This document shows, one piece after another, positions 1-64,000 of a DNA stretch of 64,000 bases. Location: assembly GCF_001645125.1 (NCBI RefSeq), contig NZ_LXKA01000326.1:1-64000 (forward strand), written 5' to 3'. The number at the start of each line of letters is the position of its first letter. Positions within the stretch are counted from its first letter, which is position 1. This DNA comes from Paraburkholderia ginsengiterrae (GTDB lineage Bacteria; Pseudomonadota; Gammaproteobacteria; Burkholderiales; Burkholderiaceae). The notes beneath the pieces are model-generated. The model searched no databases, was not told the DNA's origin, and saw only the letters and a program-made list of their open reading frames with translations. A program made the position numbers and the translations under genes.

Positions 1-199
1 CTACGTGACGCTGCCGAACATCATGAAGGCCAAGAAGAAGCCGCTGGAGACGATCAAGCCGGAGGACCTCGGTGTTGACGTCGCACCGCGCCTGAAGACG
101 CTGAAAGTCGCCGAGCCGCCCAAGCGCTCCGCCGGTGTGATGGTGTCGGACGTGAAGACGCTGGTCGAGAAGCTGAAGACCGAAGCCAAGGTGCTTTAA
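1..199 (+). CDS. etfB: Electron transfer flavoprotein beta subunit, C-terminal fragment
   Basis: Only the last ~65 codons are present; the reading frame is open through the left edge (frame starts at base 2). The tail shows the beta-subunit pattern YVTLPNIMKAKKKPLE followed by a stretch ending in LVEKLKTEAKVL. EtfB pairs with EtfA and AMP to form the FAD-carrying heterodimer that passes electrons from acyl-CoA and related dehydrogenases to ETF:ubiquinone oxidoreductase in the cytoplasm. The gene is followed 22 bp later by etfA on the same strand, the usual etfBA order, so the two are surely co-transcribed. Confidence 0.92.
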   Translation, partial: YVTLPNIMKAKKKPLETIKPEDLGVDVAPRLKTLKVAEPPKRSAGVMVSDVKTLVEKLKTEAKVL

Positions 200-221
200 G
201 TAAAACGCGGAGACAGAGCAA

Positions 222-1178
222 ATGACGAATCTGGTTAGTCTTGTAATAGCAGAACACGACAACGCGTCGATCAAGGCCGCGACGCTGAACACGGTTGCAG
301 CGGCGCAGAAGATTGGTGGCGACGTGCACGTGCTGGTGGCGGGCCACAACGCGCAAGCGGCTGCGGATGCGGCAGCGAAAATCGCAGGCGTGTCGAAGGT
401 GCTGCTGGCTGACGCGCCGCAACTCGAAGCCGGTCTCGCGGAGAACGTCGAGGCGACTGTGCTGGCGCTGGTGCGTGACCCGGCGAAGAACTACACGCAC
501 ATCCTCGCACCGGCAACCGCTTCGGGCAAGAACGTCACGCCGCGTATCGCGGCAAAGCTCCACGTTGCGCAGATCAGCGACATCACGGCAGTGGATTCTC
601 CAGACACGTTCGAGCGTCCGATCTACGCAGGCAACGCGATCGCAACCGTTCAATCGGCTGACCAGATCAAGGTCATCACGGTGCGCACGACCGGTTTCGA
701 TGCGGTTGCAGTAGAAGGCGGCAACGCTGTCGTCGAGAAGATCGAAGCCGCAGCAGACAGCGGCCTGTCGCAGTTCGTGAGCCGTGAAGTGACGAAGCTG
801 GATCGTCCGGAACTGACGTCGGCGAAGATCATCGTCTCGGGTGGCCGGGGTCTCGGCAACGGCGAGAACTACACCAAGGTGCTGGAGCCGCTGGCCGACA
901 AGCTGAATGCGGCGCTGGGCGCATCGCGCGCGGCCGTCGATGCGGGCTTCGTGCCGAACGACTATCAGGTCGGCCAGACGGGCAAGATCGTCGCGCCGCA
1001 ACTGTACGTGGCGGTCGGCATCTCGGGTGCGATCCAGCATCTGGCGGGCATGAAGGATTCGAAGGTGATCGTGGCGATCAACAAGGACCCCGAAGCACCG
1101 ATCTTCAGCGTCGCGGATTATGGCCTCGTCGGCGATCTGTTTACCGCCACGCCAGAACTGGTGAGCGAGCTGGACTGA
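222..1178 (+). CDS. etfA: Electron transfer flavoprotein alpha subunit
   Basis: 318 residues, normal for EtfA. The C-terminal FAD domain is clear: a [11 protein letters not shown] segment at about 206-216, [14 protein letters not shown] around 248, [12 protein letters not shown] and [22 protein letters not shown] near the end. The N-terminal half is the alpha/beta domain that packs against EtfB. The start is ATG at 222 with GGAGA about 8 bases upstream. Together with EtfB it carries electrons from dehydrogenases (fatty acid and amino acid oxidation) to the quinone pool. Second gene of an etfBA operon; no acyl-CoA dehydrogenase follows in this window. Confidence 0.97.
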
Positions 1179-1300
1179 GACGAAGAGACGTTGCCGCGCG
1201 ACAATGCCAACAAAGCTGTCACGCACGCAGCCCAAACCGGCAAGCCGCCAAGGACGATATCCCGGTCCCAGGCGGCGCCAACTCGCCTCCCCCCGTTACA

Positions 1301-1609
1301 TCACGGATGGCTGTACATCGCGTTCCAATCCGCTTGGGACACGGCCGGACGCCCCGCTTCAGACGAGCCGCTCACCACTCCGCCGAAGTCAGTCGCGGCG
1401 TGCTGAGCCGCCACCTTGGCTTCCGCAGCCTGAATGTCGGCCGGATAATTCGGATCTTCCCCGTGAGCCGGGTTATAGCCGGCCTTTTCGAGTTCGATCA
1501 ACTCGGCGCGCACTTGCGCGCGGGTGATGGGATGGCTCGATTGGGCGAACACGGCAACCGGCGCTGCAAGGGCAGCGGCAACGACAACGGCTTGAATAAG
1601 GGACTTCAT
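1301..1609 (-). CDS. DUF4148 secreted protein
   Basis: 102 residues with a cleavable signal peptide (MKSLIQAVVVAAALAAPVAVFAQ, probable cut after AFA) and the short DUF4148 body: ITRAQVRAELIELEKAGYNP followed by a YPADIQAAEAKVAAQ segment. Members are small periplasmic proteins of unknown function, present in many copies in Burkholderia and relatives. A strong ribosome site (GGAGG) lies 8 bases before the ATG at 1609. It converges with etfA and diverges from the carboxypeptidase gene at 1963. Function unknown; the family call is firm. Confidence 0.88.
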   Translation of the reverse strand: MKSLIQAVVVAAALAAPVAVFAQSSHPITRAQVRAELIELEKAGYNPAHGEDPNYPADIQAAEAKVAAQHAATDFGGVVSGSSEAGRPAVSQADWNAMYSHP

Positions 1610-1962
1610 GGTGACTACCTCCAGACTTTGCTTCGTTCGGCGGCGAACAGCCCTGTTCGCGACTCAGTAACGACAGTCTAAAAAGGCAGGCCCTCGAGAA
1701 TAAGCCCCGCGCGTGTAGAGGATTGTTCTCAAATATGGGTAAACCGCGGGGGGCGGCTGTCCGCCCGGGAAAACACGTCGCGGACGCACGAGGCGGCCGT
1801 GTCCGGAGGAGACAGATTTCAGGTGCCTCGCAGATTGCCTTCGCACCGGTCATCGCCTATATTCCGGGCACCGTCGGTCGTTTCGGCGCGATGCATCGCA
1901 GGGGAATGATGCCGCGCACCAATCGCACCGGCCATAGGCTTGAATAACGATCGAGACCTGAG
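1610..1962. other. Divergent intergenic region between DUF4148 gene and dacB-like gene
   Basis: 353 bp without a credible gene. It must carry promoters for both flanking genes. The one structure I see is a 6-bp hairpin, GGGCGG-CTGT-CCGCCC at 1752-1767, in what would be the leader of the leftward gene. No convincing -35/-10 pair was found. Confidence 0.5.
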
Positions 1963-3588
1963 ATGGCCCCGCACGCTGTGTATCACTGGACACGTATCGG
2001 CCTTATATCCGCCATGGTCGCGCTCGCCGCCTGCGGAGACATCGATTCCGGCCCGGCCCCCCTCCCGGTACCGCCGGAAATCGCCAGCGTCATGCACAAG
2101 CCGCCCTACAGCAACGCTACGTGGGCCCTGCAGGTCGTCGATCTGGATAGCGGCAACGTGATCTATTCGTTGAATGCCGCGACGCCCACGCTGATCGCCT
2201 CGGTCCGCAAGCTCTTCTCGGTCGCCATGGCGTTGAATCAGTTAGGCCCTGACCATCGCTTCGCCACCCCGGTCTACCGGCAAGGCGCGGTGGACGCATC
2301 CGGCACGCTCAACGGCGATCTGATTCTGGTCGCAAGCGGCGACCTGACCATGGGCGGCCGCACCAATCCCGACGGCTCGCTCGCTATCAGCAACTTCGAC
2401 CATAACGAGGCCAACGCGCTGCAAAATGCGGTGCTGACCACCCCCGATCCGCTTGCAGGCTACAACTCGCTTGCCGCGCAGATCGCCGCGGCGGGCATCA
2501 GGAAAGTGACCGGTGAAGTCGTGATCGACGACCGGCTCTTTCAGCCCTTCGAATTTCGCCAGGAGTTCGATGCGAAGCCGATCTTCGTCAATGACGACGT
2601 CGTCGACGTCATCGTCAATCCAGGCACCGCGGGCGGCGCCGCGTCAGTGGACTGGCGGCCGAAATCGGCCGCCTTCGGCGTGCAATCGACGTTGCAGATG
2701 GCCGCCGCGAACACGCCGCTCGAACTGGATCTGACGCCGGAGCTACCCACCTGCATCGGCGCAGCCGGTTGCACCGGCACCGTGTCGGGCGATCTGCCGG
2801 CCGGTTTCGTACCGCCGTTAACGAATCAATATCCGCTGATCCGCACGTTCCGGATTACCAATCCATCCAACTATGCACGTACCGTGCTGATCGAGGCGCT
2901 CGAGCGAGCGGGTGTGACCGTGGTGGCCGCGCCGCTCGAAAGCAATCCCACACAGTTGCTGCCCGCGCCGGGTTCGTATGCAGCGAGCGCACAGGTTGCG
3001 CAGCTCGTATCGCAACCGTATGCAGATTACGCGAAGCTGATTCAGAAGGTCAGCTACAACCTCGGCGCGGATACGAGCCTGATGCTGTTCGGTCTCGCCG
3101 CGAACGGATCGACCACGATGGCCGGCGCGCTTGCCGCGGAACAGAACGTGTTGTCGACGCAGTTTCAGATCGCCGCAGACCAGTTGCATTTCATCGACGG
3201 CAGCGGCGGCGGCGACACCACCGGCACGCCGCAGGCGGTCACGACACTGCTCGCCGGCATGAGCAAAAGGCCCACCTATTCCGCTTATCTGGATGCGCTG
3301 CCGGTGCTGGGCGTCGACGGGTCGCTAGCCTTCGTCACCGACTTCACTGCGGATCCGACGCTTGCCGGCGCCAAAGGGCAAGTGCATGCGAAGACAGGCA
3401 CTTTTGTCAGCCCCTCGCCGCTGACGCTGGAAAGTCAGGCTCTGGCCGGCTATCTGACCTCGAAAAGCGGGCGCCACCTCGTGTTCATGATGGCGGTGGC
3501 CAATGTACCCATCACCGGTATCAACGACGTGCTTCCCGTGTTTCAGGACGAAGGAACGATCGCCGCTTTGCTCTGGAAACTCCAGTAA
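1963..3588 (+). CDS. dacB: D-alanyl-D-alanine carboxypeptidase/endopeptidase (PBP4 type, S13), lipoprotein
   Basis: 541 residues. All three penicillin-binding motifs are present: S80-V-R-K83, S364-Y-N366, and K477-T-G479. The ~280 residues between SxxK and SxN are typical of class C PBPs (peptidase S13), which cleave the terminal D-Ala or the cross-link of peptidoglycan in the periplasm. The N-terminus carries a lipobox, L21-A-A-C24, so the enzyme is probably anchored as a lipoprotein, unlike E. coli DacB, which has an ordinary signal peptide. Start ATG at 1963 has only a weak ribosome site. A damaged tandem copy follows at 3681. Confidence 0.88.
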   Translation: MAPHAVYHWTRIGLISAMVALAACGDIDSGPAPLPVPPEIASVMHKPPYSNATWALQVVDLDSGNVIYSLNAATPTLIASVRKLFSVAMALNQLGPDHRFATPVYRQGAVDASGTLNGDLILVASGDLTMGGRTNPDGSLAISNFDHNEANALQNAVLTTPDPLAGYNSLAAQIAAAGIRKVTGEVVIDDRLFQPFEFRQEFDAKPIFVNDDVVDVIVNPGTAGGAASVDWRPKSAAFGVQSTLQMAAANTPLELDLTPELPTCIGAAGCTGTVSGDLPAGFVPPLTNQYPLIRTFRITNPSNYARTVLIEALERAGVTVVAAPLESNPTQLLPAPGSYAASAQVAQLVSQPYADYAKLIQKVSYNLGADTSLMLFGLAANGSTTMAGALAAEQNVLSTQFQIAADQLHFIDGSGGGDTTGTPQAVTTLLAGMSKRPTYSAYLDALPVLGVDGSLAFVTDFTADPTLAGAKGQVHAKTGTFVSPSPLTLESQALAGYLTSKSGRHLVFMMAVANVPITGINDVLPVFQDEGTIAALLWKLQ

Positions 3589-3680
3589 AACCGGCACTTC
3601 TTTCAGATGCAGGGTTCAACGGAATACGAAGTTGCAGCCCCGCCTCTGAATTCCGATAGTGAGCGACCACGCCACTACGC

Positions 3681-4417
3681 TTGCGCAAATCGACAGGCCT
3701 CCTCTCTATCCGGACGAGGCTGATCACCATACTGATCGCCGCCTATGCGGGCCTCCTCGTGGCGTGCGGCGGCACCGTGTCCGCGTCAGACCCGATCGTG
3801 GCCATCATGAACAAGCCGCGCTATCTGAGCGCGCAGTCGAAATGGTCGATGGTGGTGATGGACGCGAACACGGGCGCGGTGCTGTATTCGATTCAGCCCG
3901 ATACGCTTTCCCTGACCGGCTCGGTCCGCAAAATCTTTGCGGTCGGCACCGCGCTCAACGCACTGGGACCGGCCTACCGTTTCAATACCGCGATGTACCG
4001 CAACGGCACCGTCGACGCCACAGGCACGCTGAACGGCGATCTGATCGTCAAGGCCGCCGGCGATCTGGTGTTCGGCGGCCGCCAGAAGCCCGATGGCACG
4101 CTCGACTTCACCGACTTCGACCATAACGAAGCACGCGGTTTCAACGGCGCGATCCTGACGCCTGAAGATCCGTTGGCCGCGGTGAATAGCCTGGCCGCCC
4201 AGGTGCGGGCAGCATTTCCGTGAAGAGCGGCGCGACGATCAGCGACGGCGAGATGGTCGCGATGTCGATGGCAGGTTACGTCGATGCGAAGAGCGGCCGA
4301 AGCCCGACGGTCGCGCTATTCGTCAACAATGCAGGACCGCTAACCGCGTTGACCGATACGATCGACGTGTTCGACGACGAGGCACAGATACTCGGCATCG
4401 TGTATCAACAGTATTAG
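3681..4417 (+). pseudogene. Decayed tandem paralogue of the S13 carboxypeptidase (internal deletion plus frameshift)
   Basis: The first fragment (TTG at 3681 to stop at 4221-4223, 180 aa) matches the N-terminal third of the upstream DacB-like protein: lipobox ending at C29, S81-V-R-K84, and the conserved DFDHNEA segment. After LAAQVRA the homology breaks. In another frame from about 4205 to 4417 the sequence resumes as the C-terminal ~65 residues, beginning at VKSGATIS, the counterpart of AKTGTFVS in the intact copy. About 300 residues including the SxN motif are missing and the two parts are out of frame. No active enzyme can be made, although a short lipoprotein could be. Confidence 0.85.
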
Positions 4418-4537
4418 GCCGCGATGGGCCACCGGTACGACGCACTGGCGAAAGTGAAGTCACTGCTCGAATTGCAGCCTCCGTTGGCCGCAAACCAACT
4501 CGCCGACGTTCACAATCAGCTTGGGTCATTACTCCAG

Positions 4538-5002
4538 TCAGGGGACCATCTGCGTGTCGCCAGGAGCCTGCGGCGGCAGCTTGATCGCAAGGAGTTTGAG
4601 TTCCCCGCTATCCGCCATGGACCCCGCGTGCACCGTTCCCTTCGGGACAATGATCAGATCGCCGGCGTGAATCTGACGCTGTTCGTTACCCAGCCAGAAA
4701 GTGCCGCTTCCGGAAATCACGTACTGGATTTCGTCAGAGCCCTGATGCGTATGCTTCGGTACGTTACCGGTCTGCACGGCGAGGGTTCCGCTCGGCGTGA
4801 TCACCAAACCTTTCGATCGCAAGGTGCCCATATTCGGAACCACGGCGCCCAGATCGGCATCGGTTAGGGCTGCCAGGTCGATGATCTGCGCCGTGAGCGG
4901 CGCGTCGGCGGCATGGGCCCGCGGCAGTGTGCCCAGATGGGATGCAAACATGCCGGCAACGAACGAAGCAGGCAATGCCGCGAGATAGAAATATCGACGC
5001 AT
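4538..5002 (-). CDS. Secreted cupin-domain protein
   Basis: 154 residues with a signal peptide (hydrophobic stretch 5-20, probable cut after AHA near residue 31). The rest is one cupin barrel: motif 1 reads KHTHQGSDEIQYVISGSG and motif 2 reads GDLIIVPKGTVHAG, giving the metal-binding histidines and glutamate (HTH, E, H). A periplasmic single-domain cupin of unknown substrate. It faces away from the lysE-type gene at 5249, and the 250-bp gap between them holds the promoter elements described at 5156-5200. Confidence 0.8.
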   Translation of the reverse strand: MRRYFYLAALPASFVAGMFASHLGTLPRAHAADAPLTAQIIDLAALTDADLGAVVPNMGTLRSKGLVITPSGTLAVQTGNVPKHTHQGSDEIQYVISGSGTFWLGNEQRQIHAGDLIIVPKGTVHAGSMADSGELKLLAIKLPPQAPGDTQMVP

Positions 5003-5155
5003 GTTCTTGTCCTTTCAGAGTGAGCGGACCGGCGGTGTACAGCGTACGGGGGTTATCCGTTTTCGATTGTCGCACCATCGCGAAAGCCCCTCAAAACCAG
5101 GACAACACCTGAGAGTCCGCACGCCGCGGCCCGATCCCGGAACCCACCCGCCTCC

Positions 5156-5200
5156 GTACCGGACATCATCTCACAAACCGTACAGGTACTGTACCGGACA
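5156..5200. promoter_or_regulatory. Candidate operator: direct repeat plus palindrome upstream of the LysE exporter
   Basis: GTACCGGACA occurs at 5156-5165 and again at 5191-5200. A perfect palindrome, GTACAG-GTA-CTGTAC, sits at 5180-5194 and overlaps the second repeat. The site lies 50-90 bp before the exporter start, with a -10-like TAGAAT near 5209. This looks like a regulator binding site; the binding protein is not known. Confidence 0.45.
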
Positions 5201-5248
5201 CTCTCGCTAGAATGCTCCAAGTACCAGTCACCGACACCGGAGCCCTCC

Positions 5249-5872
5249 ATGTCTTACCTCAGCCTCAGCGCGCTGCCGGCCGGCATCCTGTTCGCGCTCG
5301 TCACCACCATCACGCCCGGTCCGAACAATACGATGCTGCTGGCCTCGGGGGTCAATTTCGGCTTTCGCCGCACGCTGCCGCATGTGTCCGGCATTAGCGC
5401 CGGGGTCGTGCTGTTGATGCTGTCGGTCGGGATCGGGCTGGGCGAAGCCTTCGTTCATTTCCCCGTGCTGTACACCGTGCTCGAGTTTGCGAGCGTCGCG
5501 TATCTCCTGTACCTCGCGTGGAAAATCGGCACGTCGGGAGAATTGCAGGTGAAGAAAGGCGAGCGCCGGCCCATGAAATTCTACGAAGCCATCGCTTTTC
5601 AGTGGGTCAACCCGAAGGCATGGATGATGGTGCTGACCGCCGCCACGACGATTCACCTCAGCGAGAGTTACAGCATGAACGCCATTGCGATGGCGGTGGT
5701 CTTCTACGTGATCGGTTTTCCGTGCATCTGCCTGTGGGCGGGTTTCGGCACCGCCATGCGCCAAGTGCTGTCGGACCCGAAGCGGCTGCGCATTTTTAAC
5801 GTGGCAATGGCGCTGCTGCTGGTGTTTTCGCTTTACCCGATCGTGCTGAAACTGCTCGGGCCGGCGGCCTGA
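5249..5872 (+). CDS. LysE/RhtB-family amino acid exporter
   Basis: 207 residues, the usual size. The N-terminus has the family signature TTITPGPNNTMLLASGVNFG, followed by a GISAGVVLLML helix and the conserved FQWVNPKAWMM segment around 115-125. About six hydrophobic helices are visible. Members export amino acids or small amides across the inner membrane. It converges on the MocR regulator gene at 5889. The transported compound cannot be read from the sequence. Confidence 0.9.
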   Translation: MSYLSLSALPAGILFALVTTITPGPNNTMLLASGVNFGFRRTLPHVSGISAGVVLLMLSVGIGLGEAFVHFPVLYTVLEFASVAYLLYLAWKIGTSGELQVKKGERRPMKFYEAIAFQWVNPKAWMMVLTAATTIHLSESYSMNAIAMAVVFYVIGFPCICLWAGFGTAMRQVLSDPKRLRIFNVAMALLLVFSLYPIVLKLLGPAA

Positions 5873-5888
5873 GGTTGCCTGAGGCTGG

Positions 5889-7304
5889 CTACAGCAGACC
5901 CTGCCCGACTCGTTCGATGAAGCGCCACAACGCGTCGTCGGTCGAGTACGGCACGTTGAAGCGGAACCAGGCGCTCGGTGCGTCGTCGGGACGGAAGTAG
6001 GAGCCGGGCGCTAGCCAGATGCCGTGCGTGAGCGCGGCCGTCGCCACTTCGCCGGCGCGCTCCGCCTCGACCGGCAAGCGCGCCCACAGGAGCAGCCCGG
6101 CGCGCGGCCGGTGAAACAGTTCGAGGCCAAGCGAATCGAGCCGCTCCTCAACCGTCGCGTGCGCGAGTTTGAGACGCTCGTTGACGGCCTCGACGTGACG
6201 CGCATAGCGCCCCTCCAGCAGCACCTTGTCGACGATCCGCTCGATCGCCTCCGACGACGTCAACCCCACCGCCATCTTCGTGCGCGCCAGCTCGCGCAGC
6301 ACCGCGTGCTCGGCGACCACGTAGCCGCAGCGCAGCCCCGGCGTCACGGTCTTGGAAAAGCCGCCCACGTAGAGCACGCGCTGCAAGCCTTCCATGGCCG
6401 CGAACAGCGGCGCGCCGGACGGCGCGAGTTCGCGGCTCACGTCGTCTTCGATCACCCACATGCGTTGCCGCTCGGCGATCTGCAACAAGCGGAACGCCGC
6501 CGACATGCCGAAGGTCGCGCCAGTCGGGTTCTGCAGCGTGGTGTTGACGAAGATCGCCTTCGGCTTGTGCTGCGCGACCAGCGTTTCGAGCACGTCCGTG
6601 TCGATGCCCGCCGGCGTGCGCGGCACGCCGTGCACCACCAGTCCGGCCAGCTTGAGAATCTGCAGCAGATTGCAATAGCCCGGATCTTCGACGATCACGG
6701 TGTCGCCCGCGCGCAGCAGCGTTCGCACGATCAGATCCAGCCCCTGCGTCGCGCCTTGCGTGAGCAGGACGTTGGATACGTCGACCGGCAGGCCACGCCG
6801 GTCGAGCTGCTCGGCGATCCGCTCGCGCAACGGCGCGAACCCGTACGGATGCCCGTAGTCGCCGAGCCGCGCGGCCGGCACCCGGCTCATCGCGCGCAGC
6901 GCGTGCTGCAGGCCGGTCTCGTTGATCCACTCGTTCGGCAGCCAGCCGCCGCCGGCCTTGATCGGCACGGAATGGTCGGCGAATACGTCTGACAGCAGCC
7001 ACGTCGCGGTAAGGCTCGGCGGCTGCCAGGCGGTCGCGGCCGCCCGCGCGGACGGCGTGCGCGCCGCCACGCGATAGCCGGACCCGCGCCGCGCCACCAC
7101 GAGCCCCATCGACACTAGACGGTTGTACGCCTCCGTGACCGTGAAGGTGCTCAACTCGTGGCTTTGCGCGAGCTGCCGCACCGAGGGCAGCAACGCGCCC
7201 GCGCGCAGCGATTGCGCCTCGATGGCGTGCGCGAAGCCTTGCACCACCTGTTCGACGAGCGTGGGAGCGGCGCGCCGGTCGCGCTCAAGTTGTAGTTCGA
7301 TCAT
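5889..7304 (-). CDS. MocR-type transcriptional regulator (GntR HTH plus aminotransferase domain)
   Basis: 471 residues. The N-terminal winged helix covers about 10-80 (LLPSVRQLAQSHELSTFTVT and GLVVARRGSGYRV). The C-terminal fold-type I aminotransferase domain has the N259-P-T-G loop, ED287-288 and the PLP lysine K318 in GGFSKTVTPG. MocR proteins (GabR, TauR, PdxR) use PLP chemistry to sense amines or amino acids. The gene is divergent from the omega-aminotransferase at 7470, which is its likely target, and the 165-bp gap holds repeated half-sites. Confidence 0.9.
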   Translation of the reverse strand: MIELQLERDRRAAPTLVEQVVQGFAHAIEAQSLRAGALLPSVRQLAQSHELSTFTVTEAYNRLVSMGLVVARRGSGYRVAARTPSARAAATAWQPPSLTATWLLSDVFADHSVPIKAGGGWLPNEWINETGLQHALRAMSRVPAARLGDYGHPYGFAPLRERIAEQLDRRGLPVDVSNVLLTQGATQGLDLIVRTLLRAGDTVIVEDPGYCNLLQILKLAGLVVHGVPRTPAGIDTDVLETLVAQHKPKAIFVNTTLQNPTGATFGMSAAFRLLQIAERQRMWVIEDDVSRELAPSGAPLFAAMEGLQRVLYVGGFSKTVTPGLRCGYVVAEHAVLRELARTKMAVGLTSSEAIERIVDKVLLEGRYARHVEAVNERLKLAHATVEERLDSLGLELFHRPRAGLLLWARLPVEAERAGEVATAALTHGIWLAPGSYFRPDDAPSAWFRFNVPYSTDDALWRFIERVGQGLL

Positions 7305-7331
7305 GGTCAGAGGTCAGGAGGAGGACATCGA

Positions 7332-7383
7332 CACAGTTAGCGTCAATTCACCAGCACAGTTAGCGCCACACTACGTCAACTGT
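7332..7383. promoter_or_regulatory. Candidate MocR operator: repeated CACAGTTAGCG boxes
   Basis: The 11-mer CACAGTTAGCG occurs at 7332-7342 and 7355-7365, 23 bp start to start (about two helical turns). An inverted half-site AACTGT follows at 7378-7383 and another ACAGTT at 7411-7416. Widely spaced direct repeats are known for GabR/TauR-type MocR regulators, so autoregulation plus control of the divergent aminotransferase is the simplest reading. The sites are seen; the binding is inferred. Confidence 0.6.
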
Positions 7384-7469
7384 TTATGCCGCCATTAAAC
7401 CGCGAACGCTACAGTTTTGGCTATGCCCCGAAGGAAGTTCCCTCGGGCGACTACTTCGAGGAGATACCC

Positions 7470-8798
7470 ATGACTTCACGCCCCGTCATCGACGACCTGT
7501 CGTCGTTCTGGATGCCCTTCACCGCCAACCGCCAGTTCAAGGCCGCGCCGCGCCTGCTGGAATCGGCCAAGGGCATGTACTACCGCAGCACGGACGGGCG
7601 TGAGGTGCTCGACGGCTGCGCGGGTCTGTGGTGCGTCAACGCCGGCCACGGCCGCGAGGAAATCATCGCCGCGATCACCGAGCAGCTCTCGACGCTCGAC
7701 TTCGCCCCGACGTTCCAGATGGGCCACCCGCTCGCCTTCGAAGCGGCCACGAAAGTCGCCGAGCTGATGCCGGACGGCCTCGACCGCATCTTCTTCACGA
7801 ACTCCGGTTCGGAGTCGGTCGACACCGCGCTGAAAATCGCGCTCGCCTACCACCGCGCGCGCGGCGAAGGCCAGCGCACGCGCCTGATCGGCCGCGAGCG
7901 CGGTTATCACGGCGTGGGCTTCGGCGGCATCTCGGTCGGCGGCATCTCACCGAACCGCAAGACCTTCTCCGGCCAGCTGCTGCCGGCGGTCGATCACTTG
8001 CCGCATACGCATAACCTCGAACATAACGCGTTCTCGAAGGGCCAGCCGGCGTGGGGCGCGCATCTGGCCGAGGAACTCGAGCGCATCGTCACGCTGCACG
8101 ACGCGTCGACCATCGCCGCCGTGATCGTCGAACCGGTGGCCGGCTCGACGGGCGTGCTGATCCCGCCGCAAGGCTATCTGCAGAAGCTGCGCGAGATCTG
8201 CACGAAGCACGGCATCCTGCTGATTTTCGACGAAGTGATCACCGGTTTCGGCCGCGTCGGCAAGGCAACGGCGAGCGAATACTTCGGCGTGACGCCGGAC
8301 CTGATCACGATGGCGAAGGCGATCAACAACGCCGCGATCCCGATGGGCGCGGTGGCCGCCAGCCGCACGATCCACGACACCATCGTCAACAGCGGCGCGC
8401 AGGGCGCAATCGAGCTGTTCCACGGCTACACGTATTCGGCCCACCCGGCCGCCACCGCAGCCGCCATTGCCACGCTCGACCTGTATCGCCGCGAGGCGCT
8501 GTTCGAGCGCGCCGCCACGCTGGCGCCTACGTTCGAAGCCGCCGCCCATTCGCTGCGCGGCGCGAAGCATGTGAAAGACGTGCGCAACCTCGGCCTGATC
8601 GCCGGCGTGGAGCTCGAATCGCGTGACGGCGCGCCGGGTGCGCGGGCCTATGAGGCGTTCGTGAAGTGCTTCGAAGCGGGCGTGCTGGTGCGCTTTACCG
8701 GCGACATCCTCGCGTTCTCGCCGCCGCTCATCATCAACGAAGAGCAGATCGCGCACATCTTCAAGACGGTCGGCGACGTTCTGGCCACGGTGCAGTAA
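7470..8798 (+). CDS. Omega-amino acid:pyruvate aminotransferase (beta-alanine type)
   Basis: 442 residues from ATG 7470; GAGGAG at 7458-7463 decides this start over the longer open frame from 7386. Class III aminotransferase features: SGSES at 112-116, D254 of FDEV, and PLP lysine K283 in TMAKAINNAAIPMGAV. LWCVNAGHGR near 54 and YTYSAHP are typical of beta-alanine/omega-amino acid:pyruvate transaminases, which give malonate semialdehyde and alanine. The usual partner methylmalonate-semialdehyde dehydrogenase is not adjacent. It is probably controlled by the divergent MocR protein. The substrate could also be another omega-amine. Confidence 0.88.
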   Translation: MTSRPVIDDLSSFWMPFTANRQFKAAPRLLESAKGMYYRSTDGREVLDGCAGLWCVNAGHGREEIIAAITEQLSTLDFAPTFQMGHPLAFEAATKVAELMPDGLDRIFFTNSGSESVDTALKIALAYHRARGEGQRTRLIGRERGYHGVGFGGISVGGISPNRKTFSGQLLPAVDHLPHTHNLEHNAFSKGQPAWGAHLAEELERIVTLHDASTIAAVIVEPVAGSTGVLIPPQGYLQKLREICTKHGILLIFDEVITGFGRVGKATASEYFGVTPDLITMAKAINNAAIPMGAVAASRTIHDTIVNSGAQGAIELFHGYTYSAHPAATAAAIATLDLYRREALFERAATLAPTFEAAAHSLRGAKHVKDVRNLGLIAGVELESRDGAPGARAYEAFVKCFEAGVLVRFTGDILAFSPPLIINEEQIAHIFKTVGDVLATVQ

Positions 8799-8817
8799 GC
8801 CGTAGCAGGAGCACCGG

Positions 8818-8845
8818 AAAAAAGGCAGCTTAGGCTGCCTTTTTT
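8818..8845 (+). terminator. Rho-independent terminator after the aminotransferase
   Basis: Stem GGCAGC (8824-8829), loop TTAG, stem GCTGCC (8834-8839), followed by six T and preceded by six A that can extend the stem. It lies 19 bp after the stop codon and could work in both directions. Confidence 0.9.
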
Positions 8846-8994
8846 CAATTGCGCGGCAAGATACGCGGCGAAGCACGCGGAAAAACGCGCGGCAAAACTT
8901 CAGGAAATCCGCTCGCGGGACTCGCGCCGGCCTTCTGGACGGCGTATGGTGCGGGTAAGGGCCGGCGCGTCGTCCGGTCTGACCGGAGACGTCC

Positions 8995-9246
8995 ATGAAG
9001 ATAGCTAACGTTCGCGCAGGCACGCATATTGAAGGTGTGCACTGGATCGCCGAATACGCCGAAGACGTTCACGAGATTCGCATCTTCCGCGAAGGCCAGG
9101 AAGTGGACGTGCACAACGCCCCCTCCACGCTATTCGGCGACGAGGAAAACGCCGGCTCCAAAAGCACCGCCGATCATCGCGCGGTCGAGGCCGCCGTGCT
9201 CGCCTATTTGAGGCGGTTTGTCATTGAGCACGACGCGGAGGAGTAG
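8995..9246 (+). CDS. Small conserved-looking hypothetical protein
   Basis: 83 residues, acidic, with no signal peptide or membrane segment. It looks like a compact beta-rich domain (GVHWIAEYAEDVHEIRIFREG) followed by an alpha-helical tail ending in an acidic patch (EHDAEE). ATG at 8995 follows GGAGACGTCC. Isolated between two terminator-like elements. I do not recognise a family. Confidence 0.6.
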   Translation: MKIANVRAGTHIEGVHWIAEYAEDVHEIRIFREGQEVDVHNAPSTLFGDEENAGSKSTADHRAVEAAVLAYLRRFVIEHDAEE

Positions 9247-9262
9247 TCCTTCACAAGCTGCC

Positions 9263-9316
9263 GGGACACGGCATATCCCATGTCCCAATCAGTCTGCGGC
9301 GCGGTGCGCCGCAGAC
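9263..9316. terminator. Two hairpins between convergent genes, likely end of the heterocycle operon
   Basis: GTCTGCGGCGC (9292-9302), loop GGT, GCGCCGCAGAC (9306-9316) is an 11-bp perfect stem 10 bp beyond the stop of the binding-protein gene. A second stem, GGGACA/TGTCCC (9263-9268, 9281-9286), follows. Neither has a U-run, so this may be a 3' stabiliser or Rho-dependent end rather than a classical terminator. Confidence 0.55.
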
Positions 9317-9325
9317 GCGCCCACC

Positions 9326-10534
9326 TTACTCGGCAGGCCGCAGCTTCTTGACCTCGGCATCCGACGGCTGAACGCTCGCGCCGTCGATATAGCGGTATGA
9401 GGTCATCACGCCCTTGCCATCCTTCAGACCCGTCACGCCGACATACGCGCCCATGGTCGACTGATTGTCCTGCGCCCGGAAAGTGATCGGACCGAACGGC
9501 GTGTCCACGCCAAGCCCCTTGAACGCCGCCGCAAGCTTATCCGGATCGACCGATCCCGCTTTCCTGATACCGGCAGCAATCGACATCAAAGCGGAATACC
9601 CCACCACCGAACCCAGCCGCGGATAGTCGTGATACTTGGCCTGATACGCATCGACGAACTTCTTGTTCGCCGCCGTATCGATCGAGTACCACGGGTAGCC
9701 GGTCACGATCCAGCCGGCCGGCGCTTCCGCGCCCAGCGGATCGAGATAGTCCGGCTCGCCGGTCAGCAACGACACCACGCTGCGATCCTTGAAGAGTCCG
9801 CGCGTATTGCCCTCACGCACGAACTTGCCGAGATCCGCGCCGAACAGCACATTGAAAATCGCGTCTGGCTTGGCATCGGCGATTGCCTGCGTCACCGCGC
9901 CCGCATCGACGTTGCCGAGCGGTGTGGCCTGTTCGGCGACAAACTCCACGTCAGGCTGCGCGGCGCTCAGCAGCTTCTTGAACGTCGCCACCGCCGATTG
10001 CCCGTACTCGTAGTTCGGATATACCAGCGCCCAGCGCTTCTTCTTCAGCTTGGCGGCTTCCGGCACGAGCATCGCCACCTGCATATACGTGGACGGACGC
10101 AGACGGTACGTGTATTTGTTGCCGTCGGCCCACACGATCTTGTCGGTCAGCGGCTCGGCGGCGAGGAAGAAAATCTTCTTCTGCTTCGCGAAGTCCGTGA
10201 GCGCCAGGCCGGTGTTCGACAGGAAGCCGCCGAACAGCAGTTGCACCTGCTCACGCGCGATCAACTCCTGCGCGACGCGAATCGAGTCGCCCGGGTTGGC
10301 GTTGTCGTCGCGAGACACAACGTCGAGCTGTTTGCCGAGCACGCCGCCCGCGGCATTTACCTGGTCGAGCGCAAGATTCCAGCCGTTTTTATAAGGCCCG
10401 AGGAAGGCGGGCTGTGCCTTGTAGCTGTTGATCTCGCCGATCTTGATGGTCTGCTGGGCGCTCGCGCTCAAGGCGGCAAGCGAGAGCAGCGTCGGCACCA
10501 TGAGGCGAGAGATCCATCCTGCGCGCGTGGTCAT
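9326..10534 (-). CDS. ABC transporter periplasmic substrate-binding protein (branched-chain amino acid type)
   Basis: 402 residues from ATG 10534, chosen because GGAGAAACGC directly precedes it. Signal peptide about 1-26 (cut near ASAQQ). The mature part is a Peripla_BP_6 fold: TIKIGEINSYKAQPAF, LALDQVNAAGGVLGKQLDVV, and RDDNANPGDSIRVAQELI are textbook for this family. It supplies the binding subunit for the permease and ATPases encoded upstream in the same leftward unit (16027-19483), although three enzyme genes separate them. The ligand is probably nicotinate or a related heteroaromatic acid, inferred from context only; Peripla_BP_6 proteins often bind aromatic acids. Confidence 0.9.
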   Translation of the reverse strand: MTTRAGWISRLMVPTLLSLAALSASAQQTIKIGEINSYKAQPAFLGPYKNGWNLALDQVNAAGGVLGKQLDVVSRDDNANPGDSIRVAQELIAREQVQLLFGGFLSNTGLALTDFAKQKKIFFLAAEPLTDKIVWADGNKYTYRLRPSTYMQVAMLVPEAAKLKKKRWALVYPNYEYGQSAVATFKKLLSAAQPDVEFVAEQATPLGNVDAGAVTQAIADAKPDAIFNVLFGADLGKFVREGNTRGLFKDRSVVSLLTGEPDYLDPLGAEAPAGWIVTGYPWYSIDTAANKKFVDAYQAKYHDYPRLGSVVGYSALMSIAAGIRKAGSVDPDKLAAAFKGLGVDTPFGPITFRAQDNQSTMGAYVGVTGLKDGKGVMTSYRYIDGASVQPSDAEVKKLRPAE

Positions 10535-10615
10535 GCGTTTCTCCGTTATCAAATGGATAGTGCGGGATTGCGGGAATGCGGTTGGTTGTTATCAAGCAGT
10601 CAAGCGGCTGGCGAG

Positions 10616-13600
10616 TCATTCTGCCCGCGGCGTCGCGCGGATTCGGGCGACGCTTGCCGCGACGTCCTGCCAGGCCGGCTTGCCACCGGCGAACTGTTGA
10701 CGCAGATACGAAACGAGTTCGGCGAGCTGGGCGTCGTTGAAACTGTCGCGGTAAGCCGGCATCGTACCGAGTTCAGGCCGCGCAGGCGAGCCGATACCGT
10801 CGAGTATTACGCGAATCAGGTTATCGGGCGTTGCGCTATGCAAATTCGTGTTGAGCGCAAGCGAAGGGTGCGCGCCGAACAGTTGCGGCCCGCTGCCGGT
10901 GTGATGACAGGCGGCGCACGCGCCGTCGAAGAGCCGCGCGCCCAAACCCGAAGGCGCGCCCGTCACGGTGCTGGCCTGCTCATATTGACGCGCCATCGCG
11001 GCGGGATCGGCGTTCGCCTCCAACGGATTGAGCGACGCCAGATAGGTAGCCATCGCGCGAATATCGCTGTCGGGCAACGCCGCCAGATCGCCGACCACCG
11101 GCGCCATCGGCCCGGCCGCGACGCCATGCAGCGGCGCGTGGCCGTCACGCAGGTAGCGATACAGTTCGTCCTCGCTCCACGGCACGGGCGCAGTTGAAAG
11201 CGCCGATAAGGCGGGCGCTTCCCAGCCTTCCGCCATGCCGCCGCCCATGAACGCCATGCCGGTTTTCTCGGCGCCGAATGCGTTGCGCGGCGTGTGGCAC
11301 GCGCTGCAATGGCCGAGCCCGTTCACCAGATACGCGCCGCGATTCCATTGCGCGCTTTGCGTCGCGCTTGCGGCGAACGCGCTGCGTCCGAGAAAGAGAC
11401 CATTCCATGCGGCCATCAACGGACGCGCGTTGAATGGAAAGGCCAGCTTCGTTTCCGGCGGCCGCGAGCGAACCGGCGTTTGCGCCATCAGGTAGGCGTA
11501 AAGCGCCTTGAGGTCGTCGTCGGAGGTGTTCTGGAACGAGGTGTACGGAAACACCGGATAAAGACGGTGGCCGTCGCGGCTGATGCCTTGCCGCATCGCG
11601 CGAATGAAGGCGTCCAACGACCAGTGGCCGATGCCGGTCTGGCCATCGGGCGTGAGATTGGTGCTGTACACCGTGCCGAACGGCGTCTCGAGCGGTTTGC
11701 CGCCGGCGTTCGGCACGCCGTTGTGCGCGGTATGGCAGACCGCGCAATTACCGAGCGACGCGAGCAGCTTGCCGCGCGCCACCAGTTCGGGCGCAAATGT
11801 GCTCGCGAGCGGCGGCGTGATCGGTGCGATAGCCTGCGGCGCAAACGAGAGCGCGCCCAGCCAACCCGCGGCGCCCGCCGCGAAAGCGCTCAGAAAACCC
11901 AGCCGCCAGCGCTTCTTTTTACGCGCGGCCGCTTCATCGGCATGGCTATCGGCGAGCGCGGCGCGGATCGTTTCAGGCGTGAATGGCGGACGGCGAAAAC
12001 GCACGCCGGTCGCATCGTAGAGCGCGTTGGCAATCGCCGCCGCGCCGGGCAGCGACGCAGATTCGCCCGCGCCCATCGGCGGCTCGCCATGGCGCGGCAT
12101 CATCACCACGTCGATCACCGGCACTTCACGGAACGTCAGGATCGGATACGCGCCCCACTCCTGGCTCGTCACGGCGTTCTCGCCGAACGTCACGCGCTCT
12201 TTCAACGCGCGGCTGGTGGTCTGGATCACGTTGCCGTGAATCTGATGACGCACGCCGTCGGGATTCACCATCGTGCCGGTGTCCTGACCGACCACCACGC
12301 GCGTCACCGCCAGTTCGCCGCTCTTTCGATTGACTTCGACGTCGGCCACCCACGCGGACCATGCCGCGCCGAAGCCAGGAAATTTGCTGTGCACGTAGCG
12401 GGCATAGGCAAACCCGCGGCCACGCGCAATGTCGCCCTCTTCTTCCTTGCGCTCGGCGTTACGCGGTTCCCAGCCAGCCTTGTCGGCCACGGCTTTGACC
12501 AGATCGATCGCACGCGGATCGGTGAGGTGCCGCAGGCGAAATTCGACAGGATCGACGCCCGCCTGCTCGGCGAGTTCGTCGATGAAGGACTCATGAGCAA
12601 ACGTGTTCGGCAACGCGGACACGCCGCGCAGCCACGCTGCGCGCACGATCGGCGGCGTATCGTCGCAGACGATCCGCTTCGCGCGATAGTCATACGGCGG
12701 CACGGCCGTGCGGTCGCCCATCTCGTACACCTGCGGCTCGGCGGAAATCGTGCCGGTCAGCAGCAGCGCCAGCGTGGGCGCATCGTTCGACGGATAGCGC
12801 GTGGCAAAGTCGTACGCGGCCAGTTCGCCGTCGGCATTCAACGCGCCGCGCACGTCCATCAATTGCGCGGCGCCCTTCGGCTCCCACGCGTGCTCGTCTT
12901 CGCGCGAGAGTTGCACGCGCACCGGCGCGCCGGCGGCACGCGAGAGCAAGGCGGCGTCGGCGGCGACATCGTCCGCGCAATTGCGGCCGTAGCAGCCTGC
13001 CGCCTCCATCCGCACGATCTCGATGTGCGCTTCGTCCATGCCCATCAGCAACGCGAGATCGGCACGCAGCGAATGCGGATTCTGCGTGCCCGACCAGACC
13101 TTCAGCGCACCCTCACGATAGTCGGCCACCGCGCAGGACGGTCCAATCGACGCGTGCATCTGAAACGGCCACACGTAAGTGCGTTCGAGCGTGCGAGCGG
13201 GATCTTGCGCCAAGGCCGCATCGACGTCGCCGTCGATGACCAGCTCGCGCCGTTTGGCCGGATTTGCGCGCAACGCGGCTTCGACTTCTTCGCTGGTATC
13301 GAGCGACGGCAAACCGTCGACTGCTTTCCACCGCACGTCGAGTCGTTTCACGGCCTGCTGCGCGACTTCCTCCCGCTCGGCGACCAGGCCGACAAAATCC
13401 CGAATCACCACCACCTTGACGATGCCGGGCAGTTCGTTCACGGACGCTTCATCGACATGCAGCAGGCTGTTGCCCACGAAGCCGCCTTGCGCGATACCGG
13501 CATACGGCGGGCGCACCACGCGGCCATGCAGCATGCCCGGCACGCGCACGTCATGGACGAAGGTCAGTTCGCCGGTGGCCTTCGCGGGAATATCGACGCG

Positions 13601-14221
13601 CGGTGTGCTTCTGCCAACGATCCGGTACGCGTCGGGCGATTTCAAAGGCGCGTCGGCGGCGAGTTGGAGTTCGACACGTTTTCCGCTGACCAGATCGCAA
13701 TAGCTCACGCCTTGCACGGTGCTACCGTCGCGTGGGAATACCACGCCGTCACGCACGTCGAGGTGCTCCGCGCTGACTTTCAGGCGCGCCGCCGCTTCAC
13801 CCAGCAGATAGTGCCGCGCCTGCGCCGCCGCCTGGCGCAACGGCACCGCCGATATCTGGATCGTCGCGCTGGCAATCGTCGGCCCCTGATTCGGCGCTTC
13901 GCGCGTGTGGCCGAGCACGATCGACACGCGCGTCAGCGGCACATCCAGCTCCTCCGCCACGATCTGCGCGAGCGCCGTGCCTATACCCGTGCCGAGATCG
14001 ACGTGGCCGTTGAAAGCGACCACGCTGCCGTCGTCGCGCACCACCAGAAACATGTCCGCTTCGGTCGGCAAGAACGACGAACGCGAGCCGGGCTGACCGG
14101 CCGCAGGTTTCATCGGCGCCTGCGGCGGTCGCGCCACGATCAACACACTGCTCGCGTCGTAGAGCTGCTGACGCGACGGCGGCGCGGCACGCCTGTCGAC
14201 GCTGAAATCCGGCCCCGTCAT
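10616..14221 (-). CDS. Molybdenum hydroxylase large subunit fused to a tri-heme cytochrome c (NicB-like)
   Basis: 1201 residues. Residues 1 to ~765 are a xanthine-dehydrogenase-type molybdopterin domain of the IorB/NicB type (GHVDLGTGIGTALAQIVAEEL, GAGESASLPGAAAIANAL). A hydrophobic helix at 774-793 follows KKKRWR, then three cytochrome c domains with CxxCH at C826, C972 and C1102. This matches nicotinate hydroxylase NicB of Pseudomonas putida, which hydroxylates nicotinate at C6 and sends electrons to the respiratory chain through its hemes. The start overlaps the stop of the 2Fe-2S subunit (ATGA). Substrate is inferred from the enamidase and reductase genes in the same unit; other azaheterocycles remain possible. 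Confidence 0.82.
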   Translation of the reverse strand: MTGPDFSVDRRAAPPSRQQLYDASSVLIVARPPQAPMKPAAGQPGSRSSFLPTEADMFLVVRDDGSVVAFNGHVDLGTGIGTALAQIVAEELDVPLTRVSIVLGHTREAPNQGPTIASATIQISAVPLRQAAAQARHYLLGEAAARLKVSAEHLDVRDGVVFPRDGSTVQGVSYCDLVSGKRVELQLAADAPLKSPDAYRIVGRSTPRVDIPAKATGELTFVHDVRVPGMLHGRVVRPPYAGIAQGGFVGNSLLHVDEASVNELPGIVKVVVIRDFVGLVAEREEVAQQAVKRLDVRWKAVDGLPSLDTSEEVEAALRANPAKRRELVIDGDVDAALAQDPARTLERTYVWPFQMHASIGPSCAVADYREGALKVWSGTQNPHSLRADLALLMGMDEAHIEIVRMEAAGCYGRNCADDVAADAALLSRAAGAPVRVQLSREDEHAWEPKGAAQLMDVRGALNADGELAAYDFATRYPSNDAPTLALLLTGTISAEPQVYEMGDRTAVPPYDYRAKRIVCDDTPPIVRAAWLRGVSALPNTFAHESFIDELAEQAGVDPVEFRLRHLTDPRAIDLVKAVADKAGWEPRNAERKEEEGDIARGRGFAYARYVHSKFPGFGAAWSAWVADVEVNRKSGELAVTRVVVGQDTGTMVNPDGVRHQIHGNVIQTTSRALKERVTFGENAVTSQEWGAYPILTFREVPVIDVVMMPRHGEPPMGAGESASLPGAAAIANALYDATGVRFRRPPFTPETIRAALADSHADEAAARKKKRWRLGFLSAFAAGAAGWLGALSFAPQAIAPITPPLASTFAPELVARGKLLASLGNCAVCHTAHNGVPNAGGKPLETPFGTVYSTNLTPDGQTGIGHWSLDAFIRAMRQGISRDGHRLYPVFPYTSFQNTSDDDLKALYAYLMAQTPVRSRPPETKLAFPFNARPLMAAWNGLFLGRSAFAASATQSAQWNRGAYLVNGLGHCSACHTPRNAFGAEKTGMAFMGGGMAEGWEAPALSALSTAPVPWSEDELYRYLRDGHAPLHGVAAGPMAPVVGDLAALPDSDIRAMATYLASLNPLEANADPAAMARQYEQASTVTGAPSGLGARLFDGACAACHHTGSGPQLFGAHPSLALNTNLHSATPDNLIRVILDGIGSPARPELGTMPAYRDSFNDAQLAELVSYLRQQFAGGKPAWQDVAASVARIRATPRAE

Positions 14222-14724
14222 GCGCGCACTCCTTCATGCACGGCCGCTTGCGCCGCGAGCAACTCAGCAGCGCGCTGCACCGCGCGCACGATCTCGACAT
14301 GCGTGCCGCAGCGGCACAGGTTGCGCGACAGTTCGCGCTGGATCGTCTCGACGGCCGGATGCGGGTCGCGATCGAGCAGCGCCTTGGCCGTCATGATCAT
14401 GCCGTTCAGGCAATAGCCACACTGCGCGGCCTGCTCTTCGATAAACGCCTGCTGCACCGGATGCAACGCGGCCCGCGTGCCCAAGCCTTCGAGCGTGGTG
14501 ATCTCCCGGCCCAACGCCACCTTCGCGGTCGTGACGCACGCTCGTGTCGGCATGCCGTCGAGCAACACCGTGCAAGCGCCGCATTCGCCGAGGCCGCAGC
14601 CGAATTTCGGGCCGTTCAGCGCGAGGTCGTTGCGCAGCAGGTAGAGCAAGGGCGTGTCGGCCGCGGCGCTGACGAGATGCGTCGCGCCGTTCACGTTCAG
14701 CATCAGCGGGACCGGGCGATTCAT
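14218..14724 (-). CDS. Molybdenum hydroxylase 2Fe-2S subunit (NicA-like)
   Basis: 168 residues from ATG 14724 (a GTG at 14739 would add five). Two iron-sulfur clusters are visible: a plant-type set C43, C48, C51, C63 (CGLGECGAC...C) and a helical set C102, C105, C137, C139 (CGYC...CRC). This is the small subunit of the xanthine-dehydrogenase family; it carries electrons from molybdopterin in the large subunit toward the cytochrome domains. No FAD subunit is encoded nearby, as in NicAB and isoquinoline oxidoreductase. It overlaps the large-subunit gene by 4 bp, so the two are translationally coupled. Confidence 0.88.
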   Translation of the reverse strand: MNRPVPLMLNVNGATHLVSAAADTPLLYLLRNDLALNGPKFGCGLGECGACTVLLDGMPTRACVTTAKVALGREITTLEGLGTRAALHPVQQAFIEEQAAQCGYCLNGMIMTAKALLDRDPHPAVETIQRELSRNLCRCGTHVEIVRAVQRAAELLAAQAAVHEGVRA

Positions 14725-14755
14725 AACCGTGCCGGACACAGGTTGCGGCGCGCGT

Positions 14756-15955
14756 TCACAGCACCACCGGCACTTCGGTGGCCGGTGGCGTGTTGCGGCT
14801 GCGCCGGCAGCGGATCAGACCGTCGATCATCACCATGCCCACGCCCGGAATATCGCCGAGTTGCACGCTTTCGAGCAGGGTATCGGCCGCCGTGTGTTGC
14901 GCGCGGTCCATGAACACGAAGTCGGCGGGCCGGCCCACTTCGATCAGCCCTTGCCGCAGATTGCGTTGGCGCGCCGTGTTGCCAGTCGCGAAGCAGAAGG
15001 CGATTTCAGCGGGCACGTCGGCGAGACTCGAGATCAGCGCGATCATCCGCAAAATGCCGAGCGGTTGCACGCCGGAGCCGGCCGGACTATCCGTGCCGAG
15101 AATGATCCGGTGCGGACACTTCAACTCGATGGCATGACGTGCAGTCAGCAAGGCGATGCGTTCGTTGCCGTTGTGGACGATCTCCAGCGCGCGGCTCGAT
15201 TGCTCGCACAGATCGCACACATGCCGGTAGGACAGCGACGTATGCCCGCCGTTGATGTGGCCGATCACGTCCGCGTCGGCCGCGAGCACCACGTCACGAT
15301 CGATCAAGCCGGAGCCGGGAATCGACGGGCCGCCCGTGTGAATCGTGCTTTGAATACCGTACTTGCGTGCCCATGCGACCATCTGCGCGGCTTCCTCGCC
15401 GCCCTTCACGCTGCCCAGACCCACTTCGCCCAGCAGTTTCACGCCCGCTTCCGACAGCTCCTTGAAGTCCTCTTCGACCATGCCCTTTTCGATCACGGGC
15501 GCGCCCGCCATCACCTTGACGCCGCCACCCACACCCGCGCCACGCATGCCTTCAAACGAGCGTTGCGCGGTAATCGCCAGCGCCTTCACGCCGAGCACAT
15601 CTTTCGGACGACCAGGCAGATGCACTTCGCCGGCGGAGATCATCGTGGTCACGCCGCCATTCAGATTCGATTCGATCCAGCCCATCTGATTCTGGCGCGG
15701 CGTCCAGTCGCCGAACACGGGATGCACATGCGAATCGATCAGGCCAGGGGCGACGGCCGTGCCTTTGCAGTCCACCGTGGTGCGCGCGCCTTCGAGATCG
15801 CAATCCTGCTCGCGGCCGATGGCAACGATCACACCGTCGTCGATCACCAGCGTGTTCGCGTCGAGAATCGGCCGGTCGATGTCGCCGGATAACAGCAGGC
15901 CAATGTTCCTGATCGCGACCTTGCCCGACGAGCCTGTCAACGTCTCTGCTGCCAT
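14756..15955 (-). CDS. Enamidase-like amidohydrolase (6-oxo-1,4,5,6-tetrahydronicotinate amidohydrolase family)
   Basis: 399 residues from ATG 15955, with AGGAGA upstream. Amidohydrolase metal ligands: H76-x-H78, a glutamate E177 in GEVGLG, H206 in IHTGGPSIPGS, H233 in GHINGG, and the aspartate in ILGTDSPAG. These blocks, with GGVTTMISAG and LPGRPKD, resemble Eubacterium barkeri enamidase as I remember it, which opens 1,4,5,6-tetrahydro-6-oxonicotinate to 2-formylglutarate and ammonia. Sitting 16 bp before the NicA-like gene and in the same unit as a 6-hydroxynicotinate reductase homologue, it would be the ring-opening step. It could act on a related cyclic enamide. Confidence 0.82.
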   Translation of the reverse strand: MAAETLTGSSGKVAIRNIGLLLSGDIDRPILDANTLVIDDGVIVAIGREQDCDLEGARTTVDCKGTAVAPGLIDSHVHPVFGDWTPRQNQMGWIESNLNGGVTTMISAGEVHLPGRPKDVLGVKALAITAQRSFEGMRGAGVGGGVKVMAGAPVIEKGMVEEDFKELSEAGVKLLGEVGLGSVKGGEEAAQMVAWARKYGIQSTIHTGGPSIPGSGLIDRDVVLAADADVIGHINGGHTSLSYRHVCDLCEQSSRALEIVHNGNERIALLTARHAIELKCPHRIILGTDSPAGSGVQPLGILRMIALISSLADVPAEIAFCFATGNTARQRNLRQGLIEVGRPADFVFMDRAQHTAADTLLESVQLGDIPGVGMVMIDGLIRCRRSRNTPPATEVPVVL

Positions 15956-16026
15956 CTGCTTCTCCTTTCGCAACGACTGCCCGGCGCCGAGGGCGTGCAC
16001 GAGGCACGCTTCGCGCCGCGATGGAA

Positions 16027-16740
16027 TCACACGCTCAGGTAAGCGCGCCTCACTGTTTCGTTCTGTGCGAGTTCGCCGATCGTGCCGCTAAAGCGGATCT
16101 GCCCTTTCTCGAGCACATACGCGCGGTCGCTGACCAGCTCGGCGAAGTGCAGATTCTGTTCGGACAACAGAATGGACAGTCCTTCGCGCTTGAGTTCGAG
16201 AATCATGTTCGCCATCTGTTCGACGATCACCGGCGCCACGCCTTCGGACGGTTCGTCGAGCAGCACGAGATACGGATTGCCCATCAAGGTGCGCGAGACG
16301 GTCAGCATCTGCTGCTCGCCGCCGCTCATCTGGCCGCCCGGACGTTGCGGCATTTCGCCGAGATTGGGAAAGAGCCGGAACAGCTTGTCCGGCGTCCATT
16401 GCGGCGCGCCTTCGCGCGGCGGCTGACGGCCGGTGTCGAGGTTTTCCATCACGGTCAGGTCCGCGAACACGCGGCGGTCTTCGGGCACGAAACCCATTCC
16501 CATGCGCGCGATCTTGTAGGGCGGCAGCGCCGTGATGTTCTGCCCGCGAAACTTCACCTCGCCCTGACGGCGCGGCAGCAAACCCATCACTGCCTTCATC
16601 GTGGTCGATTTGCCTGCGCCATTGCGGCCCATGAGCGCCACCACTTCGCCGCGGCCGACTTCGAGGCCGACGTCGAAGAGAATATGCGCGCGGCCGTAGA
16701 ACGCATTGAGGCCGGAGACTTTCAGCATCGGCTCGCTCAT
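16027..16740 (-). CDS. ABC transporter ATPase, LivF type
   Basis: 237 residues, the LivF length. Walker A GRNGAGKST near 39-47, signature MSGGEQQML near 138, Walker B LVLLDEPSEGVAP. The EPSEGVAP and LSEQNLHFA motifs are characteristic of LivF of branched-chain-type importers. It overlaps the LivG-type gene (ATGA at 16737-16740) and has AAGGAG before its start. It energises the fused permease encoded at 17543-19483. Confidence 0.95.
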   Translation of the reverse strand: MSEPMLKVSGLNAFYGRAHILFDVGLEVGRGEVVALMGRNGAGKSTTMKAVMGLLPRRQGEVKFRGQNITALPPYKIARMGMGFVPEDRRVFADLTVMENLDTGRQPPREGAPQWTPDKLFRLFPNLGEMPQRPGGQMSGGEQQMLTVSRTLMGNPYLVLLDEPSEGVAPVIVEQMANMILELKREGLSILLSEQNLHFAELVSDRAYVLEKGQIRFSGTIGELAQNETVRRAYLSV

Positions 16741-17546
16741 TGCAGCGCTCCTTGTCCGCTATGGCCGTCCGTAGCGTCCTCTAGCGGCGCATGCGGCCGG
16801 AACGTCTTGCCGGTGCCGAAATAGACCTCCTGCACGCGCGGGTCGTTGCGAATCGTATCGCCGTCGCCCTCGGCAATCAGCTTGCCGCGCGCAAGCACGA
16901 TCATGCGGTCAGCGTAGGCGAATACGACGTCCATGCTGTGCTCGGTAAACAGCACGCCGATCTTGTGCTCGGTGACGAGACGTTTGGTGAGCGCCATCAA
17001 TTCGTTGCGTTCCTTCGGCGCCATGCCGGCGGTGGGTTCATCCATCAGTAGCAGTTTCGGGCGGTTGGCAAGCGCGATGGCAAGCTCGACGCGCTTGACG
17101 TCGCCATACGCGAGCACGCCGCATGCGCGATGCGCGTCGGCGGCCATGCCGACCTGTTCGAGCAGCGCGAAGGCTTCTTCGGCGTAGCGTGCGCCTGCGG
17201 GCTTCCACAGGCCGAAGGTTTTGCGTTCGCGGGAGACCAGCGCCATTTGCACGTTCTCAAGCACGGTCATCGAATTGAAGGTCGCGGCGATTTGAAACGT
17301 GCGGCCCACGCCGAGGCGCCAGATGTCGCGCGGACGCATGCCGACCAGTTCATGCCCGTCGAGAAGGATCGATCCAGACGAAGGCGGCAGCTGCCCGTTG
17401 ACCATGTTGAAACAGGTCGACTTGCCCGCGCCGTTCGGGCCGAGCAAGGCCAGCAGTTGGCCGGCTTCGAGATCGAAGGAAACATCGTCGACTGCCTTGA
17501 GACCGCCGAACGATCTGGAGAGGCCCCTGACGCGCAGCAAGCTCAT
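16737..17546 (-). CDS. ABC transporter ATPase, LivG type
   Basis: 269 residues. Walker A GPNGAGKST, LivG-type signature LAYGDVKRVELAIAL, Walker B LLLMDEPTAGMAPKERNEL, and the H-loop LFTEHSMDVVF. Strong ribosome site AAGGAGGGG before ATG 17546. Overlaps the permease stop by 4 bp and the LivF-type start by 4 bp, so the three are translationally coupled. Second nucleotide-binding subunit of the importer. Confidence 0.95.
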   Translation of the reverse strand: MSLLRVRGLSRSFGGLKAVDDVSFDLEAGQLLALLGPNGAGKSTCFNMVNGQLPPSSGSILLDGHELVGMRPRDIWRLGVGRTFQIAATFNSMTVLENVQMALVSRERKTFGLWKPAGARYAEEAFALLEQVGMAADAHRACGVLAYGDVKRVELAIALANRPKLLLMDEPTAGMAPKERNELMALTKRLVTEHKIGVLFTEHSMDVVFAYADRMIVLARGKLIAEGDGDTIRNDPRVQEVYFGTGKTFRPHAPLEDATDGHSGQGALQ

Positions 17547-19483
17547 AGCCCCTCCTTGATCGCCGTGCGTCGTGAAGGCGACACGCTGCTCTGCTCCGCT
17601 TCGTCCGCGCTATCGTCGCCGAAACGCTCGCGAATGAAGCCGACGATCCCTTGCGGGAACGCAATCACCAGCAACAGGATCGCGAAGCCCAGCAGCGCCT
17701 GCCAATAGTCCGTTTGCCGCGCGACGGTGTCTTGCAGCCACGTGAACACGGCCGCGCCCACGATCGGGCCGGTGAGTGTCTGCAAGCCGCCGAGCAATAC
17801 CATCACGAGACCGTCAATGGAACGGCTCACGCTGATCACTTCTGGCGAAATCGTCCCCTTGGAGAAGGCGTAAAGCGATCCGGCGAGACCGCAGAACAAC
17901 GACGCGATCACGAACGCCGCCCATTGCACACGCTTCACGTCGATGCCGATCGCCTCGGCGCGCAAGACGGAATCACGCGACGCCCGCATGGCATAGCCGA
18001 GCGGCGAGAACAGCATCTTGCGCAGCAGCCATACGCCGGCCACCGCGCAGACCAGCGTCAGATAGTAAAAGGCCACCGGCGAAGACAGCCAGTTCGACGG
18101 CCATAGACCGAGAATGCCGTTGCTGCCGCCCGTCACGTCGTCCCACTGGAACACGACCGACCAGACGATCTGCGCGAACGCGAGCGTCAGCATTGCCAGA
18201 TAGACGCCCGAGAGACGCACGCAGAACCAGCCGAACACGAGGGCGCCGGCCACCGCCAGGAGCGGGCCGAGCAGCAACGCGGCTTCCATCGGCAGATTCA
18301 GCACCTTGAGGAACAGCGCGGCGCCGTAAGCGCCGAGTCCAAAGTAGGCAGCGTGCCCGAATGAATGCAGACCGCCCGGTCCCATGATGAAATGCAGACT
18401 CGTCGCGAACAGCACGGCGATCAGGATCTCGACCAGCAGCACGGGCATATACGGGAACGCATTGGCCGCGAGCGGCGCGAGGACGAGGACCAGCAAGGCG
18501 ATCCCAGCCAGCCACTTCAGGCGTTTGCCTGCCGGACGCAATGGCGTTTCCGGCGCCGCCAGGCCTCGCACCGCGGCACTCGCGCGGCCTAGCAGCCCCC
18601 AGGGCCGCACCACCAGCACCACCGCCATCACCACGAATTCCGCCACCAGCGTAAAACGGCTCAACGAGAGCCCGACGCCGAAGATCGTCACATGACCAAT
18701 GCCGATGCACAGCGCCTTGATCTCCGCGATGATCAGCGCGGCGATGAACGCGCCCGGAATCGAACCCATCCCGCCGACCACCACCACGACGAACGCGTTG
18801 CCGATGGTCTCCAGATCCAGCGACAGGTTCGCCGACATGCGAGGCCCTTGCAGCGCGCCGCCCAACCCGGCGAGAAACGCGCCGACGAAAAACACCCCGG
18901 TAAATAGCCACGCCTGATTGATGCCGAGCGAGCCCAGCATCTCGCGGTCCTGCGTCGCGGCGCGCACCAGCGTGCCCCAGCGCGTGCGCGTCAGCGCGTA
19001 CCAGAGCAGCAGCAGCACCACCGGTCCGATCACGATCAACGCGATGTCGTAAGTGGGCAACGGATGGCCGAGAAAATCGACCGCGCCCGCCAGATGCGGC
19101 GCGCGCGGTCCGAACAGGTCTTCCGGTCCCCATAGCCACAACGCGGCGTCGCGAAAGATCAGTACGAGCGCAAACGTGGCGAGCAGATGAAACAGCTCAG
19201 GCGCCTGATAGATACGCCGCAGCACCACCATTTCGACCAGCGCGCCCAGCACCGCGCCCACCAGTGCCGCCACCAGCACCGACAGCCAGAAGCCGGCCGC
19301 CGTATGGCCGAAGCGGCTCGCGATGCTATACGCGACATAGATGCCGACCATATAGAACGAGCCGTGCGCGAAATTGACGATGCGCGTCACGCCGAAGATC
19401 AGCGACAAACCGGCGGCGACCAGAAACAGCGTCGACGCGTCGGCGAGTCCGTTGACCATCTGTACCAGCAAATTCGAAAGCAT
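17543..19483 (-). CDS. Fused branched-chain-type ABC permease (LivH-LivM)
   Basis: 646 residues, about twice a single permease. Residues 1 to ~290 are the LivH half (GVTRIVNFAHGSFYMVGIY near 29-47); after a short linker the LivM half begins near 315 (MGPGGLHSFGHAAYFGLGAY) and ends with PQGIVGFIRERFG. Many hydrophobic helices in each half. In most genomes these are two genes; fusion guarantees equal amounts of both halves. Start ATG 19483 has GAGGAG upstream. It follows the AA_synth gene after 42 bp and belongs to the same leftward unit. Confidence 0.93.
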   Translation of the reverse strand: MLSNLLVQMVNGLADASTLFLVAAGLSLIFGVTRIVNFAHGSFYMVGIYVAYSIASRFGHTAAGFWLSVLVAALVGAVLGALVEMVVLRRIYQAPELFHLLATFALVLIFRDAALWLWGPEDLFGPRAPHLAGAVDFLGHPLPTYDIALIVIGPVVLLLLWYALTRTRWGTLVRAATQDREMLGSLGINQAWLFTGVFFVGAFLAGLGGALQGPRMSANLSLDLETIGNAFVVVVVGGMGSIPGAFIAALIIAEIKALCIGIGHVTIFGVGLSLSRFTLVAEFVVMAVVLVVRPWGLLGRASAAVRGLAAPETPLRPAGKRLKWLAGIALLVLVLAPLAANAFPYMPVLLVEILIAVLFATSLHFIMGPGGLHSFGHAAYFGLGAYGAALFLKVLNLPMEAALLLGPLLAVAGALVFGWFCVRLSGVYLAMLTLAFAQIVWSVVFQWDDVTGGSNGILGLWPSNWLSSPVAFYYLTLVCAVAGVWLLRKMLFSPLGYAMRASRDSVLRAEAIGIDVKRVQWAAFVIASLFCGLAGSLYAFSKGTISPEVISVSRSIDGLVMVLLGGLQTLTGPIVGAAVFTWLQDTVARQTDYWQALLGFAILLLVIAFPQGIVGFIRERFGDDSADEAEQSSVSPSRRTAIKEGL

Positions 19484-19525
19484 CGCGCTCCTCGGCAGCT
19501 CAGCGAAAAATAACCGGATGCTAAC

Positions 19526-20110
19526 TCAGCGCAAGCCGTCTTCGCCCTTGATCTCGCTCACCTGCAAGCCGCCGATGCGCGGCAGCGGCCGGCCCGACGC
19601 CGTCACCGCGACAGCCACCACGATTTCATTGGCACGCGGCGCATCGGACACGCGCGCCTCGATCGCGTCGAAATGGCTGCGCACGAAGGCGGCGTCCTTG
19701 TGACCGAGCGGCACGTCGATCGCGGTGCCGAGCGTGCCCATTTTCTTCGCCGACGGCACCAGCGCCGCGCCCTTTTCTACCGCCACGCGCAGCGGCGCGC
19801 CGAGCTTGGGATGCAGGATCGCCGCGGCATGTTCGAGTTCGCCAGCTTCGCCCACAATCGCGGCCTTGCCGTAGCTTTGCGCCTCGCCCGGCGCGATGCC
19901 CAGCGCTTCGACGCACTTGTTGCCGAGCAACGCGCCCAGTTCCTCGCCCGCTTCGATCAACGCATCGAGCTTGGGCTCATAACGGCCCGCATAGGGATTC
20001 TCGATCACCGCAATCGCGACTGCGCGACGTGCCGGCGGATCGATGGTCTGCCCCATTTCAATGCGCGTTTCATCCACCTGCACGACCAGCTTGCGAAGCT
20101 TGATTGCCAT
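19526..20110 (-). CDS. AA_synth (DUF1185, PF06684) family protein, paralogue 2
   Basis: 194 residues from ATG 20110, preceded by GGAGAGCGAA. Conserved blocks shared with the neighbour at 20178: AVIENPYAGRYEP, SYGKAAIVGEAGELEHAA, and RSHFDAIEARV. The family has a chorismate-mutase-like fold known from a Bordetella structural-genomics entry, and a role in amino acid metabolism has been proposed without proof. Its place between a 6-hydroxynicotinate reductase homologue and an importer suggests a hydrolytic or isomerising step on a ring-cleavage intermediate. Function is not established. Confidence 0.8.
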   Translation of the reverse strand: MAIKLRKLVVQVDETRIEMGQTIDPPARRAVAIAVIENPYAGRYEPKLDALIEAGEELGALLGNKCVEALGIAPGEAQSYGKAAIVGEAGELEHAAAILHPKLGAPLRVAVEKGAALVPSAKKMGTLGTAIDVPLGHKDAAFVRSHFDAIEARVSDAPRANEIVVAVAVTASGRPLPRIGGLQVSEIKGEDGLR

Positions 20111-20177
20111 TTCGCTCTCCGAGTTTCGATGCTTGCTCTGCTCTATGCCGATACGCCGATTCAATGCTTCAACGCGT

Positions 20178-20768
20178 TTAACGCAAACCGTCCTTGCCGA
20201 CGATAGCCTCTTTCGCGAGGCCGCCGACGCGGGCATGCACGCGCTGGCCGGTGCTCATCACGAGGATATACACCAGTTCGTCCGCGGCGGGCGCGCCGGG
20301 CACGCGCACTTCGATCGCGTCGAAGTGGCTGCGCACGTAGCTCGCGTTGACGTGGGTCAGCGGCACGTCAAGTGTCGTTGAAGGTCCGCCGACTTTCTTG
20401 GTGGACGGCACAATCGCATTGGTCGGCACGCCGTTCTTCTCCAGCAGCTCACGCATGGCATAGCCGCCGGGCACGTGCCACAGCGCACCGTGCTCGAGTT
20501 CGCCGCGCGCGCCGACAATCGCGCCCTTGCCATAGCTTTCGATGGATGCATGCGGCACCGCCATCGCCGCCAGCAGGCGTTGCGCCATATCGAAGCCTAT
20601 TGGTTTGAGCGCCTCCATCGCGTGCTCGATGTTCGCTTCATAGCGGCCGGCGAACGGGTTCGTCATCACGGCGGCAATCGCGCCGCGCCGCAGCGGCTGT
20701 GCGGGCGCGGGGCCGAACTCGTGGAAGATATCCTCGACGTGTGTCAGCACGCGGCGTATTTCGAACAC
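20178..20768 (-). CDS. AA_synth (DUF1185, PF06684) family protein, paralogue 1
   Basis: 196 residues from GTG 20768, chosen because CGGAGG stands 5-6 bases upstream. Blocks: AVMTNPFAGRYEA, SYGKGAIVGARGELEHGA, VRSHFDAIEVRV. It is clearly homologous to the next gene, so the two may form a hetero-oligomer or handle successive intermediates. Its first 25 bp overlap the end of the UPF0280 gene. No signal peptide; cytoplasmic. The reaction is unknown. Confidence 0.8.
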   Translation of the reverse strand: MFEIRRVLTHVEDIFHEFGPAPAQPLRRGAIAAVMTNPFAGRYEANIEHAMEALKPIGFDMAQRLLAAMAVPHASIESYGKGAIVGARGELEHGALWHVPGGYAMRELLEKNGVPTNAIVPSTKKVGGPSTTLDVPLTHVNASYVRSHFDAIEVRVPGAPAADELVYILVMSTGQRVHARVGGLAKEAIVGKDGLR

Positions 20769-21682
20769 GGAGCCTCCGTTGTGATCCGGGCGCGCTGCGC
20801 AAGCAACGCACCTGTGTGATGAATTCCGGCAACGCGCACCCGCCCTTGCAGGAATAACGCGGCGCCCTCGATCAAGCCTTGTTCAAGCAGACGCTGGGCG
20901 GCGTCGACGCCACGCGCCAGCGCGAAATCGGCCAGCGGCTGCGGCAGGCGCGGCACATCGACCGTGACTGGCGTATCGCCGAGATCGCTATCGTCTTTCA
21001 ACGACGAAGCCGGACGCCGCAAGATGCCCGGATGATCGAGGTCGACGGCGTTGGCGATCATCGTGGCGGCGGCGTCGGCGGTGGCCGCGTCGGCAGCGAG
21101 CACAGTCACGCTGTCGGCAATGCCCAGGCTAAAGCTGCGGCCTCGCCAGCCGCTCGTCGCGATGCCGCGAACCGGCAGACTGGCATCGAGCGTCAGGTTT
21201 CCATCGAGCGCGAGATGGTTCGCCCCATGCGTCGGCGAGTAAGCGGCCAGATCCGCGAATATGCCGACGCGGTACTGCTGTCCTTCTGTCAAATACAACG
21301 CGATGTCGCCACCGTTGTTGATAAACGCGCGCGCAATTCCTTCGCGAGCGAATGCCGTGATCAATTCATCGGCGACGCTGCCCGCCACGGCCGCCATCGG
21401 CGTGATGAAGCGCGCTCGGTGCGGATGGCAGGCGGTCCACATGCGGCGGGCCACCGCGCCTTGCCACGCGGCGTCATTCAACGCGGCTCCGGCGGGCACG
21501 GGTTGCCGAAGCCGCTTTAGTTCGCCAACCAGTTCCGGCAACACCTCGGCAAAGCGCGCCCAGCACGCCTCATACGCGGCCTGCACGGCGGCGGGCTCGC
21601 CGTCCGCGCTGAGGATCAGGTCGATCGGCCCATGCTGCCAGTGCCAGCGGGTTGCATCGAGCTGGGTGCGGGTGGGGTTCAT
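20744..21682 (-). CDS. UPF0280 family (ApbE-like fold) protein
   Basis: 312 residues from ATG 21682 (MNPTRTQLDATRWHW); the same frame stays open far upstream, but that part overlaps the reductase gene antiparallel in codon sense and is not coding. Family blocks: VAGSVADELITAFA, FINNGGDIALYL, GIATSGWRGRSFSLGIADSVTVLA. UPF0280 proteins resemble the flavin transferase ApbE, hence a possible flavin-handling or small-molecule role. It starts 14 bp after the reductase stop with no clear ribosome site, so translational coupling is likely. Function unproven. Confidence 0.82.
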   Translation of the reverse strand: MNPTRTQLDATRWHWQHGPIDLILSADGEPAAVQAAYEACWARFAEVLPELVGELKRLRQPVPAGAALNDAAWQGAVARRMWTACHPHRARFITPMAAVAGSVADELITAFAREGIARAFINNGGDIALYLTEGQQYRVGIFADLAAYSPTHGANHLALDGNLTLDASLPVRGIATSGWRGRSFSLGIADSVTVLAADAATADAAATMIANAVDLDHPGILRRPASSLKDDSDLGDTPVTVDVPRLPQPLADFALARGVDAAQRLLEQGLIEGAALFLQGRVRVAGIHHTGALLAQRARITTEAPCSKYAAC

Positions 21683-21696
21683 ATTCGTACGCGCGC

Positions 21697-23331
21697 TTAG
21701 CCGGGCATCGGCGGCATGGCGGGTGGCCACGGGTTGTCGGGATGGCGCGCCAGCGTGCGGCGTGCGAGCGGTGCGCCCTCTGTATGGTCCGGTCCGTGAG
21801 CCAATACGCTCTCCAACGAGCGCACCGCGGCGAGATGACCACCGAGATCGCGATACGCGTCGTAGGTCATGGTGAATTCGATCGGCGCAACGATCGCGGG
21901 CGTAGGCACCGTGCCGAACGAACGGTCGGGCATGCGCGACACGTCCACCATGACCGTGATGCCGCCACCCGGCCACACGTAGGCAGGCGCACCGCCGCAG
22001 GTCACATTCACCCGTTTCTGTTTGATCGCGCGCGTGAGCAGCACCGGGTTTTCCGTGGCGCCCGCTCGAAGACTGCCGCCCGCGCCGCCAATAAACAGCA
22101 CGGTGGCCAGCGACGGTTCGCAGTTTTCGCCGATCCGTTCGACCGTGCCGCGCACGGCATCCGGCATTGCTGCGATACGGGGCACGAGATCCTGATCGAG
22201 TTCGTACCACTGCGCGTGTTCGCCGGTGGTCGAGACCATCAATAAACGCATGCCCGGTCTGGCGACGGCAGGATCGAAGCCTTCGACAATCGCAAGAGGG
22301 TCCTGAATATCCGTGCCGCCCCAACCGGTGCCGGGATTCGCCACCTGAAAATAACGGCCCGGTGTGGACTTGCGTCCGCGAATCTTCAGACCTGAACGCG
22401 TCATGCCGAGACAACGGCCCGCCTGGTGTTCGGTGAGCACGCCGGTGATGTGATCGTCGACGACCACCACTTCGTCGACGTGACCGAACCATTGCTTCGC
22501 GAAGATGCCGATGGTGGCCGAGCCGCATCCCACCCGCATGCGCTGCTCCTCGACACCGTCGACGATCGGCGCCGCGCCCGCGCGAATCACGAGACTCGCG
22601 CCGCCGTCGATGCTCAGGTCCACCGCTTCCTTGTTGCCGAGCGCGAGCATCATGTCGCACGTCACGCGGCCCTCTTTCTTGCTGCCGCCGGTCAGGTGAT
22701 GCACCCCGCCGAGGCTCAGCATCTGCGAGCCGTACTCGGCCGTCGACACATGACCGACGATCTCACCGTGGCAACGCACGTTCGCCTGCTCCGGCCCGAG
22801 GAAACGGTCGGTGTCGATCTTCACCTTGAAGCTGCAGTAGCTGAAAATGCCCTCGGTGACGACGGTGATCATATCGACGTCGTCGAGCTTCGACGCAACG
22901 ATAAACGGCGCGGGCTTGTAGTCGGGATACGTGGAGGACGCGCCGACACCGGTCACGAACAAGGCTTGTTCGGCAGCAGGAGCTTGCGCTTCGGACGCCG
23001 CGCCGAATTCGACCGTAGCATCTTCAAGGGCCACGCCGGTTGTTTCAGGCGCCGCAACGGCACGCGACAGAAACACGACAGGATCGACGCGAATCAGCCG
23101 TCCATCCGCATTCGCATAACGATCGCACGCGCCGGTGCGCCCTTCCGAGATCTGGCACAGCACCGGGCACGCGTTGCATTCGATCTTGTTCGACGCCATG
23201 CGCTCGCTGCGCGGCGCCGCCCGCTCAAGCACGGTCGGACCCGGCGTCGAGGCGGTTTCGCCGTCGACGCTGTCCGCACCGAAATCGACCTTCGTATGTT
23301 CTGTCATGACGGGGTTCCCATACGACGACAT
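21697..23331 (-). CDS. 6-hydroxynicotinate reductase-like Fe-S protein
   Basis: 544 residues if ATG 23331 is used (AGGA at good spacing); ATG 23307 is an alternative. A four-cysteine cluster site lies at C52, C55, C59, C69 (CNACPVLC...C). The body matches what I know of 6-hydroxynicotinate reductase of Eubacterium barkeri (EC 1.3.7.1), which uses reduced ferredoxin to make 1,4,5,6-tetrahydro-6-oxonicotinate. First gene of the leftward unit, directly behind the divergent TetR promoter. The pathway reading rests on the enamidase and NicAB-like genes downstream. No ferredoxin gene is in the window, so the electron donor is open. Confidence 0.75.
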   Translation of the reverse strand: MSSYGNPVMTEHTKVDFGADSVDGETASTPGPTVLERAAPRSERMASNKIECNACPVLCQISEGRTGACDRYANADGRLIRVDPVVFLSRAVAAPETTGVALEDATVEFGAASEAQAPAAEQALFVTGVGASSTYPDYKPAPFIVASKLDDVDMITVVTEGIFSYCSFKVKIDTDRFLGPEQANVRCHGEIVGHVSTAEYGSQMLSLGGVHHLTGGSKKEGRVTCDMMLALGNKEAVDLSIDGGASLVIRAGAAPIVDGVEEQRMRVGCGSATIGIFAKQWFGHVDEVVVVDDHITGVLTEHQAGRCLGMTRSGLKIRGRKSTPGRYFQVANPGTGWGGTDIQDPLAIVEGFDPAVARPGMRLLMVSTTGEHAQWYELDQDLVPRIAAMPDAVRGTVERIGENCEPSLATVLFIGGAGGSLRAGATENPVLLTRAIKQKRVNVTCGGAPAYVWPGGGITVMVDVSRMPDRSFGTVPTPAIVAPIEFTMTYDAYRDLGGHLAAVRSLESVLAHGPDHTEGAPLARRTLARHPDNPWPPAMPPMPG

Positions 23332-23424
23332 TACTAGCGGTCCTGCTCCGGCTGACGAATAGCCCTTGTTTAAAGGCACTTTCGTGTGATCAACCGATTT
23401 CCATGTTGCGGTCACTCACCATTC

Positions 23425-23442
23425 GTGTAGTATTTGCTACAC
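23425..23442. promoter_or_regulatory. Palindromic operator in the TetR/heterocycle-operon divergent promoter
   Basis: GTGTAG-TATTTG-CTACAC, a perfect 6+6+6 inverted repeat, lies about 95 bp before the reductase start and 190 bp before the TetR start. TetR regulators commonly bind such palindromes in divergent promoters. A second small inverted repeat, CCA-AAC-TGG, begins immediately after it. Binding is inferred. Confidence 0.6.
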
Positions 23443-23629
23443 CAAACTGGTTAGAAATCTACTCGATCAATTTAGTCTGCGCAATGTGTTTACAAGTGTG
23501 CGCGTGAATGGTGCGTTGCGACATTGCCGTCGCATTGCCACTTCAGCGACGCTTCAATCTACGCCGAAGTCAATCGGCGCGCAGCGCATGCCGTTCAACC
23601 CGACGCCAACAAAGAGATCCGAGGCCGTC

Positions 23630-24292
23630 ATGAGTAGTCTCACCGCCGCCCGCAAACCGGGCGCCACCGGCATTCGTGCGAAACAGGCGCAAGATACGCG
23701 CGCCAAGATTCTGAAAGCGGCCATAAAGGTCTTCGCGAAGCAAGGCTATGCAAGTGGCCGCGTGGAAAGTATTTCGAAGGCCGCGCGTTCGCACGACCGC
23801 ATGATCTATTACTACTTCGGCAGCAAGGAGCAGTTGTTCGTCGAAGTGCTTGAAACGATCTACACGCAATTCAACGAAGCGGAGAGCAAGCTCGATCTCG
23901 ATCTGGACGACCCTGCGCACGGGCTCGAACAGATGGTCGAATTCGTCTGGCAGTACTATCTCGATCACCCCGAGTTCGTCACACTGCTCTCGAGTGAAAA
24001 CCTGCATCAAGGCAAGCACGCAAAGAAATCGTCCAAGCTCAAGGAGATTTCGGGCTATGCGATTTCGGTGGTGGAGAAGTTGCTGGACGCGGGCAAGGCC
24101 CAACGCGTGTTTCGCGAAGACGTCAAAGCGCGTGACGTCTATCTGATGATCGCGTCGCTCGGCTATTTTTATAACGCCAATCAGTACACGTTAGGCGCGT
24201 TTCTCGGCGAGCCGCTCATGGAGAAGGAGGCCCTCGCGCATTGGCGCGAGGTCATCAAAGATACGGTGTTGCGCGCGGTACGATCGGCGTGA
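23630..24292 (+). CDS. TetR-family transcriptional regulator
   Basis: 220 residues from ATG 23630; GAGG lies 5 bases upstream and the longer frame from 23486 lacks a good start. The N-terminal HTH spans about 24-70 (RAKILKAAIKVFAKQGY, MIYYYFGSKEQLFVEVL). The C-terminal domain (TetR_C type with WQYYLDHPEFVTLLSSENL) is the ligand pocket. Divergent from the reductase gene with an 18-bp palindrome between, so it most likely represses the 9.3-23.3 kb operon and responds to the substrate or an intermediate. Confidence 0.9.
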   Translation: MSSLTAARKPGATGIRAKQAQDTRAKILKAAIKVFAKQGYASGRVESISKAARSHDRMIYYYFGSKEQLFVEVLETIYTQFNEAESKLDLDLDDPAHGLEQMVEFVWQYYLDHPEFVTLLSSENLHQGKHAKKSSKLKEISGYAISVVEKLLDAGKAQRVFREDVKARDVYLMIASLGYFYNANQYTLGAFLGEPLMEKEALAHWREVIKDTVLRAVRSA

Positions 24293-24316
24293 CCGCGCGC
24301 TGCGTGACCTAATGAC

Positions 24317-24712
24317 TTGTTACGGCTGCGCAGCCGCATCGTCCTCGCGGAACAGCTTATCGGCGAGATGGAACGCCGAATTCGCCGCCGGCACGCCGCA
24401 ATAGATCGCGGTTTGCAGCAGCACTTCCTTAATCTGCTCGCGGGTCACCCCGTTGTTCTTCGCCGCACGCAGATGCAGCGCGAGCTCTTCGCTCCGGTTG
24501 AGCGCGACCATCATTGCGATGGTCAAGAGGCTGCGCGTGTGGCGCGGCAAACCATCGCGCGTCCAGATTTCGCCCCATGCATAGCGCGTGATGAAATTCT
24601 GGAATTCCTCGGTCAGCTCGGTGCGGTTCGCAAGCGACCGGTCGACGTGCGCGTTGCCCAGCACCGCGCGGCGCACACCCATCCCGGCTTCGTAGCGGTC
24701 TTCGTCGTTCAT
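24317..24712 (-). CDS. pcaC: 4-carboxymuconolactone decarboxylase
   Basis: 131 residues or fewer, the PcaC size. Family pattern: AWGEIWTRDGLPRHTRSLLT, HLRAAKNNGVTREQIKEVLLQTAIYCGVPAANSAFH split by short spacers, with the active-site E/C/H cluster of the AhpD-like fold. It decarboxylates 4-carboxymuconolactone to 3-oxoadipate enol-lactone. The start overlaps the pcaD stop by 4 bp (24709-24712), so it is the last gene of a coupled pcaIJ-B-D-C set. Confidence 0.93.
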
Positions 24713-25500
24713 TTCTGCTCCGTCAGGAAGTCGATCACGGTCTTCGTGAAGGCATCCGCTTGCTCGATGTTGGAAATGTGCGAGGCGTCCAGTTCGACGT
24801 AGCGCGCGCCCGGAATCGCCTGCGCCAGTTCGCGGCCTTGCGCCGGCGTCGCGGCCACATCGTGCGTGCCGCTGATCACCAGCGCCGGCAACTTGATGCC
24901 GGGCGCTTCGGGGCGCAGATCGGTGGCGTCGATGGCATCGCAGTTCGACGCATAGCCTTCCTTGTCGGTGTGCACGAACACGTCGCGGATCATTGCCAGC
25001 ACCACCGGCTCACGCTCGAAATACTCGGCCGTGAACCAGCGCGGCAGCACGGCGTCGGCAAGCGCGAGCATGCCCTCCGTGCGTGCTCGCGCGGCGCGCG
25101 GCACCCACACTTCCGGCGCACCGATACGCGCCGCCGTGTTGCACAGCACGACGCGCTCGAAGCGGTTCGCATGACGCGCGGCCAATGCGACGCCGGTCAG
25201 GCCGCCCATCGAGATCCCGCAAAAATGCGCGCGGGCGATTTTCAGCGTATCCATCAGGCCCAGCACGTCGCCAGTCAGCTGTTCGATCGTGTACGGTCCT
25301 TTCGGCGCTTCCGAATGACCATGGCCGCGCGTGTCGTAGCGCAGCACGCGGAAATGCTTCGACAGCGCCGCGACTTGCGGCGTCCACATGGACATGTCGG
25401 TACCGAGCGAATTCGACAACACGATCCACGGCGCGTTGCCGTGGCGGTCGCCGTCGATTCGATAATGAAGCTCGGTGCCATTGACTGCGGCGTAAGGCAT
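24709..25500 (-). CDS. pcaD: 3-oxoadipate enol-lactonase
   Basis: 263 residues. Alpha/beta-hydrolase: oxyanion region NSLGTDMSMW near 30-39, nucleophile S97 in GISMGG, acid aspartate in SGTHD and histidine in DASHISN. It hydrolyses 3-oxoadipate enol-lactone to 3-oxoadipate in the beta-ketoadipate pathway. 17 bp after pcaB and overlapping pcaC, as expected for an operon. Confidence 0.94.
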   Translation of the reverse strand: MPYAAVNGTELHYRIDGDRHGNAPWIVLSNSLGTDMSMWTPQVAALSKHFRVLRYDTRGHGHSEAPKGPYTIEQLTGDVLGLMDTLKIARAHFCGISMGGLTGVALAARHANRFERVVLCNTAARIGAPEVWVPRAARARTEGMLALADAVLPRWFTAEYFEREPVVLAMIRDVFVHTDKEGYASNCDAIDATDLRPEAPGIKLPALVISGTHDVAATPAQGRELAQAIPGARYVELDASHISNIEQADAFTKTVIDFLTEQK

Positions 25501-25517
25501 GCCGGTTACTCCCTGAA

Positions 25518-26885
25518 TTAGGCGCGCTGATTGCGCGCGGTGTGAAGTGCCAGCGCGGCGTCCACGTAGGCGTGGGCCTGGCCGACGTATTGAGCGGGAT
25601 CGAGCAGTTGCTTCAGGCGCTCAAGCGGAAGATGTTCGGTGACCGCGGGGTCCGCGGCCAGCACGTCGAAGAGCGTTTGCCCGTCGCGGATCGCGGCTTT
25701 CGACGCGCGCTCCACGAGATGGTGCGCGTCGAGCCGGCCGATGCTGTCGCCCAGCGCGAGCATCACCGCCTCGCCGAGAATCAGCCCCTTCGTGATGTCG
25801 AGATTCGCGGCAAGGCGCGGCACGTTCACGTTCAGCCCGGCGGCGATCTGCTCGATGTTGGCGAGCGCGCCACCCGCGAGACGCGCGAGGTCCGGCAGTG
25901 CATCCCACTCGGCTTGCCAGCCGCCGAGCGCGCGCTCGTGCTCCTGCACCATGCCGGCGAACACCGTGGCGACCAGACCCGGCGCACGTGTCGCGGCGGT
26001 CAGCACGGCCGCGCAGCCCACCGGGTTGCGCTTGTGCGGCATGGTCGACGAGCCGCCCTTGCCCGCCGCGGCCGGCTCGGCCAGTTCGTCGATTTCGGTT
26101 TGCATCTGCAGCGAGACGTCGCGCGCGATCTTGCCCAGCGTGCCGATCAGCATGCCGAACAGCGACGCCGATTCGGCCATGCGGTCGCGCTGCGTGTGCC
26201 ACGGCAACGTAGGCACGGCAAGGCCGAGTTCTTTGGCGAGCGACTGGGTGACCTGCGGCGCGGCATCGCGCAGACTGGCAAGCGTGCCGGCCGCGCCGCC
26301 GAACTGCAGCACCAATAGGCGAGCGCGCAGCGCATCGAGCCGCTCGCGATGACGCAGCAGCGCGTCCAGCCATTGCGCGAATTTCAGGCCGAGCGTAATG
26401 GGCAGCGCCTGCTGCAACCAGGTGCGGCCGATCATCGGCGTGGCGCGATGCGTGGCCGCGAGCTTCGCAATGGCGTCGCAAGTGGATTGCAACGCGCTGT
26501 CGAGCAGATCGAAGGTATCGCGCAACTGCAGGACCGTCGCCGTGTCGATGATGTCCTGGCTGGTGGCGCCCCAATGCACGTATTTCGACGCCTCGGCGTC
26601 GGCGGCCTTGACGCGCGCCGTGAGTTGCTTGACGAGCGGAATCGCGAGGTTGCCGCCGAGCGCGGCGTGGCGCGCGAGCGCGTCGGCGTCGAGTTGATCG
26701 GCCTGGCAAGCGGCTTCGATCGCGGGTACGGCCGTTTGCGGAATCACGTTATGCGCGGCGGAGGCACGCGCGAGTGCCGCTTCCACGTCGAGCATCCGCT
26801 GCAGCGTCGCGCGCGGCGCCCAAACGTCGTTCATCGGCTGCGTGCCGCAAAGAAGGCCGGTCAGGCGGGCGCTGGAGTCGAGCAT
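25518..26885 (-). CDS. pcaB: 3-carboxy-cis,cis-muconate cycloisomerase
   Basis: 455 residues, normal for PcaB. The fumarase/aspartase superfamily signature GKGGSSTMPHKRNPVGC lies near 280; YVHWGATSQDIIDTA near 105 is the second conserved region. It converts 3-carboxymuconate to 4-carboxymuconolactone. Separated from pcaJ by 105 bp that fold into a strong hairpin, so its expression may be tuned separately from pcaIJ. Protocatechuate dioxygenase genes (pcaGH) are not in this window. Confidence 0.94.
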   Translation of the reverse strand: MLDSSARLTGLLCGTQPMNDVWAPRATLQRMLDVEAALARASAAHNVIPQTAVPAIEAACQADQLDADALARHAALGGNLAIPLVKQLTARVKAADAEASKYVHWGATSQDIIDTATVLQLRDTFDLLDSALQSTCDAIAKLAATHRATPMIGRTWLQQALPITLGLKFAQWLDALLRHRERLDALRARLLVLQFGGAAGTLASLRDAAPQVTQSLAKELGLAVPTLPWHTQRDRMAESASLFGMLIGTLGKIARDVSLQMQTEIDELAEPAAAGKGGSSTMPHKRNPVGCAAVLTAATRAPGLVATVFAGMVQEHERALGGWQAEWDALPDLARLAGGALANIEQIAAGLNVNVPRLAANLDITKGLILGEAVMLALGDSIGRLDAHHLVERASKAAIRDGQTLFDVLAADPAVTEHLPLERLKQLLDPAQYVGQAHAYVDAALALHTARNQRA

Positions 26886-26924
26886 GGTGACGTCGATGAA
26901 CGAATGTGTCGATAGTAAATAGTA

Positions 26925-26966
26925 CGCGGCGCGGGAACCGGCCGCGAGGCCGACTCCCGCGCCGCG
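26925..26966 (-). other. Long intercistronic hairpin between pcaJ and pcaB
   Basis: CGCGGCGCGGGA (26925-26936) pairs perfectly with TCCCGCGCCGCG (26955-26966). Inside, CGGCC-GCGA-GGCCG (26939-26952) forms a second stem capped by a GNRA tetraloop. No U-run follows, so it looks like an mRNA stabiliser or processing site rather than a terminator. Confidence 0.65.
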
Positions 26967-26990
26967 CCGGGCGGGCTCCGGGCGGGCTCG

Positions 26991-27650
26991 TTAAGCCGCG
27001 CGAGCCGCTTGCGTGCCGTCGATCAGCGGCACGCCGGTCAGCTTGTGCAGCGCGTCGAAGTCGATGTCCGAGAAAATCTCACGCACCACCAGGCCTTGCG
27101 CGGTCACATCGATCATGGCCAGGTCCGTATAAATACGGTCGACGCAACCGACGCCCGTGACCGGGTACGTGCACTCCGCGGCGATCTTGCTTTCGCCCTG
27201 CTTGGTCAGATGCTCCATCATGACATAGACCTGCTTTGCGCCGATTGCCAGGTCCATCGCGCCGCCGACGGCGGGAATCGCGTCGGGCGCGCCGGTATGC
27301 CAGTTCGCCAGGTCGCCGGTGGCCGACACCTGGAAGGCGCCGAGCACGCAGAAATCCAGATGGCCGCCGCGCATCATCGCGAACGAGTCCGAGTGGTGAA
27401 AGTAAGCGCCGCCCGTGAGCAGCGTGACGTGCTGCTTGCCGGCGTTGATCAGTTCGTCGTCTTCCTCGCCTGCGGCCGGCGCGGGGCCCATGCCGAGCAG
27501 GCCGTTTTCGCTGTGCAGGAAGATTTCCTTGTCGGCGCCGAGGTGGTTGGCCACCAGCGTCGGCACGCCAATGCCGAGGTTCACGTAAGCCCCTTCAGGG
27601 ATATCCTGGGCAACGCGCTTGGCCATTTCATCGCGGGTCAGTTTTTTCAT
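26991..27650 (-). CDS. pcaJ: 3-oxoadipate CoA-transferase subunit B
   Basis: 219 residues. Family I CoA-transferase beta subunit: VNLGIGVPTLVANHL near 23-37 and the catalytic glutamate in SENGLLGMG near 49. It transfers CoA from succinyl-CoA to 3-oxoadipate together with PcaI. GGAGACCTGAC precedes ATG 27650. The PcaIJ assignment over acetoacetate CoA-transferase rests on the pcaBDC genes following it. Confidence 0.9.
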   Translation of the reverse strand: MKKLTRDEMAKRVAQDIPEGAYVNLGIGVPTLVANHLGADKEIFLHSENGLLGMGPAPAAGEEDDELINAGKQHVTLLTGGAYFHHSDSFAMMRGGHLDFCVLGAFQVSATGDLANWHTGAPDAIPAVGGAMDLAIGAKQVYVMMEHLTKQGESKIAAECTYPVTGVGCVDRIYTDLAMIDVTAQGLVVREIFSDIDFDALHKLTGVPLIDGTQAARAA

Positions 27651-27661
27651 GTCAGGTCTCC

Positions 27662-28366
27662 TCAGGCGGCGTTCGCGGATGCAAGTTCGGCTTGGTGCGT
27701 GGCTTGCGGCACTTCGATCACCCGCTGCACGAAGATGCCGGGCGTGACGATGTTTTCCGGGTCGAGCTCGCCGAGCGGCACGACTTTCGACACCTGCACG
27801 ATCGCGGTTTTCGCCGCGCTTGCCATGATCGGGCCAAAGTTGCGCGCGGTCTTGCGGTACACCAGATTGCCCCAGCGGTCGCCCTTGAATGCCTTGATCA
27901 ACGCGAAATCGGCGTGCAGCGGCGATTCCAGCACGTAATGCTTGCCGTCGATCAGGCGCGTTTCCTTGCCTTCCGCCAGCTTGGTGCCGTAACCGGTGGG
28001 CGTGAAGAATCCGCCGATCCCCGCGCCCGCGGCGCGAATGCGCTCGGCCAGATTACCTTGCGGCACGAGTTCCAGTTCGATCTCACCGGCGCGGTACAGC
28101 GCGTCGAACACATACGAATCGCTCTGGCGCGGGAACGAGCAGATGATCTTGCGCACGCGCTTGGCCTTGAGCAAGGCCGCGAGGCCGATGTCGCCGTTGC
28201 CGGCATTGTTGTTGACGATGGTGAGCTCGCGCGCGCCCTGTTCGATGAGCGCGTCGATCAGCTCCGACGGCATGCCGGCCGTGCCGAAGCCGCCGATCAT
28301 GACGGTCGCGCCATCGTGGACATCGGCAACCGCCGACTGAAGTGACTCGAAAATCTTGTTGATCAT
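27662..28366 (-). CDS. pcaI: 3-oxoadipate CoA-transferase subunit A
   Basis: 234 residues from ATG 28366, decided by AAGGAAAT upstream; a longer frame exists but lacks a site. CoA-transferase alpha-subunit blocks GATVMIGGFGTAGMPSELI near 19-37 and NNAGNGDIGLAALL near 52. First gene of the pca set; pcaJ follows after 11 bp. Two 15-bp boxes with the GTTCG-n5-CGAAC pattern lie about 150-180 bp upstream. Confidence 0.9.
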   Translation of the reverse strand: MINKIFESLQSAVADVHDGATVMIGGFGTAGMPSELIDALIEQGARELTIVNNNAGNGDIGLAALLKAKRVRKIICSFPRQSDSYVFDALYRAGEIELELVPQGNLAERIRAAGAGIGGFFTPTGYGTKLAEGKETRLIDGKHYVLESPLHADFALIKAFKGDRWGNLVYRKTARNFGPIMASAAKTAIVQVSKVVPLGELDPENIVTPGIFVQRVIEVPQATHQAELASANAA

Positions 28367-28513
28367 GTCGAATTTCCTTTTGAGGCGCTGCGTGCCGCCA
28401 CGCGGGCTGCCTTGCGGGCAGAGCCGGTATGGCACGGTCTCCAGGCCAATGCTGGCAGCGGCTCGAAAAGGGGAGAGACGGGCCGGCGCCTTCGGTTTGC
28501 TTGCTTCAAACTT

Positions 28514-28547
28514 GTTCGTTACACGAACACTGATTCGTTTAGCGAAC
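28514..28547. promoter_or_regulatory. Two PcaR-like operator boxes upstream of pcaI
   Basis: GTTCGTTACACGAAC (28514-28528; perfect 6+3+6 palindrome) and ATTCGTTTAGCGAAC (28533-28547) are spaced 19 bp start to start. They resemble the 15-bp PcaR (IclR-family) operator of Pseudomonas putida pca promoters. No pcaR lies in the window; the divergent LysR regulator at 28753 is the other candidate binder. Confidence 0.6.
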
Positions 28548-28752
28548 GCTGGAGCGATTATGGTTGCCGTTCGGGTGGCTTGTCAAGGATGGGAATTCTC
28601 CCTAATGATAGGTTTTAACCGCGCACAAGGAAGGAGCGATGCACAGCCCAGCGGCAGCAGCGACGAAGATCGCGCTATCCGCCGTCGAGATAATTGAGCT
28701 ACCCTCTATAGGCATATCAAATACGCCACCCTGTGCCGCAGATCATAGAAAC

Positions 28753-29682
28753 ATGTCCGAGACGAACCTGGATCTCAACCTGATCCCCTTCCTGGTTGCC
28801 ATGGAGGAGACGCGCAATGTCAGCCGCGCGGCCGAACAGCTCGGCGTGAGCCAGCCTCGCGTGAGCACCGCGCTGGGAAAGCTGCGGGAGTACTTCGACG
28901 ATCCGCTCTTCGTGCGCACGTCCAAAGGCATGGAACCCACGCCACGCGCGCTCGCCATCCTGCCTGCCGCCCGCGACGCCGTGCTGCGCATCGAGAAAGG
29001 CATGCTCGACGTGCAGGAGTTCGACCCGGCCACCAGCACTCACACTTTTTCTCTCGCCCTCTCCGACGTCGGCGAGATCGTATTTCTGCCACGGCTTCTG
29101 CAACTCTTCGCCGAACGCGCGCCGTTCGCGAATCTGCGCTCGGTGACGCTCTCACCGTCGCAGGTGGAGCGCGGGCTCGAATCGGGCGACGTCGATCTCG
29201 CGGTCGGCTACTTCCCCGACCTGGCCGGCAACAACTTCTTCCAGCAACGGCTCTTCACGCATCGGTTCATCTGTCTGATGCGCACCGGCCATCCGCTTTC
29301 GAAAGCGCCGTTGACGCTGGCGCAGTTCGTGGCGTCGGGCCACGCCGTCGTGCGCTCGGAAGGACGCAGCCAGGAAGTCCTCGAGCAATTCCTCGAGAAG
29401 AAGCGCATCAAGCGTCGCGCCGTGCTGGAGACGCCCCACTTCATGAGCCTGCCGTTCATCCTCGCGCGCACCGATCTGCTCGCGACGGTGCCGCATGCGA
29501 TCGGCTTCGCGTACGTATCGGAGCATGCGTCGATCATGCTGGTCGAACCGCCGCTGCCGCTGCCGCGCTTCGATCTGCGGCAGCATTGGCATCGCAAGTT
29601 TCATAACGATCCGCGCGCAAGCTGGCTGCGTGGCGTGGTCGCCGAACTCTTCAACGACGCGATGGACGAGTGGCCGAAATGA
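28753..29682 (+). CDS. LysR-family transcriptional regulator
   Basis: 309 residues from ATG 28753 (MSETNLDLNLIPFLVAM). HTH about 10-65 (RNVSRAAEQLGVSQPRVSTALGKLREYF), then the effector domain (HTFSLALSDVGEIVFLPRLL) of the NodD/nitroaromatic-sensing subgroup. Divergent from pcaI with a 386-bp gap holding palindromic boxes; it may regulate the pca genes or an unlinked aromatic pathway. The ribosome site is weak. Confidence 0.88.
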   Translation: MSETNLDLNLIPFLVAMEETRNVSRAAEQLGVSQPRVSTALGKLREYFDDPLFVRTSKGMEPTPRALAILPAARDAVLRIEKGMLDVQEFDPATSTHTFSLALSDVGEIVFLPRLLQLFAERAPFANLRSVTLSPSQVERGLESGDVDLAVGYFPDLAGNNFFQQRLFTHRFICLMRTGHPLSKAPLTLAQFVASGHAVVRSEGRSQEVLEQFLEKKRIKRRAVLETPHFMSLPFILARTDLLATVPHAIGFAYVSEHASIMLVEPPLPLPRFDLRQHWHRKFHNDPRASWLRGVVAELFNDAMDEWPK

Positions 29683-29830
29683 GAGGCGCTCATCAGCGTT
29701 GAACCCCGCCACGCCCCGACAGTGAAAGGGGGCATCGGCACGATGCGGCACGAAACATGGAACAATGGCCGCACTCATTGACCCCGCGCGCTGCGCATAG
29801 CGCCGACGCGCGATCCCGGAGGAGTCACGG

Positions 29831-30469
29831 ATGACCAGCAGCAAGGCAAAGAAAACCAAACCCGTCGCCGCCGCGGAGCGTCCGAGCCGCGAAGAAGCCG
29901 AAGCGGCCGTGCGTGTGCTGCTGCGCTGGGCCGGCGACGATCCGGCGCGTGAAGGCCTGCTCGATACGCCGGCGCGCGTGGTGCGCTCGTACGAGGAGTT
30001 TTACGCGGGCTATCAGGTCGACCCGCGCGAAATTCTGGCCCGCACCTTCTCCGAGGTGGACGGCTACGACGAAATGATCGTGCTGAAAGACATCCGCTTC
30101 GAAAGCTATTGCGAGCATCACATGGTGCCGATTATCGGGCGCGCGCATGTCGCGTATCTGCCGGAGCATCGGGTGGTCGGCATCTCGAAGCTGGCGCGTC
30201 TCGTGGATGCGTTCGCCAAACGCCTGCAGATCCAGGAAAAGATGACCGTGCAGATCGCGGACACCTTGAACGAGGTGCTGCAGCCGGCCGGCGTCGGCGT
30301 GATTCTCGAGGCCGCGCATCAATGCATGTCCACGCGCGGTGTGCACAAGGCCGGCGTGACGATGGTGACCTCGCGCATGCTCGGCACGTTCCGCACGGAT
30401 CCGTCGACGCGCCGCGAGTTTCTGTCGATCGTCGGCAATCCGGGCGTGGTGTCGGTCGCCAATACCTGA
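29831..30469 (+). CDS. folE: GTP cyclohydrolase I
   Basis: 212 residues. Type I signatures: [18 protein letters not shown] near 97 (zinc cysteine and histidines) and HQCMSTRGV near 166. It converts GTP to dihydroneopterin triphosphate, the first step of folate/pterin synthesis. Very strong ribosome site GGAGGAGT before ATG 29831. The first ~18 residues are a lysine-rich extension ([17 protein letters not shown]). Stands alone, not with other folate genes. Confidence 0.95.
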
Positions 30470-30504
30470 GTGGTGGCGCGGGCGGCGGTTCGGGTTGCGG
30501 TTCG

Positions 30505-31437
30505 TTAAGCGGCGCGATTGGCATCAATGCCGACCGCCGCACGGCGCGCCCTCCGCATCTGCCCGAAGGTAGCCAGCAGCACCGCGCCCAGCACGCACGC
30601 CACCCCCGCCAGTTGCGCCGGGCTGACCGGTTCGCCCAACACCAGCGCGGCGAGCGCCACCGCGCTCACCGGCACGAGCGCGGTCATCAATCCCGCTTCG
30701 GCACCGCTGATGCGCTCGGCGCCCGCATACCAAAGCACGAAACCCGCCACGGTCGGCACCAGCGCGTAATACAGCACGCCGGCGAGCGCACTCGCATCGA
30801 CCGCCAAGGCCCACGGCCTTTCGAAGCAGGCAGGCACGATCGCTACCGCGAAGCCGATGCCGCACATCAGCGCCGACAGCGGCAGCGGCGCCACCGCCGT
30901 GCGCAGCTTGCGATTGAGGAGAATAAACAGCGCCTCGCAGACGATCGCCGCGAGCACGAGCGCGTTGCCCAGCAGCGAGCCCGCCGCGCGCGGCGCGGTG
31001 AACTCGCCGGGATGCACGGTGCACACCAGCACGCCCGCGGTCGCGAGCACGATCGCGCCTATCAGCGCGGGCGCCGGGCGCTCGCCGAGCGCGAGCATGG
31101 CGACCGCCGCCGAGACGGCGGGCAAGGTGCCGGCAATTACGCCGGCATCGGTAGCCGAGGCCAGCTTCATTCCGCTGATGAGCAGCACCGTATAACCGAC
31201 GCTGCCCGCCCCCGCCTGAGCGATCACCAGCAACGTGTCGCGCCGGTCCAGACGCGGCCAGCGCACGCCGCGCCAGCGCATGACCAGCACGAACAGGGGA
31301 AACGCTATCGCAAACCGCAGCGCGGTCGCGCTGAAGGGCGGCAATCCTGCCGCGATCGACTTGCTGACCACCACCGTGCTGCCGACGCCGACCATCGCCA
31401 GCGCGCAAAACAGGTATCCGGCATACCGAGAATTCAT
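30505..31437 (-). CDS. EamA-family (DMT) transporter
   Basis: 310 residues, ten predicted hydrophobic helices in two EamA repeats: GVGSTVVVSKSIAAGLPPFSA in the first and GFVLWYAGAERISGAEAGLM plus LGEPVSPAQLAGVACVLGAV in the second. Drug/metabolite exporters of the inner membrane with amino acids or other metabolites as substrates. AGGACAGCACC precedes the ATG. Converges on folE and diverges from the DedA-rhodanese gene. Substrate unknown. Confidence 0.9.
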   Translation of the reverse strand: MNSRYAGYLFCALAMVGVGSTVVVSKSIAAGLPPFSATALRFAIAFPLFVLVMRWRGVRWPRLDRRDTLLVIAQAGAGSVGYTVLLISGMKLASATDAGVIAGTLPAVSAAVAMLALGERPAPALIGAIVLATAGVLVCTVHPGEFTAPRAAGSLLGNALVLAAIVCEALFILLNRKLRTAVAPLPLSALMCGIGFAVAIVPACFERPWALAVDASALAGVLYYALVPTVAGFVLWYAGAERISGAEAGLMTALVPVSAVALAALVLGEPVSPAQLAGVACVLGAVLLATFGQMRRARRAAVGIDANRAA

Positions 31438-31670
31438 GGTGCTGTCCTAATGTTGAGAACAAGCACGCAGGTTAGGAGCCAGGCGGCCGGCGGTCTTGAA
31501 CGAAATTGCAGAGCAGGCGCTCGCCCATGCGTTGTGTCGGCTAGCTCAGGATTGCATGATCAAGGCTGGCCTCGCGGCAAAGCCATCGAGTATCCTGAGC
31601 AGACGGAACGACCGTCGAATGGCAAGCCAAGCGCCGCGCCGGTCCAACCGCGACAACGGGAGCGCCTCAA

Positions 31671-32717
31671 TTGATAGTATTTCCGTCATCGGCGGTATCG
31701 GCCTGGGGCAGCGCGTTCGTCTTCGTCAACGTCCTGTTGACGCGCCTCGGCGTGCCGATTCCCGCCGTGCCGGTGCTGCTCTTCGCGGGCTCCGCCATTG
31801 CTTCGGGCACCCTGCCTTTCTGGCCGACGCTCGGCGCCGCGACGGCCGGCGCGCTGATCGGCGACGGCACATGGTTCACGGCCGGACGCCTCTATGGCCG
31901 CAAGCTGATCGCCGCCTTCGGGCGGCTTTCTCCTGCCATCGATTCCAAAGTGGATAAAGCGCGCGCGCTATTCGAGCGCTTCGGCGTGCCTCTCGTTTCG
32001 ATCTCGAAGTTCGTCCCCGGACTCGGACTGATCACCCCGCCGCTGATGGGCGCAACCGCCGTCGACGTCCGCATCTACGCTGTCTGGGATCTGGCCGGCG
32101 TTCTGGCGTGGGCCACGTTCTGGCTGCTGGGCGGCGCCGCCGCGGAACGGGAGTTGCATATGCTGCTCGATTTCGTCCGGGCGCGTGGCGGCACGGTCAT
32201 CGATATTCTGGCGGCCGCGACGCTGGTCTATCTGGTGTTTCGCCTCCAGCAGCGCCGCCGCGACCGCCGGCGTCTCGCGGACGCGACCCGCGCCGAAGCG
32301 GCGCGGACAACCGCCTTGGGATGGCCGCGCCTCGCGCCGCCCAAGGTGCTCGACGCGCGCCCGCAAGCGCCGGTGTTCGAAGCACCGCACCGCATCCCCG
32401 GCGCGCTCACGCTCAATCCCGATTCGCCGGAGCAGATCGACGGCGCACTGCGGGCGCACGACACGGTGATCTATTGCGTGTGCCCGGATAGCGCGACCGC
32501 GGTCGAGATGACGCAGCACATGCGCGAGCACGGCTACACGCGGATTCGCGCGCTGCGCGGCGGGCTCGATGCGTGGCAGCGGCGCGGCTTTCCGGTCGAA
32601 CCGCCCACACCGGCCGGCGAACCTGCTTCCGGCCACGCTGCGCGGGAATCGCGCGACGAGGCTCGCGGCGCAATCACGCTGCGCGGCGTCGCGCCACGCG
32701 GCGATCAAGGTACGTGA
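31671..32717 (+). CDS. DedA-family membrane protein fused to a rhodanese-like domain
   Basis: 348 residues from TTG 31671 (GGGAG upstream). Residues 1-195 are a DedA/VTT domain (GSAIASGTLPFWPTL, GRLYGRKLIAAFGR, VSISKFVPGLGLITPPLMG), the fold of polyprenyl-phosphate and lipid flippases. After an Arg-rich cytoplasmic linker, residues ~235-310 form a rhodanese domain with cysteine C269 in IYCVCPDSATA and a closing GGLDAWQRRGFPVE. A degenerate Cys loop (CVCPDSA) leaves sulfurtransferase activity uncertain. The fusion suggests redox or sulfur control of the membrane part. Confidence 0.88.
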   Translation: MIVFPSSAVSAWGSAFVFVNVLLTRLGVPIPAVPVLLFAGSAIASGTLPFWPTLGAATAGALIGDGTWFTAGRLYGRKLIAAFGRLSPAIDSKVDKARALFERFGVPLVSISKFVPGLGLITPPLMGATAVDVRIYAVWDLAGVLAWATFWLLGGAAAERELHMLLDFVRARGGTVIDILAAATLVYLVFRLQQRRRDRRRLADATRAEAARTTALGWPRLAPPKVLDARPQAPVFEAPHRIPGALTLNPDSPEQIDGALRAHDTVIYCVCPDSATAVEMTQHMREHGYTRIRALRGGLDAWQRRGFPVEPPTPAGEPASGHAARESRDEARGAITLRGVAPRGDQGT

Positions 32718-32738
32718 CGACGGCTGTTCGCGGGTCTG

Positions 32739-33620
32739 TTATAGCTTGCGCAGCAACCCGGCCGCCGCCCGCATTCTGCGCTTGCGCTCCTTCCTGAGCC
32801 ACTGGAGCGCCGCATCGGTGTCGCCGGATCCGGCGAACAAGGCGGCATTGTCGTGCAGCAATACCTCGCTGGCGACAACATCGTTCAGCGTGCCGAAACG
32901 TTTCTGAATCTGATTCAAACGCCTGAGCATGCGTTTGTGGTCACCGCTGAGAATTGGCTCGAAAAACTCGAGCAGATAACGCAGCTTCTTGCCCGCCTTC
33001 CTGACGTTGTGGAACGCCGTGTAGTTGGCGCGCTTCGCGCGCCGTGCGCGTTTCATCCGCTTGCGCAGCGTACGCTCCGAAGCAGCGACGCGTTGGTCGG
33101 CAAACTGGCGCAGCGGCATGCGCTCGTGCGCTGTATTGAGCTCTTTGGCGGTGCTTGCCAAGGCCTCGTGCAACAGGTGTTTGACGTCCGCGTTCGAGAG
33201 CGTTTCGCGGCTGCTCGCCAACGCGCTGCAGCGCGCTTCCTGGAGTTTGGGCGCGATGTCATGGGCGCCCTCGCGCGTGGTGTTCTCGTTTTGCGCAAGC
33301 AATTCGATCAGAATGTCCCAGTCGCGCGTCTTGCCGGCAGCCGTGGCCAGATCCTGATAGAGCGCCCGTTGGCGCGTATTCTCGCCCTTTTCGAGCAGCG
33401 GCTCGAAGGCCCACCACAGGGAACGCAAACGCCTTAGCGCCACGCGCAGCTTGTGCAGCGCTTCCGGCGACGCGTCCTCGCGCAGCAGACCGGCGGATTC
33501 GATTGCATGATCGACAAGAGGCGCCGCATACGACACGAAGGCCGCCTGCGCCGAAAGCGTTTTGTCAGCCGGATCGGTTTCGGCGGATCGTTTGTCGACT
33601 TTCAGGCTCTCGCGCTTCAT
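32739..33620 (-). CDS. CHAD-domain protein
   Basis: 293 residues. The conserved histidine alpha-helical domain covers most of the protein: ALHKLRVALRRLRSLWWAFEPLL near 53, GKTRDWDILIELL near 92, and FHNVRKAGKKLRYLLEFF near 205. Lys/Arg-rich helices at the C-terminus. CHAD domains bind inorganic polyphosphate and target proteins to polyP granules. No CYTH domain is fused. Its neighbours are a phosphate transporter and PPK2, which fits a polyphosphate role. Confidence 0.9.
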   Translation of the reverse strand: MKRESLKVDKRSAETDPADKTLSAQAAFVSYAAPLVDHAIESAGLLREDASPEALHKLRVALRRLRSLWWAFEPLLEKGENTRQRALYQDLATAAGKTRDWDILIELLAQNENTTREGAHDIAPKLQEARCSALASSRETLSNADVKHLLHEALASTAKELNTAHERMPLRQFADQRVAASERTLRKRMKRARRAKRANYTAFHNVRKAGKKLRYLLEFFEPILSGDHKRMLRRLNQIQKRFGTLNDVVASEVLLHDNAALFAGSGDTDAALQWLRKERKRRMRAAAGLLRKL

Positions 33621-33956
33621 TGAAGGTTCTCGAAATCACCTTACCGACAGCCTAGCAAAAATCTGTCCTGGCGGGAATTCGCGAGCCTGATGCACGTCAA
33701 TTCATAGCCTGAACGCATGATCCGACGCGCGCGCGGCGTACCTTGCAGCAAGCGTGATCGTTTTTCCCGGTTCGATGGCGCAGCGCCTTGCGAGCGACTA
33801 TCTTTAACTGACGTGACGGCGCTGCGCACGAAGTGGTGGCCGCCTCATCGCGTTCCGAGCCGCACCGTTCTTTTCGGATAACTGATCATCGGAATCCGAC
33901 AATCCGCAGACAGTACTTCGAATCGGCGCGCCCTTGCGGAGCCGTGTCCTGCCGGG

Positions 33957-33978
33957 GCGTCACGCGATTGTCATCGTT
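33957..33978 (+). promoter_or_regulatory. Pho-box-like direct repeat upstream of the PiT transporter
   Basis: GCGTCAC (33957-33963) and TTGTCAT (33968-33974) are 11 bp apart, the PhoB spacing, and match the CTGTCAT half-site at 5 and 6 of 7 bases. It lies 60-80 bp before the transporter start. Weaker than the box upstream of the PhoX gene. The rest of the 415-bp gap 33621-34035 shows nothing clear. Confidence 0.35.
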
Positions 33979-34035
33979 ACGACACACAGCCCCCGCAGGA
34001 TCGAAAACTCCGCTATCAACCTTGAGGCTCACGTC

Positions 34036-35622
34036 ATGCCGGAACTTTCGTATCCACAACCAGGCGCTGCCGGCGGAAAGGGGCGCAGTATCAGCCTCAT
34101 GATCTTCCTCGCGGTGATTCTGGTCGGCGCCGTTTACTGCGCCATACACCTGACGGATGATCTGCAACCCGTTCGCGAAAGCTCCGTTCTGCCTTATTTC
34201 CTGCTCGGTATTGCGCTCGTGATCGCGCTGGGCTTCGAATTCGTCAATGGCTTTCATGACACGGCGAACGCGGTCGCGACCGTGATCTATACGCATTCGC
34301 TCGCGCCGAATCTTGCGGTGGTATGGTCGGGCAGCTGGAATTTTCTCGGCGTGCTCACCTCGACCGGCGCAGTCGCGTTCGGCGTTCTGCAGTTGCTTCC
34401 CGTCGAACTGATTCTTCAGGTAGGCAGCAGCGCCGGCTTTGCGATGGTGTTCGCCTTGCTGATCGCCGCGATCATCTGGAATCTGGGCACCTGGTATTTC
34501 GGCCTGCCGTCGTCGAGCTCGCATACGCTGATCGGTTCGATCATCGGCGTCGGTCTGATGAATCAGCTGATGCACGGCGCCAACGGCACGAGCGGCGTGG
34601 ACTGGAATCAGGCGCTCGGCGTCGGCAAGTCGCTGCTGTTTTCGCCAATAATAGGCTTTCTTGCGTCGGGCTTGCTCCTGCTGATCCTGAAAGCCGTGGT
34701 GCGCGTTCCCGCGTTGTATGCCGAACCCAAAGGCAAGGAACCACCGCCGTTCTGGATCCGCTGCCTGCTGATTCTGACCTGCACGGGCGTTTCGTTTGCG
34801 CACGGTTCGAACGACGGCCAGAAAGGCATGGGCCTCATCATGCTGATCCTGATCGGCACGGTGCCGACCGCCTATGCCCTGAACAAGGCCGTGACGCCGG
34901 CGGAAACGCAGACCTTCATCGCCGTCGCGCATCAGACTTCGGCCACGCTCGCCAAATACACGCAAGGCGCCGCGCCTTCGGCCAATCCCCGTGCCGATGT
35001 CGAAGCTTACGTGCGCACCCGCCAGCTCACGCCCGCCACCGTGCCGGCCTTGCAGCAACTGACCGACATGATTGGCAGCCAGGTCACCGCGTCGGGTTCG
35101 ATGGCCGCCGTGCCGCAAGGCATTGTCGATAACGTGCGCAACAACATGTACGTGGCATCCGAGGCGATTCGTCTGATGATGAAATCCGGCCAGCCGGCTT
35201 TCTCGCCCGAGGACGCCAATGCGATCAGCAACTTCAAGTCACAAACCGATCACGCCACCAAATTCATTCCGACCTGGGTGAAGGTCGCGGTGGCGATTGC
35301 CCTCGGCCCCGGCACGATGGTGGGCTGGAAGCGCATTGTCGTGACGGTCGGCGAGAAGATCGGCAAGCAGCATCTCACGTACGGCCAGGGTGCATCGGCT
35401 GAAGCGGTGGCGATGCTGACCATCGGCGCCGCCGACCTGTACGGCTTGCCGGTCTCGACCACGCACGTGCTGTCCTCGGGTGTGGCCGGCACGATGGCGG
35501 CCAACGGCTCCGGCCTGCAATGGAGCACGGTGCGCAGCCTGATCCTCGCCTGGGTGCTGACGCTGCCGGTGTCGATCGCACTGGCGGCAGGTTTGTACTG
35601 GTTGTTCCGCGCGGTGTTCTAA
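34036..35622 (+). CDS. PiT-family inorganic phosphate transporter
   Basis: 528 residues from ATG 34036 (TTGAGG upstream). Both PiT signatures are present: GFEFVNGFHDTANAVATVIYT near 72 and SFAHGSNDGQKGMGLIMLIL near 254, plus GLPVSTTHVLSSGVAGTM near the C-terminus. A ~150-residue cytoplasmic insert splits the helices. It imports phosphate with cations across the inner membrane at low affinity. Followed by two terminators and the convergent ppk2 gene. Confidence 0.95.
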   Translation: MPELSYPQPGAAGGKGRSISLMIFLAVILVGAVYCAIHLTDDLQPVRESSVLPYFLLGIALVIALGFEFVNGFHDTANAVATVIYTHSLAPNLAVVWSGSWNFLGVLTSTGAVAFGVLQLLPVELILQVGSSAGFAMVFALLIAAIIWNLGTWYFGLPSSSSHTLIGSIIGVGLMNQLMHGANGTSGVDWNQALGVGKSLLFSPIIGFLASGLLLLILKAVVRVPALYAEPKGKEPPPFWIRCLLILTCTGVSFAHGSNDGQKGMGLIMLILIGTVPTAYALNKAVTPAETQTFIAVAHQTSATLAKYTQGAAPSANPRADVEAYVRTRQLTPATVPALQQLTDMIGSQVTASGSMAAVPQGIVDNVRNNMYVASEAIRLMMKSGQPAFSPEDANAISNFKSQTDHATKFIPTWVKVAVAIALGPGTMVGWKRIVVTVGEKIGKQHLTYGQGASAEAVAMLTIGAADLYGLPVSTTHVLSSGVAGTMAANGSGLQWSTVRSLILAWVLTLPVSIALAAGLYWLFRAVF

Positions 35623-35632
35623 GCCCACGCGG

Positions 35633-35691
35633 CGGCCGGTCTTCGGACCGGCCGTGACAGAAAAAAAGCGCGTTCGATGAACGCGCTTTTT
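35633..35691. terminator. Tandem terminators between PiT and ppk2 genes
   Basis: First hairpin CGGCCGGTC-TTCG-GACCGGCCG (35633-35654) has a UUCG tetraloop. Second, GCGCGTTC-GAT-GAACGCGC (35668-35686), is flanked by A7 and T5, so it can stop transcription from both sides. Confidence 0.88.
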
Positions 35692-35727
35692 ATTTGCCCA
35701 ACCGCCGTCGGGCAATCAATAAAGCGA

Positions 35728-36654
35728 TCAATACACCTCAGGCACGATAATCGCGGGCGGCACCGGCTGCCGGCTGTACTCGTCGTGATATACGCGCTGC
35801 GGCAGTTCGATCTGCGGATGCTCGATCTCGTGATACGGCACCTGGCTCAGCAGGTGATGAATGCAATTCAGGCGCGCGCGCTTCTTGTCGACGGCCTGCA
35901 CGACCCACCACGGCGCCTCGGGAATATGCGAGCGCTGCAGCATCACTTCCTTGGCTTGCGTATAGGCTTCCCAACGGCGCCGGCTTTCAAGGTCCATGGG
36001 ACTCAGTTTCCATTGCTTCAGCGGATCGTGAATGCGGTTCTGGAAGCGGATTTCCTGCTCTTCGTCGGTAATCGAAAACCAGTATTTGAGAATCTGCACG
36101 CCGCTGCGTGCCAGCATCTTTTCGAACTCCGGCACCGAGCGGAAGAACTCTTCGTATTCCTGGTCGGTGCAAAAATTCATCACGCGTTCGACGCCCGCGC
36201 GGTTGTACCAGCTCCGGTCGAACAGCACCATTTCGCCGCCCGCCGGCAGATGCGAGACGTAACGTTGGAAATACCATTGCGTGCGTTCGCGGTTATTCGG
36301 TGCGGGCAGCGCCGCCACGCGGCAGACACGCGGATTGAGCCGCTGCGTGATGCGTTTGATCGCCCCGCCCTTGCCGGCCGCGTCACGCCCCTCGAAAATC
36401 ACCACCAGCCGATGACCGGTCTGCACGATCCAGTCCTGCAACTTGACGAGTTCGCCCTGCAGCCGGAACAACTCGCGAAAGTACACTTTGCGCGCCTCGC
36501 GATGCTCGGGCGTGAAACCCTCCGCGCCATCGATGATGCGGTCGTCGACCTCCATTTCGAGTTCCTCGTCGTACGCGTCGATAAGGTCCTCTTCGAAGCG
36601 GCGCTGCCGCTCTGCCATGATTTCGGCGTCAGGTCTCGGATCCAGCTCTTTCAT
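35728..36654 (-). CDS. ppk2: Polyphosphate kinase 2 (class I)
   Basis: 308 residues from ATG 36654 (GGGAG upstream); longer starts at 36678 and 36777 are less likely. Walker A GRDAAGKGG at 89-97, Walker B FDRSWYNRAGVE from 145, lid residues in KYWFSITDEEQEIRFQ. Single-domain PPK2 uses polyphosphate to phosphorylate ADP or GDP. Convergent with the phosphate transporter and close to a CHAD protein. Confidence 0.92.
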   Translation of the reverse strand: MKELDPRPDAEIMAERQRRFEEDLIDAYDEELEMEVDDRIIDGAEGFTPEHREARKVYFRELFRLQGELVKLQDWIVQTGHRLVVIFEGRDAAGKGGAIKRITQRLNPRVCRVAALPAPNNRERTQWYFQRYVSHLPAGGEMVLFDRSWYNRAGVERVMNFCTDQEYEEFFRSVPEFEKMLARSGVQILKYWFSITDEEQEIRFQNRIHDPLKQWKLSPMDLESRRRWEAYTQAKEVMLQRSHIPEAPWWVVQAVDKKRARLNCIHHLLSQVPYHEIEHPQIELPQRVYHDEYSRQPVPPAIIVPEVY

Positions 36655-36823
36655 TGCGGCTCTCCCGGCAACGGACATGGTTAGGCGCGCGTCGGCAAGC
36701 GCGACGCGGAGGCGTTCGATTATCGAAGCGGCAGGTGTCAGCCGTGTTACCAATGCCGCTGCGCCGATCGCAGCCACGCGTTATCGACGCCCATCATAGC
36801 GAGTTTTACCCTTGGGCCCGGCG

Positions 36824-37225
36824 CTAACGCAACGGTTTTGCGAAACTGAGTTCGTGGCCGTCCGGATCGGTAATGTGAAAGTAGCGCTCGCCCCACGGCG
36901 CATCGGCGGGTTCGAACAGCGGCGTGAGCCCTGCCGCCAGCGCCTTGCGGTAAAGCGCGTCGACATCGGACACGTGAATGATCACGCGGCCCCACCAGGC
37001 CACCGGCGCTCGCGTATCGACGATCAGGTTCAGATACGCGCCGCCGAACGCAAACGATGTAAACGCCTCCTGCGGACCGCCGAATTTCATCGGGAAGCCT
37101 AGCGCTTCGTAAAACAGCACGGCGCGCGGCATGTCGCGGGTGGCGAGCGTGATGGCGCTGAGCGATTCGATGCGCGGTTCTTCGGTCGGCGCACCCGAAG
37201 CGGCTGACGTGGCAGGTTGATTCAT
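36824..37225 (-). CDS. VOC (glyoxalase/bleomycin-resistance fold) protein
   Basis: 133 residues from ATG 37225, preceded by AAGGAGACA. One vicinal-oxygen-chelate module: ITLATRDMPRAVLFYEALGF at the start, INLHVSD-like IIHVSDVDALYRKAL in the middle, and ITDPDGHELSFAKPL at the end, with the usual metal-ligand His and Glu. The substrate is unknown; such proteins act as lyases, dioxygenases or binding proteins. Confidence 0.85.
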   Translation of the reverse strand: MNQPATSAASGAPTEEPRIESLSAITLATRDMPRAVLFYEALGFPMKFGGPQEAFTSFAFGGAYLNLIVDTRAPVAWWGRVIIHVSDVDALYRKALAAGLTPLFEPADAPWGERYFHITDPDGHELSFAKPLR

Positions 37226-37416
37226 GGCGGCTGTCTCCTTGGCGTGGTCAGCGCCTTCCGTATCGAGCACGGCGCATGCCGGATTATTGGCGTGAGCTCA
37301 TTGGCGTGAGCTTGGAAAGTGTCTCACAGCCTGTGCTGCCCGCTCTGTCCGTATGCGCACTTGAAAACCCTTGCGCCGCCCCGCATCTGCGTCTTCCGAT
37401 TATCCGGAGCATCGCC

Positions 37417-38460
37417 ATGGGAAGCCGTCCACGCTTCGTCGATGACCTGTCGCGCGCCGCATCCGACGCCCCCGGGCCCGAGACACGCAATCCTTTATCC
37501 GACGACGCTCTGCTCGACGCCTATTCCCGCACCGTGATCGGTGCGCTGGAACGCGTTCAGCAGGCGGTTGCCTTCATTTCCGTCGAGCGCCGGCTGCCTG
37601 GCGAGGCGTCCGGCCGCGGGCACGGCGTGCGCGGCGGCACCGGTTCGGGCTTTCTGTTCACACCCGACGGCTATCTGCTCACCAACAGCCACGTCGTGCA
37701 TGGCGCCACCCATATCAAGGTGACGCTCGCCGACGGCGCGACCTTCGACGCCGATCTGGTCGGCGACGATCCCGGCAGCGATCTGGCTGTCCTGCGCATC
37801 GGGTCGCCCGAGCCGTTGCCCCACGTCGAGCTTGGCGAGTCGTCGAAGCTGCGCGTGGGACAGATCGCGATTGCCGTCGGCAATCCGCTCGGCCTTGCGC
37901 AGACCGTGACAACCGGCGTCGTGTCGGCGCTCGGCCGCTCGCTGCGTTCGAACTCAGGCCGCATGATCTACGACGTGATCCAAACCGATGCCGCGCTCAA
38001 TCCCGGTAATTCGGGCGGCCCGCTGATCAATTCGGCCGGCCAGGTGATCGGCGTGAATACCGCGATCATTCCCGGCGCGCAGGCGATCTGCTTTGCCACC
38101 GCGATCGACACCGCGAAGTGGGTCATCATGCAGATTTTCACGTATGGCCGCGTACGTCGAGCCTATATCGGCGTGGCGGGCACGACGAGGCCGCTGTCGC
38201 GCCGGGTGCAGCGCTATTTCGGCTTGAGTTCGGCAAGCGGCGTGCACGTCATGGAGATCGTCAAGGAGAGTCCGGCCGCGCTCGGCGGCCTGCGCGCCGA
38301 CGATACGATCATTGCGATCGACGCGCTGGCCGTGCAGGACGTGGACAGCCTGCAACGCACGCTGGACGCGTCGCGAATCGACAAGCCCGTGAACGTGACG
38401 GTGCTGCGCGGCGCGCAGCGGCTGGAACTGACGCTGACGCCGGTCGAACAGGCTGGCTGA
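37417..38460 (+). CDS. HtrA-like serine protease (S1C) with one PDZ domain, no signal peptide
   Basis: 347 residues from ATG 37417 (CGGAG upstream). Trypsin-like domain with the triad H92 (TNSHVVHG), D122 (GSDLAVLRI), S199 (NPGNSGGP), then one PDZ domain at about 250-340 (RRAYIGVAGTTRPL, VHVMEIVKESPAALGGLRADD). Unlike DegP/DegS there is no signal peptide or anchor, so a cytoplasmic location is suggested. Regulatory loops are short. Monocistronic, closed by a terminator. Confidence 0.9.
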   Translation: MGSRPRFVDDLSRAASDAPGPETRNPLSDDALLDAYSRTVIGALERVQQAVAFISVERRLPGEASGRGHGVRGGTGSGFLFTPDGYLLTNSHVVHGATHIKVTLADGATFDADLVGDDPGSDLAVLRIGSPEPLPHVELGESSKLRVGQIAIAVGNPLGLAQTVTTGVVSALGRSLRSNSGRMIYDVIQTDAALNPGNSGGPLINSAGQVIGVNTAIIPGAQAICFATAIDTAKWVIMQIFTYGRVRRAYIGVAGTTRPLSRRVQRYFGLSSASGVHVMEIVKESPAALGGLRADDTIIAIDALAVQDVDSLQRTLDASRIDKPVNVTVLRGAQRLELTLTPVEQAG

Positions 38461-38487
38461 TTCGCACGCCTCGCACCGGAATACGAA

Positions 38488-38520
38488 AAAGCCTCGCGTT
38501 CGGACAGAACGCGAGGCTTT
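38488..38520. terminator. Strong hairpin terminator between protease and ggt genes
   Basis: AAAGCCTCGCGTTC (38488-38501), loop GGACA, GAACGCGAGGCTTT (38507-38520): a 14-bp perfect stem, A-rich on one side and T-rich on the other, usable by both convergent genes. Confidence 0.88.
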
Positions 38521-38574
38521 GTTCGGCAACGGCCCATCTCGTACGATGCACCGCGCGGGTTCATGCAAAGACGC

Positions 38575-40308
38575 TTACTGGATCACCCTCGTCACGCCGC
38601 GGCCGCGCGGATCGGCGGCGGCTTCCGGCGTCGTGCCATTGATCTTGATCGCCTGGATGTCGCCGCTGAAATCCTGCCCCTCCAGCTTGTAGCCCTTGGC
38701 TTCGATCTGCTGGGCTAGTTCGCCCTTGATCGGCATGTACGGCTCCCAGAAAATCGTGTTCGGCGGCAACAGCTGGTGATGGAAGCGCATCTCGGCGACC
38801 GCTGCCTGCAGCGGCATGTTGTAGTCGTAGACGTTGTTGATCACCTGGAAGATCGACGTGAAGATGCGCGAGCCGCCCGGCGTGCCGATCACGAGCGACA
38901 CCTTGCCGTCCTTGGTCAGGATGGTCGGCGTCATCGAGGAGAGCGGGCGCTTCTTCGCCTCGATTGCGTTCGCGTCTTTGCCCACCACGCCGAACACATT
39001 CGCGACGCCCGGCTTCGCGGAGAAGTCATCCATCTCGTCGTTCAGCACTATGCCGGTGCGGTCCGCCACCACGCCCGAGCCGAAATAGCCGTTGATGGTG
39101 TAGGTGTTCGACACGGCGTTACCCCACTTGTCGATCACCGAGAAGTGCGTGGTTTCCGCTTTCTCCGGCATCGACGTGCCAAGGCCGGCCTGAACGCTGC
39201 GCGTGTCTGAAGGCGCGTTCGGATTGACTTCGCCGGCGCGCTTCGCGATGTACGCGTCGTCGGTCAATTGCGCGACCGGCACCTTGTAGAAGTCCGGGTC
39301 GCCGAGATACTGCGCGCGGTCGGCGAAGACACGCTTCTCGATTTCCGCGATCAGATGCACGTATTGCGCGGAATTGAGCTTGACGTCCTTGAAGTCGGGC
39401 GCGATATCGGCCTTCATCTTCAGCAGTTGCACGAGACCGATGCCACCCGAGCTCGGGGGCGGCGCGGTGACAATGCGATAGCCATTCCAGTCAGCCTGGA
39501 TCGGCTCGCGCCACACCGCTTTGTACTGCTGGAGATCGGCCTTGGTGATCAGACCGTGGCCACGCATGGACGCCGCGATCAGATCCGCCGTCTTGCCCGA
39601 GTAGAAATCTTTCGCGCCTTGATCCGAAATGCGCTGCAGCACGGCAGCGAGATCAGGCTGTTTGAAATTGACGCCTTCTTTCAGATTGCCGAAGTAGGTG
39701 TCGAAGTTAGTCTTGCCCGCGAAGTCTTTCGCGGCGTCGTCGCGGCGGTCCTGCAACTGCTTGCTGACCTCGAAGCCGTCGCGCGCGTAGTGAATGGCCG
39801 GCGCGAGCACCTGCTTCCACTGGAGCTTGCCGAAGCGGCGCTGCGCCTGCCACATGCCGTCGACGGTGCCCGGCACGCCCACCGCGCGATAGCCGAACAG
39901 GCTCATGTTCTTGATGACCTCGCCCTTGTCGTCCAGATACATGTTGCGGGTCGCGGCAAGTGGGGCGCGCTCGCGATAGTCGAGGAAATAGGGCTTGCCG
40001 TCGACGTAGAGCGTCATGAAGCCGCCGCCGCCAATGTTGCCCGCTTCCGGATACGTAACGGCGAGCGTAAAGGCGATCGCGACCGCCGCATCGACGGCAT
40101 TGCCGCCTTCCTTGAAGATCTGCTCGGCGGCATCGGCGCTGAATTTGTCCGCGACCGCAATGGCGGAGGCGGTCAGTACGGCCGGTTGAACTTTCGCGGG
40201 CGGCTTCGCGAAGGCCGGCGTCGCTTCGAGGAAACCGGTTGATACGGACACGAGCGCCACCAGCGCAAACCCGCTGGCGGACGATTTGACGTTGCGGAAC
40301 AACCTCAT
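38575..40308 (-). CDS. ggt: Gamma-glutamyltransferase (periplasmic)
   Basis: 577 residues from ATG 40308. Signal peptide about 1-34 (cut near AFA). The autoprocessing site is T386 of TTHFSVIDKWGNAVSNTY, the N-terminus of the small subunit. PPPSSGGIGLVQLL and KRPLSSMTPTIL are further family blocks. It cleaves glutathione and other gamma-glutamyl compounds in the periplasm. Flanked by terminators on both sides, so monocistronic. Confidence 0.95.
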   Translation of the reverse strand: MRLFRNVKSSASGFALVALVSVSTGFLEATPAFAKPPAKVQPAVLTASAIAVADKFSADAAEQIFKEGGNAVDAAVAIAFTLAVTYPEAGNIGGGGFMTLYVDGKPYFLDYRERAPLAATRNMYLDDKGEVIKNMSLFGYRAVGVPGTVDGMWQAQRRFGKLQWKQVLAPAIHYARDGFEVSKQLQDRRDDAAKDFAGKTNFDTYFGNLKEGVNFKQPDLAAVLQRISDQGAKDFYSGKTADLIAASMRGHGLITKADLQQYKAVWREPIQADWNGYRIVTAPPPSSGGIGLVQLLKMKADIAPDFKDVKLNSAQYVHLIAEIEKRVFADRAQYLGDPDFYKVPVAQLTDDAYIAKRAGEVNPNAPSDTRSVQAGLGTSMPEKAETTHFSVIDKWGNAVSNTYTINGYFGSGVVADRTGIVLNDEMDDFSAKPGVANVFGVVGKDANAIEAKKRPLSSMTPTILTKDGKVSLVIGTPGGSRIFTSIFQVINNVYDYNMPLQAAVAEMRFHHQLLPPNTIFWEPYMPIKGELAQQIEAKGYKLEGQDFSGDIQAIKINGTTPEAAADPRGRGVTRVIQ

Positions 40309-40442
40309 TGCGAATTCCCCCAAGACGATTCATTCGTCTGACTATTGCAGTTGCCTTGGGTTTATAGCATGCGATCTACTTGCTTGCGAAGCCGCTAGTT
40401 ATCGTAGGGTCCATGTTGCGGCACACAAAAACACCCGTTCGA

Positions 40443-40460
40443 TGCGGCGCAAAAGCCGCA
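40443..40460 (-). terminator. Probable terminator after the DHA2 exporter gene
   Basis: TGCGGC-GCAAAA-GCCGCA (40443-40460). Read leftward, the stem is followed after 12 bases by TTTTTG. It lies 70 bp beyond the exporter stop. The distance to the T-run makes it uncertain. Confidence 0.4.
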
Positions 40461-40530
40461 CGCGAAAAACCCGAGACAAGGGTTGTCAGCAACGCGCATG
40501 CCGCGGCGCGAACCGCGGCGTGCCTCGGGC

Positions 40531-41934
40531 TTACGCGCGGCCGCGCCGGCCACGCGCAATTTCGTCGCCCGCGCCTTGCGGCAGGCGCGCGGTGATGGGA
40601 ATCGACAGGAACGAGAACAAACCGACTATCAGAAATGCCGGCCAGAAATCGGCGAACACGATGGTCGAATGGCCCTGAACGTGATGTGAAATTTGCAGCA
40701 CGATGCCCGCGATCGTCACGCCAAGGCCCAGCGAAATCTGCTGGATCACACTCGCGACGCTCGTCGCGCGGCCCACGTCGTGGCTCGGAATATCGGCATA
40801 CGCCAGCGTATTCAACGAGGTGAACTGCAACGAGGGGAAGAAGCCGCCAAACAGCACGACACACCAGATCAGCCAATGCGGCGTGCCTGGGAAGAACAGC
40901 CCATACGTGGCAATGACGAGGCCCGCGCAACCCGCGTTGAACATCAGCACGGTGCGAAATCCGAAACGCTCCAGGATGCGCGACGCGGCCGCCTTCATGA
41001 AGATCGATCCAAACGCCGAAGCACACGTGATCGCCCCCGACTTGAACGCCGTCATGCCGAGACCTTCCTGCAACGCCAGCGGCAGCAGAAACGGCACCGC
41101 CCCGAGACCAATGCGAAACAGCGAGCCGCCCACCACGCTCGCGTGAAAACTCGGAATGCGCAACAGGCGCAGATCGAGCACAGGCAATTCGACCCGGCTC
41201 GCGTACAGCACGTACAGCGCCAGTAGCACCACGCCGGCCACGCACATGACGATCGACACCGGGTTCGAGACCAGCTCGCCGCCCACCAGCGAGAGCCCCA
41301 GCATAAACAGCGACGCCCCGCCCGCGGACAATATGAAGCCGGTCCAGTCCAGCCTGCCGGGATGCGCCTCGCGCACGTTGGCAATGTGCTTGTTCGTGAG
41401 CCAGATGCCGAGCAGGCCAATTGGAATGTTGACGACGAAGATCAGGCGCCAATGCAGATACGTGGTGATGAAGCCGCCGAGCGGCGGTCCGATCACCGGT
41501 CCAAGCAGGGCCGGCACCGTCAGATAATTGACCGCGCGAATGAAGTCGGACTTCGGCACTGAGCGGAAGATGATGATGCGCCCGACCGGCACCATCATCG
41601 CACCGCCAATGCCCTGCACGAAGCGCGCAACCACGAAGGTGCCGAGCGAAGTGGACGCCGCGCACATCAGCGAACCGGCCATGAAAATGCCGATGGCCGT
41701 GCGAAACACCGTGCGTGAACCGAAGCGATCGGCGACCCAGCCGCAAATCGGAATGAAGACGCCGAGGCCGATGACATACGCGGTCACGGCGAGCTTGAGT
41801 GTGATGGGGTCCTGGCCGAGATCGCGTGCCAGGACCGGCAGCGACGTCACGATGACCGTGCCGTCCACATTCTCCATGAACATCGCACACGCGACGATCA
41901 GCGGAACAATGAAAGCGCCTAAGGCAAGAGGCAT
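40531..41934 (-). CDS. MFS transporter, DHA2 (14-helix) drug exporter type
   Basis: 467 residues. Motif A region GWVADRFGSRTVFRTAIGIF near 62, motif C-like LGPVIGPPLGGFITTYLHWRLIF split around 145, typical of EmrB/QacA proteins. N-terminal MFMENVDGTVIVTSLPVLA is the DHA2 hallmark. Proton-driven export of drugs or metabolites through the inner membrane. No EmrA-type adaptor is adjacent. A weak ribosome site precedes ATG 41934. Confidence 0.92.
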   Translation of the reverse strand: MPLALGAFIVPLIVACAMFMENVDGTVIVTSLPVLARDLGQDPITLKLAVTAYVIGLGVFIPICGWVADRFGSRTVFRTAIGIFMAGSLMCAASTSLGTFVVARFVQGIGGAMMVPVGRIIIFRSVPKSDFIRAVNYLTVPALLGPVIGPPLGGFITTYLHWRLIFVVNIPIGLLGIWLTNKHIANVREAHPGRLDWTGFILSAGGASLFMLGLSLVGGELVSNPVSIVMCVAGVVLLALYVLYASRVELPVLDLRLLRIPSFHASVVGGSLFRIGLGAVPFLLPLALQEGLGMTAFKSGAITCASAFGSIFMKAAASRILERFGFRTVLMFNAGCAGLVIATYGLFFPGTPHWLIWCVVLFGGFFPSLQFTSLNTLAYADIPSHDVGRATSVASVIQQISLGLGVTIAGIVLQISHHVQGHSTIVFADFWPAFLIVGLFSFLSIPITARLPQGAGDEIARGRRGRA

Positions 41935-41995
41935 TGGTATAGCGGCGGGTTGCTAGGCCGCCTAGTGTAAGTCAGCGAAGACGCTCAGTGCAGAT

Positions 41996-42343
41996 TTAAC
42001 GCGACGCCGTAACGAGCGGTTGCAGTTGCGGCAGGATCTCGGTGCCGGCACGCGCCACGTCGTTCGGAAAGTCGATTTCGATCCAGGGCGCGCCGGTCAC
42101 GTCGGCGGTATCGAACACCTGGCTGCGTTCGAGCAGCAGGTCGCGCACCGCTTCTTCGTGCGGCATGTTGGCCCGGCCGCTCTCCACATAGCCGGCCACG
42201 ATCTGCGTAAAGTGCAGCGCGGTTTGCTGGCGGAAGCGGAACAAGCCGACAGTGACGAACGGGGCCACGAGCCGGCGGGCAAGCCGGGCGTCCCATGTCC
42301 TGGGAGGCGGAGCATTTATTGGAGTTTTGGGCTGCGATGTCAT
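41996..42343 (-). CDS. Hypothetical protein
   Basis: 115 residues from ATG 42343. The N-terminus is proline-rich, followed by a helical region (FVTVGLFRFRQQTALHFTQIVAGYVE) and an acidic half ending near PWIEIDFPNDVARAGTEILPQL. No signal peptide. A longer open frame to 42685 exists but would overlap the divergent region. I do not recognise the family; codon use looks real. Confidence 0.55.
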   Translation of the reverse strand: MTSQPKTPINAPPPRTWDARLARRLVAPFVTVGLFRFRQQTALHFTQIVAGYVESGRANMPHEEAVRDLLLERSQVFDTADVTGAPWIEIDFPNDVARAGTEILPQLQPLVTASR

Positions 42344-42590
42344 AGCCCGGAAATATATACGGGATCGCAAAAACTTGCTTTCTGTCTGCAAGATTCGTAG
42401 CACCTGGTTCTCATTTCGCGTACGTTCCGGCGGCCCCGAAGCAGGATTGGCTGAATCGCGATAAAGTGTCAGTGCAGTTGCGCCTGGCATGTGGGATCTC
42501 ATCGATGCGCAACGCTTCCCGAGTCCCGACATCGCGCCGCCGCCCGTCGCAAAGACACTACATATCGAATCCGGGCCGCCGCTCATACTT

Positions 42591-43022
42591 ATGAAACGCT
42601 TGATTTCGTCTGCACTCCTTGCTCTGACTGCCGCGCTACCGCTCGCCGGCCGCGCCGCCGCGCTCGACGAACCGCTCACGTGCAATGAAAGCGGCCATCA
42701 GTTCATTGCCGATCTCGTCCGTCAAGACATGATCGATCCGAAGCCCACGCGCGTGGAGAGCAACTCGATCAACGCTTTCTCGCCGGTATCCGGTGCCGAT
42801 CTGACCGCCTACGGCTTTCGCGTGTTCGCGGTAGTGGGCTATGAAAAAGACGACCCGATGTTCCGCGTAGGGAATGGCGAACCGGTCGCCAACTCGGCCT
42901 ACGGCGTGGTGGTGTTCGGTAGCGAAGCCAAAGTGCGGAACGCGATTGCCGGATCGGGCAGCACGGCGATCGTGCACCACGTGGCGCCGCTCATCACCGC
43001 GATTTTCTGCAAGCGGAGCTGA
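42591..43022 (+). CDS. Small secreted hypothetical protein
   Basis: 143 residues from ATG 42591. Signal peptide MKRLISSALLALTAALPLA with cut near GRAAA. The mature part has two cysteines (LTCNESG near 31 and IFCKRS at the end) that could form a disulfide, and no recognised domain. Periplasmic or secreted. Divergent from the gene at 41996. Confidence 0.65.
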   Translation: MKRLISSALLALTAALPLAGRAAALDEPLTCNESGHQFIADLVRQDMIDPKPTRVESNSINAFSPVSGADLTAYGFRVFAVVGYEKDDPMFRVGNGEPVANSAYGVVVFGSEAKVRNAIAGSGSTAIVHHVAPLITAIFCKRS

Positions 43023-43091
43023 GGCGGCGCGGCGGCGCCGCTCGAAGCGCAGATGACCGATTGAGCGATACGAAAATCTCGCGGTGCGAGT

Positions 43092-43233
43092 TATAATTGA
43101 TGCAGATGGATTTTCCGGGGCCCGCAAGGGCGTCTATCTGCCCCCTGATCGACAGGGTCCAGCCGTGCTGGTTACATCGGTTCATACCGATCAAGCGCAC
43201 CCGCGAAGTTATGAGGCCCCCTTGTGGGGCCTC
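43092..43233 (+). ncRNA. Candidate structured RNA: consecutive hairpins in a convergent gap
   Basis: A TATAAT box at 43092-43097 precedes four stems within 132 bases: GCAGAT/ATCTGC (43102-43107, 43136-43141) enclosing GCCC-GCAA-GGGC (43120-43131, GNRA loop); CCAGC-CGT-GCTGG (43159-43171); ATCGGT-TCAT-ACCGAT (43176-43191); and GAGGCCCC-CTTGT-GGGGCCTC (43213-43233). No -35 and no U-run are evident. No protein here looks credible. I cannot match it to a known RNA family; it might be a small RNA or the 3' end of the gene before it. Confidence 0.4.
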
Positions 43234-43295
43234 ACCTATTTGAGCGGATCGAAATCAATGCAGCGGCGTACCGGCGGTTTGGCGGCGAGCCCCTG

Positions 43296-43886
43296 CTAAT
43301 GGCGATTGAGATTCGGATCGCGAATCGACTCGCCTCTCAATATCTTTGCCGCGAGGACGCGAAATCGCACAATGCTGCGCCGGTTACGCGGAATCCCCGC
43401 CCGTCCTCTGCCCGGATCGCGCACATAAGCGCTCTCGATCACGAGCCGCAATGCACTCGCCCCCGCGCGGCGCAGGCGAAAGAACACCTCATATTCGACC
43501 GGGTCGCCACGCTCCGTGATGTCTTCGATCACCAGCCAGTTCGATTGACCCGTGAAATAGCAACGCCGCTCACCAAGCTGGGCAACGATCGTGGGCAGTC
43601 GAAGAGACCAACGATGCCGCGCGGCGCAGAATGCGCGAGCGGCCTGCCGGTGGTCGAGAATCCGGCAATCAGCGCCAAGCGCCTCGAAATCCAGTGGACC
43701 GTTGGCGCCTGGCCCGACCGATACGCAATGCGACGTGTATTCGACATGGACGGTCGCAGCTATGGAGGCAAACTTCGCAGAAGCGGGAATCGCAAGCGTA
43801 AAGGCGCTGGCAACAAGATGCGAACGGCCATATCGGACGCTTGCCACGTCGATATAACCTTGCCGCAAAATCGAAATCCACTGCAT
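43296..43886 (-). CDS. Conserved-looking hypothetical protein
   Basis: 196 residues from ATG 43886 (a TTG at 43910 is possible). It reads as a genuine protein: an N-terminal beta-rich part (FTLAIPASAKFASIAATVHV), YTSHCVSVGPG, then CYFTGQSNWLVIEDITERG and EYEVFFRLRRAGASALRLVI, ending in a basic tail. It resembles plasmid- and island-associated proteins of unknown function that I cannot name. 96 bp after the PhoX stop, same strand. Confidence 0.55.
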   Translation of the reverse strand: MQWISILRQGYIDVASVRYGRSHLVASAFTLAIPASAKFASIAATVHVEYTSHCVSVGPGANGPLDFEALGADCRILDHRQAARAFCAARHRWSLRLPTIVAQLGERRCYFTGQSNWLVIEDITERGDPVEYEVFFRLRRAGASALRLVIESAYVRDPGRGRAGIPRNRRSIVRFRVLAAKILRGESIRDPNLNRH

Positions 43887-43982
43887 AGGCCAGCCAAGGG
43901 GAAACCGCAAATTATCGCGAGAATCCCTCTTGCTGCCTCCTCAGCCGGACGATCTAAGACACGTCGGCGGCGCCGCTCCCCT

Positions 43983-45935
43983 CTACAGCTTGATCCCCGC
44001 CGGATCCGCCGTCAGATACCCTACCGTCGCCCCGAACCGGTCCTTGTAGTTGGCCCGCACCAGCGGATCGAGCGTCGCCTGGACCTTGTCGTGCAACGGA
44101 CTCTCCCAATCGCCGACGTGCTGGAAGTTGCTCATCACGTAAGTCCAGCCGTTGATTTCATCGACCGCATGAAGGCCCGTCGACTCGGCACCCGCCGGGC
44201 ATGACAGCACGCGCGCGAGCGTCTTCGTATCGACGTTGTACGCCCACAGGAAATTGTTGACGTGCATGCCGCTGTCTTCGCCGATAAAGAGCGTGCGCAG
44301 CTTCTCGGAGAACTTGAGGTTGTCCGGATTGGCAATGCGCTCCGGATTCGCCGTATTGCCGAGCGCGTCCGCCGCCGGCAGATCCTCGCCCACCAGCGCC
44401 GCGGGCGCGGCCACGTCCACCGGCACCCATTCACTGTCGATCGCTGCGCCGCTGCGGTCGCGCTGGCCGCCTCGCATATTCAGCGCGTAGACGGCGCCGG
44501 CGTTGATCGCCTTGTCGACAGCCACGTCGGTCGACGCGGCGTTGCCACGTACCATCGACTTCTCGATCCGCGACATGGCCGAATACAGCACCTTGTCCTT
44601 GATATTGACCGTCGTGCCTTCGAGTTTCGTGAAACCCATGCTGCCGCCGTCCAACGCGGCATAGCGATGCGTCTCGAGGAACGTCGCCGCCTGGGTCATG
44701 CCGGGCTTGATGCGCACCCAGTTGAAGGTGCCGTTGAAATTGATCTTCGTGTAGGTCGGGTCGGCCGGGTCTTTGGTCGCGACGTCCAGAATGTCGCTCG
44801 CGTGCAGCCGGTTGGCGAGCGCCTCGATTTCGTCGCTGGTCGCGTGCCCCAGGTTGATCCACGAAAGCGTTGCCGCGCCCGCGCCGCTCGAGGACACCTG
44901 TGTCCACTTCGCGACATATAGCGTGCCCGCCGACAGATCGGCTTCGCGATCCGCGATGAACATGAACAGACCGCCATTGGTTGCGTCATCACCCATCAGC
45001 ACGGTGCGCTTGTCCGGCATCACCTGAATCAGTTCGTGCGAGATGCGGCCGAGGCAGTAATGTTTCCTAATCGTGCCGGTGCCGTCCGGGTTGACGGTGA
45101 CCTCCGGCAAATGACCGTAGTGATACGGATTCGCGGTGGTCTCGTCGCCATACAGGCTGCGGCTGAAGCCCTTGAACTGGCTATTGGCGGCGATCGTGGT
45201 CGCGTCCGGTTCGTACTCTTCGCTCGACAGGTGCGTATTCCACGGCGACAGGCTCGCGCCGCAAGTAATCCACAAACCATGCGCCTTTGACGTATCGACG
45301 TTCGAATAACCCACCAGTGTGAGCTTGCCGGTGGCCGGATCCTGATCGAGCGTCAGCACGGCGATCGGCGACGGCAGTTGGCCGTACATCGACTTCAGGC
45401 TCTGATCGCGAGTGGTGTATTCGAACTGCACGACCGCGAACACCGCATTGCCCTTGAGACCTTTCACCGTGGGCTTGTCCAGACGGATCAGCGAACTGCC
45501 GTCCGGGCAATCGGAGTAGAACTGGCGCTCCTTGCCCGCGACCGACTTGTCGACGATCGGCTGATTGTTGATGTCGAAATAGCCGCCCGCCAGGATCGTC
45601 CCGCCTTTGATGTTGGGCACATTGTCGCCGGTCGTGAAGAAAGGCTGATACGCCAGCTTGAACGCACGGCTGCTGCCGTCGCTCAGTTGCACCGTCAAGC
45701 TCGATCCGACGGTGGTTTTCGCCATGGCCGCGGGATCGGCCAGCGTCGGCGCGGCCATGCCGGCGAACGCCGCGGAGACGAAGTTGGCGACCGGCTTGGC
45801 CGGCGTCGCCAGATCGTCGCTGCCGCCGCAGGCGGTCAGCATCGAAGCGGTGGCAAGTCCGCCGAGCGGCAGCATCGGCGCGCCAGCGAGTAGTTTCAGG
45901 GCCTTGCGGCGGGAAGGGTCGAACGGCTCGGCCAT
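43983..45935 (-). CDS. PhoX-family phosphatase (DUF839), Tat-exported lipoprotein
   Basis: 650 residues from ATG 45935. The N-terminus carries a twin-arginine motif (S8-R-R-K-A-L-K) followed by a lipobox ending at C36 (LTAC), so Tat export plus lipid anchoring. The body is the DUF839 beta-propeller: WITCGASLSPWNTHLSSEEY and ERIANPDNLKF, the metal-binding blocks of PhoX alkaline phosphatases. It would release phosphate from organic phosphates in the periplasm. A Pho box upstream supports a phosphate-starvation role. Confidence 0.88.
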   Translation of the reverse strand: MAEPFDPSRRKALKLLAGAPMLPLGGLATASMLTACGGSDDLATPAKPVANFVSAAFAGMAAPTLADPAAMAKTTVGSSLTVQLSDGSSRAFKLAYQPFFTTGDNVPNIKGGTILAGGYFDINNQPIVDKSVAGKERQFYSDCPDGSSLIRLDKPTVKGLKGNAVFAVVQFEYTTRDQSLKSMYGQLPSPIAVLTLDQDPATGKLTLVGYSNVDTSKAHGLWITCGASLSPWNTHLSSEEYEPDATTIAANSQFKGFSRSLYGDETTANPYHYGHLPEVTVNPDGTGTIRKHYCLGRISHELIQVMPDKRTVLMGDDATNGGLFMFIADREADLSAGTLYVAKWTQVSSSGAGAATLSWINLGHATSDEIEALANRLHASDILDVATKDPADPTYTKINFNGTFNWVRIKPGMTQAATFLETHRYAALDGGSMGFTKLEGTTVNIKDKVLYSAMSRIEKSMVRGNAASTDVAVDKAINAGAVYALNMRGGQRDRSGAAIDSEWVPVDVAAPAALVGEDLPAADALGNTANPERIANPDNLKFSEKLRTLFIGEDSGMHVNNFLWAYNVDTKTLARVLSCPAGAESTGLHAVDEINGWTYVMSNFQHVGDWESPLHDKVQATLDPLVRANYKDRFGATVGYLTADPAGIKL

Positions 45936-46042
45936 GTTGTCGTGATCCAGTGTGGGAGTAGCGTGGGAGTGGGCACAGCCGGCACGCACTTACCCCAAAA
46001 CCACATGGTTCACGCTCGCGCCGCTATGACGCGAGGATTTTA

Positions 46043-46070
46043 TGAAGTAAATGTGAAAGTATATTGACAG
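46043..46070 (-). promoter_or_regulatory. Pho box upstream of the PhoX-family gene
   Basis: Read leftward: CTGTCA (46070-46065), CTTTCA (46059-46054) and ACTTCA (46048-46043), each 11 bp apart, the exact PhoB repeat length with an AT-rich spacer. About 110-135 bp before the start codon. Strong indication of PhoB control. Confidence 0.7.
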
Positions 46071-46176
46071 GCTTTAGTAATATTTAGCTTGAGCCGCTTG
46101 CCCCACTTCGCCGGTTAGCTGGCCGCTGATTGGCGAGGTCCCGCAACAAGTCACAAGCCGCACGGCACCACGGCGA

Positions 46177-46713
46177 TCAGACCGGCCGGCGAAACTCGTT
46201 TTCGACCCATGCCGCGGCGCTCGCTTTGCTGAGCTTGAAGTGAGGCGCCACCTGCACCTGCGCGAGCTGTTCGCCGAACGCGTCGAGCGCGGTCAGGAGC
46301 GCATACGGCTCGTCTTCATCGGGAACGATGTCGAGCGTAATGTCGAGCTCGTCGTTGCCGTCCGCGCTCATCACCCGCACGGACTTATGCAGTTGCGCGC
46401 GCAGTTGCTGCTCATGACGGCGCAGCACTTCAGACGCGGTCTTCACGAGCGTATTGAACGCCGAGGTGTCGAGCGGCTTGGGATCTTTCTTGTTGCGGCC
46501 CATTGTCCACGGTCCGACGAGCGCGGGTTCCGCCTCGCCGTCCTTGATCATTGCGACGGCCCAGCCGTCGTCGTCTTCATTCTTGATGACGCGCGCAGTC
46601 CAGCCGTCGTCACGCCACAGACGGTCTTCGTGCACAGTTTCGCCCAGTTCGGACGAGCCTTCCGTCGTGAAGTCTTCAGCGGTATCGGACGATGGAAGGG
46701 ATGGTTCGGTCAT
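46177..46713 (-). CDS. Hypothetical acidic protein
   Basis: 178 residues from ATG 46713. Acidic N-terminal half (EDFTTEGSSELGETVHEDRL), then WTARVIKNEDDDGWAVAMIKDG and a C-terminal helical part with LRRHEQQLRAQLHKSVRVM. No signal peptide or membrane helix. It resembles conserved Burkholderia proteins without known function. Upstream of an AT-rich region shared with the porin gene. Confidence 0.65.
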   Translation of the reverse strand: MTEPSLPSSDTAEDFTTEGSSELGETVHEDRLWRDDGWTARVIKNEDDDGWAVAMIKDGEAEPALVGPWTMGRNKKDPKPLDTSAFNTLVKTASEVLRRHEQQLRAQLHKSVRVMSADGNDELDITLDIVPDEDEPYALLTALDAFGEQLAQVQVAPHFKLSKASAAAWVENEFRRPV

Positions 46714-47337
46714 TGCAGGCTCACTCACTTTGGCGGGGCGGAAACACATTTCAAGCGCACCATTTTACCCGCCCCGCGCGCGGCGAATGCTGCCCTCTGA
46801 CGAACGGACAAGCCGATGCGAAAAAATTGCCAGTTGAAATAATCTATTTCGCCATTCGCCGGAACTTATAAACCGATTATATAAACAAGAAAAACGCGAC
46901 CCGAAGGCCGCGTATAAAAGATGAAAAAGACACCCTTGGTCAGGGGGCAAGACGAATTGTAGAACCGTAATTCATAGGAATGGGTCACATGAATGGTAAG
47001 AGTGCATTGCAGAAATCAGAATAAATCGCGACGCCTCTCGCAGGATGCGCATGTGCTTACTGCGCACGGCACCGCGCCCAACGTCGCGATCGAGCAACAC
47101 ACCCGCGATTGACACAACCTCAGCGAATTCATAGCCGATCGGATTTTTTCTTTATTTACCCGAACTTACCCATTTCCAATTCGTTATTACGAATTCGAGA
47201 ATTTATTGTTGCGCCATCCACGATTAAAGATCCGAATTAGACGAATACACTTCGCAGCGAATCGCCAGACCGCTTGCGAAATCGCCGGCGAGCACCGGAA
47301 TGCGATTCCCCATGCACTGTTTCGGAGTTATCCATCC
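46714..47337. other. Long AT-rich intergenic region upstream of the porin
   Basis: 624 bp, clearly lower in GC than its surroundings, without a credible gene. TTGACA at 47109-47114 is a possible -35 for the porin, but no good -10 follows, so its leader may exceed 150 bases. Two hairpins oriented leftward lie at 46884-46945 (separate entry). ATTACGAATTCGAGAATTTATTG around 47190 is an AT-rich stretch that could hold regulator sites such as OmpR. Confidence 0.5.
46884..46945 (-). terminator. Two leftward terminator-like hairpins with no gene upstream
   Basis: Read leftward: CCCT-GACCA-AGGG (46945-46933) followed by TGTCTTTTTC, then GCGGCC-TTCG-GGTCGC (46911-46896) followed by TTTTTCTTG. Both look like rho-independent terminators, yet no leftward gene lies between them and the porin start 390 bp away. 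The second has a UUCG loop with one G-U pair. They may end an unannotated leftward RNA. Confidence 0.6.
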
Positions 47338-48489
47338 ATGAAAAAAACCCTCATCGCAGCAGGCCTCCTCGGCGCGGTGGCCATCAGCGCGCATGCACAA
47401 AGCAGCGTGACGTTGTACGGCACGCTGGACGCCGGCCTTGTCTATTCGAACAACCAGGGCGGCCACAGCAACTGGCAACAAGGCAGCGGTTCGGTATCGA
47501 ACACCTACTTCGGTCTGCGCGGCAGTGAAGACCTCGGTGGCGGCCTGCACGCGATCTTCACGTTGGAAAACGGCTTCAACCTGAACAACGGGAAGTTCAC
47601 CGAAAACAACACGATGTTCAATCGCCAGGCTTTCGTGGGTCTGAAGAGCGATCAGTACGGTGCGCTGACGCTAGGCCGTCAATACGACTCGGTGGTCGAT
47701 TACCTCGCGCCGCTGTCCGAAGCAGGCGCGGGCTACGGCAACAACCTCGCGACCCACCCGTTCGACAACGACAACCTGGACAACTCGTTCTCGATCAAGA
47801 ACGCCGTGAAGTACACGAGCGCGAACTACGCGGGTCTCAAGTTCGGCGGTCTGTACGGCTTCAGCAACTCGGCCGGCCAGTTCTCGAACAACCGCGCATG
47901 GAGCGTAGGTGCTTCGTACGACAACGGTCCGCTGAGCGTCGCCGCCGCTTACCTGCAACTGAACAAGTCAGGCAGTTCCAATCTGGGCGGCGCCGTCTCG
48001 CAAGGCGACGGCACCGCAGCGATCGCGGCCGATCTGCAACGCACCTACGGTGCCGGCATCAACTACACGTACGGCCCGGCAACGGTCGGTTTTGTGTACA
48101 CCCACACGCAACTGGACGGCATCACCGGCATCGACGTCGGCGGCGCGACGCTGCCCGGCATCGCAGGCACGAACCTGCATCTGGACAATTACGAAATCAA
48201 CGGCCACTACGCATTGACGCCGGCCCTGAGCCTCGCGGCGTCGTACACGTTCACCGACGGCAAGATGTCCGGCTCGAACGGTTCTGGCGATCCGAAGTGG
48301 CATACGGTGTCGCTGCAAAGCGACTACGCGCTGAGCAAGCGCACGGACGTGTACGTGGAAGGTGTGTACCAGCACGCGTCCGGCCAGCTTGGCAACTTCG
48401 GCGCGAACGTCGCGTCGATTAACACGCTCGCGCCGTCGTCGACCGGCAATCAGGTGGCGGCGGCGGTTGGCTTGCGGCACCGCTTCTAA
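47338..48489 (+). CDS. Outer-membrane porin (Burkholderia OmpC/Gram-negative porin type)
   Basis: 383 residues. Signal peptide MKKTLIAAGLLGAVAISAHAQ cut after AHA. The mature start SSVTLYGTLDAGLVYSNN, the GLRGSEDLGGGLHAIFTLENGF block, and a C-terminal phenylalanine (GLRHRF) are hallmarks of 16-strand trimeric porins of Betaproteobacteria. General diffusion of small solutes. GGAG lies 9 bases before ATG 47338. A terminator follows at 48541. Confidence 0.96.
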   Translation: MKKTLIAAGLLGAVAISAHAQSSVTLYGTLDAGLVYSNNQGGHSNWQQGSGSVSNTYFGLRGSEDLGGGLHAIFTLENGFNLNNGKFTENNTMFNRQAFVGLKSDQYGALTLGRQYDSVVDYLAPLSEAGAGYGNNLATHPFDNDNLDNSFSIKNAVKYTSANYAGLKFGGLYGFSNSAGQFSNNRAWSVGASYDNGPLSVAAAYLQLNKSGSSNLGGAVSQGDGTAAIAADLQRTYGAGINYTYGPATVGFVYTHTQLDGITGIDVGGATLPGIAGTNLHLDNYEINGHYALTPALSLAASYTFTDGKMSGSNGSGDPKWHTVSLQSDYALSKRTDVYVEGVYQHASGQLGNFGANVASINTLAPSSTGNQVAAAVGLRHRF

Positions 48490-48833
48490 GTTTTCCACGC
48501 AGTCAGTGCGGAGCGGATCTATCGATTCGCTTCGCTGCCAAACCCGCGCGTGACACGATCACGTCGCGGGTTTTTTCATGACCGTTTTTTCGCGACCGTT
48601 TTTTCTCCAACTCCGCGCTTTACGTTTCGACACAATAACCACGTGCGCGGATAGTGACGACGCGAGCACGCGGTGACTATACTGAACATAGCTGCCTTCT
48701 TCTCCGCAATGTCGCCATACCGTTGCAACTGAACGGCGGCCTGGTCGCGAAGCATGACGCCGCGTAGCATCGCGTTGCGCTTCGCCCGCGCCCCAAGTTC
48801 CCGCGTATGACCGGGGACGCCGACGATCTGATC
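48490..48833. other. Intergenic region between porin and lipoprotein genes
   Basis: 344 bp. It holds the porin terminator (48541-48576) and, near the right end, a candidate promoter for the lipoprotein: GTGACG at 48654-48659 and TATACT at 48678-48683, spacer 18. A TG two bases before the -10 region adds support. Nothing else stands out. Confidence 0.45.
48541..48576 (+). terminator. Rho-independent terminator of the porin gene
   Basis: AACCCGCG (48541-48548) pairs with CGCGGGTT (48565-48572), continued inward by CGTG/CACG with one bulge; six T follow. Confidence 0.9.
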
Positions 48834-49184
48834 ATGAAACAACTTCTCCTGCTTGCCCCCGCGGTTGCCGCGCTTGCAGCGCTCGGCGCGTGCGGTTCTT
48901 CCGGTCCCGCCCGCGACGCGTCCCAACCGATGATGTACTTCTCGTCGCAACGCACCCCGGCCTATGTCGCCGATTGCATCGAGAGTCGCTTGTCGCGCGT
49001 GCGCGCATCGAACGTCGGCGGTGCGACCGAGCTCGCAGTCGGCTCGGATTCGAACAACTCGTATTTCGTGACGCTGACGCCGATGAATGGCGGCTCCGTC
49101 ATCAAGGTGATGCATCCGGCGAACGCACCGGATGATCCACCGGAATCGGAAATGCGCGTCGATATCGCACGCTGCGCGACCTGA
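48834..49184 (+). CDS. Small lipoprotein, hypothetical
   Basis: 116 residues from ATG 48834. Signal peptide with lipobox LGAC near residue 20. The mature part (MYFSSQRTPAYVADCIESRL, NSYFVTLTPMNGGSVIKVMH) contains two further cysteines that may pair. Such small outer-membrane or inner-membrane lipoproteins are common in Burkholderia; no function is known. Confidence 0.75.
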   Translation: MKQLLLLAPAVAALAALGACGSSGPARDASQPMMYFSSQRTPAYVADCIESRLSRVRASNVGGATELAVGSDSNNSYFVTLTPMNGGSVIKVMHPANAPDDPPESEMRVDIARCAT

Positions 49185-49323
49185 GATTTCGCACACACGC
49201 TTGCGTTTTGACGGCCACGCCGATTGGCGATTTTTAAGTCGCCGGTCGGCTATTTTTTTGTCGGCTCATCTGCGAACATAGCCGCCCTTTGTCTTTCATT
49301 CGGTGCACTGCACCGCGAGTTCG

Positions 49324-49839
49324 ATGGCATCCAGCAAAGCACACCACGCTACCGGTTTTGCGGCCGGCGTCATCGCGGCGGCGATCGTCGCACGCATCGG
49401 CGGTGGCGGTTCGTTTCATCTCGGCGTGTTGCTGAGTTTCATGGCCGGCGTGGCCGGGAGTACAGCGCCCGATTGGCTCGAAGTGGCGTGGTGGTCGCGC
49501 GCGCGGCGCCTGTGGATTACGCATCGCACGCTGACCCACTGGGGCGTGGCATGGCTCGCGTTGCTCGCCCTGTCGTATCACTGGCTCGGGCATTCGGTCT
49601 ATGCCGCGCCGGCGTTCGGCTTTGCCTGCGGCGGCCTGATGCATCTGTTTGCCGATTGGCCGAATCCGCTAGGCGTGCCCTGGATTGCGGGCCGGCATTC
49701 GTTGAATCTCTGGAACAGCGGGCACTGCGATCTGCTCGTGGTGGCCGCGTCGTGGGCAGCGGCGTGGTTTGTCGGGCAGCACGTCTGGTTGCATGGCGTG
49801 CATGGCGCGACGCTGCTGCAGCATCTGCGGATCGGATAA
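49324..49839 (+). CDS. Membrane-bound metal-dependent hydrolase (DUF457/YdjM type)
   Basis: 171 residues from ATG 49324. Conserved histidines and aspartates at the membrane interface: AGSTAPDWLEVAWW, ITHRTLTHWG, and GGLMHLFADWPNPLGVPW. Four hydrophobic helices. The family is annotated as LexA-regulated inner-membrane hydrolases, with no proven substrate. Converges on the AraC regulator. Confidence 0.85.
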   Translation: MASSKAHHATGFAAGVIAAAIVARIGGGGSFHLGVLLSFMAGVAGSTAPDWLEVAWWSRARRLWITHRTLTHWGVAWLALLALSYHWLGHSVYAAPAFGFACGGLMHLFADWPNPLGVPWIAGRHSLNLWNSGHCDLLVVAASWAAAWFVGQHVWLHGVHGATLLQHLRIG

Positions 49840-49849
49840 GGGATAAACG

Positions 49850-50671
49850 TCAGCGCATCGCAGCCGCGTAGTTCGCGGGCGTCACCCCGAGCAGGCGCAC
49901 GAACGCGCGTGTCATATGGCTCTGGTCGGCGAAGCCCGCCGCGGCCGCCGCATCGGCCAGCGCCGCGCCTCGCGCGATCAACTGCCTCGCGAGTCCCACG
50001 CGACGCTGCATTCTGTACGCATGCGGCGGCAGTCCCATCTCGTGTGCAAAACCTCGCAGCAACTGGAAACGGCTCATGCCTGCATCGGCGGCGAGTTCGG
50101 CGAGCGTCAGCGGCGACGCGGGGTCGTCGTCGATGCGGGCTTTCGCGCGCGCGATCGGCCCCAATGCAGGCGAAGACAATGAACGTGCCGGCAGCGTGGC
50201 ATGCGTGCGGACCAGATGCGCAAACAGATCGAGCAACGCTTCCTCGCGCACCAGATCGTCCGGCACGCCAGGCGCCTGCACGGACACCGCGAACAGGCGC
50301 TCAAACAGCCGCGTCAGCAACGGATCGTGCGCGACCGGCAGTGTGAGTTCGACTTCGCGCGACGCGGCGCCCGCCAGCTCATTCGTGGCGGCAAGCAGCA
50401 TCGACGGTTCGAAATACAACATGCGCCAGGCGCGCCCGCGCTCGTCGAGCGGACTGCCGTCGTGGACTTCGCCGGGATTGACCATGATCGCGTCGTTGGC
50501 GCGCGCCTCGACGAGACCGCGTCCGCTCGCCGAGCGGTGCCCGCCGCTGACGATCACGCCAACGCCGAAACGATCGTGCGAATGACGCGGGAACGAATGC
50601 GCCGTGTCGGCCACCGTCGCTTCGACGCCGGCTATCGCGCAGCGAGGCATGTGAACGCGGCCGCGCGACAT
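49850..50671 (-). CDS. AraC-family transcriptional regulator
   Basis: 273 residues from ATG 50671. N-terminal cupin sensor (HSFPRHSHDRFGVGVIVSGGH) and two C-terminal HTH motifs (LTLAELAADAGMSRFQLLRG; AAAAAGFADQSHMTRAFVRL). An activator responding to an unknown small molecule. The longer open frame to 50791 runs into the intergenic gap and lacks support. No obvious target is adjacent. Confidence 0.9.
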   Translation of the reverse strand: MSRGRVHMPRCAIAGVEATVADTAHSFPRHSHDRFGVGVIVSGGHRSASGRGLVEARANDAIMVNPGEVHDGSPLDERGRAWRMLYFEPSMLLAATNELAGAASREVELTLPVAHDPLLTRLFERLFAVSVQAPGVPDDLVREEALLDLFAHLVRTHATLPARSLSSPALGPIARAKARIDDDPASPLTLAELAADAGMSRFQLLRGFAHEMGLPPHAYRMQRRVGLARQLIARGAALADAAAAAGFADQSHMTRAFVRLLGVTPANYAAAMR

Positions 50672-50794
50672 GGTGGGTCTCTCAGCGAACGAGAAGCGAC
50701 ATGCGCGGCGTTCCGCGGCAAGCGGCATCACGCGGCAAACCGCGTACAAAACGGCGCACCTGTCCGCCAGACGATGCACGCGCGAGGCCACGCA

Positions 50795-51721
50795 TTACTG
50801 ACGCCCCTCGTCGGTACGCTCGCCTTCGCGGATCTTGCCTTGCGACACGCTGCTGCCGGGCGGCACGCTATGCGTCAGCCACACATTGCCGCCGATCACC
50901 GAGCCGCGCCCGATCGTCACGCGTCCGAGAATCGTGGCGCCGGCGTAGATCACGACGTCATCCTCGACGATCGGATGCCGCGCATTGCCCTTGACCAGCG
51001 TGCCGTCGAGATCCGCGGCGAAGCTCTTCGCGCCGAGCGTCACGGCCTGATACAGACGCACGCGTTCGCCAATGATCGCCGTTTCGCCGATCACGACACC
51101 CGTGCCGTGGTCGATGAAGAAGCTCGGGCCGATGGTCGCGCCCGGGTGAATGTCGATGCCGGTTGCCGAGTGCGCGATCTCGTTGATGAAGCGCGCCAGC
51201 AAGGGCACGCCAAGCCGATGCAAGGCATGCGCGAGCCGGTGGTGCGTCATCGCCCACACGCCCGGATAGCAGAGCAGAATTTCGGTGATGTGCTGCGCGG
51301 CCGGATCGCCGGTAAAAGCTGCCTGAATGTCGCTGACCAGCAGCGCACGAATGCCGGGCAACTGCGTGCCGAATTCGCGTGCCACGTTGAACGCGCGCTC
51401 CTTCAGATCGGCATCGGGCGTGTCGGCGAATTCGGGCAAAAATCGCAAGGCGCGGCGAATCTGTTCCGCGAGCAGTCGCAACGTGCTTTCGAGCGTATGG
51501 CCGACGTAATAGTCGACAGTTTCGTCGGTCAGATCGGGCGCGCCGTAGTGTGTGGGAAACAGCGCCGCGCGCAGACCGGTGACGATGTTGGTCACCGCCT
51601 CGCGCGAGGGCAGTTCGCGAATGCCGCGCGGATGCCGCGTGCGATGCAATTCTTCACGCGAGGCGCGCAACTCCGCGACGATCTGTTCGAGGCCCCAGTT
51701 CTGGGAAGGCACGTTAGGCAT
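50795..51721 (-). CDS. cysE: Serine O-acetyltransferase (EpsC/CysE type)
   Basis: 308 residues from ATG 51721. C-terminal left-handed beta helix with hexapeptide repeats: ATGIDIHPGATIGPSFFIDH, GVVIGETAIIGE and GGNVWLTHSVPPGS. The long N-terminal helical domain is typical of the EpsC subgroup. It acetylates L-serine for cysteine synthesis. Possibly a paralogue of the main CysE, since no isc or cys genes are adjacent. Confidence 0.9.
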   Translation of the reverse strand: MPNVPSQNWGLEQIVAELRASREELHRTRHPRGIRELPSREAVTNIVTGLRAALFPTHYGAPDLTDETVDYYVGHTLESTLRLLAEQIRRALRFLPEFADTPDADLKERAFNVAREFGTQLPGIRALLVSDIQAAFTGDPAAQHITEILLCYPGVWAMTHHRLAHALHRLGVPLLARFINEIAHSATGIDIHPGATIGPSFFIDHGTGVVIGETAIIGERVRLYQAVTLGAKSFAADLDGTLVKGNARHPIVEDDVVIYAGATILGRVTIGRGSVIGGNVWLTHSVPPGSSVSQGKIREGERTDEGRQ

Positions 51722-51887
51722 AAAAGGACGGCGCCGCGCGGTGCGCACGGTTCAAAGTGGCTATGCCGAGAGATTACCGCTTTTTACCGAGGCTCGCGCA
51801 GCGCCGGCTGTCGGCATAGGAGCGGCGCGGCAGACGCGGCACTGCGTACGGCGGCATTGCATACGCGGCACGACCGGCCGCAGGCGC

Positions 51888-52121
51888 TCAGATGGTCACG
51901 CTGCTTGCGTCGATCCAGCGCACTGCCCAGTCGCGCGCATGGGCGATGGCGGTGGCTTCGTCAGGAAAACGCAAGTCTGTGGGGAAAAAGCGGTTGGCGA
52001 CCAGTTCGCCGTCGCTCGAGCGCGAGATGACCACATAAGGTTGCCAGCTGCCGTCGCCCGCGCGCGCCGGCGCACAATTCAATAGATAGCCGCGATGTGT
52101 GAATGCAGCATCAAAGTGCAT
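51888..52121 (-). CDS. Small hypothetical protein
   Basis: 77 residues. A single compact domain: MHFDAAFTHRGYLLNCAPA, then WQPYVVISRSSDGELVANRF, ending with ATAIAHARDWAVRWIDA. No signal peptide. It resembles small conserved Burkholderia proteins with no assigned function. Confidence 0.55.
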   Translation of the reverse strand: MHFDAAFTHRGYLLNCAPARAGDGSWQPYVVISRSSDGELVANRFFPTDLRFPDEATAIAHARDWAVRWIDASSVTI

Positions 52122-52433
52122 GTGTCACCCGCCCTGACGGCCCCGTAAATGTTTTGAGTAGCGCGCGGCCGGTGCTGCCGACCCCGAAAAAATAGCCGGA
52201 CTGCATGCCGTCAATTTAACCGCGTTTCGCTCGCCGGAGTAAGATCATACTCTGTAGAAAATACGCGTCCATTAAAAAAAACGAAAAGAAACGCGAACGC
52301 CATCGCCTGCGGAATACCCTTCCAGACCGCTGCGGAAAAAACGCGGTGCAAGGCAAGAGAATCAGGGTGTTATGCGAGGCGGAACGGGTTTTGCTGCACG
52401 TCAAACCGTGTCCTCTTGCAAGGAGAATGCACG
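52122..52433. other. Intergenic region before the DUF3005-like gene
   Basis: 312 bp. Contains an A-rich stretch near 52272 and no gene. AAGATCATACTCTG around 52240 could be part of a promoter, but no convincing pair of boxes is seen. Confidence 0.4.
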
Positions 52434-52886
52434 ATGAACAGCGATATCAACAAGCCGGCAGACGCCGGCCGGCAACCGGCCACTCGTGGCCCGCGCACGA
52501 CGGAAATGCACAACGACCGCACGCACGACAGCACGGTCGATACCGACGGCAAGAATCTCGAAGCCGCGCGCATAGCGGGCCACAGCCCGATCTCGCCGGA
52601 CGAAATCACCACCAGCAACGCGACCCTCACGAACAGCGTGCCCGAGGCGCTCGACGGCATGGCCGGCTTCGACAGCCGGGTCGGCGGCAATCATCTGCTG
52701 CTCGCGCTCGAGCCGGGATATACGATGATTGACAAAGGCATGGTCGAGCCAATAGAGGAGCTTTCGGCAGATCGTCAATTCGACGAACCGCGCTACTTCG
52801 GCAACCGCCATGACCGTGGCCGCATTCATTACGCCGTCAATCACCTGCGGCCCACGCGGATAATCGAATTACATCGGGAGAAATAA
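52434..52886 (+). CDS. DUF3005-like hypothetical protein
   Basis: 150 residues from ATG 52434, decided by AAGGAG 8 bases upstream. Hydrophilic N-terminal half (RQPATRGPRTTEMHNDRTHD), then SVPEALDGMAGFDSRVGGNH and EPGYTMIDKGMVEPIEELS. It matches my memory of DUF3005 proteins, which are restricted to Burkholderia relatives. No known function, no signal peptide. Confidence 0.6.
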   Translation: MNSDINKPADAGRQPATRGPRTTEMHNDRTHDSTVDTDGKNLEAARIAGHSPISPDEITTSNATLTNSVPEALDGMAGFDSRVGGNHLLLALEPGYTMIDKGMVEPIEELSADRQFDEPRYFGNRHDRGRIHYAVNHLRPTRIIELHREK

Positions 52887-53050
52887 AAGATTCACTCTGC
52901 ATCTGCGTTTGTATCTGCGTTTGAATGTCGGCGCAGACCCCGATTAATTCGGGAATGCCGAAGCGCGCATCGTTTAACGCACGGTGCGCGCTTTTGCTTT
53001 TGCGGCGGGTAGAAACTCAGGGTTGCGGGACCCGCGCGCCGACGCGCGCA

Positions 53051-53989
53051 TTAGCGCCGCTGTTCCTTGACGCGCGACACGATCTGCGTCGGGCTCACGA
53101 ATTGCAGTGCAATCAGCACCCAAATCAGCGTGATCGCCATGTAGATCATCGCCATGGCGTCGATTGATTGCGGAGCGCGCACGCCGGTTGAAAATACCGC
53201 GTAGTACAAGGCCACCACCAGCGTCTGCGTCGCGGGGCCCGCGGTAAAAAACGTCAGCTCGAACAGGCCGATGGTACGCACCAGCACCAGCAGGCCGGCC
53301 GCCAGCATGCCGGGCACGAGCAGCGGCAGCAGCACGTAGCGGAAGTAGCGAAACGTGTTGGCGCCGAAAATGCGCGCGGCCGCTTCGAGATTGGGATCGA
53401 TCTGTTCGATGAAGGGCGTCATCACCAGAATCACGAACGGCAGTGCCGGCACGAGGTTTGCCAGAATCACGCCGCCGAGCGTGCCCGCGAGGCCGACCTT
53501 GTACATGACAGTGGCCATGGGAATGCCGTAGGTGACAGGGGGCACCATCAGCGGCAACAGGAAAATCAGCATGGCAACACGCTTGCCCCGAAACTGCACG
53601 CGCGCGAGCGCATACGCCGCCGGCACGCCAAGCAGTATCGACAGCAGCACCACCGCGCCGACCACTTCGACAGTCACCCACAGCACGCTCGCCAACTGGA
53701 AATCGCTCCACGCCTGCGCATACCAATGCAACGTGAAGCCTTGCGGCAACCAGGTGGCGAACCAGCGCGTCGCCACCGAATTGACCGCAACGGTCGCGAT
53801 CAGCAACACCACGTTGATGAGGAAAAACACCATCGCGCCCCACACCAGCACGCCCCAGACGCGGTCCGGCATGCTGACGCGCGGCCGGCTGCGGCTGGTG
53901 CGCCGGTCGGGTTCGCGCGTGCCGTCGCCTTGCTGCTGCGGCGCCTGCGCCTGCCATGAAGGCCGAGCCGGGCGATGATCGGTCGTCAT
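53051..53989 (-). CDS. ABC transporter permease (PotC/spermidine-putrescine type)
   Basis: 312 residues, six hydrophobic helices after a hydrophilic Arg-rich N-terminus. The EAA loop reads EAAARIFGANTFRYFRYVLLP near 215. Its start overlaps the stop of the other permease (TGATG at 53987-53991). Last gene of a leftward Pot-type importer set. Substrate unknown. Confidence 0.9.
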   Translation of the reverse strand: MTTDHRPARPSWQAQAPQQQGDGTREPDRRTSRSRPRVSMPDRVWGVLVWGAMVFFLINVVLLIATVAVNSVATRWFATWLPQGFTLHWYAQAWSDFQLASVLWVTVEVVGAVVLLSILLGVPAAYALARVQFRGKRVAMLIFLLPLMVPPVTYGIPMATVMYKVGLAGTLGGVILANLVPALPFVILVMTPFIEQIDPNLEAAARIFGANTFRYFRYVLLPLLVPGMLAAGLLVLVRTIGLFELTFFTAGPATQTLVVALYYAVFSTGVRAPQSIDAMAMIYMAITLIWVLIALQFVSPTQIVSRVKEQRR

Positions 53990-54867
53990 CAGCCTTTGCC
54001 CCCCGTGACCGGGCCGCTATAGAAGAAGCGGCGCACGCCGAGCATCGCGGCAACGAGCACCAGCTGCACGAAGCCCATCACCATGGCGATCGCGGATGCA
54101 AGCGAATAGTCATAGCTTTCGAAAGCGGCTTCGGCCGCGGCGATCGACATCACGCGAGTCGGACCCGCTGGCGCTCCCAGCAGCACCGCGGAGGGAAACA
54201 CCGAAAACGCCTGCACGAACGACAGACACGCGGCCATCGTCAACCCCGGCGCCAGCAGCGGCAGATAGATGCGGCGAAACTGCTGCCAGGGGCTCGCGCC
54301 GAGCGTCGCCGCCGCGCTTGCGAGCGTCGGATCGATGCCGGTCACGTACGACAGCGTCAACAGAAATGCGAACGGAAAACCTGACACGATCAGCGAAATC
54401 AGCACGCCCCAGAAGTTATGCGTCAGGCGCACTTCCTGCGTGTAGAGATGCAGGCCGTGCAACGCTTGCGGGAACCAGCCGTTCGGACCGAAGTACGTGA
54501 GCATGCCGTCAGCGATCAACACGGTGCCAAGCGTGACCGGAATCACCAGCAGGGTCGTGGCGAACTTCTGATAGCGCGAATAGCGGCGCAGCGCGAATGC
54601 CACCGGCAACGACACGCCTACGTTGATGAGCGTGGCGGGCACCGCGAGCTTGAGCGTGACGAGTATCGTCGGCCACATCGACGTATCGGTGAAAAACGTC
54701 AGATAGTTCGCCCACGGACCGCCACCGTTCATCGGACGGAACGACAGCGCCAGTCCATACGCGAACGGATAGATGAACAGCGCGGCAATGAAAATCAGCG
54801 CCGGCGCGACGAGCCACGCTTTGGCGTCACGCGGCGCACGCGGCGGCGTCAAAGCGGGCGTGTTCAT
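53989..54867 (-). CDS. ABC transporter permease (PotB type)
   Basis: 292 residues from ATG 54867 (GAGG upstream), overlapping the ATPase stop (ATGA). Six helices; EAA loop ASAAATLGASPWQQFRRIYL near 205. Forms a heterodimer with the permease at 53051. The longer frame to 54960 is excluded by overlap with the ATPase gene. Confidence 0.9.
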   Translation of the reverse strand: MNTPALTPPRAPRDAKAWLVAPALIFIAALFIYPFAYGLALSFRPMNGGGPWANYLTFFTDTSMWPTILVTLKLAVPATLINVGVSLPVAFALRRYSRYQKFATTLLVIPVTLGTVLIADGMLTYFGPNGWFPQALHGLHLYTQEVRLTHNFWGVLISLIVSGFPFAFLLTLSYVTGIDPTLASAAATLGASPWQQFRRIYLPLLAPGLTMAACLSFVQAFSVFPSAVLLGAPAGPTRVMSIAAAEAAFESYDYSLASAIAMVMGFVQLVLVAAMLGVRRFFYSGPVTGGKG

Positions 54868-55943
54868 GTTGCCTCGCTCTGATAAACCAGCGTGCGCGAC
54901 GGCGGCACGCGCAGACTGATTCGCTGGCCCTCTTCGAACTCGCCGCCAAGGCGTGCCCACACTTCGCCGAACGCGGTCTTCACACGCAGCAGCGAATCAC
55001 GTCCGCCGTATTCGACGGCGGTTACGAGCGCCTCGAACGCGTTGTCCGCGCCAGGTGCCGCACGCTCCATGTCTTCCGGCCGCAGCGCGACGCTCACGCG
55101 TTTGCTGTCGAAGCCGGCCATCGGTGTGCCGATCAGGCGCACGCCGTTAGCCGTGACTGCCACGCCATCGCCTTGCGTGCCTTCGAGCGTGAACTCGGCC
55201 ACATTGCGATAACCCATGAAGCGCGCGACATGCAGGTTGCGCGGCCGCGCATAGACCTCTTTCGGCGTGGCGATCTGCTGCACCACGCCCTCTTTCATCA
55301 CGACAATGCGATCGGCCATCGACAGCGCTTCGTCCTGATCGTGCGTCACGTACAGCGTCGCGCGTTCGAGCTGGCTGTGGATGCGGCGAATCTCCGCGCG
55401 CATTTCAATACGCAGTTTCGTGTCGAGATTCGACAACGGCTCGTCCATCAGGATCAGCGGCGGCTCGATCACGATGGCCCGCGCAATCGCCACGCGCTGT
55501 TGCTGACCGCCGGAGAGTTGTCCGGGCAGCTTGCGCTCCTGCCCGACCAATTGCACGAGCTGCAACGCCTCGCGCACCCGGCGCGTCGCCTCCTTCCTGT
55601 CGACGCCGCGCATCTTCAGGCCGAAGCCAACGTTGTCAAGCACGCTCATGTGCGGAAACAGCGCGTAGTTCTGAAACACCATGCCGAAGCCGCGCTTTTC
55701 CGGCGGCAACACGTCGATGCGTCGCTCGTCGAGCCAGATGCCGCCGCCCGTGAGCGGCTGCAATCCGGCGATGCAATTGAGCGCTGTCGATTTACCGCAC
55801 CCCGACGGCCCCAGCAATGCGATGAACTCGCCGCGTCGAATGGTCAGATCGAGTCCTTGCAGCGCCGCGATTGCCTGACCTTCCGCATTCGTGAAACTAC
55901 GGCTCACCGAATCGAGCCGCAACTGTTCGAAATGAGGCTTCAT
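54864..55943 (-). CDS. ABC transporter ATPase (PotA type)
   Basis: 359 residues from ATG 55943 (CAGGAAACCGCC upstream). Walker A GPSGCGKST at 45-53, signature LSGGQQQRVAIARAI, Walker B LILMDEPLSNLD, then a C-terminal TOBE domain (VSVALRPEDME). Typical of spermidine/putrescine, iron or sugar-phosphate importers. Energises the two permeases downstream. Confidence 0.93.
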   Translation of the reverse strand: MKPHFEQLRLDSVSRSFTNAEGQAIAALQGLDLTIRRGEFIALLGPSGCGKSTALNCIAGLQPLTGGGIWLDERRIDVLPPEKRGFGMVFQNYALFPHMSVLDNVGFGLKMRGVDRKEATRRVREALQLVQLVGQERKLPGQLSGGQQQRVAIARAIVIEPPLILMDEPLSNLDTKLRIEMRAEIRRIHSQLERATLYVTHDQDEALSMADRIVVMKEGVVQQIATPKEVYARPRNLHVARFMGYRNVAEFTLEGTQGDGVAVTANGVRLIGTPMAGFDSKRVSVALRPEDMERAAPGADNAFEALVTAVEYGGRDSLLRVKTAFGEVWARLGGEFEEGQRISLRVPPSRTLVYQSEAT

Positions 55944-56047
55944 GGCGGTTTCCTGATACGCGTGACGCAGCCGTGCGTTCGTGCGCCGCTGCGTTGATGT
56001 CACGCACTACGCGTCGAATGCGACGGCGTGCCCGGACGGGCGGACGC

Positions 56048-57217
56048 CTACTTGGTCTTCTGCGCGCCGACCTCGGTGTCCCACTTCTTGAAGGCCGCGA
56101 CCATTGCGGCCGCATTCAGCGGCAATACATGCGGGCGCTCGGCCAGCAGCTTCGCGTACTCCGGCCGGCCGTATTTCTTCAGCACATCCTGGCTGTGCGC
56201 GGGCGCCTGCTCGACGCTCACGCCCTTGATCGCCGGACCGGGGTAGAAATAGCCGTCGTCATAAGTCATGGCCTGCTGCGCGGGATCGAGCATGAAGTTC
56301 ATCAGCTTGTAGAGCACGTCCAGCTTTTCCTTCGGTACGCCCTTCGGAATCACCATGAAGTGCGCGTCGTTCACCCACGTCATGTTGTCGAACGCCTGCA
56401 CGCGAAATTCCGCCGGCACGATGCCAAGCGCGCGCGGATTGATGTCCCAGCCTGTCACTGTCACGGTCATGTCGCGCGAACCCTCGCCGAGTTCCTTCAT
56501 GACCGCCGACGTGCCACCTGGATAGTAAGGAATGCAATCGTTCAGTTGCTTGAGGAAGGCCCACGTCTTGTCCCAGCCGTTAATCGGGTCCTGCGGGTCT
56601 TTGTCGCCGAGCACGTAGGGCAGCCCCATCAGGAACGTGCGGCCCGGACCGGAGTTCGCAGGCCGTGCGTAAATCAGCTTGTCCGGATGCGCCTTGCACC
56701 ATTGCAGCAGTTGCTCGGGCGTCTTTGGCGGGTCGCTGACTTTGGCGGGGTTGTATTCGAGCAGCGGACCGGCCGGCATATACGCGACCTCGAGACCGTA
56801 GCCTTGCGCCAGATCCTGCATCTTGCGCGGACCCGGCGCGTATCTGTCGAGCACGCCGGGAAACACCGCCGCGTTATCGGGCAGCAGCTTCATCCACAGG
56901 TTCTGTTCGATGCCGGCGGCGAGCGCATCAGTGCCGGTCAAAACAAGGTCGATATCGGAACGGCCCGCAGCCTGCATCGCCTTGATCTTGCCGGGCAACT
57001 GCGGTGCGGGCGCGTTCGTGAACGTGAAGTTCGCAACGAGGTTGGGATACTTTGCCTTAAAGGCCTCGAAGCCCTTTTGCGTAAGTTGCAGATCGCCGGC
57101 CACGTCGACGATATTGAGCGTGACCGGATCGGCTGCGTGCGCGGCGGATGCGAAAGCGGCGCTCGCCGCGAGACATACGGACACCAGCCTGAGCGCCAAC
57201 CTGTCTGAAACAGTCAT
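56048..57217 (-). CDS. Extracellular solute-binding protein (family 1, PotD-like)
   Basis: 389 residues. Signal peptide about 1-28 (cut near AHAAD). Mature domain of the family-1/PotD type: TLNIVDVAGDLQLTQKGFEAF, SDIDLVLTGTDALAAGIEQN, and PEQLLQWCKAHPDKLIYARP. Binding subunit of the importer encoded downstream. The ligand is unknown; the SMP-30 lactonase upstream and FadR-type regulation make a sugar acid or lactone plausible, while Pot-type homology alone would suggest a polyamine. Confidence 0.88.
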   Translation of the reverse strand: MTVSDRLALRLVSVCLAASAAFASAAHAADPVTLNIVDVAGDLQLTQKGFEAFKAKYPNLVANFTFTNAPAPQLPGKIKAMQAAGRSDIDLVLTGTDALAAGIEQNLWMKLLPDNAAVFPGVLDRYAPGPRKMQDLAQGYGLEVAYMPAGPLLEYNPAKVSDPPKTPEQLLQWCKAHPDKLIYARPANSGPGRTFLMGLPYVLGDKDPQDPINGWDKTWAFLKQLNDCIPYYPGGTSAVMKELGEGSRDMTVTVTGWDINPRALGIVPAEFRVQAFDNMTWVNDAHFMVIPKGVPKEKLDVLYKLMNFMLDPAQQAMTYDDGYFYPGPAIKGVSVEQAPAHSQDVLKKYGRPEYAKLLAERPHVLPLNAAAMVAAFKKWDTEVGAQKTK

Positions 57218-57487
57218 TGCGTCTCCTCGCTTCTTGGTATGGAAGTCCGCCGGCCAGAGGCGTCACGGGCGGTGTCTTGCTACTCACGCAACATAGCGAA
57301 GCGCAACGGCCGATGTCAAGCAAATGCTCCCGGCGGCGCCGGCCGCGTAAAAGCCATTGTTTTTGCGCAGACTCCTTGCGGTTCAATGGCTTGCGCGCGG
57401 ATTCCAAGGGCAAACCCGGATCTGTTAACGAGGCGCCCTCGTAACTTGTCAGGCAACCAGCCGATACGGTCCACCCGGTGGCCGCCG

Positions 57488-58426
57488 TCACCCGCCCTGC
57501 ACGCCTTGCGTATTGACATAGAGCGCGTACAGCCCGTGGCTTGCCGCCATGAACAGCCGGTTGCGATGGCGCCCGCCAAAACACACGTTCGCGCAGCGCT
57601 CCGGCAATGCGATATGGCCGATTGGCTCGCCCTGCGGCGTGAAGACACGCACGCCGTCGAGTTCGTCGGTGCCCATCCCCCAGCCGCACCACAAGTTGCC
57701 ATGAATGTCGACGCGAAAGCCGTCCGGCGTGCCCGGACCGGCGTCGATCAGCACGCGGTTGTTCGAGAGCGTGGCGCCGTTGCCATCCACGTCGAAGGCG
57801 CGAATCTTACGCGGCTGGCCACGCGACTCGACGATATACAGCACGGATTCGTCCGGAGAAAAGGCCAGGCCGTTGGGGCCCAGCACGTCGTCGGCGACGA
57901 CGGTGACTTCACCGGATTGACCATCGATGCGATACACACAGGCCGCCAGTTCCGACTCCTGCCGCTCGCCTTCATAAAAACTGTCGATGCCGAAGGTCGG
58001 ATCGCTGAACCAGATCGAGCCGTCCGATTTCACGACGACGTCGTTGGGCGAATTGAAGCGCTTGCCGAGATACCGGTCGGCCAGCACGGTGATCGAGCCG
58101 TCGTACTCGGTGCGCGTGACGCGCCGCGTCAGATGCTCGCAACTCACGAGGCGCCCCTGGCGATCCCGCGTATGACCGTTGGCATTGTTCGACGACTGCC
58201 GGAAGGTCGACACCGTGCCGCTGGTTTCGTCCCAGCGCAGGATGCGGTCGTTTGGAATGTCGCTCCACAGCAGATAGCGGCCGTCGCCGAACCAGACCGG
58301 CCCCTCGGACCAACGCGTCCCCTGATACAGGCATTCGACGGACGCGGAAGCGAGAATCAGCGGGTTGAAGCGCGGATCGAGCACGCGGATGGAGGGATCG
58401 GGATAGCGTCGGCTGTTGTCGGTCAT
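57488..58426 (-). CDS. SMP-30/gluconolactonase/LRE family lactonase
   Basis: 312 residues, six-bladed propeller of the SMP-30 family: WSEGPVWFGDGRYLLWSDIP near 37, FNSPNDVVVKSDGSIWFSDP near 124, GPNGLAFSPDESVLYIVES, and GTPDGFRVDIHGNLWCG. Metal ligands Glu, Asn and Asp are in these blocks. Hydrolyses sugar lactones. First gene of the leftward unit with the Pot-type importer 270 bp downstream; a FadR-type operator lies 90 bp upstream. Confidence 0.9.
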   Translation of the reverse strand: MTDNSRRYPDPSIRVLDPRFNPLILASASVECLYQGTRWSEGPVWFGDGRYLLWSDIPNDRILRWDETSGTVSTFRQSSNNANGHTRDRQGRLVSCEHLTRRVTRTEYDGSITVLADRYLGKRFNSPNDVVVKSDGSIWFSDPTFGIDSFYEGERQESELAACVYRIDGQSGEVTVVADDVLGPNGLAFSPDESVLYIVESRGQPRKIRAFDVDGNGATLSNNRVLIDAGPGTPDGFRVDIHGNLWCGWGMGTDELDGVRVFTPQGEPIGHIALPERCANVCFGGRHRNRLFMAASHGLYALYVNTQGVQGG

Positions 58427-58889
58427 GCTGGTGGCTTTGGGGGGTGAGTAGCGGTTGGCCTACGCGAATTCGTCGCATCGATCGCACAACTAGCGGCGAG
58501 CAAAGTGTGTCGCTTTTGTATGACAATAACGCCTGGCGGCCGGCGCAGGGACCGTCGCGGCGTACTGAGATCAATGGCCCATATTGGCGATCAGTGCGAT
58601 TCTGCCTGATATATCGGCAACGGCGTTATTTAGAATGTTTGGACAATAATGTTGCTAATAAAGCACATCAAAGTGATTGCCAAGAGAAAATTACCCACAT
58701 TAACGATCCCTGAATGTTAAACGGATCGGAAATTCGGATATAAAGAGCGCTTCGTTTGTGCTTCGCAAGCCCCTCTCTGTCACCGTTCAGTCAGAAACCG
58801 CTTCTGGCTTTGCGAATTAATTTTTAGTGATAGATTGTGAAGACAAAAACAGCCGGACGGAGCGCCGTACCGCGATTAACCGCAACGGG
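58427..58889. other. AT-rich divergent region between lactonase and luxR-type genes
   Basis: 463 bp. Besides the FadR-type operator at 58516-58526, the right half (58610-58830) is markedly AT-rich, which would suit the luxR-type promoter. An in-frame GTG at 58827 could be an earlier start for that gene. No other gene is seen. Confidence 0.5.
58516..58526. promoter_or_regulatory. FadR-type GntR operator upstream of the lactonase gene
   Basis: TTGTATGACAA, a TTGT-n3-ACAA inverted repeat matching the FadR-subfamily consensus TnGTnnnACnA. It lies 90 bp upstream of the SMP-30 gene. A near copy sits at 61443-61453 before the GntR regulator gene itself. Confidence 0.55.
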
Positions 58890-59645
58890 ATGTTTGCGAG
58901 CCTGAGAGAGTTAAAATTGCCGCTACATTTTATCGAGCAGATGGCACCGTTGCTGGACGCCGCCGACGAAGCGGAATGGTTCGGCGCGATCGCGGGTCTT
59001 GCCGAGAATTGGGGTTTCGACAAGCTTCTGGTCGCCGTGCTGCCGCGCCCGACAATGCGCCTTGAAGATGCCTATGTGCGCAGTACCTATTCGCCAGTAT
59101 GGCGGCGCACCTATGACGAGCAGGGGCTGGTCCACATCGACCCGACCGTGACGCATTGCGCGACGCGCGCCAGCCCGCTGATCTGGTCGCCGGACGTTTT
59201 CGCGACCGCGCCGCAGCAATCCATGTATGAGGAAGCCCGCTCGCACGGCTTGCGCGCCGGCATCACGTTGCCGATTCATGGGCCGAACCAGCAAGCCGGC
59301 ATGATGTGCTTCGTCAACGACAGCAATCCCACCGACGAATTCTGGCGCCATATCAACGTGGCGTTGCCGAATCTGGTGCTATTGCGCGATCTGGTGATCG
59401 ATACCAGCCAGCGGCATCTGGATACGCACGCGCAGACCCTATTGCCGAAGCTGACGCCGCGCGAGCGCGAATGCCTGAAATGGACCGCGCGCGGCAAATC
59501 CACCTGGGAAATTTCCCACATCCTGAACTGTTCGGAAGCTGTGGTGAACTTCCACATGAAAAACATCCGGACGAAATTCGGGGTGAATTCGCGGCGCGCA
59601 GCGGCCGTGATCGCAACGCAGCTCGGGCTTATTGACCCGGGTTGA
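58890..59645 (+). CDS. LuxR-family quorum-sensing regulator (BraR-like)
   Basis: 251 residues if ATG 58890 is used; GTG 58827 would add 21. N-terminal autoinducer-binding domain about 15-160 (WGFDKLLVAVLP, Y and W/D residues around WRRTYDEQGLVHIDP), C-terminal GerE HTH (LTPRERECLKWTARGKSTW, AVVNFHMKNIRTKFGVNSR). Faces the rsaL gene tail-to-tail with a 17-bp overlap. Binds an acyl-homoserine lactone made by the synthase at 60101 and activates it through the lux box. Confidence 0.88.
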   Translation: MFASLRELKLPLHFIEQMAPLLDAADEAEWFGAIAGLAENWGFDKLLVAVLPRPTMRLEDAYVRSTYSPVWRRTYDEQGLVHIDPTVTHCATRASPLIWSPDVFATAPQQSMYEEARSHGLRAGITLPIHGPNQQAGMMCFVNDSNPTDEFWRHINVALPNLVLLRDLVIDTSQRHLDTHAQTLLPKLTPRERECLKWTARGKSTWEISHILNCSEAVVNFHMKNIRTKFGVNSRRAAAVIATQLGLIDPG

Positions 59646-59946
59646 GCAAGGCGGCGGCGTCGCGGCTGTGAAGCACCCGCTCGGCACGGCCCAGATCGGC
59701 GTCAGACACGGTCTTGGTGAAGTACAGACCCAGCAGGATCGACACCGGCGCCGGGATTTCGGCCCCCGCTTCAAACCGGCTGCCGCGCGACTGCGTGACG
59801 CCGAAACGGGCCCAGAAGCGGCGCTGGCTCTCTTTTTTCTTCTTGCGGTACGCAATGATTAAAACGCGATCCACCGCCGAGGACGGCTCTGCCGGGCGGG
59901 TTTGAAGACCAGTCTGCGGTTGCCATTGGTTGTCGAGAAGTTCCAT
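59629..59946 (-). CDS. rsaL: RsaL-like repressor of quorum sensing
   Basis: 105 residues from ATG 59946 (CAGGACACGAAA upstream). HTH of the RsaL type: RRFWARFGVTQSRGSRFE then GAEIPAPVSILLGLYF. RsaL proteins repress the luxI-type gene and give AHL homeostasis. The position between convergent luxR and divergent luxI is the known arrangement of RsaL in Pseudomonas and of the bra locus of Paraburkholderia. Confidence 0.82.
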   Translation of the reverse strand: MELLDNQWQPQTGLQTRPAEPSSAVDRVLIIAYRKKKKESQRRFWARFGVTQSRGSRFEAGAEIPAPVSILLGLYFTKTVSDADLGRAERVLHSRDAAALLNPGQ

Positions 59947-60012
59947 TTTCGTGTCCTGTCGGTTGAGTGCGGATGCCTATCTCGAATTCTGCTTTACCCG
60001 ATAAGCATGCAC

Positions 60013-60028
60013 ACCTATCCAGGTAGGT
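60013..60028. promoter_or_regulatory. Lux box upstream of the AHL synthase
   Basis: ACCTA-TCCAGG-TAGGT (60013-60028), a perfect 5+6+5 inverted repeat 73 bp before the luxI start and 67 bp before the rsaL start. It likely serves the divergent pair and overlaps an RsaL site. Confidence 0.68.
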
Positions 60029-60100
60029 AGGTAGCGGAACGATTCAAAATGCATAAGTTTTCTTGCGTATTGGGTATCCCAACACGTTCAGGAGAACGTC

Positions 60101-60694
60101 ATGCAAGCAGCAATCCGGATTGGAATGCGTCAGGAATTCGACAACGCGGACATCAACGAGATGTACCGCCTGCGGGCCCGGGTGTTCCACGGGCGCCTCG
60201 GTTGGGATATCCCCACCATTGCGGGCATGGAGATCGACGGCTACGACGCGCTCGGGCCGCATTACATGCTGATTCAGGGCGAAGACCGGCGGGTACGCGG
60301 CTGCTGGCGCCTGATGCCGACCGAGGGCCCCAATATGCTGAAGGACACCTTCCCGCAATTGCTGCACGGCGCGGACGCGCCGGTTGGGCGGCACATCTGG
60401 GAATTGAGCCGCTTTGCGATTGAAACCGGTGGCGAGGAACAATCGTTCGGCTTTGCCGACGTGACGATGCAGGCTATTCACGAACTGGTGACGTTCGCCG
60501 ACCGGATGGGCATTACCCGCTACGTCACGGTGACCACCACGCCGATCGAACGGCTGCTGCGCAAGACCGGCATTGAGATCAGCCGGCTCGGATCGCCGTT
60601 GCAGATCGGCGTGGAGCGGGCGGTGGCGCTGGACATCGCGGTGAGTCCGAAGACCCGCACTGCCCTGTTCGGGCCGATGGCGGCCGCGGCCTGA
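60101..60694 (+). CDS. Acyl-homoserine-lactone synthase (LuxI family, BraI-like)
   Basis: 197 residues from ATG 60101 with CAGGAG upstream. Conserved LuxI residues are visible: MYRLRARVFHGRLGW near 20, EIDGYDALGPHYML, RVRGCWRLMPTEGPNML, and WELSRFAIE. Uses S-adenosylmethionine and an acyl-ACP to make the signal; BraI of Paraburkholderia makes 3-oxo-C14-HSL, which is a plausible product here but not readable from the sequence. Confidence 0.92.
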   Translation: MQAAIRIGMRQEFDNADINEMYRLRARVFHGRLGWDIPTIAGMEIDGYDALGPHYMLIQGEDRRVRGCWRLMPTEGPNMLKDTFPQLLHGADAPVGRHIWELSRFAIETGGEEQSFGFADVTMQAIHELVTFADRMGITRYVTVTTTPIERLLRKTGIEISRLGSPLQIGVERAVALDIAVSPKTRTALFGPMAAAA

Positions 60695-60715
60695 TTGCCC
60701 GTCTCACTCGCCGGC

Positions 60716-61405
60716 TCATGAGCCGAACATGCGTTCGAGCGCGTTCTCGAGATGCGCTCGCATCGCGTTCCCGGCGGCTACTGCGTCCTTGCGGCGAATC
60801 GCGTCGAGCACGGCCAGGTGCTCGGCCTGCACGAGCCGCTGCCGCTCCACCGTCTTCAGCAGAGACAGATTGCGTGACAGGTTCATGCTGAACACGATCT
60901 GTTCTTCAATGAACGACATGACCGTGATGAAAAACGGGTTCTTCGACGCGCGCGCCACCGCCAGGTGGAACAGGAAGTCGTCTTGCGCGCCAATGCCCCG
61001 CGTCTCAATGATGCGTTCCAACTGATCCCACGCATGCTGGATCGCGGCGACATCGTCGGCGTCGGCTTTGAGCGCCGCCTGCTCCGCCGCGCCCGCTTCG
61101 GTCACGATGCGAAATTCATAACAACGGCGGATGTCAGACAGCGTTTCGAGCGGCGCGAAGCGGCGCACGTCCGGGTCCGGGCGGCGCGCGACCGTCGTGC
61201 CCGACCCGTGCCGCGTCATGATGATGCCGTCCGCCCGCAAGCGTGCGAGCGCCTCGCGCACGGTCGGCCGCGACGTCGCGAAACGCTCGGCGAGAGCGTG
61301 CTCGGTCGGCAGCCGCTCACCCTCCTTGTACTCGCCTTCGACAATGCGATTCAGGATGTCGCTGTAGATCCGGTCGGGCAAGCCCGTCGTTTTTTGCTCG
61401 TTCAT
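60716..61405 (-). CDS. FadR-subfamily GntR regulator (FCD domain)
   Basis: 229 residues from ATG 61405; an upstream TTG at 61453 would place the start inside the operator, which argues for 61405. Winged HTH at 30-72 (RLPTEHALAERFATSRPTVR, GSGTTVARRPD) and an FCD ligand domain with DFLFHLAVARASKNPFF. FadR-type regulators sense organic acids. The operator copies at its promoter and before the lactonase gene suggest these are its targets. Confidence 0.88.
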   Translation of the reverse strand: MNEQKTTGLPDRIYSDILNRIVEGEYKEGERLPTEHALAERFATSRPTVREALARLRADGIIMTRHGSGTTVARRPDPDVRRFAPLETLSDIRRCYEFRIVTEAGAAEQAALKADADDVAAIQHAWDQLERIIETRGIGAQDDFLFHLAVARASKNPFFITVMSFIEEQIVFSMNLSRNLSLLKTVERQRLVQAEHLAVLDAIRRKDAVAAGNAMRAHLENALERMFGS

Positions 61406-61442
61406 CAGCAGGGCTGAAGCAGCTTGTCTGAATTGGTTCTGA

Positions 61443-61453
61443 TTGTAAGGCAA
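61443..61453. promoter_or_regulatory. Second FadR-type operator copy at the regulator's own promoter
   Basis: TTGTAAGGCAA, 9 of 11 bases identical to the copy at 58516. It lies 38 bp before the probable start, as expected for autoregulation. Confidence 0.45.
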
Positions 61454-61567
61454 ACCCGACCCTGTCCTGATCCTGGAAAGGTGCCTCGACTCAGCGCGAA
61501 GGCTTCCTGCGCTTACCGGACGGCGCTTGTCGGGAACGGCCCCGCTATCGCAAAATTAGGTAAAAGT

Positions 61568-61581
61568 TTGATTTACATCCT
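61568..61581 (+). promoter_or_regulatory. FNR-like half-palindrome upstream of the universal stress gene
   Basis: TTGAT-TTAC-ATCCT: a perfect left half-site of the FNR box and 3 of 5 in the right half. It lies 115 bp before the uspA-type start, next to the FNR gene. Confidence 0.4.
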
Positions 61582-61695
61582 GGTCGACTGCATCTTTTTC
61601 AGCAATCATTTAAGCTCGCGGAGGCAATCTCTCGCCAATGAGCCCGGCCCGTTGAATCGGCCGCGGCATCCGGATTCTTCAAACGCGGAGTCGAT

Positions 61696-62163
61696 ATGTA
61701 CACACGCATCCTTGTAGCGGTCGACGGCAGTCATACCTCGCGCCGTGCGTTCGACGCAGCGCTCGCTCTCGCCAAATCCACGGGCGCGGTTATGCAGCCT
61801 TTCTATGTCGTCGAAAACACGCCGATGTATTTCGAAGCACCCGGCTACGACCCATCCGTGCTGCGCAACCGTCTAATCGAGGAAGGCAGGGAGCTCGCCG
61901 CCGAATTCGCCAAGGTCATGGCCGAACAGGGCGTGAAGGGCGAACTCGTCGTGGGCGAGGCATCGACGCTTGACGATGTTTCAGTGGTCGTCCTCAAGGC
62001 AGCGGCCGATTTCAATGCTGATCTGCTGGTCATGGGCACACACGGGCGGCGCGGTTTTCAACGGCTGATTCTCGGCAGTGTCGCCGAACGCTGCGTGCGG
62101 CAGGCAAGCTTGCCGGTTCTGCTGATCCCGTCCGCCGCGGGTAAGGGTGGCGACGCTGCCTGA
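61696..62163 (+). CDS. Universal stress protein (UspA family)
   Basis: 155 residues from ATG 61696 (GGAG upstream). One Usp domain with the ATP-binding pattern GTHGRRGFQRLILGSVAE and closing SLPVLLIPS. Cytoplasmic stress protein. Together with the FNR gene 170 bp downstream and an FNR-like site upstream it probably belongs to the low-oxygen response. Confidence 0.92.
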   Translation: MYTRILVAVDGSHTSRRAFDAALALAKSTGAVMQPFYVVENTPMYFEAPGYDPSVLRNRLIEEGRELAAEFAKVMAEQGVKGELVVGEASTLDDVSVVVLKAAADFNADLLVMGTHGRRGFQRLILGSVAERCVRQASLPVLLIPSAAGKGGDAA

Positions 62164-62332
62164 GCGCTATCCTGCCTGCCACACAATGCATTGCAGTCCA
62201 TATCAAATACGTTGTAAGCAGGCGTGACGCCGCTCAAGACAACGAACTTCCTGAGCGCGTCACTTTGTCGCGAAGCAGGCAGCGTGGCCGGTGGGACAAT
62301 CAGTCATCAACCCACACACATGGCTGCTGAAC

Positions 62333-63136
62333 ATGCTCACTCCTACCGCTGTCACGCGCTCCGCCGGCACTGCCGAATCCGCCGCCTCCATCGCGAGCCC
62401 ATCGCCGGCGCGCGGCCGCCGCCGCGCTGCGTCGACTCGGGCGGCCGCTCGCACCACCGCCCGCTGTTCGAGTTGCGCGATGCGGCAGCTCTGCATGCCT
62501 CAAGGCTTGTCGAGCGGCGAACTGGCGAAACTCGAAACACTCATCTGCTCCGCTCGCTCCGTGCAGCGCGGCGAAACGCTGTATCGCAGCGGCGACCGTT
62601 TTGACAATATGTATGCCGTGCGTTCCGGTTCGATGAAAACCGTCATGGCGCACCGTGACGGCCGCGAGCAGGTCACGGGTTTGCGCCTTCCCGGCGAAGC
62701 GCTCGGTCTCGACGGCATCAGCAACGACGTGCATGCGTGCAGCGCCCTCGCGCTCGAAGACAGCACCGTTTGCATCGTCCCCTACGCGTCGCTCAAATCG
62801 TTGTGCCGCGAAATCGGTTCGATGCAGGAGCGCATGCACAAGCTGCTCGGCGAACAGATCGTCCGCGAGGCGGCGCAAATGATGGTGCTCGGCTCATTGT
62901 CGGCGGACGAGCGGGTCGCGACGTTCCTGCTCGACGTATCGGAGCGCAATGCGCAACGCGGCTATTCGTCGGCGGAATTCAACCTGCGCATGACGCGCGA
63001 GGACATGGGCAGCTATCTCGGCATGACGCTTGAAACCGTGAGCCGCACCCTGTCAAGATTTCAAAAGCGTGGCTTGATCGACACGCAGGGCAAGCACATC
63101 CGGATCGTCGACCGGGAAGGTTTACGTCAGGTTTAA
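62333..63136 (+). CDS. FNR-type oxygen-sensing regulator (Crp/Fnr family)
   Basis: 267 residues from ATG 62333 (GTG 62291 is an alternative). Cluster cysteines C45, C48, C54 (CSSCAMRQLC) and central C147 (STVCIVP) match the 4Fe-4S ligands of E. coli FNR. Cyclic-nucleotide-like domain, then HTH with TREDMGSYLGMTLETVSRTL. The Ala/Arg-rich N-terminus is longer than in E. coli. Controls genes for oxygen limitation. Confidence 0.92.
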   Translation: MLTPTAVTRSAGTAESAASIASPSPARGRRRAASTRAAARTTARCSSCAMRQLCMPQGLSSGELAKLETLICSARSVQRGETLYRSGDRFDNMYAVRSGSMKTVMAHRDGREQVTGLRLPGEALGLDGISNDVHACSALALEDSTVCIVPYASLKSLCREIGSMQERMHKLLGEQIVREAAQMMVLGSLSADERVATFLLDVSERNAQRGYSSAEFNLRMTREDMGSYLGMTLETVSRTLSRFQKRGLIDTQGKHIRIVDREGLRQV

Positions 63137-63265
63137 GCCGCGGGCTGTGGACCGGCCCGCGCCGCCACGCCCCCGCCCATTGTCTTTTAACGCGCTTTCG
63201 TCTTGGCATGGCTCCTGCGAGCGGGTACAGTCTTTAGTCCGTCCCCCGCAAGGAGACCTGGCGAA

Positions 63266-64000
63266 ATGAATCGCGACCCCGCTCCGCGTCATCCGCTCGT
63301 CCAACGTCTGCTCGAAGCGCGTCAAGTGACTGACGCGCTGTTTTCCATCGTCAAACCCGGGTTCCTGTATGAACGGCCGATCCGTGAACGGCACCGGATC
63401 GTGTTTTATATCGGCCACCTGGAAGCTTTCGATCGTAATCTGTTCGATCAGCGTCTGTTCGATCTGCCGGCGTTCGACCCGCACCTCGACCAGTTGTTCG
63501 CCTTCGGCATCGATCCCGTCGACGGCGGTTTCCCGACCGACCAACCAGGCGACTGGCCCTCGCTCGACGCCGTGCGCGACTACGGCTCGCGCGCCCGCGC
63601 ACAGATAGACCGTGAGCTTGACGCGCTAACGCACGGCGCGCAAGTTGACGCTTCCGGACAGTTGCTGAACGTCGCGATCGAGCACAGATTGATGCATGCC
63701 GAAACGCTGGCGTACATGCTTCATCAGTTGCCGCTTGCGCAGAAGATCAGCGTGCCGAGCGATCCCGTCGCGACGCAAACAGCGCGGCGCGAAGCGTTAT
63801 CGCCAATGGTGAGCATTCCGGCCGGCTCGACCGTGCTCGGTATGGCGCGCGATAGTGGCCACTTTGGTTGGGACAATGAATTCGGCGAAATGCATGTCGA
63901 CGTGCCGGCTTTCGAGATCGATCGCCACATGGTGACGAACGGCGCGTTCCGCGAGTTCATCGAGGCAGGTGGATATCGCGAACCGAAGTGGTGGTCAGAG
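63266..64000 (+). CDS. EgtB-like non-heme iron enzyme (DinB_2 plus FGE-sulfatase domain), 3' end missing
   Basis: Starts at ATG 63266 with AAGGAG; open to the right edge, 245 residues visible. The N-terminal helical DinB_2 part has RHRIVFYIGHLEAFDRNL, and H-x3-H-x-E reads HRLMHAE, the iron-binding pattern of ergothioneine sulfoxide synthases. The formylglycine-generating-like domain begins at VSIPAGSTVLGMARDSGHF and FGWDNEFGE. Could be EgtB or a paralogue with another substrate; the downstream gene, beyond the edge, would decide. Confidence 0.8.
   Translation, partial: MNRDPAPRHPLVQRLLEARQVTDALFSIVKPGFLYERPIRERHRIVFYIGHLEAFDRNLFDQRLFDLPAFDPHLDQLFAFGIDPVDGGFPTDQPGDWPSLDAVRDYGSRARAQIDRELDALTHGAQVDASGQLLNVAIEHRLMHAETLAYMLHQLPLAQKISVPSDPVATQTARREALSPMVSIPAGSTVLGMARDSGHFGWDNEFGEMHVDVPAFEIDRHMVTNGAFREFIEAGGYREPKWWSE

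Follow-up and report, generated by a model that had tools for sequence, protein, structure and literature searches.

The eleven closely spaced genes that run along the minus strand of the window from about position 23307 down to 9326 very probably form an operon for the uptake and reductive degradation of nicotinate, and a TetR-family regulator probably controls it; its substrate, regulation and activity are predicted from sequence. The window is the whole 64,000-nucleotide stretch of Paraburkholderia ginsengiterrae DNA that was analysed, and it belongs to a genome of 8.5 Mb in 393 contigs that is 100% complete. The first gene in the order of transcription encodes the core of a 6-hydroxynicotinate reductase-like protein (Hnr; 21697–23307). 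It is followed by genes for a UPF0280 protein of the ApbE superfamily, which we propose as a maturation factor of Hnr (20744–21682), and for two AA_synth (PF06684) paralogues, AAs1 (20178–20768; Pfam, 223 bits; a relative of the solved structures 3byq and 2qtp) and AAs2, the enamidase-linked copy (19526–20236; Pfam, 236 bits). The next three genes encode a fused LivH–LivM permease with two BPD_transp_2 stretches (17543–19483) and the LivG-like (16737–17546) and LivF-like (16027–16740) ABC ATPases, all recognized by Pfam. An Ena-like enamidase of the amidohydrolase type (14756–16030) precedes a NicA-like [2Fe-2S] subunit with Fer2 and Fer2_2 domains (14218–14739) and a NicB-like molybdopterin hydroxylase subunit that combines MoCoBD_1 and MoCoBD_2 with cytochrome c (10616–14221). 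The last gene encodes the periplasmic binding protein of the Liv-type importer (9326–10552; Peripla_BP_6, 242 bits). The TetR gene, with TetR_N and TetR_C_29 domains, is located divergently on the plus strand (23486–24292).

The initial annotation had described these genes as parts of a 14-kb leftward unit, and all of them are present, with strand and coordinates as claimed. The three hemes that it placed in the hydroxylase correspond to CxxCH motifs at residues 826, 972 and 1102 of the NicB-like product, and its several 4-bp overlaps number four (LivHM/LivG, LivG/LivF, LivF/Ena and NicA/NicB); the largest gap in the cluster is at most 63 bp. The gene frames on which it relied are all intact, but the 572-residue reductase frame exceeds the likely gene, and the TetR frame is probably over-long, with its HTH domain beginning only at residue 75. 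The reductase frame is open from 23415. Most of the same-phylum matches to its product begin at query residues 62–77, two same-order ones begin at residues 35–36, and an MTEHTK start at about 23307 is common to the window reductase and loci L017 and L030. The reductase gene is therefore likely to start at about 23307 rather than at 23415. The likely start of the enamidase is at about residue 26–37 of its open frame. The operon has neighbors on both sides. An alpha/beta hydrolase, a Lyase_1/ADSL_C lyase, two CoA-transferase subunits and a LysR gene occupy positions 24709–28435 (minus strand) and 28639–29682 (plus strand), and they look like protocatechuate (pca) genes of a separate aromatic pathway. 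Past the operon end, the gene of a GntR/aminotransferase-type regulator (5889–7304, minus strand) is divergent from that of a class-III aminotransferase (7386–8798, plus strand).

The cluster was compared across 58 loci, comprising the window, ten named loci and one 20-kb region from each of 47 other hnr-positive genomes; G302 and a second copy in G019 were excluded from the 47. The named loci come from a scan of a named genome collection with the enamidase of Eubacterium barkeri, which gave eleven loci. Ten were relatives at 60–100% identity, among them the source of the query, E. barkeri (L057), and a metagenome bin of deltaproteobacterial origin (L066). The eleventh (L067, 25% identical to the enamidase) gave no match to the hnr, UPF0280, AA_synth or enamidase products of the window and was dropped. 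Among 60 near relatives, 17 have an hnr homologue, and among 398 same-phylum genomes 33 do. Both totals include the genome of the window, and the second includes G302, whose match spans only 37 residues. A recount within the 58 regions gave 58 with hnr, 57 with UPF0280 and 36 with the enamidase. The Hnr, UPF0280 and AA_synth counts were obtained by tblastn, whereas those of HydA, HydB, the ferredoxin-NADP reductase and the nicotinamidase are approximate, because the family clustering took in some antisense or over-long frames (it found UPF0280 in only 46 of the 58 loci). Hnr homologues also occur on 26 plasmid records, for example from Sulfitobacter (12), Rhizobium (4) and Sagittula; 21 of them are at 60–80% identity and five below 60%, and 23 of the 26 plasmids are non-mobilizable according to database typing. 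On one plasmid (CP099606.1), a gene annotated as 6-hydroxynicotinate reductase has as neighbors a UPF0280 gene, two genes labelled as amino acid synthesis family proteins and, in divergent orientation, a ferredoxin--NADP reductase gene.

The complete order of genes is kept in all 13 unbroken same-genus regions that were fetched in full (L070–L082; 66–98% protein identity), and the cluster is therefore not a product of chance. In one further region of the genus (L086), the binding protein is absent from the part fetched. A decayed or partial acquisition without function would be in keeping with the broken copy in another same-genus genome (L085, G008:C10:1000-20900), in which hnr, the permease, the enamidase and NicB match in pieces and LivG is unmatched. 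For the window, this explanation is very unlikely, since its frames are uninterrupted and the 13 regions keep the same order; a chance or decayed assembly was rejected on the same grounds. A match to the TetR gene was found in just 17 of the 47 regions; therefore, the control of the cluster differs among relatives.

The cluster is assigned to nicotinate by homology. The reductase is 39.7% identical over 473 residues to the hnr product of E. barkeri (L057:1827–3326), which bears out the homology expected in the initial annotation. The same holds for the enamidase, which matches the solved E. barkeri enamidase 2vun with an E-value of 2.3e-109 over residues 37–420 (384 of 424), the next chain reaching only 1.6e-5; the identity to the E. 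barkeri enamidase is 47% by tblastn. The hydroxylase genes of the operon, for a 2Fe-2S subunit and a MoCo subunit with three CxxCH motifs, are assigned to nicotinate by prediction. The NicA-like subunit is 44% identical to the NdhS-like gene product of E. barkeri, and the molybdenum subunit only 25–27% to those of the NdhL and NdhM genes. Neither the hydroxylase nor the importer passes any substrate-specific NCBIfam cut-off, as might be expected if the operon degraded another pyridine carboxylate or a lactam by hydroxylation, ring reduction and lactam opening, with nicotinate as a minor substrate. Furthermore, some clusters pair a close Hnr homologue with another type of hydroxylase and of ring opener, and two such homologues are placed near the clade of the window; the family may therefore serve more than one substrate. 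We consider this alternative improbable, because the enamidase and Hnr of the window both match E. barkeri enzymes and sit together, because both nicotinate and 6-hydroxynicotinate are degraded by Bradyrhizobiaceae strain SG-6C, whose cluster is of this kind (PMC3511419), and because a nicotinamidase family is present in about 10 of the 47 related hnr regions, in both branches; the one nicotinamidase tested scored above its NCBIfam cut-off.

By the initial annotation, a grouping of the reductase and enamidase homologues with enzymes of a different substrate would speak against its reading. In the Hnr tree, which took in 53 of the 58 rows, the window belongs to a fully supported 15-row clade that consists entirely of enamidase clusters, which agrees with that reading, but the clade is also simply its genus. 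Loci L083 and L084, which have a different ring opener, are positioned just outside the clade that the window clade forms with L087 and L088. The tree thus lends the nicotinate reading weak support.

Hnr has no significant sequence match in the PDB (best E-value 0.39) and no match in Pfam. Its core cysteine motif, CxxCx3Cx9C, is invariant in 21 aligned rows and was found in 47 of the 48 window-type loci (the window and the 47 same-phylum regions), the remaining locus (L116) being without an in-frame core motif. The stretch around this motif (residues 72–106) weakly resembles an N-terminal part of the AmmeMemoRadiSam radical SAM protein (E-value 0.017; 14 bits against a cut-off of 220). Two CxxCxxCxxxC motifs are located ahead of the core in all eight named loci that have the core in frame, and in none of the 47 window-type proteins with the core motif. 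Two of the ten named loci fall outside this count, L059 because of a contig end and L064 because of an assembly gap, although the start of the latter shows ferredoxin-like cysteines. Pfam confirmed 4Fe-4S domains in both of the named-locus proteins tested (L057 and L066). Judged by these motifs, the anaerobe-type Hnr has a ferredoxin domain and the window-type Hnr is without one.

The electrons for ring reduction by the window-type Hnr must therefore come from elsewhere. A gene resembling ferredoxin-NADP reductase is present in approximately eight of the 47 regions (L087:11034-11957, L088:8104-8928, L092, L094, L097, L098, L112 and L113) and also on plasmid CP099606.1 (L140:10992-11765); in L087, L088 and L140 it is divergent from hnr and adjoins it. 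The two members tested scored 135–143 bits, below the NCBIfam cut-off of 390. The protein is a candidate for the electron supply. A homologue 61% identical to the hnr-adjacent ferredoxin reductase is encoded on another contig of the window's genome, which fits the initial claim that the donor is not encoded in the cluster. The comparison raises the question of how ring reduction is driven in an aerobe, given that the anaerobe-type enzymes have a ferredoxin domain built in for it.

The UPF0280 gene is strictly linked to hnr. It adjoins hnr on the same strand in 57 of the 58 loci, including all 47 fetched same-phylum regions (tblastn). L061 is the one exception, and there the hnr frame is cut short, with the contig end 214 bases beyond the stop. 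A protein search of the 398 same-phylum genomes found UPF0280 in 32, which are the 33 hnr genomes minus G302, and all of them have hnr. Every strong match adjoins hnr, and G394 and G420 each contain one extra weak match (E-value about 3e-4). The window protein scores 412 bits against the cut-off of 290 for NCBIfam PRK04334.1-2, and 28.9 bits against the Pfam ApbE cut-off of 25.6, with 29.3 bits for the E. barkeri copy. The blocks NNGGD, TSG and ADAxAT (D231 and T235) occur in 55–57 of the 57 UPF0280 sequences and were aligned by hhalign to ApbE counterparts. The D-x-x-x-T block, which in ApbE has a role in metal binding, is present in all 57 and aligns to ADALTT of E. barkeri ApbE. Purified E. 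barkeri Hnr is reported to contain covalently bound flavin and three Fe-S clusters. Because of the strict linkage, the ApbE-like score and blocks, and this covalent flavin, UPF0280 is a likely maturation factor of Hnr, and a candidate flavin transferase. The Thr of the CGSAT motif of Hnr was rejected as a firm site of flavin attachment, since it is replaced by Ala in L088 and L115 and by Ser in L066.

There is nearly an even chance that UPF0280 does not act on flavin and is a structural or assembly partner of Hnr with a merely ancestral ApbE fold, which would be compatible with a nicotinate operon. The Pfam match to ApbE is limited to the C-terminal part. Similarly, hhalign aligned the protein to the canonical ApbE of E. 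barkeri with 51% probability over 96 columns, restricted to the C-terminal part, so that a full-length ApbE domain was not found in UPF0280, and the HHILSAKTG stretch of the E. barkeri protein falls mostly in gaps. Against this reading stand the three conserved blocks aligned with ApbE, and the strict pairing with hnr suits a dedicated modifying enzyme equally well. In addition, a search for canonical ApbE detected none in the genome of the window but was positive in seven of 14 control genomes, including that of an alphaproteobacterium; at its threshold (E-value 0.001), the search missed even the window UPF0280 gene, so weak members could escape it. Two ApbE matches were found in E. barkeri, a canonical ApbE and one whose coordinates fit its UPF0280 gene. 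A full-text literature search returned no paper on UPF0280 and none tying ApbE flavin transfer to nicotinate. If UPF0280 is a flavin transferase for Hnr, flavinylation would reach a cytoplasmic ring-reducing enzyme that has no assigned fold.

The two AA_synth copies differ in their company. AAs2 is 50.8% identical to the product of the gene directly behind ena in E. barkeri, and AAs1 41.5%. The copies of other loci were assigned to AAs1 or AAs2 by their best tblastn match, and a quick tree of 71 uninterrupted copies separated the two groups with no misplaced row and weak support (0.64). AAs2 is present in 40 of 57 loci (L061 was left out), 39 of which have an enamidase either inside the region or no more than about 7 kb from it. 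All 39 loci with a nearby enamidase have AAs2, and AAs2 without an enamidase was seen only in L108 (Fisher's p 1e-13, uncorrected for relatedness). In the 15 loci where AAs1 is the only copy, no enamidase lies nearby, and no AA_synth was seen in L084 and L090. G181 and G251, which encode an enamidase elsewhere in the genome, have no AAs2 in the hnr region. This conserved linkage suggests that AAs2 serves the enamidase step or its product. The AA_synth family has a solved chorismate-mutase-like fold (PMC2954203). The homologue TgnF is stated to stimulate aldehyde oxidation in the breakdown of trigonelline, and the same text mentions that no such stimulation was seen with the authors' own protein HcdD (PMC7913881). 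The comparison gives UPF0280 and AA_synth, two families without an assigned function, roles that can be put to experiment: each has a gene tightly linked to a single pathway step, UPF0280 through hnr and AA_synth through the link of AAs2 to the enamidase.

Ten same-phylum regions contain a gene for a hydantoinase A (HydA) and none of these contains an enamidase (L083, L084, L090, L095, L097, L108, L112, L113, L114 and L116). An example is L112, where HydA (14642–16711, minus strand) is accompanied by HydB (12936–14642, minus strand); the HydB family is present in approximately four of the ten regions. The HydA member tested reached 503 bits to caprolactamase alpha (cut-off 1000). Among the 22 genomes without an enamidase in the fetched region, six have a full-length copy (59–69% identity, one with an internal stop), in four cases within about 7 kb, and the other 16 gave no enamidase or only short weak amidohydrolase matches. 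HydA at 60–100% identity was found in all 18 hnr genomes without a nearby enamidase, namely the ten with HydA in the region, six with neither gene in the region, and G181 and G251, in which the enamidase is encoded elsewhere in the genome. In seven enamidase-cluster genomes examined, the best HydA match was 34–46% identical in six, and none was found at 1e-60 in G264. Rows with HydA appear in several places of the Hnr tree. The HydA loci point to what looks like an alternative route of ring opening after reduction, with the caprolactamase-like HydA possibly acting as an ATP-dependent opener. A tentative combination of these proposals, which we regard as rather doubtful when taken as a whole, is that UPF0280 is an ApbE-type transferase devoted to Hnr, to which it attaches flavin covalently, that the aerobic Hnr without a ferredoxin domain is fed by an external NADPH-ferredoxin reductase, and that the second branch swaps the enamidase for an ATP-dependent caprolactamase-type opener.

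Based on the gene content of the operon and its relatives, a mechanism of nicotinate degradation can be proposed. The Liv-type importer presumably brings in nicotinate, and the NicAB-like molybdenum enzyme would convert it to 6-hydroxynicotinate, with the three c hemes of the enzyme handing the electrons on to the respiratory chain, as its architecture suggests. Hnr would then reduce the ring to 1,4,5,6-tetrahydro-6-oxonicotinate with electrons from outside the cluster, probably from NADPH through a ferredoxin reductase of the kind that neighbors hnr in other genomes. By homology to the E. barkeri enzyme, the enamidase is expected to open the ring to 2-formylglutarate and ammonia, and AAs2 may assist this step or act on its product. 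UPF0280 most likely matures Hnr, perhaps by attaching flavin, and the divergent TetR protein probably controls the operon. The initial annotation had called the pathway complete, which is true of these first three steps, but the cluster encodes none of the later steps, as the same annotation recognized. The query for the B12-dependent 2-methyleneglutarate mutase of E. barkeri, recognized from its location in L057 and from a match to a B12 domain, gave only a 31% match over 97 residues in the whole genome of the window. A methyleneglutarate branch of the E. barkeri type was therefore rejected, and the later steps would differ from those in E. barkeri.

Eubacterium barkeri ferments nicotinate by way of tetrahydro-oxonicotinate and 2-formylglutarate, and its gene cluster was reportedly described by Alhapel in 2006. 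With gene names from the E. barkeri literature, the order in L057 is hnr, UPF0280, hgd, ndhF, ndhS, ndhL, ndhM, permease, ena and AA_synth, followed by the mutase and later genes. Six window genes have counterparts there, and hnr, UPF0280, ena and AA_synth are shared. Unlike the window, E. barkeri has a ferredoxin domain in Hnr, a hydroxylase with an FAD subunit and two molybdenum subunits, and mutase genes behind AA_synth; it has one AA_synth and no Liv importer in 21 kb, whereas the window has two AA_synth genes and the importer. The aerobic nic pathway of Pseudomonas putida proceeds through NicAB, NicC, NicD and NicX. Its NicAB, a hydroxylase with c hemes, has a NicAB-like counterpart in the window. 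P. putida oxidizes the ring, whereas the window cluster, among whose genes there is no NicC-type monooxygenase or ring-cleaving dioxygenase, would reduce it.

Both the pathway and clusters of this type had been published by 2012, and the window holds a further example. A nicotinate cluster was described in Azorhizobium caulinodans (AZC_2804-2790), Bradyrhizobium japonicum USDA110 (blr3818-3830), Rhodopseudomonas palustris HaA2 and strain SG-6C, which degraded nicotinate and 6-hydroxynicotinate as sole carbon source (PMC3511419). The initial annotation had proposed respiratory hydroxylation combined with fermentative-type ring reduction and opening; the matches of Hnr and Ena to E. barkeri agree with this, but the combination was already known in an aerobe (PMC3511419). 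Conversion through glutarate in A. caulinodans is cited in the same paper, and the A. caulinodans route is also listed in PMC9304392. A strain table lists an A. caulinodans insertion mutant of the nicotinate dehydrogenase gene as Nic-minus and 6-OH-Nic-plus, and the wild type is reported there to show no measurable nicotinate catabolism in microaerobic culture (PMC3357923); an insertion mutant of the nicotinate hydroxylase gene was also used in PMC2650096. Compared by its description in PMC3511419, the cluster of SG-6C, USDA110, HaA2 and A. caulinodans does not differ in kind from that of the window, and the identity to E. barkeri Hnr is 42% for SG-6C and 40% for the window.
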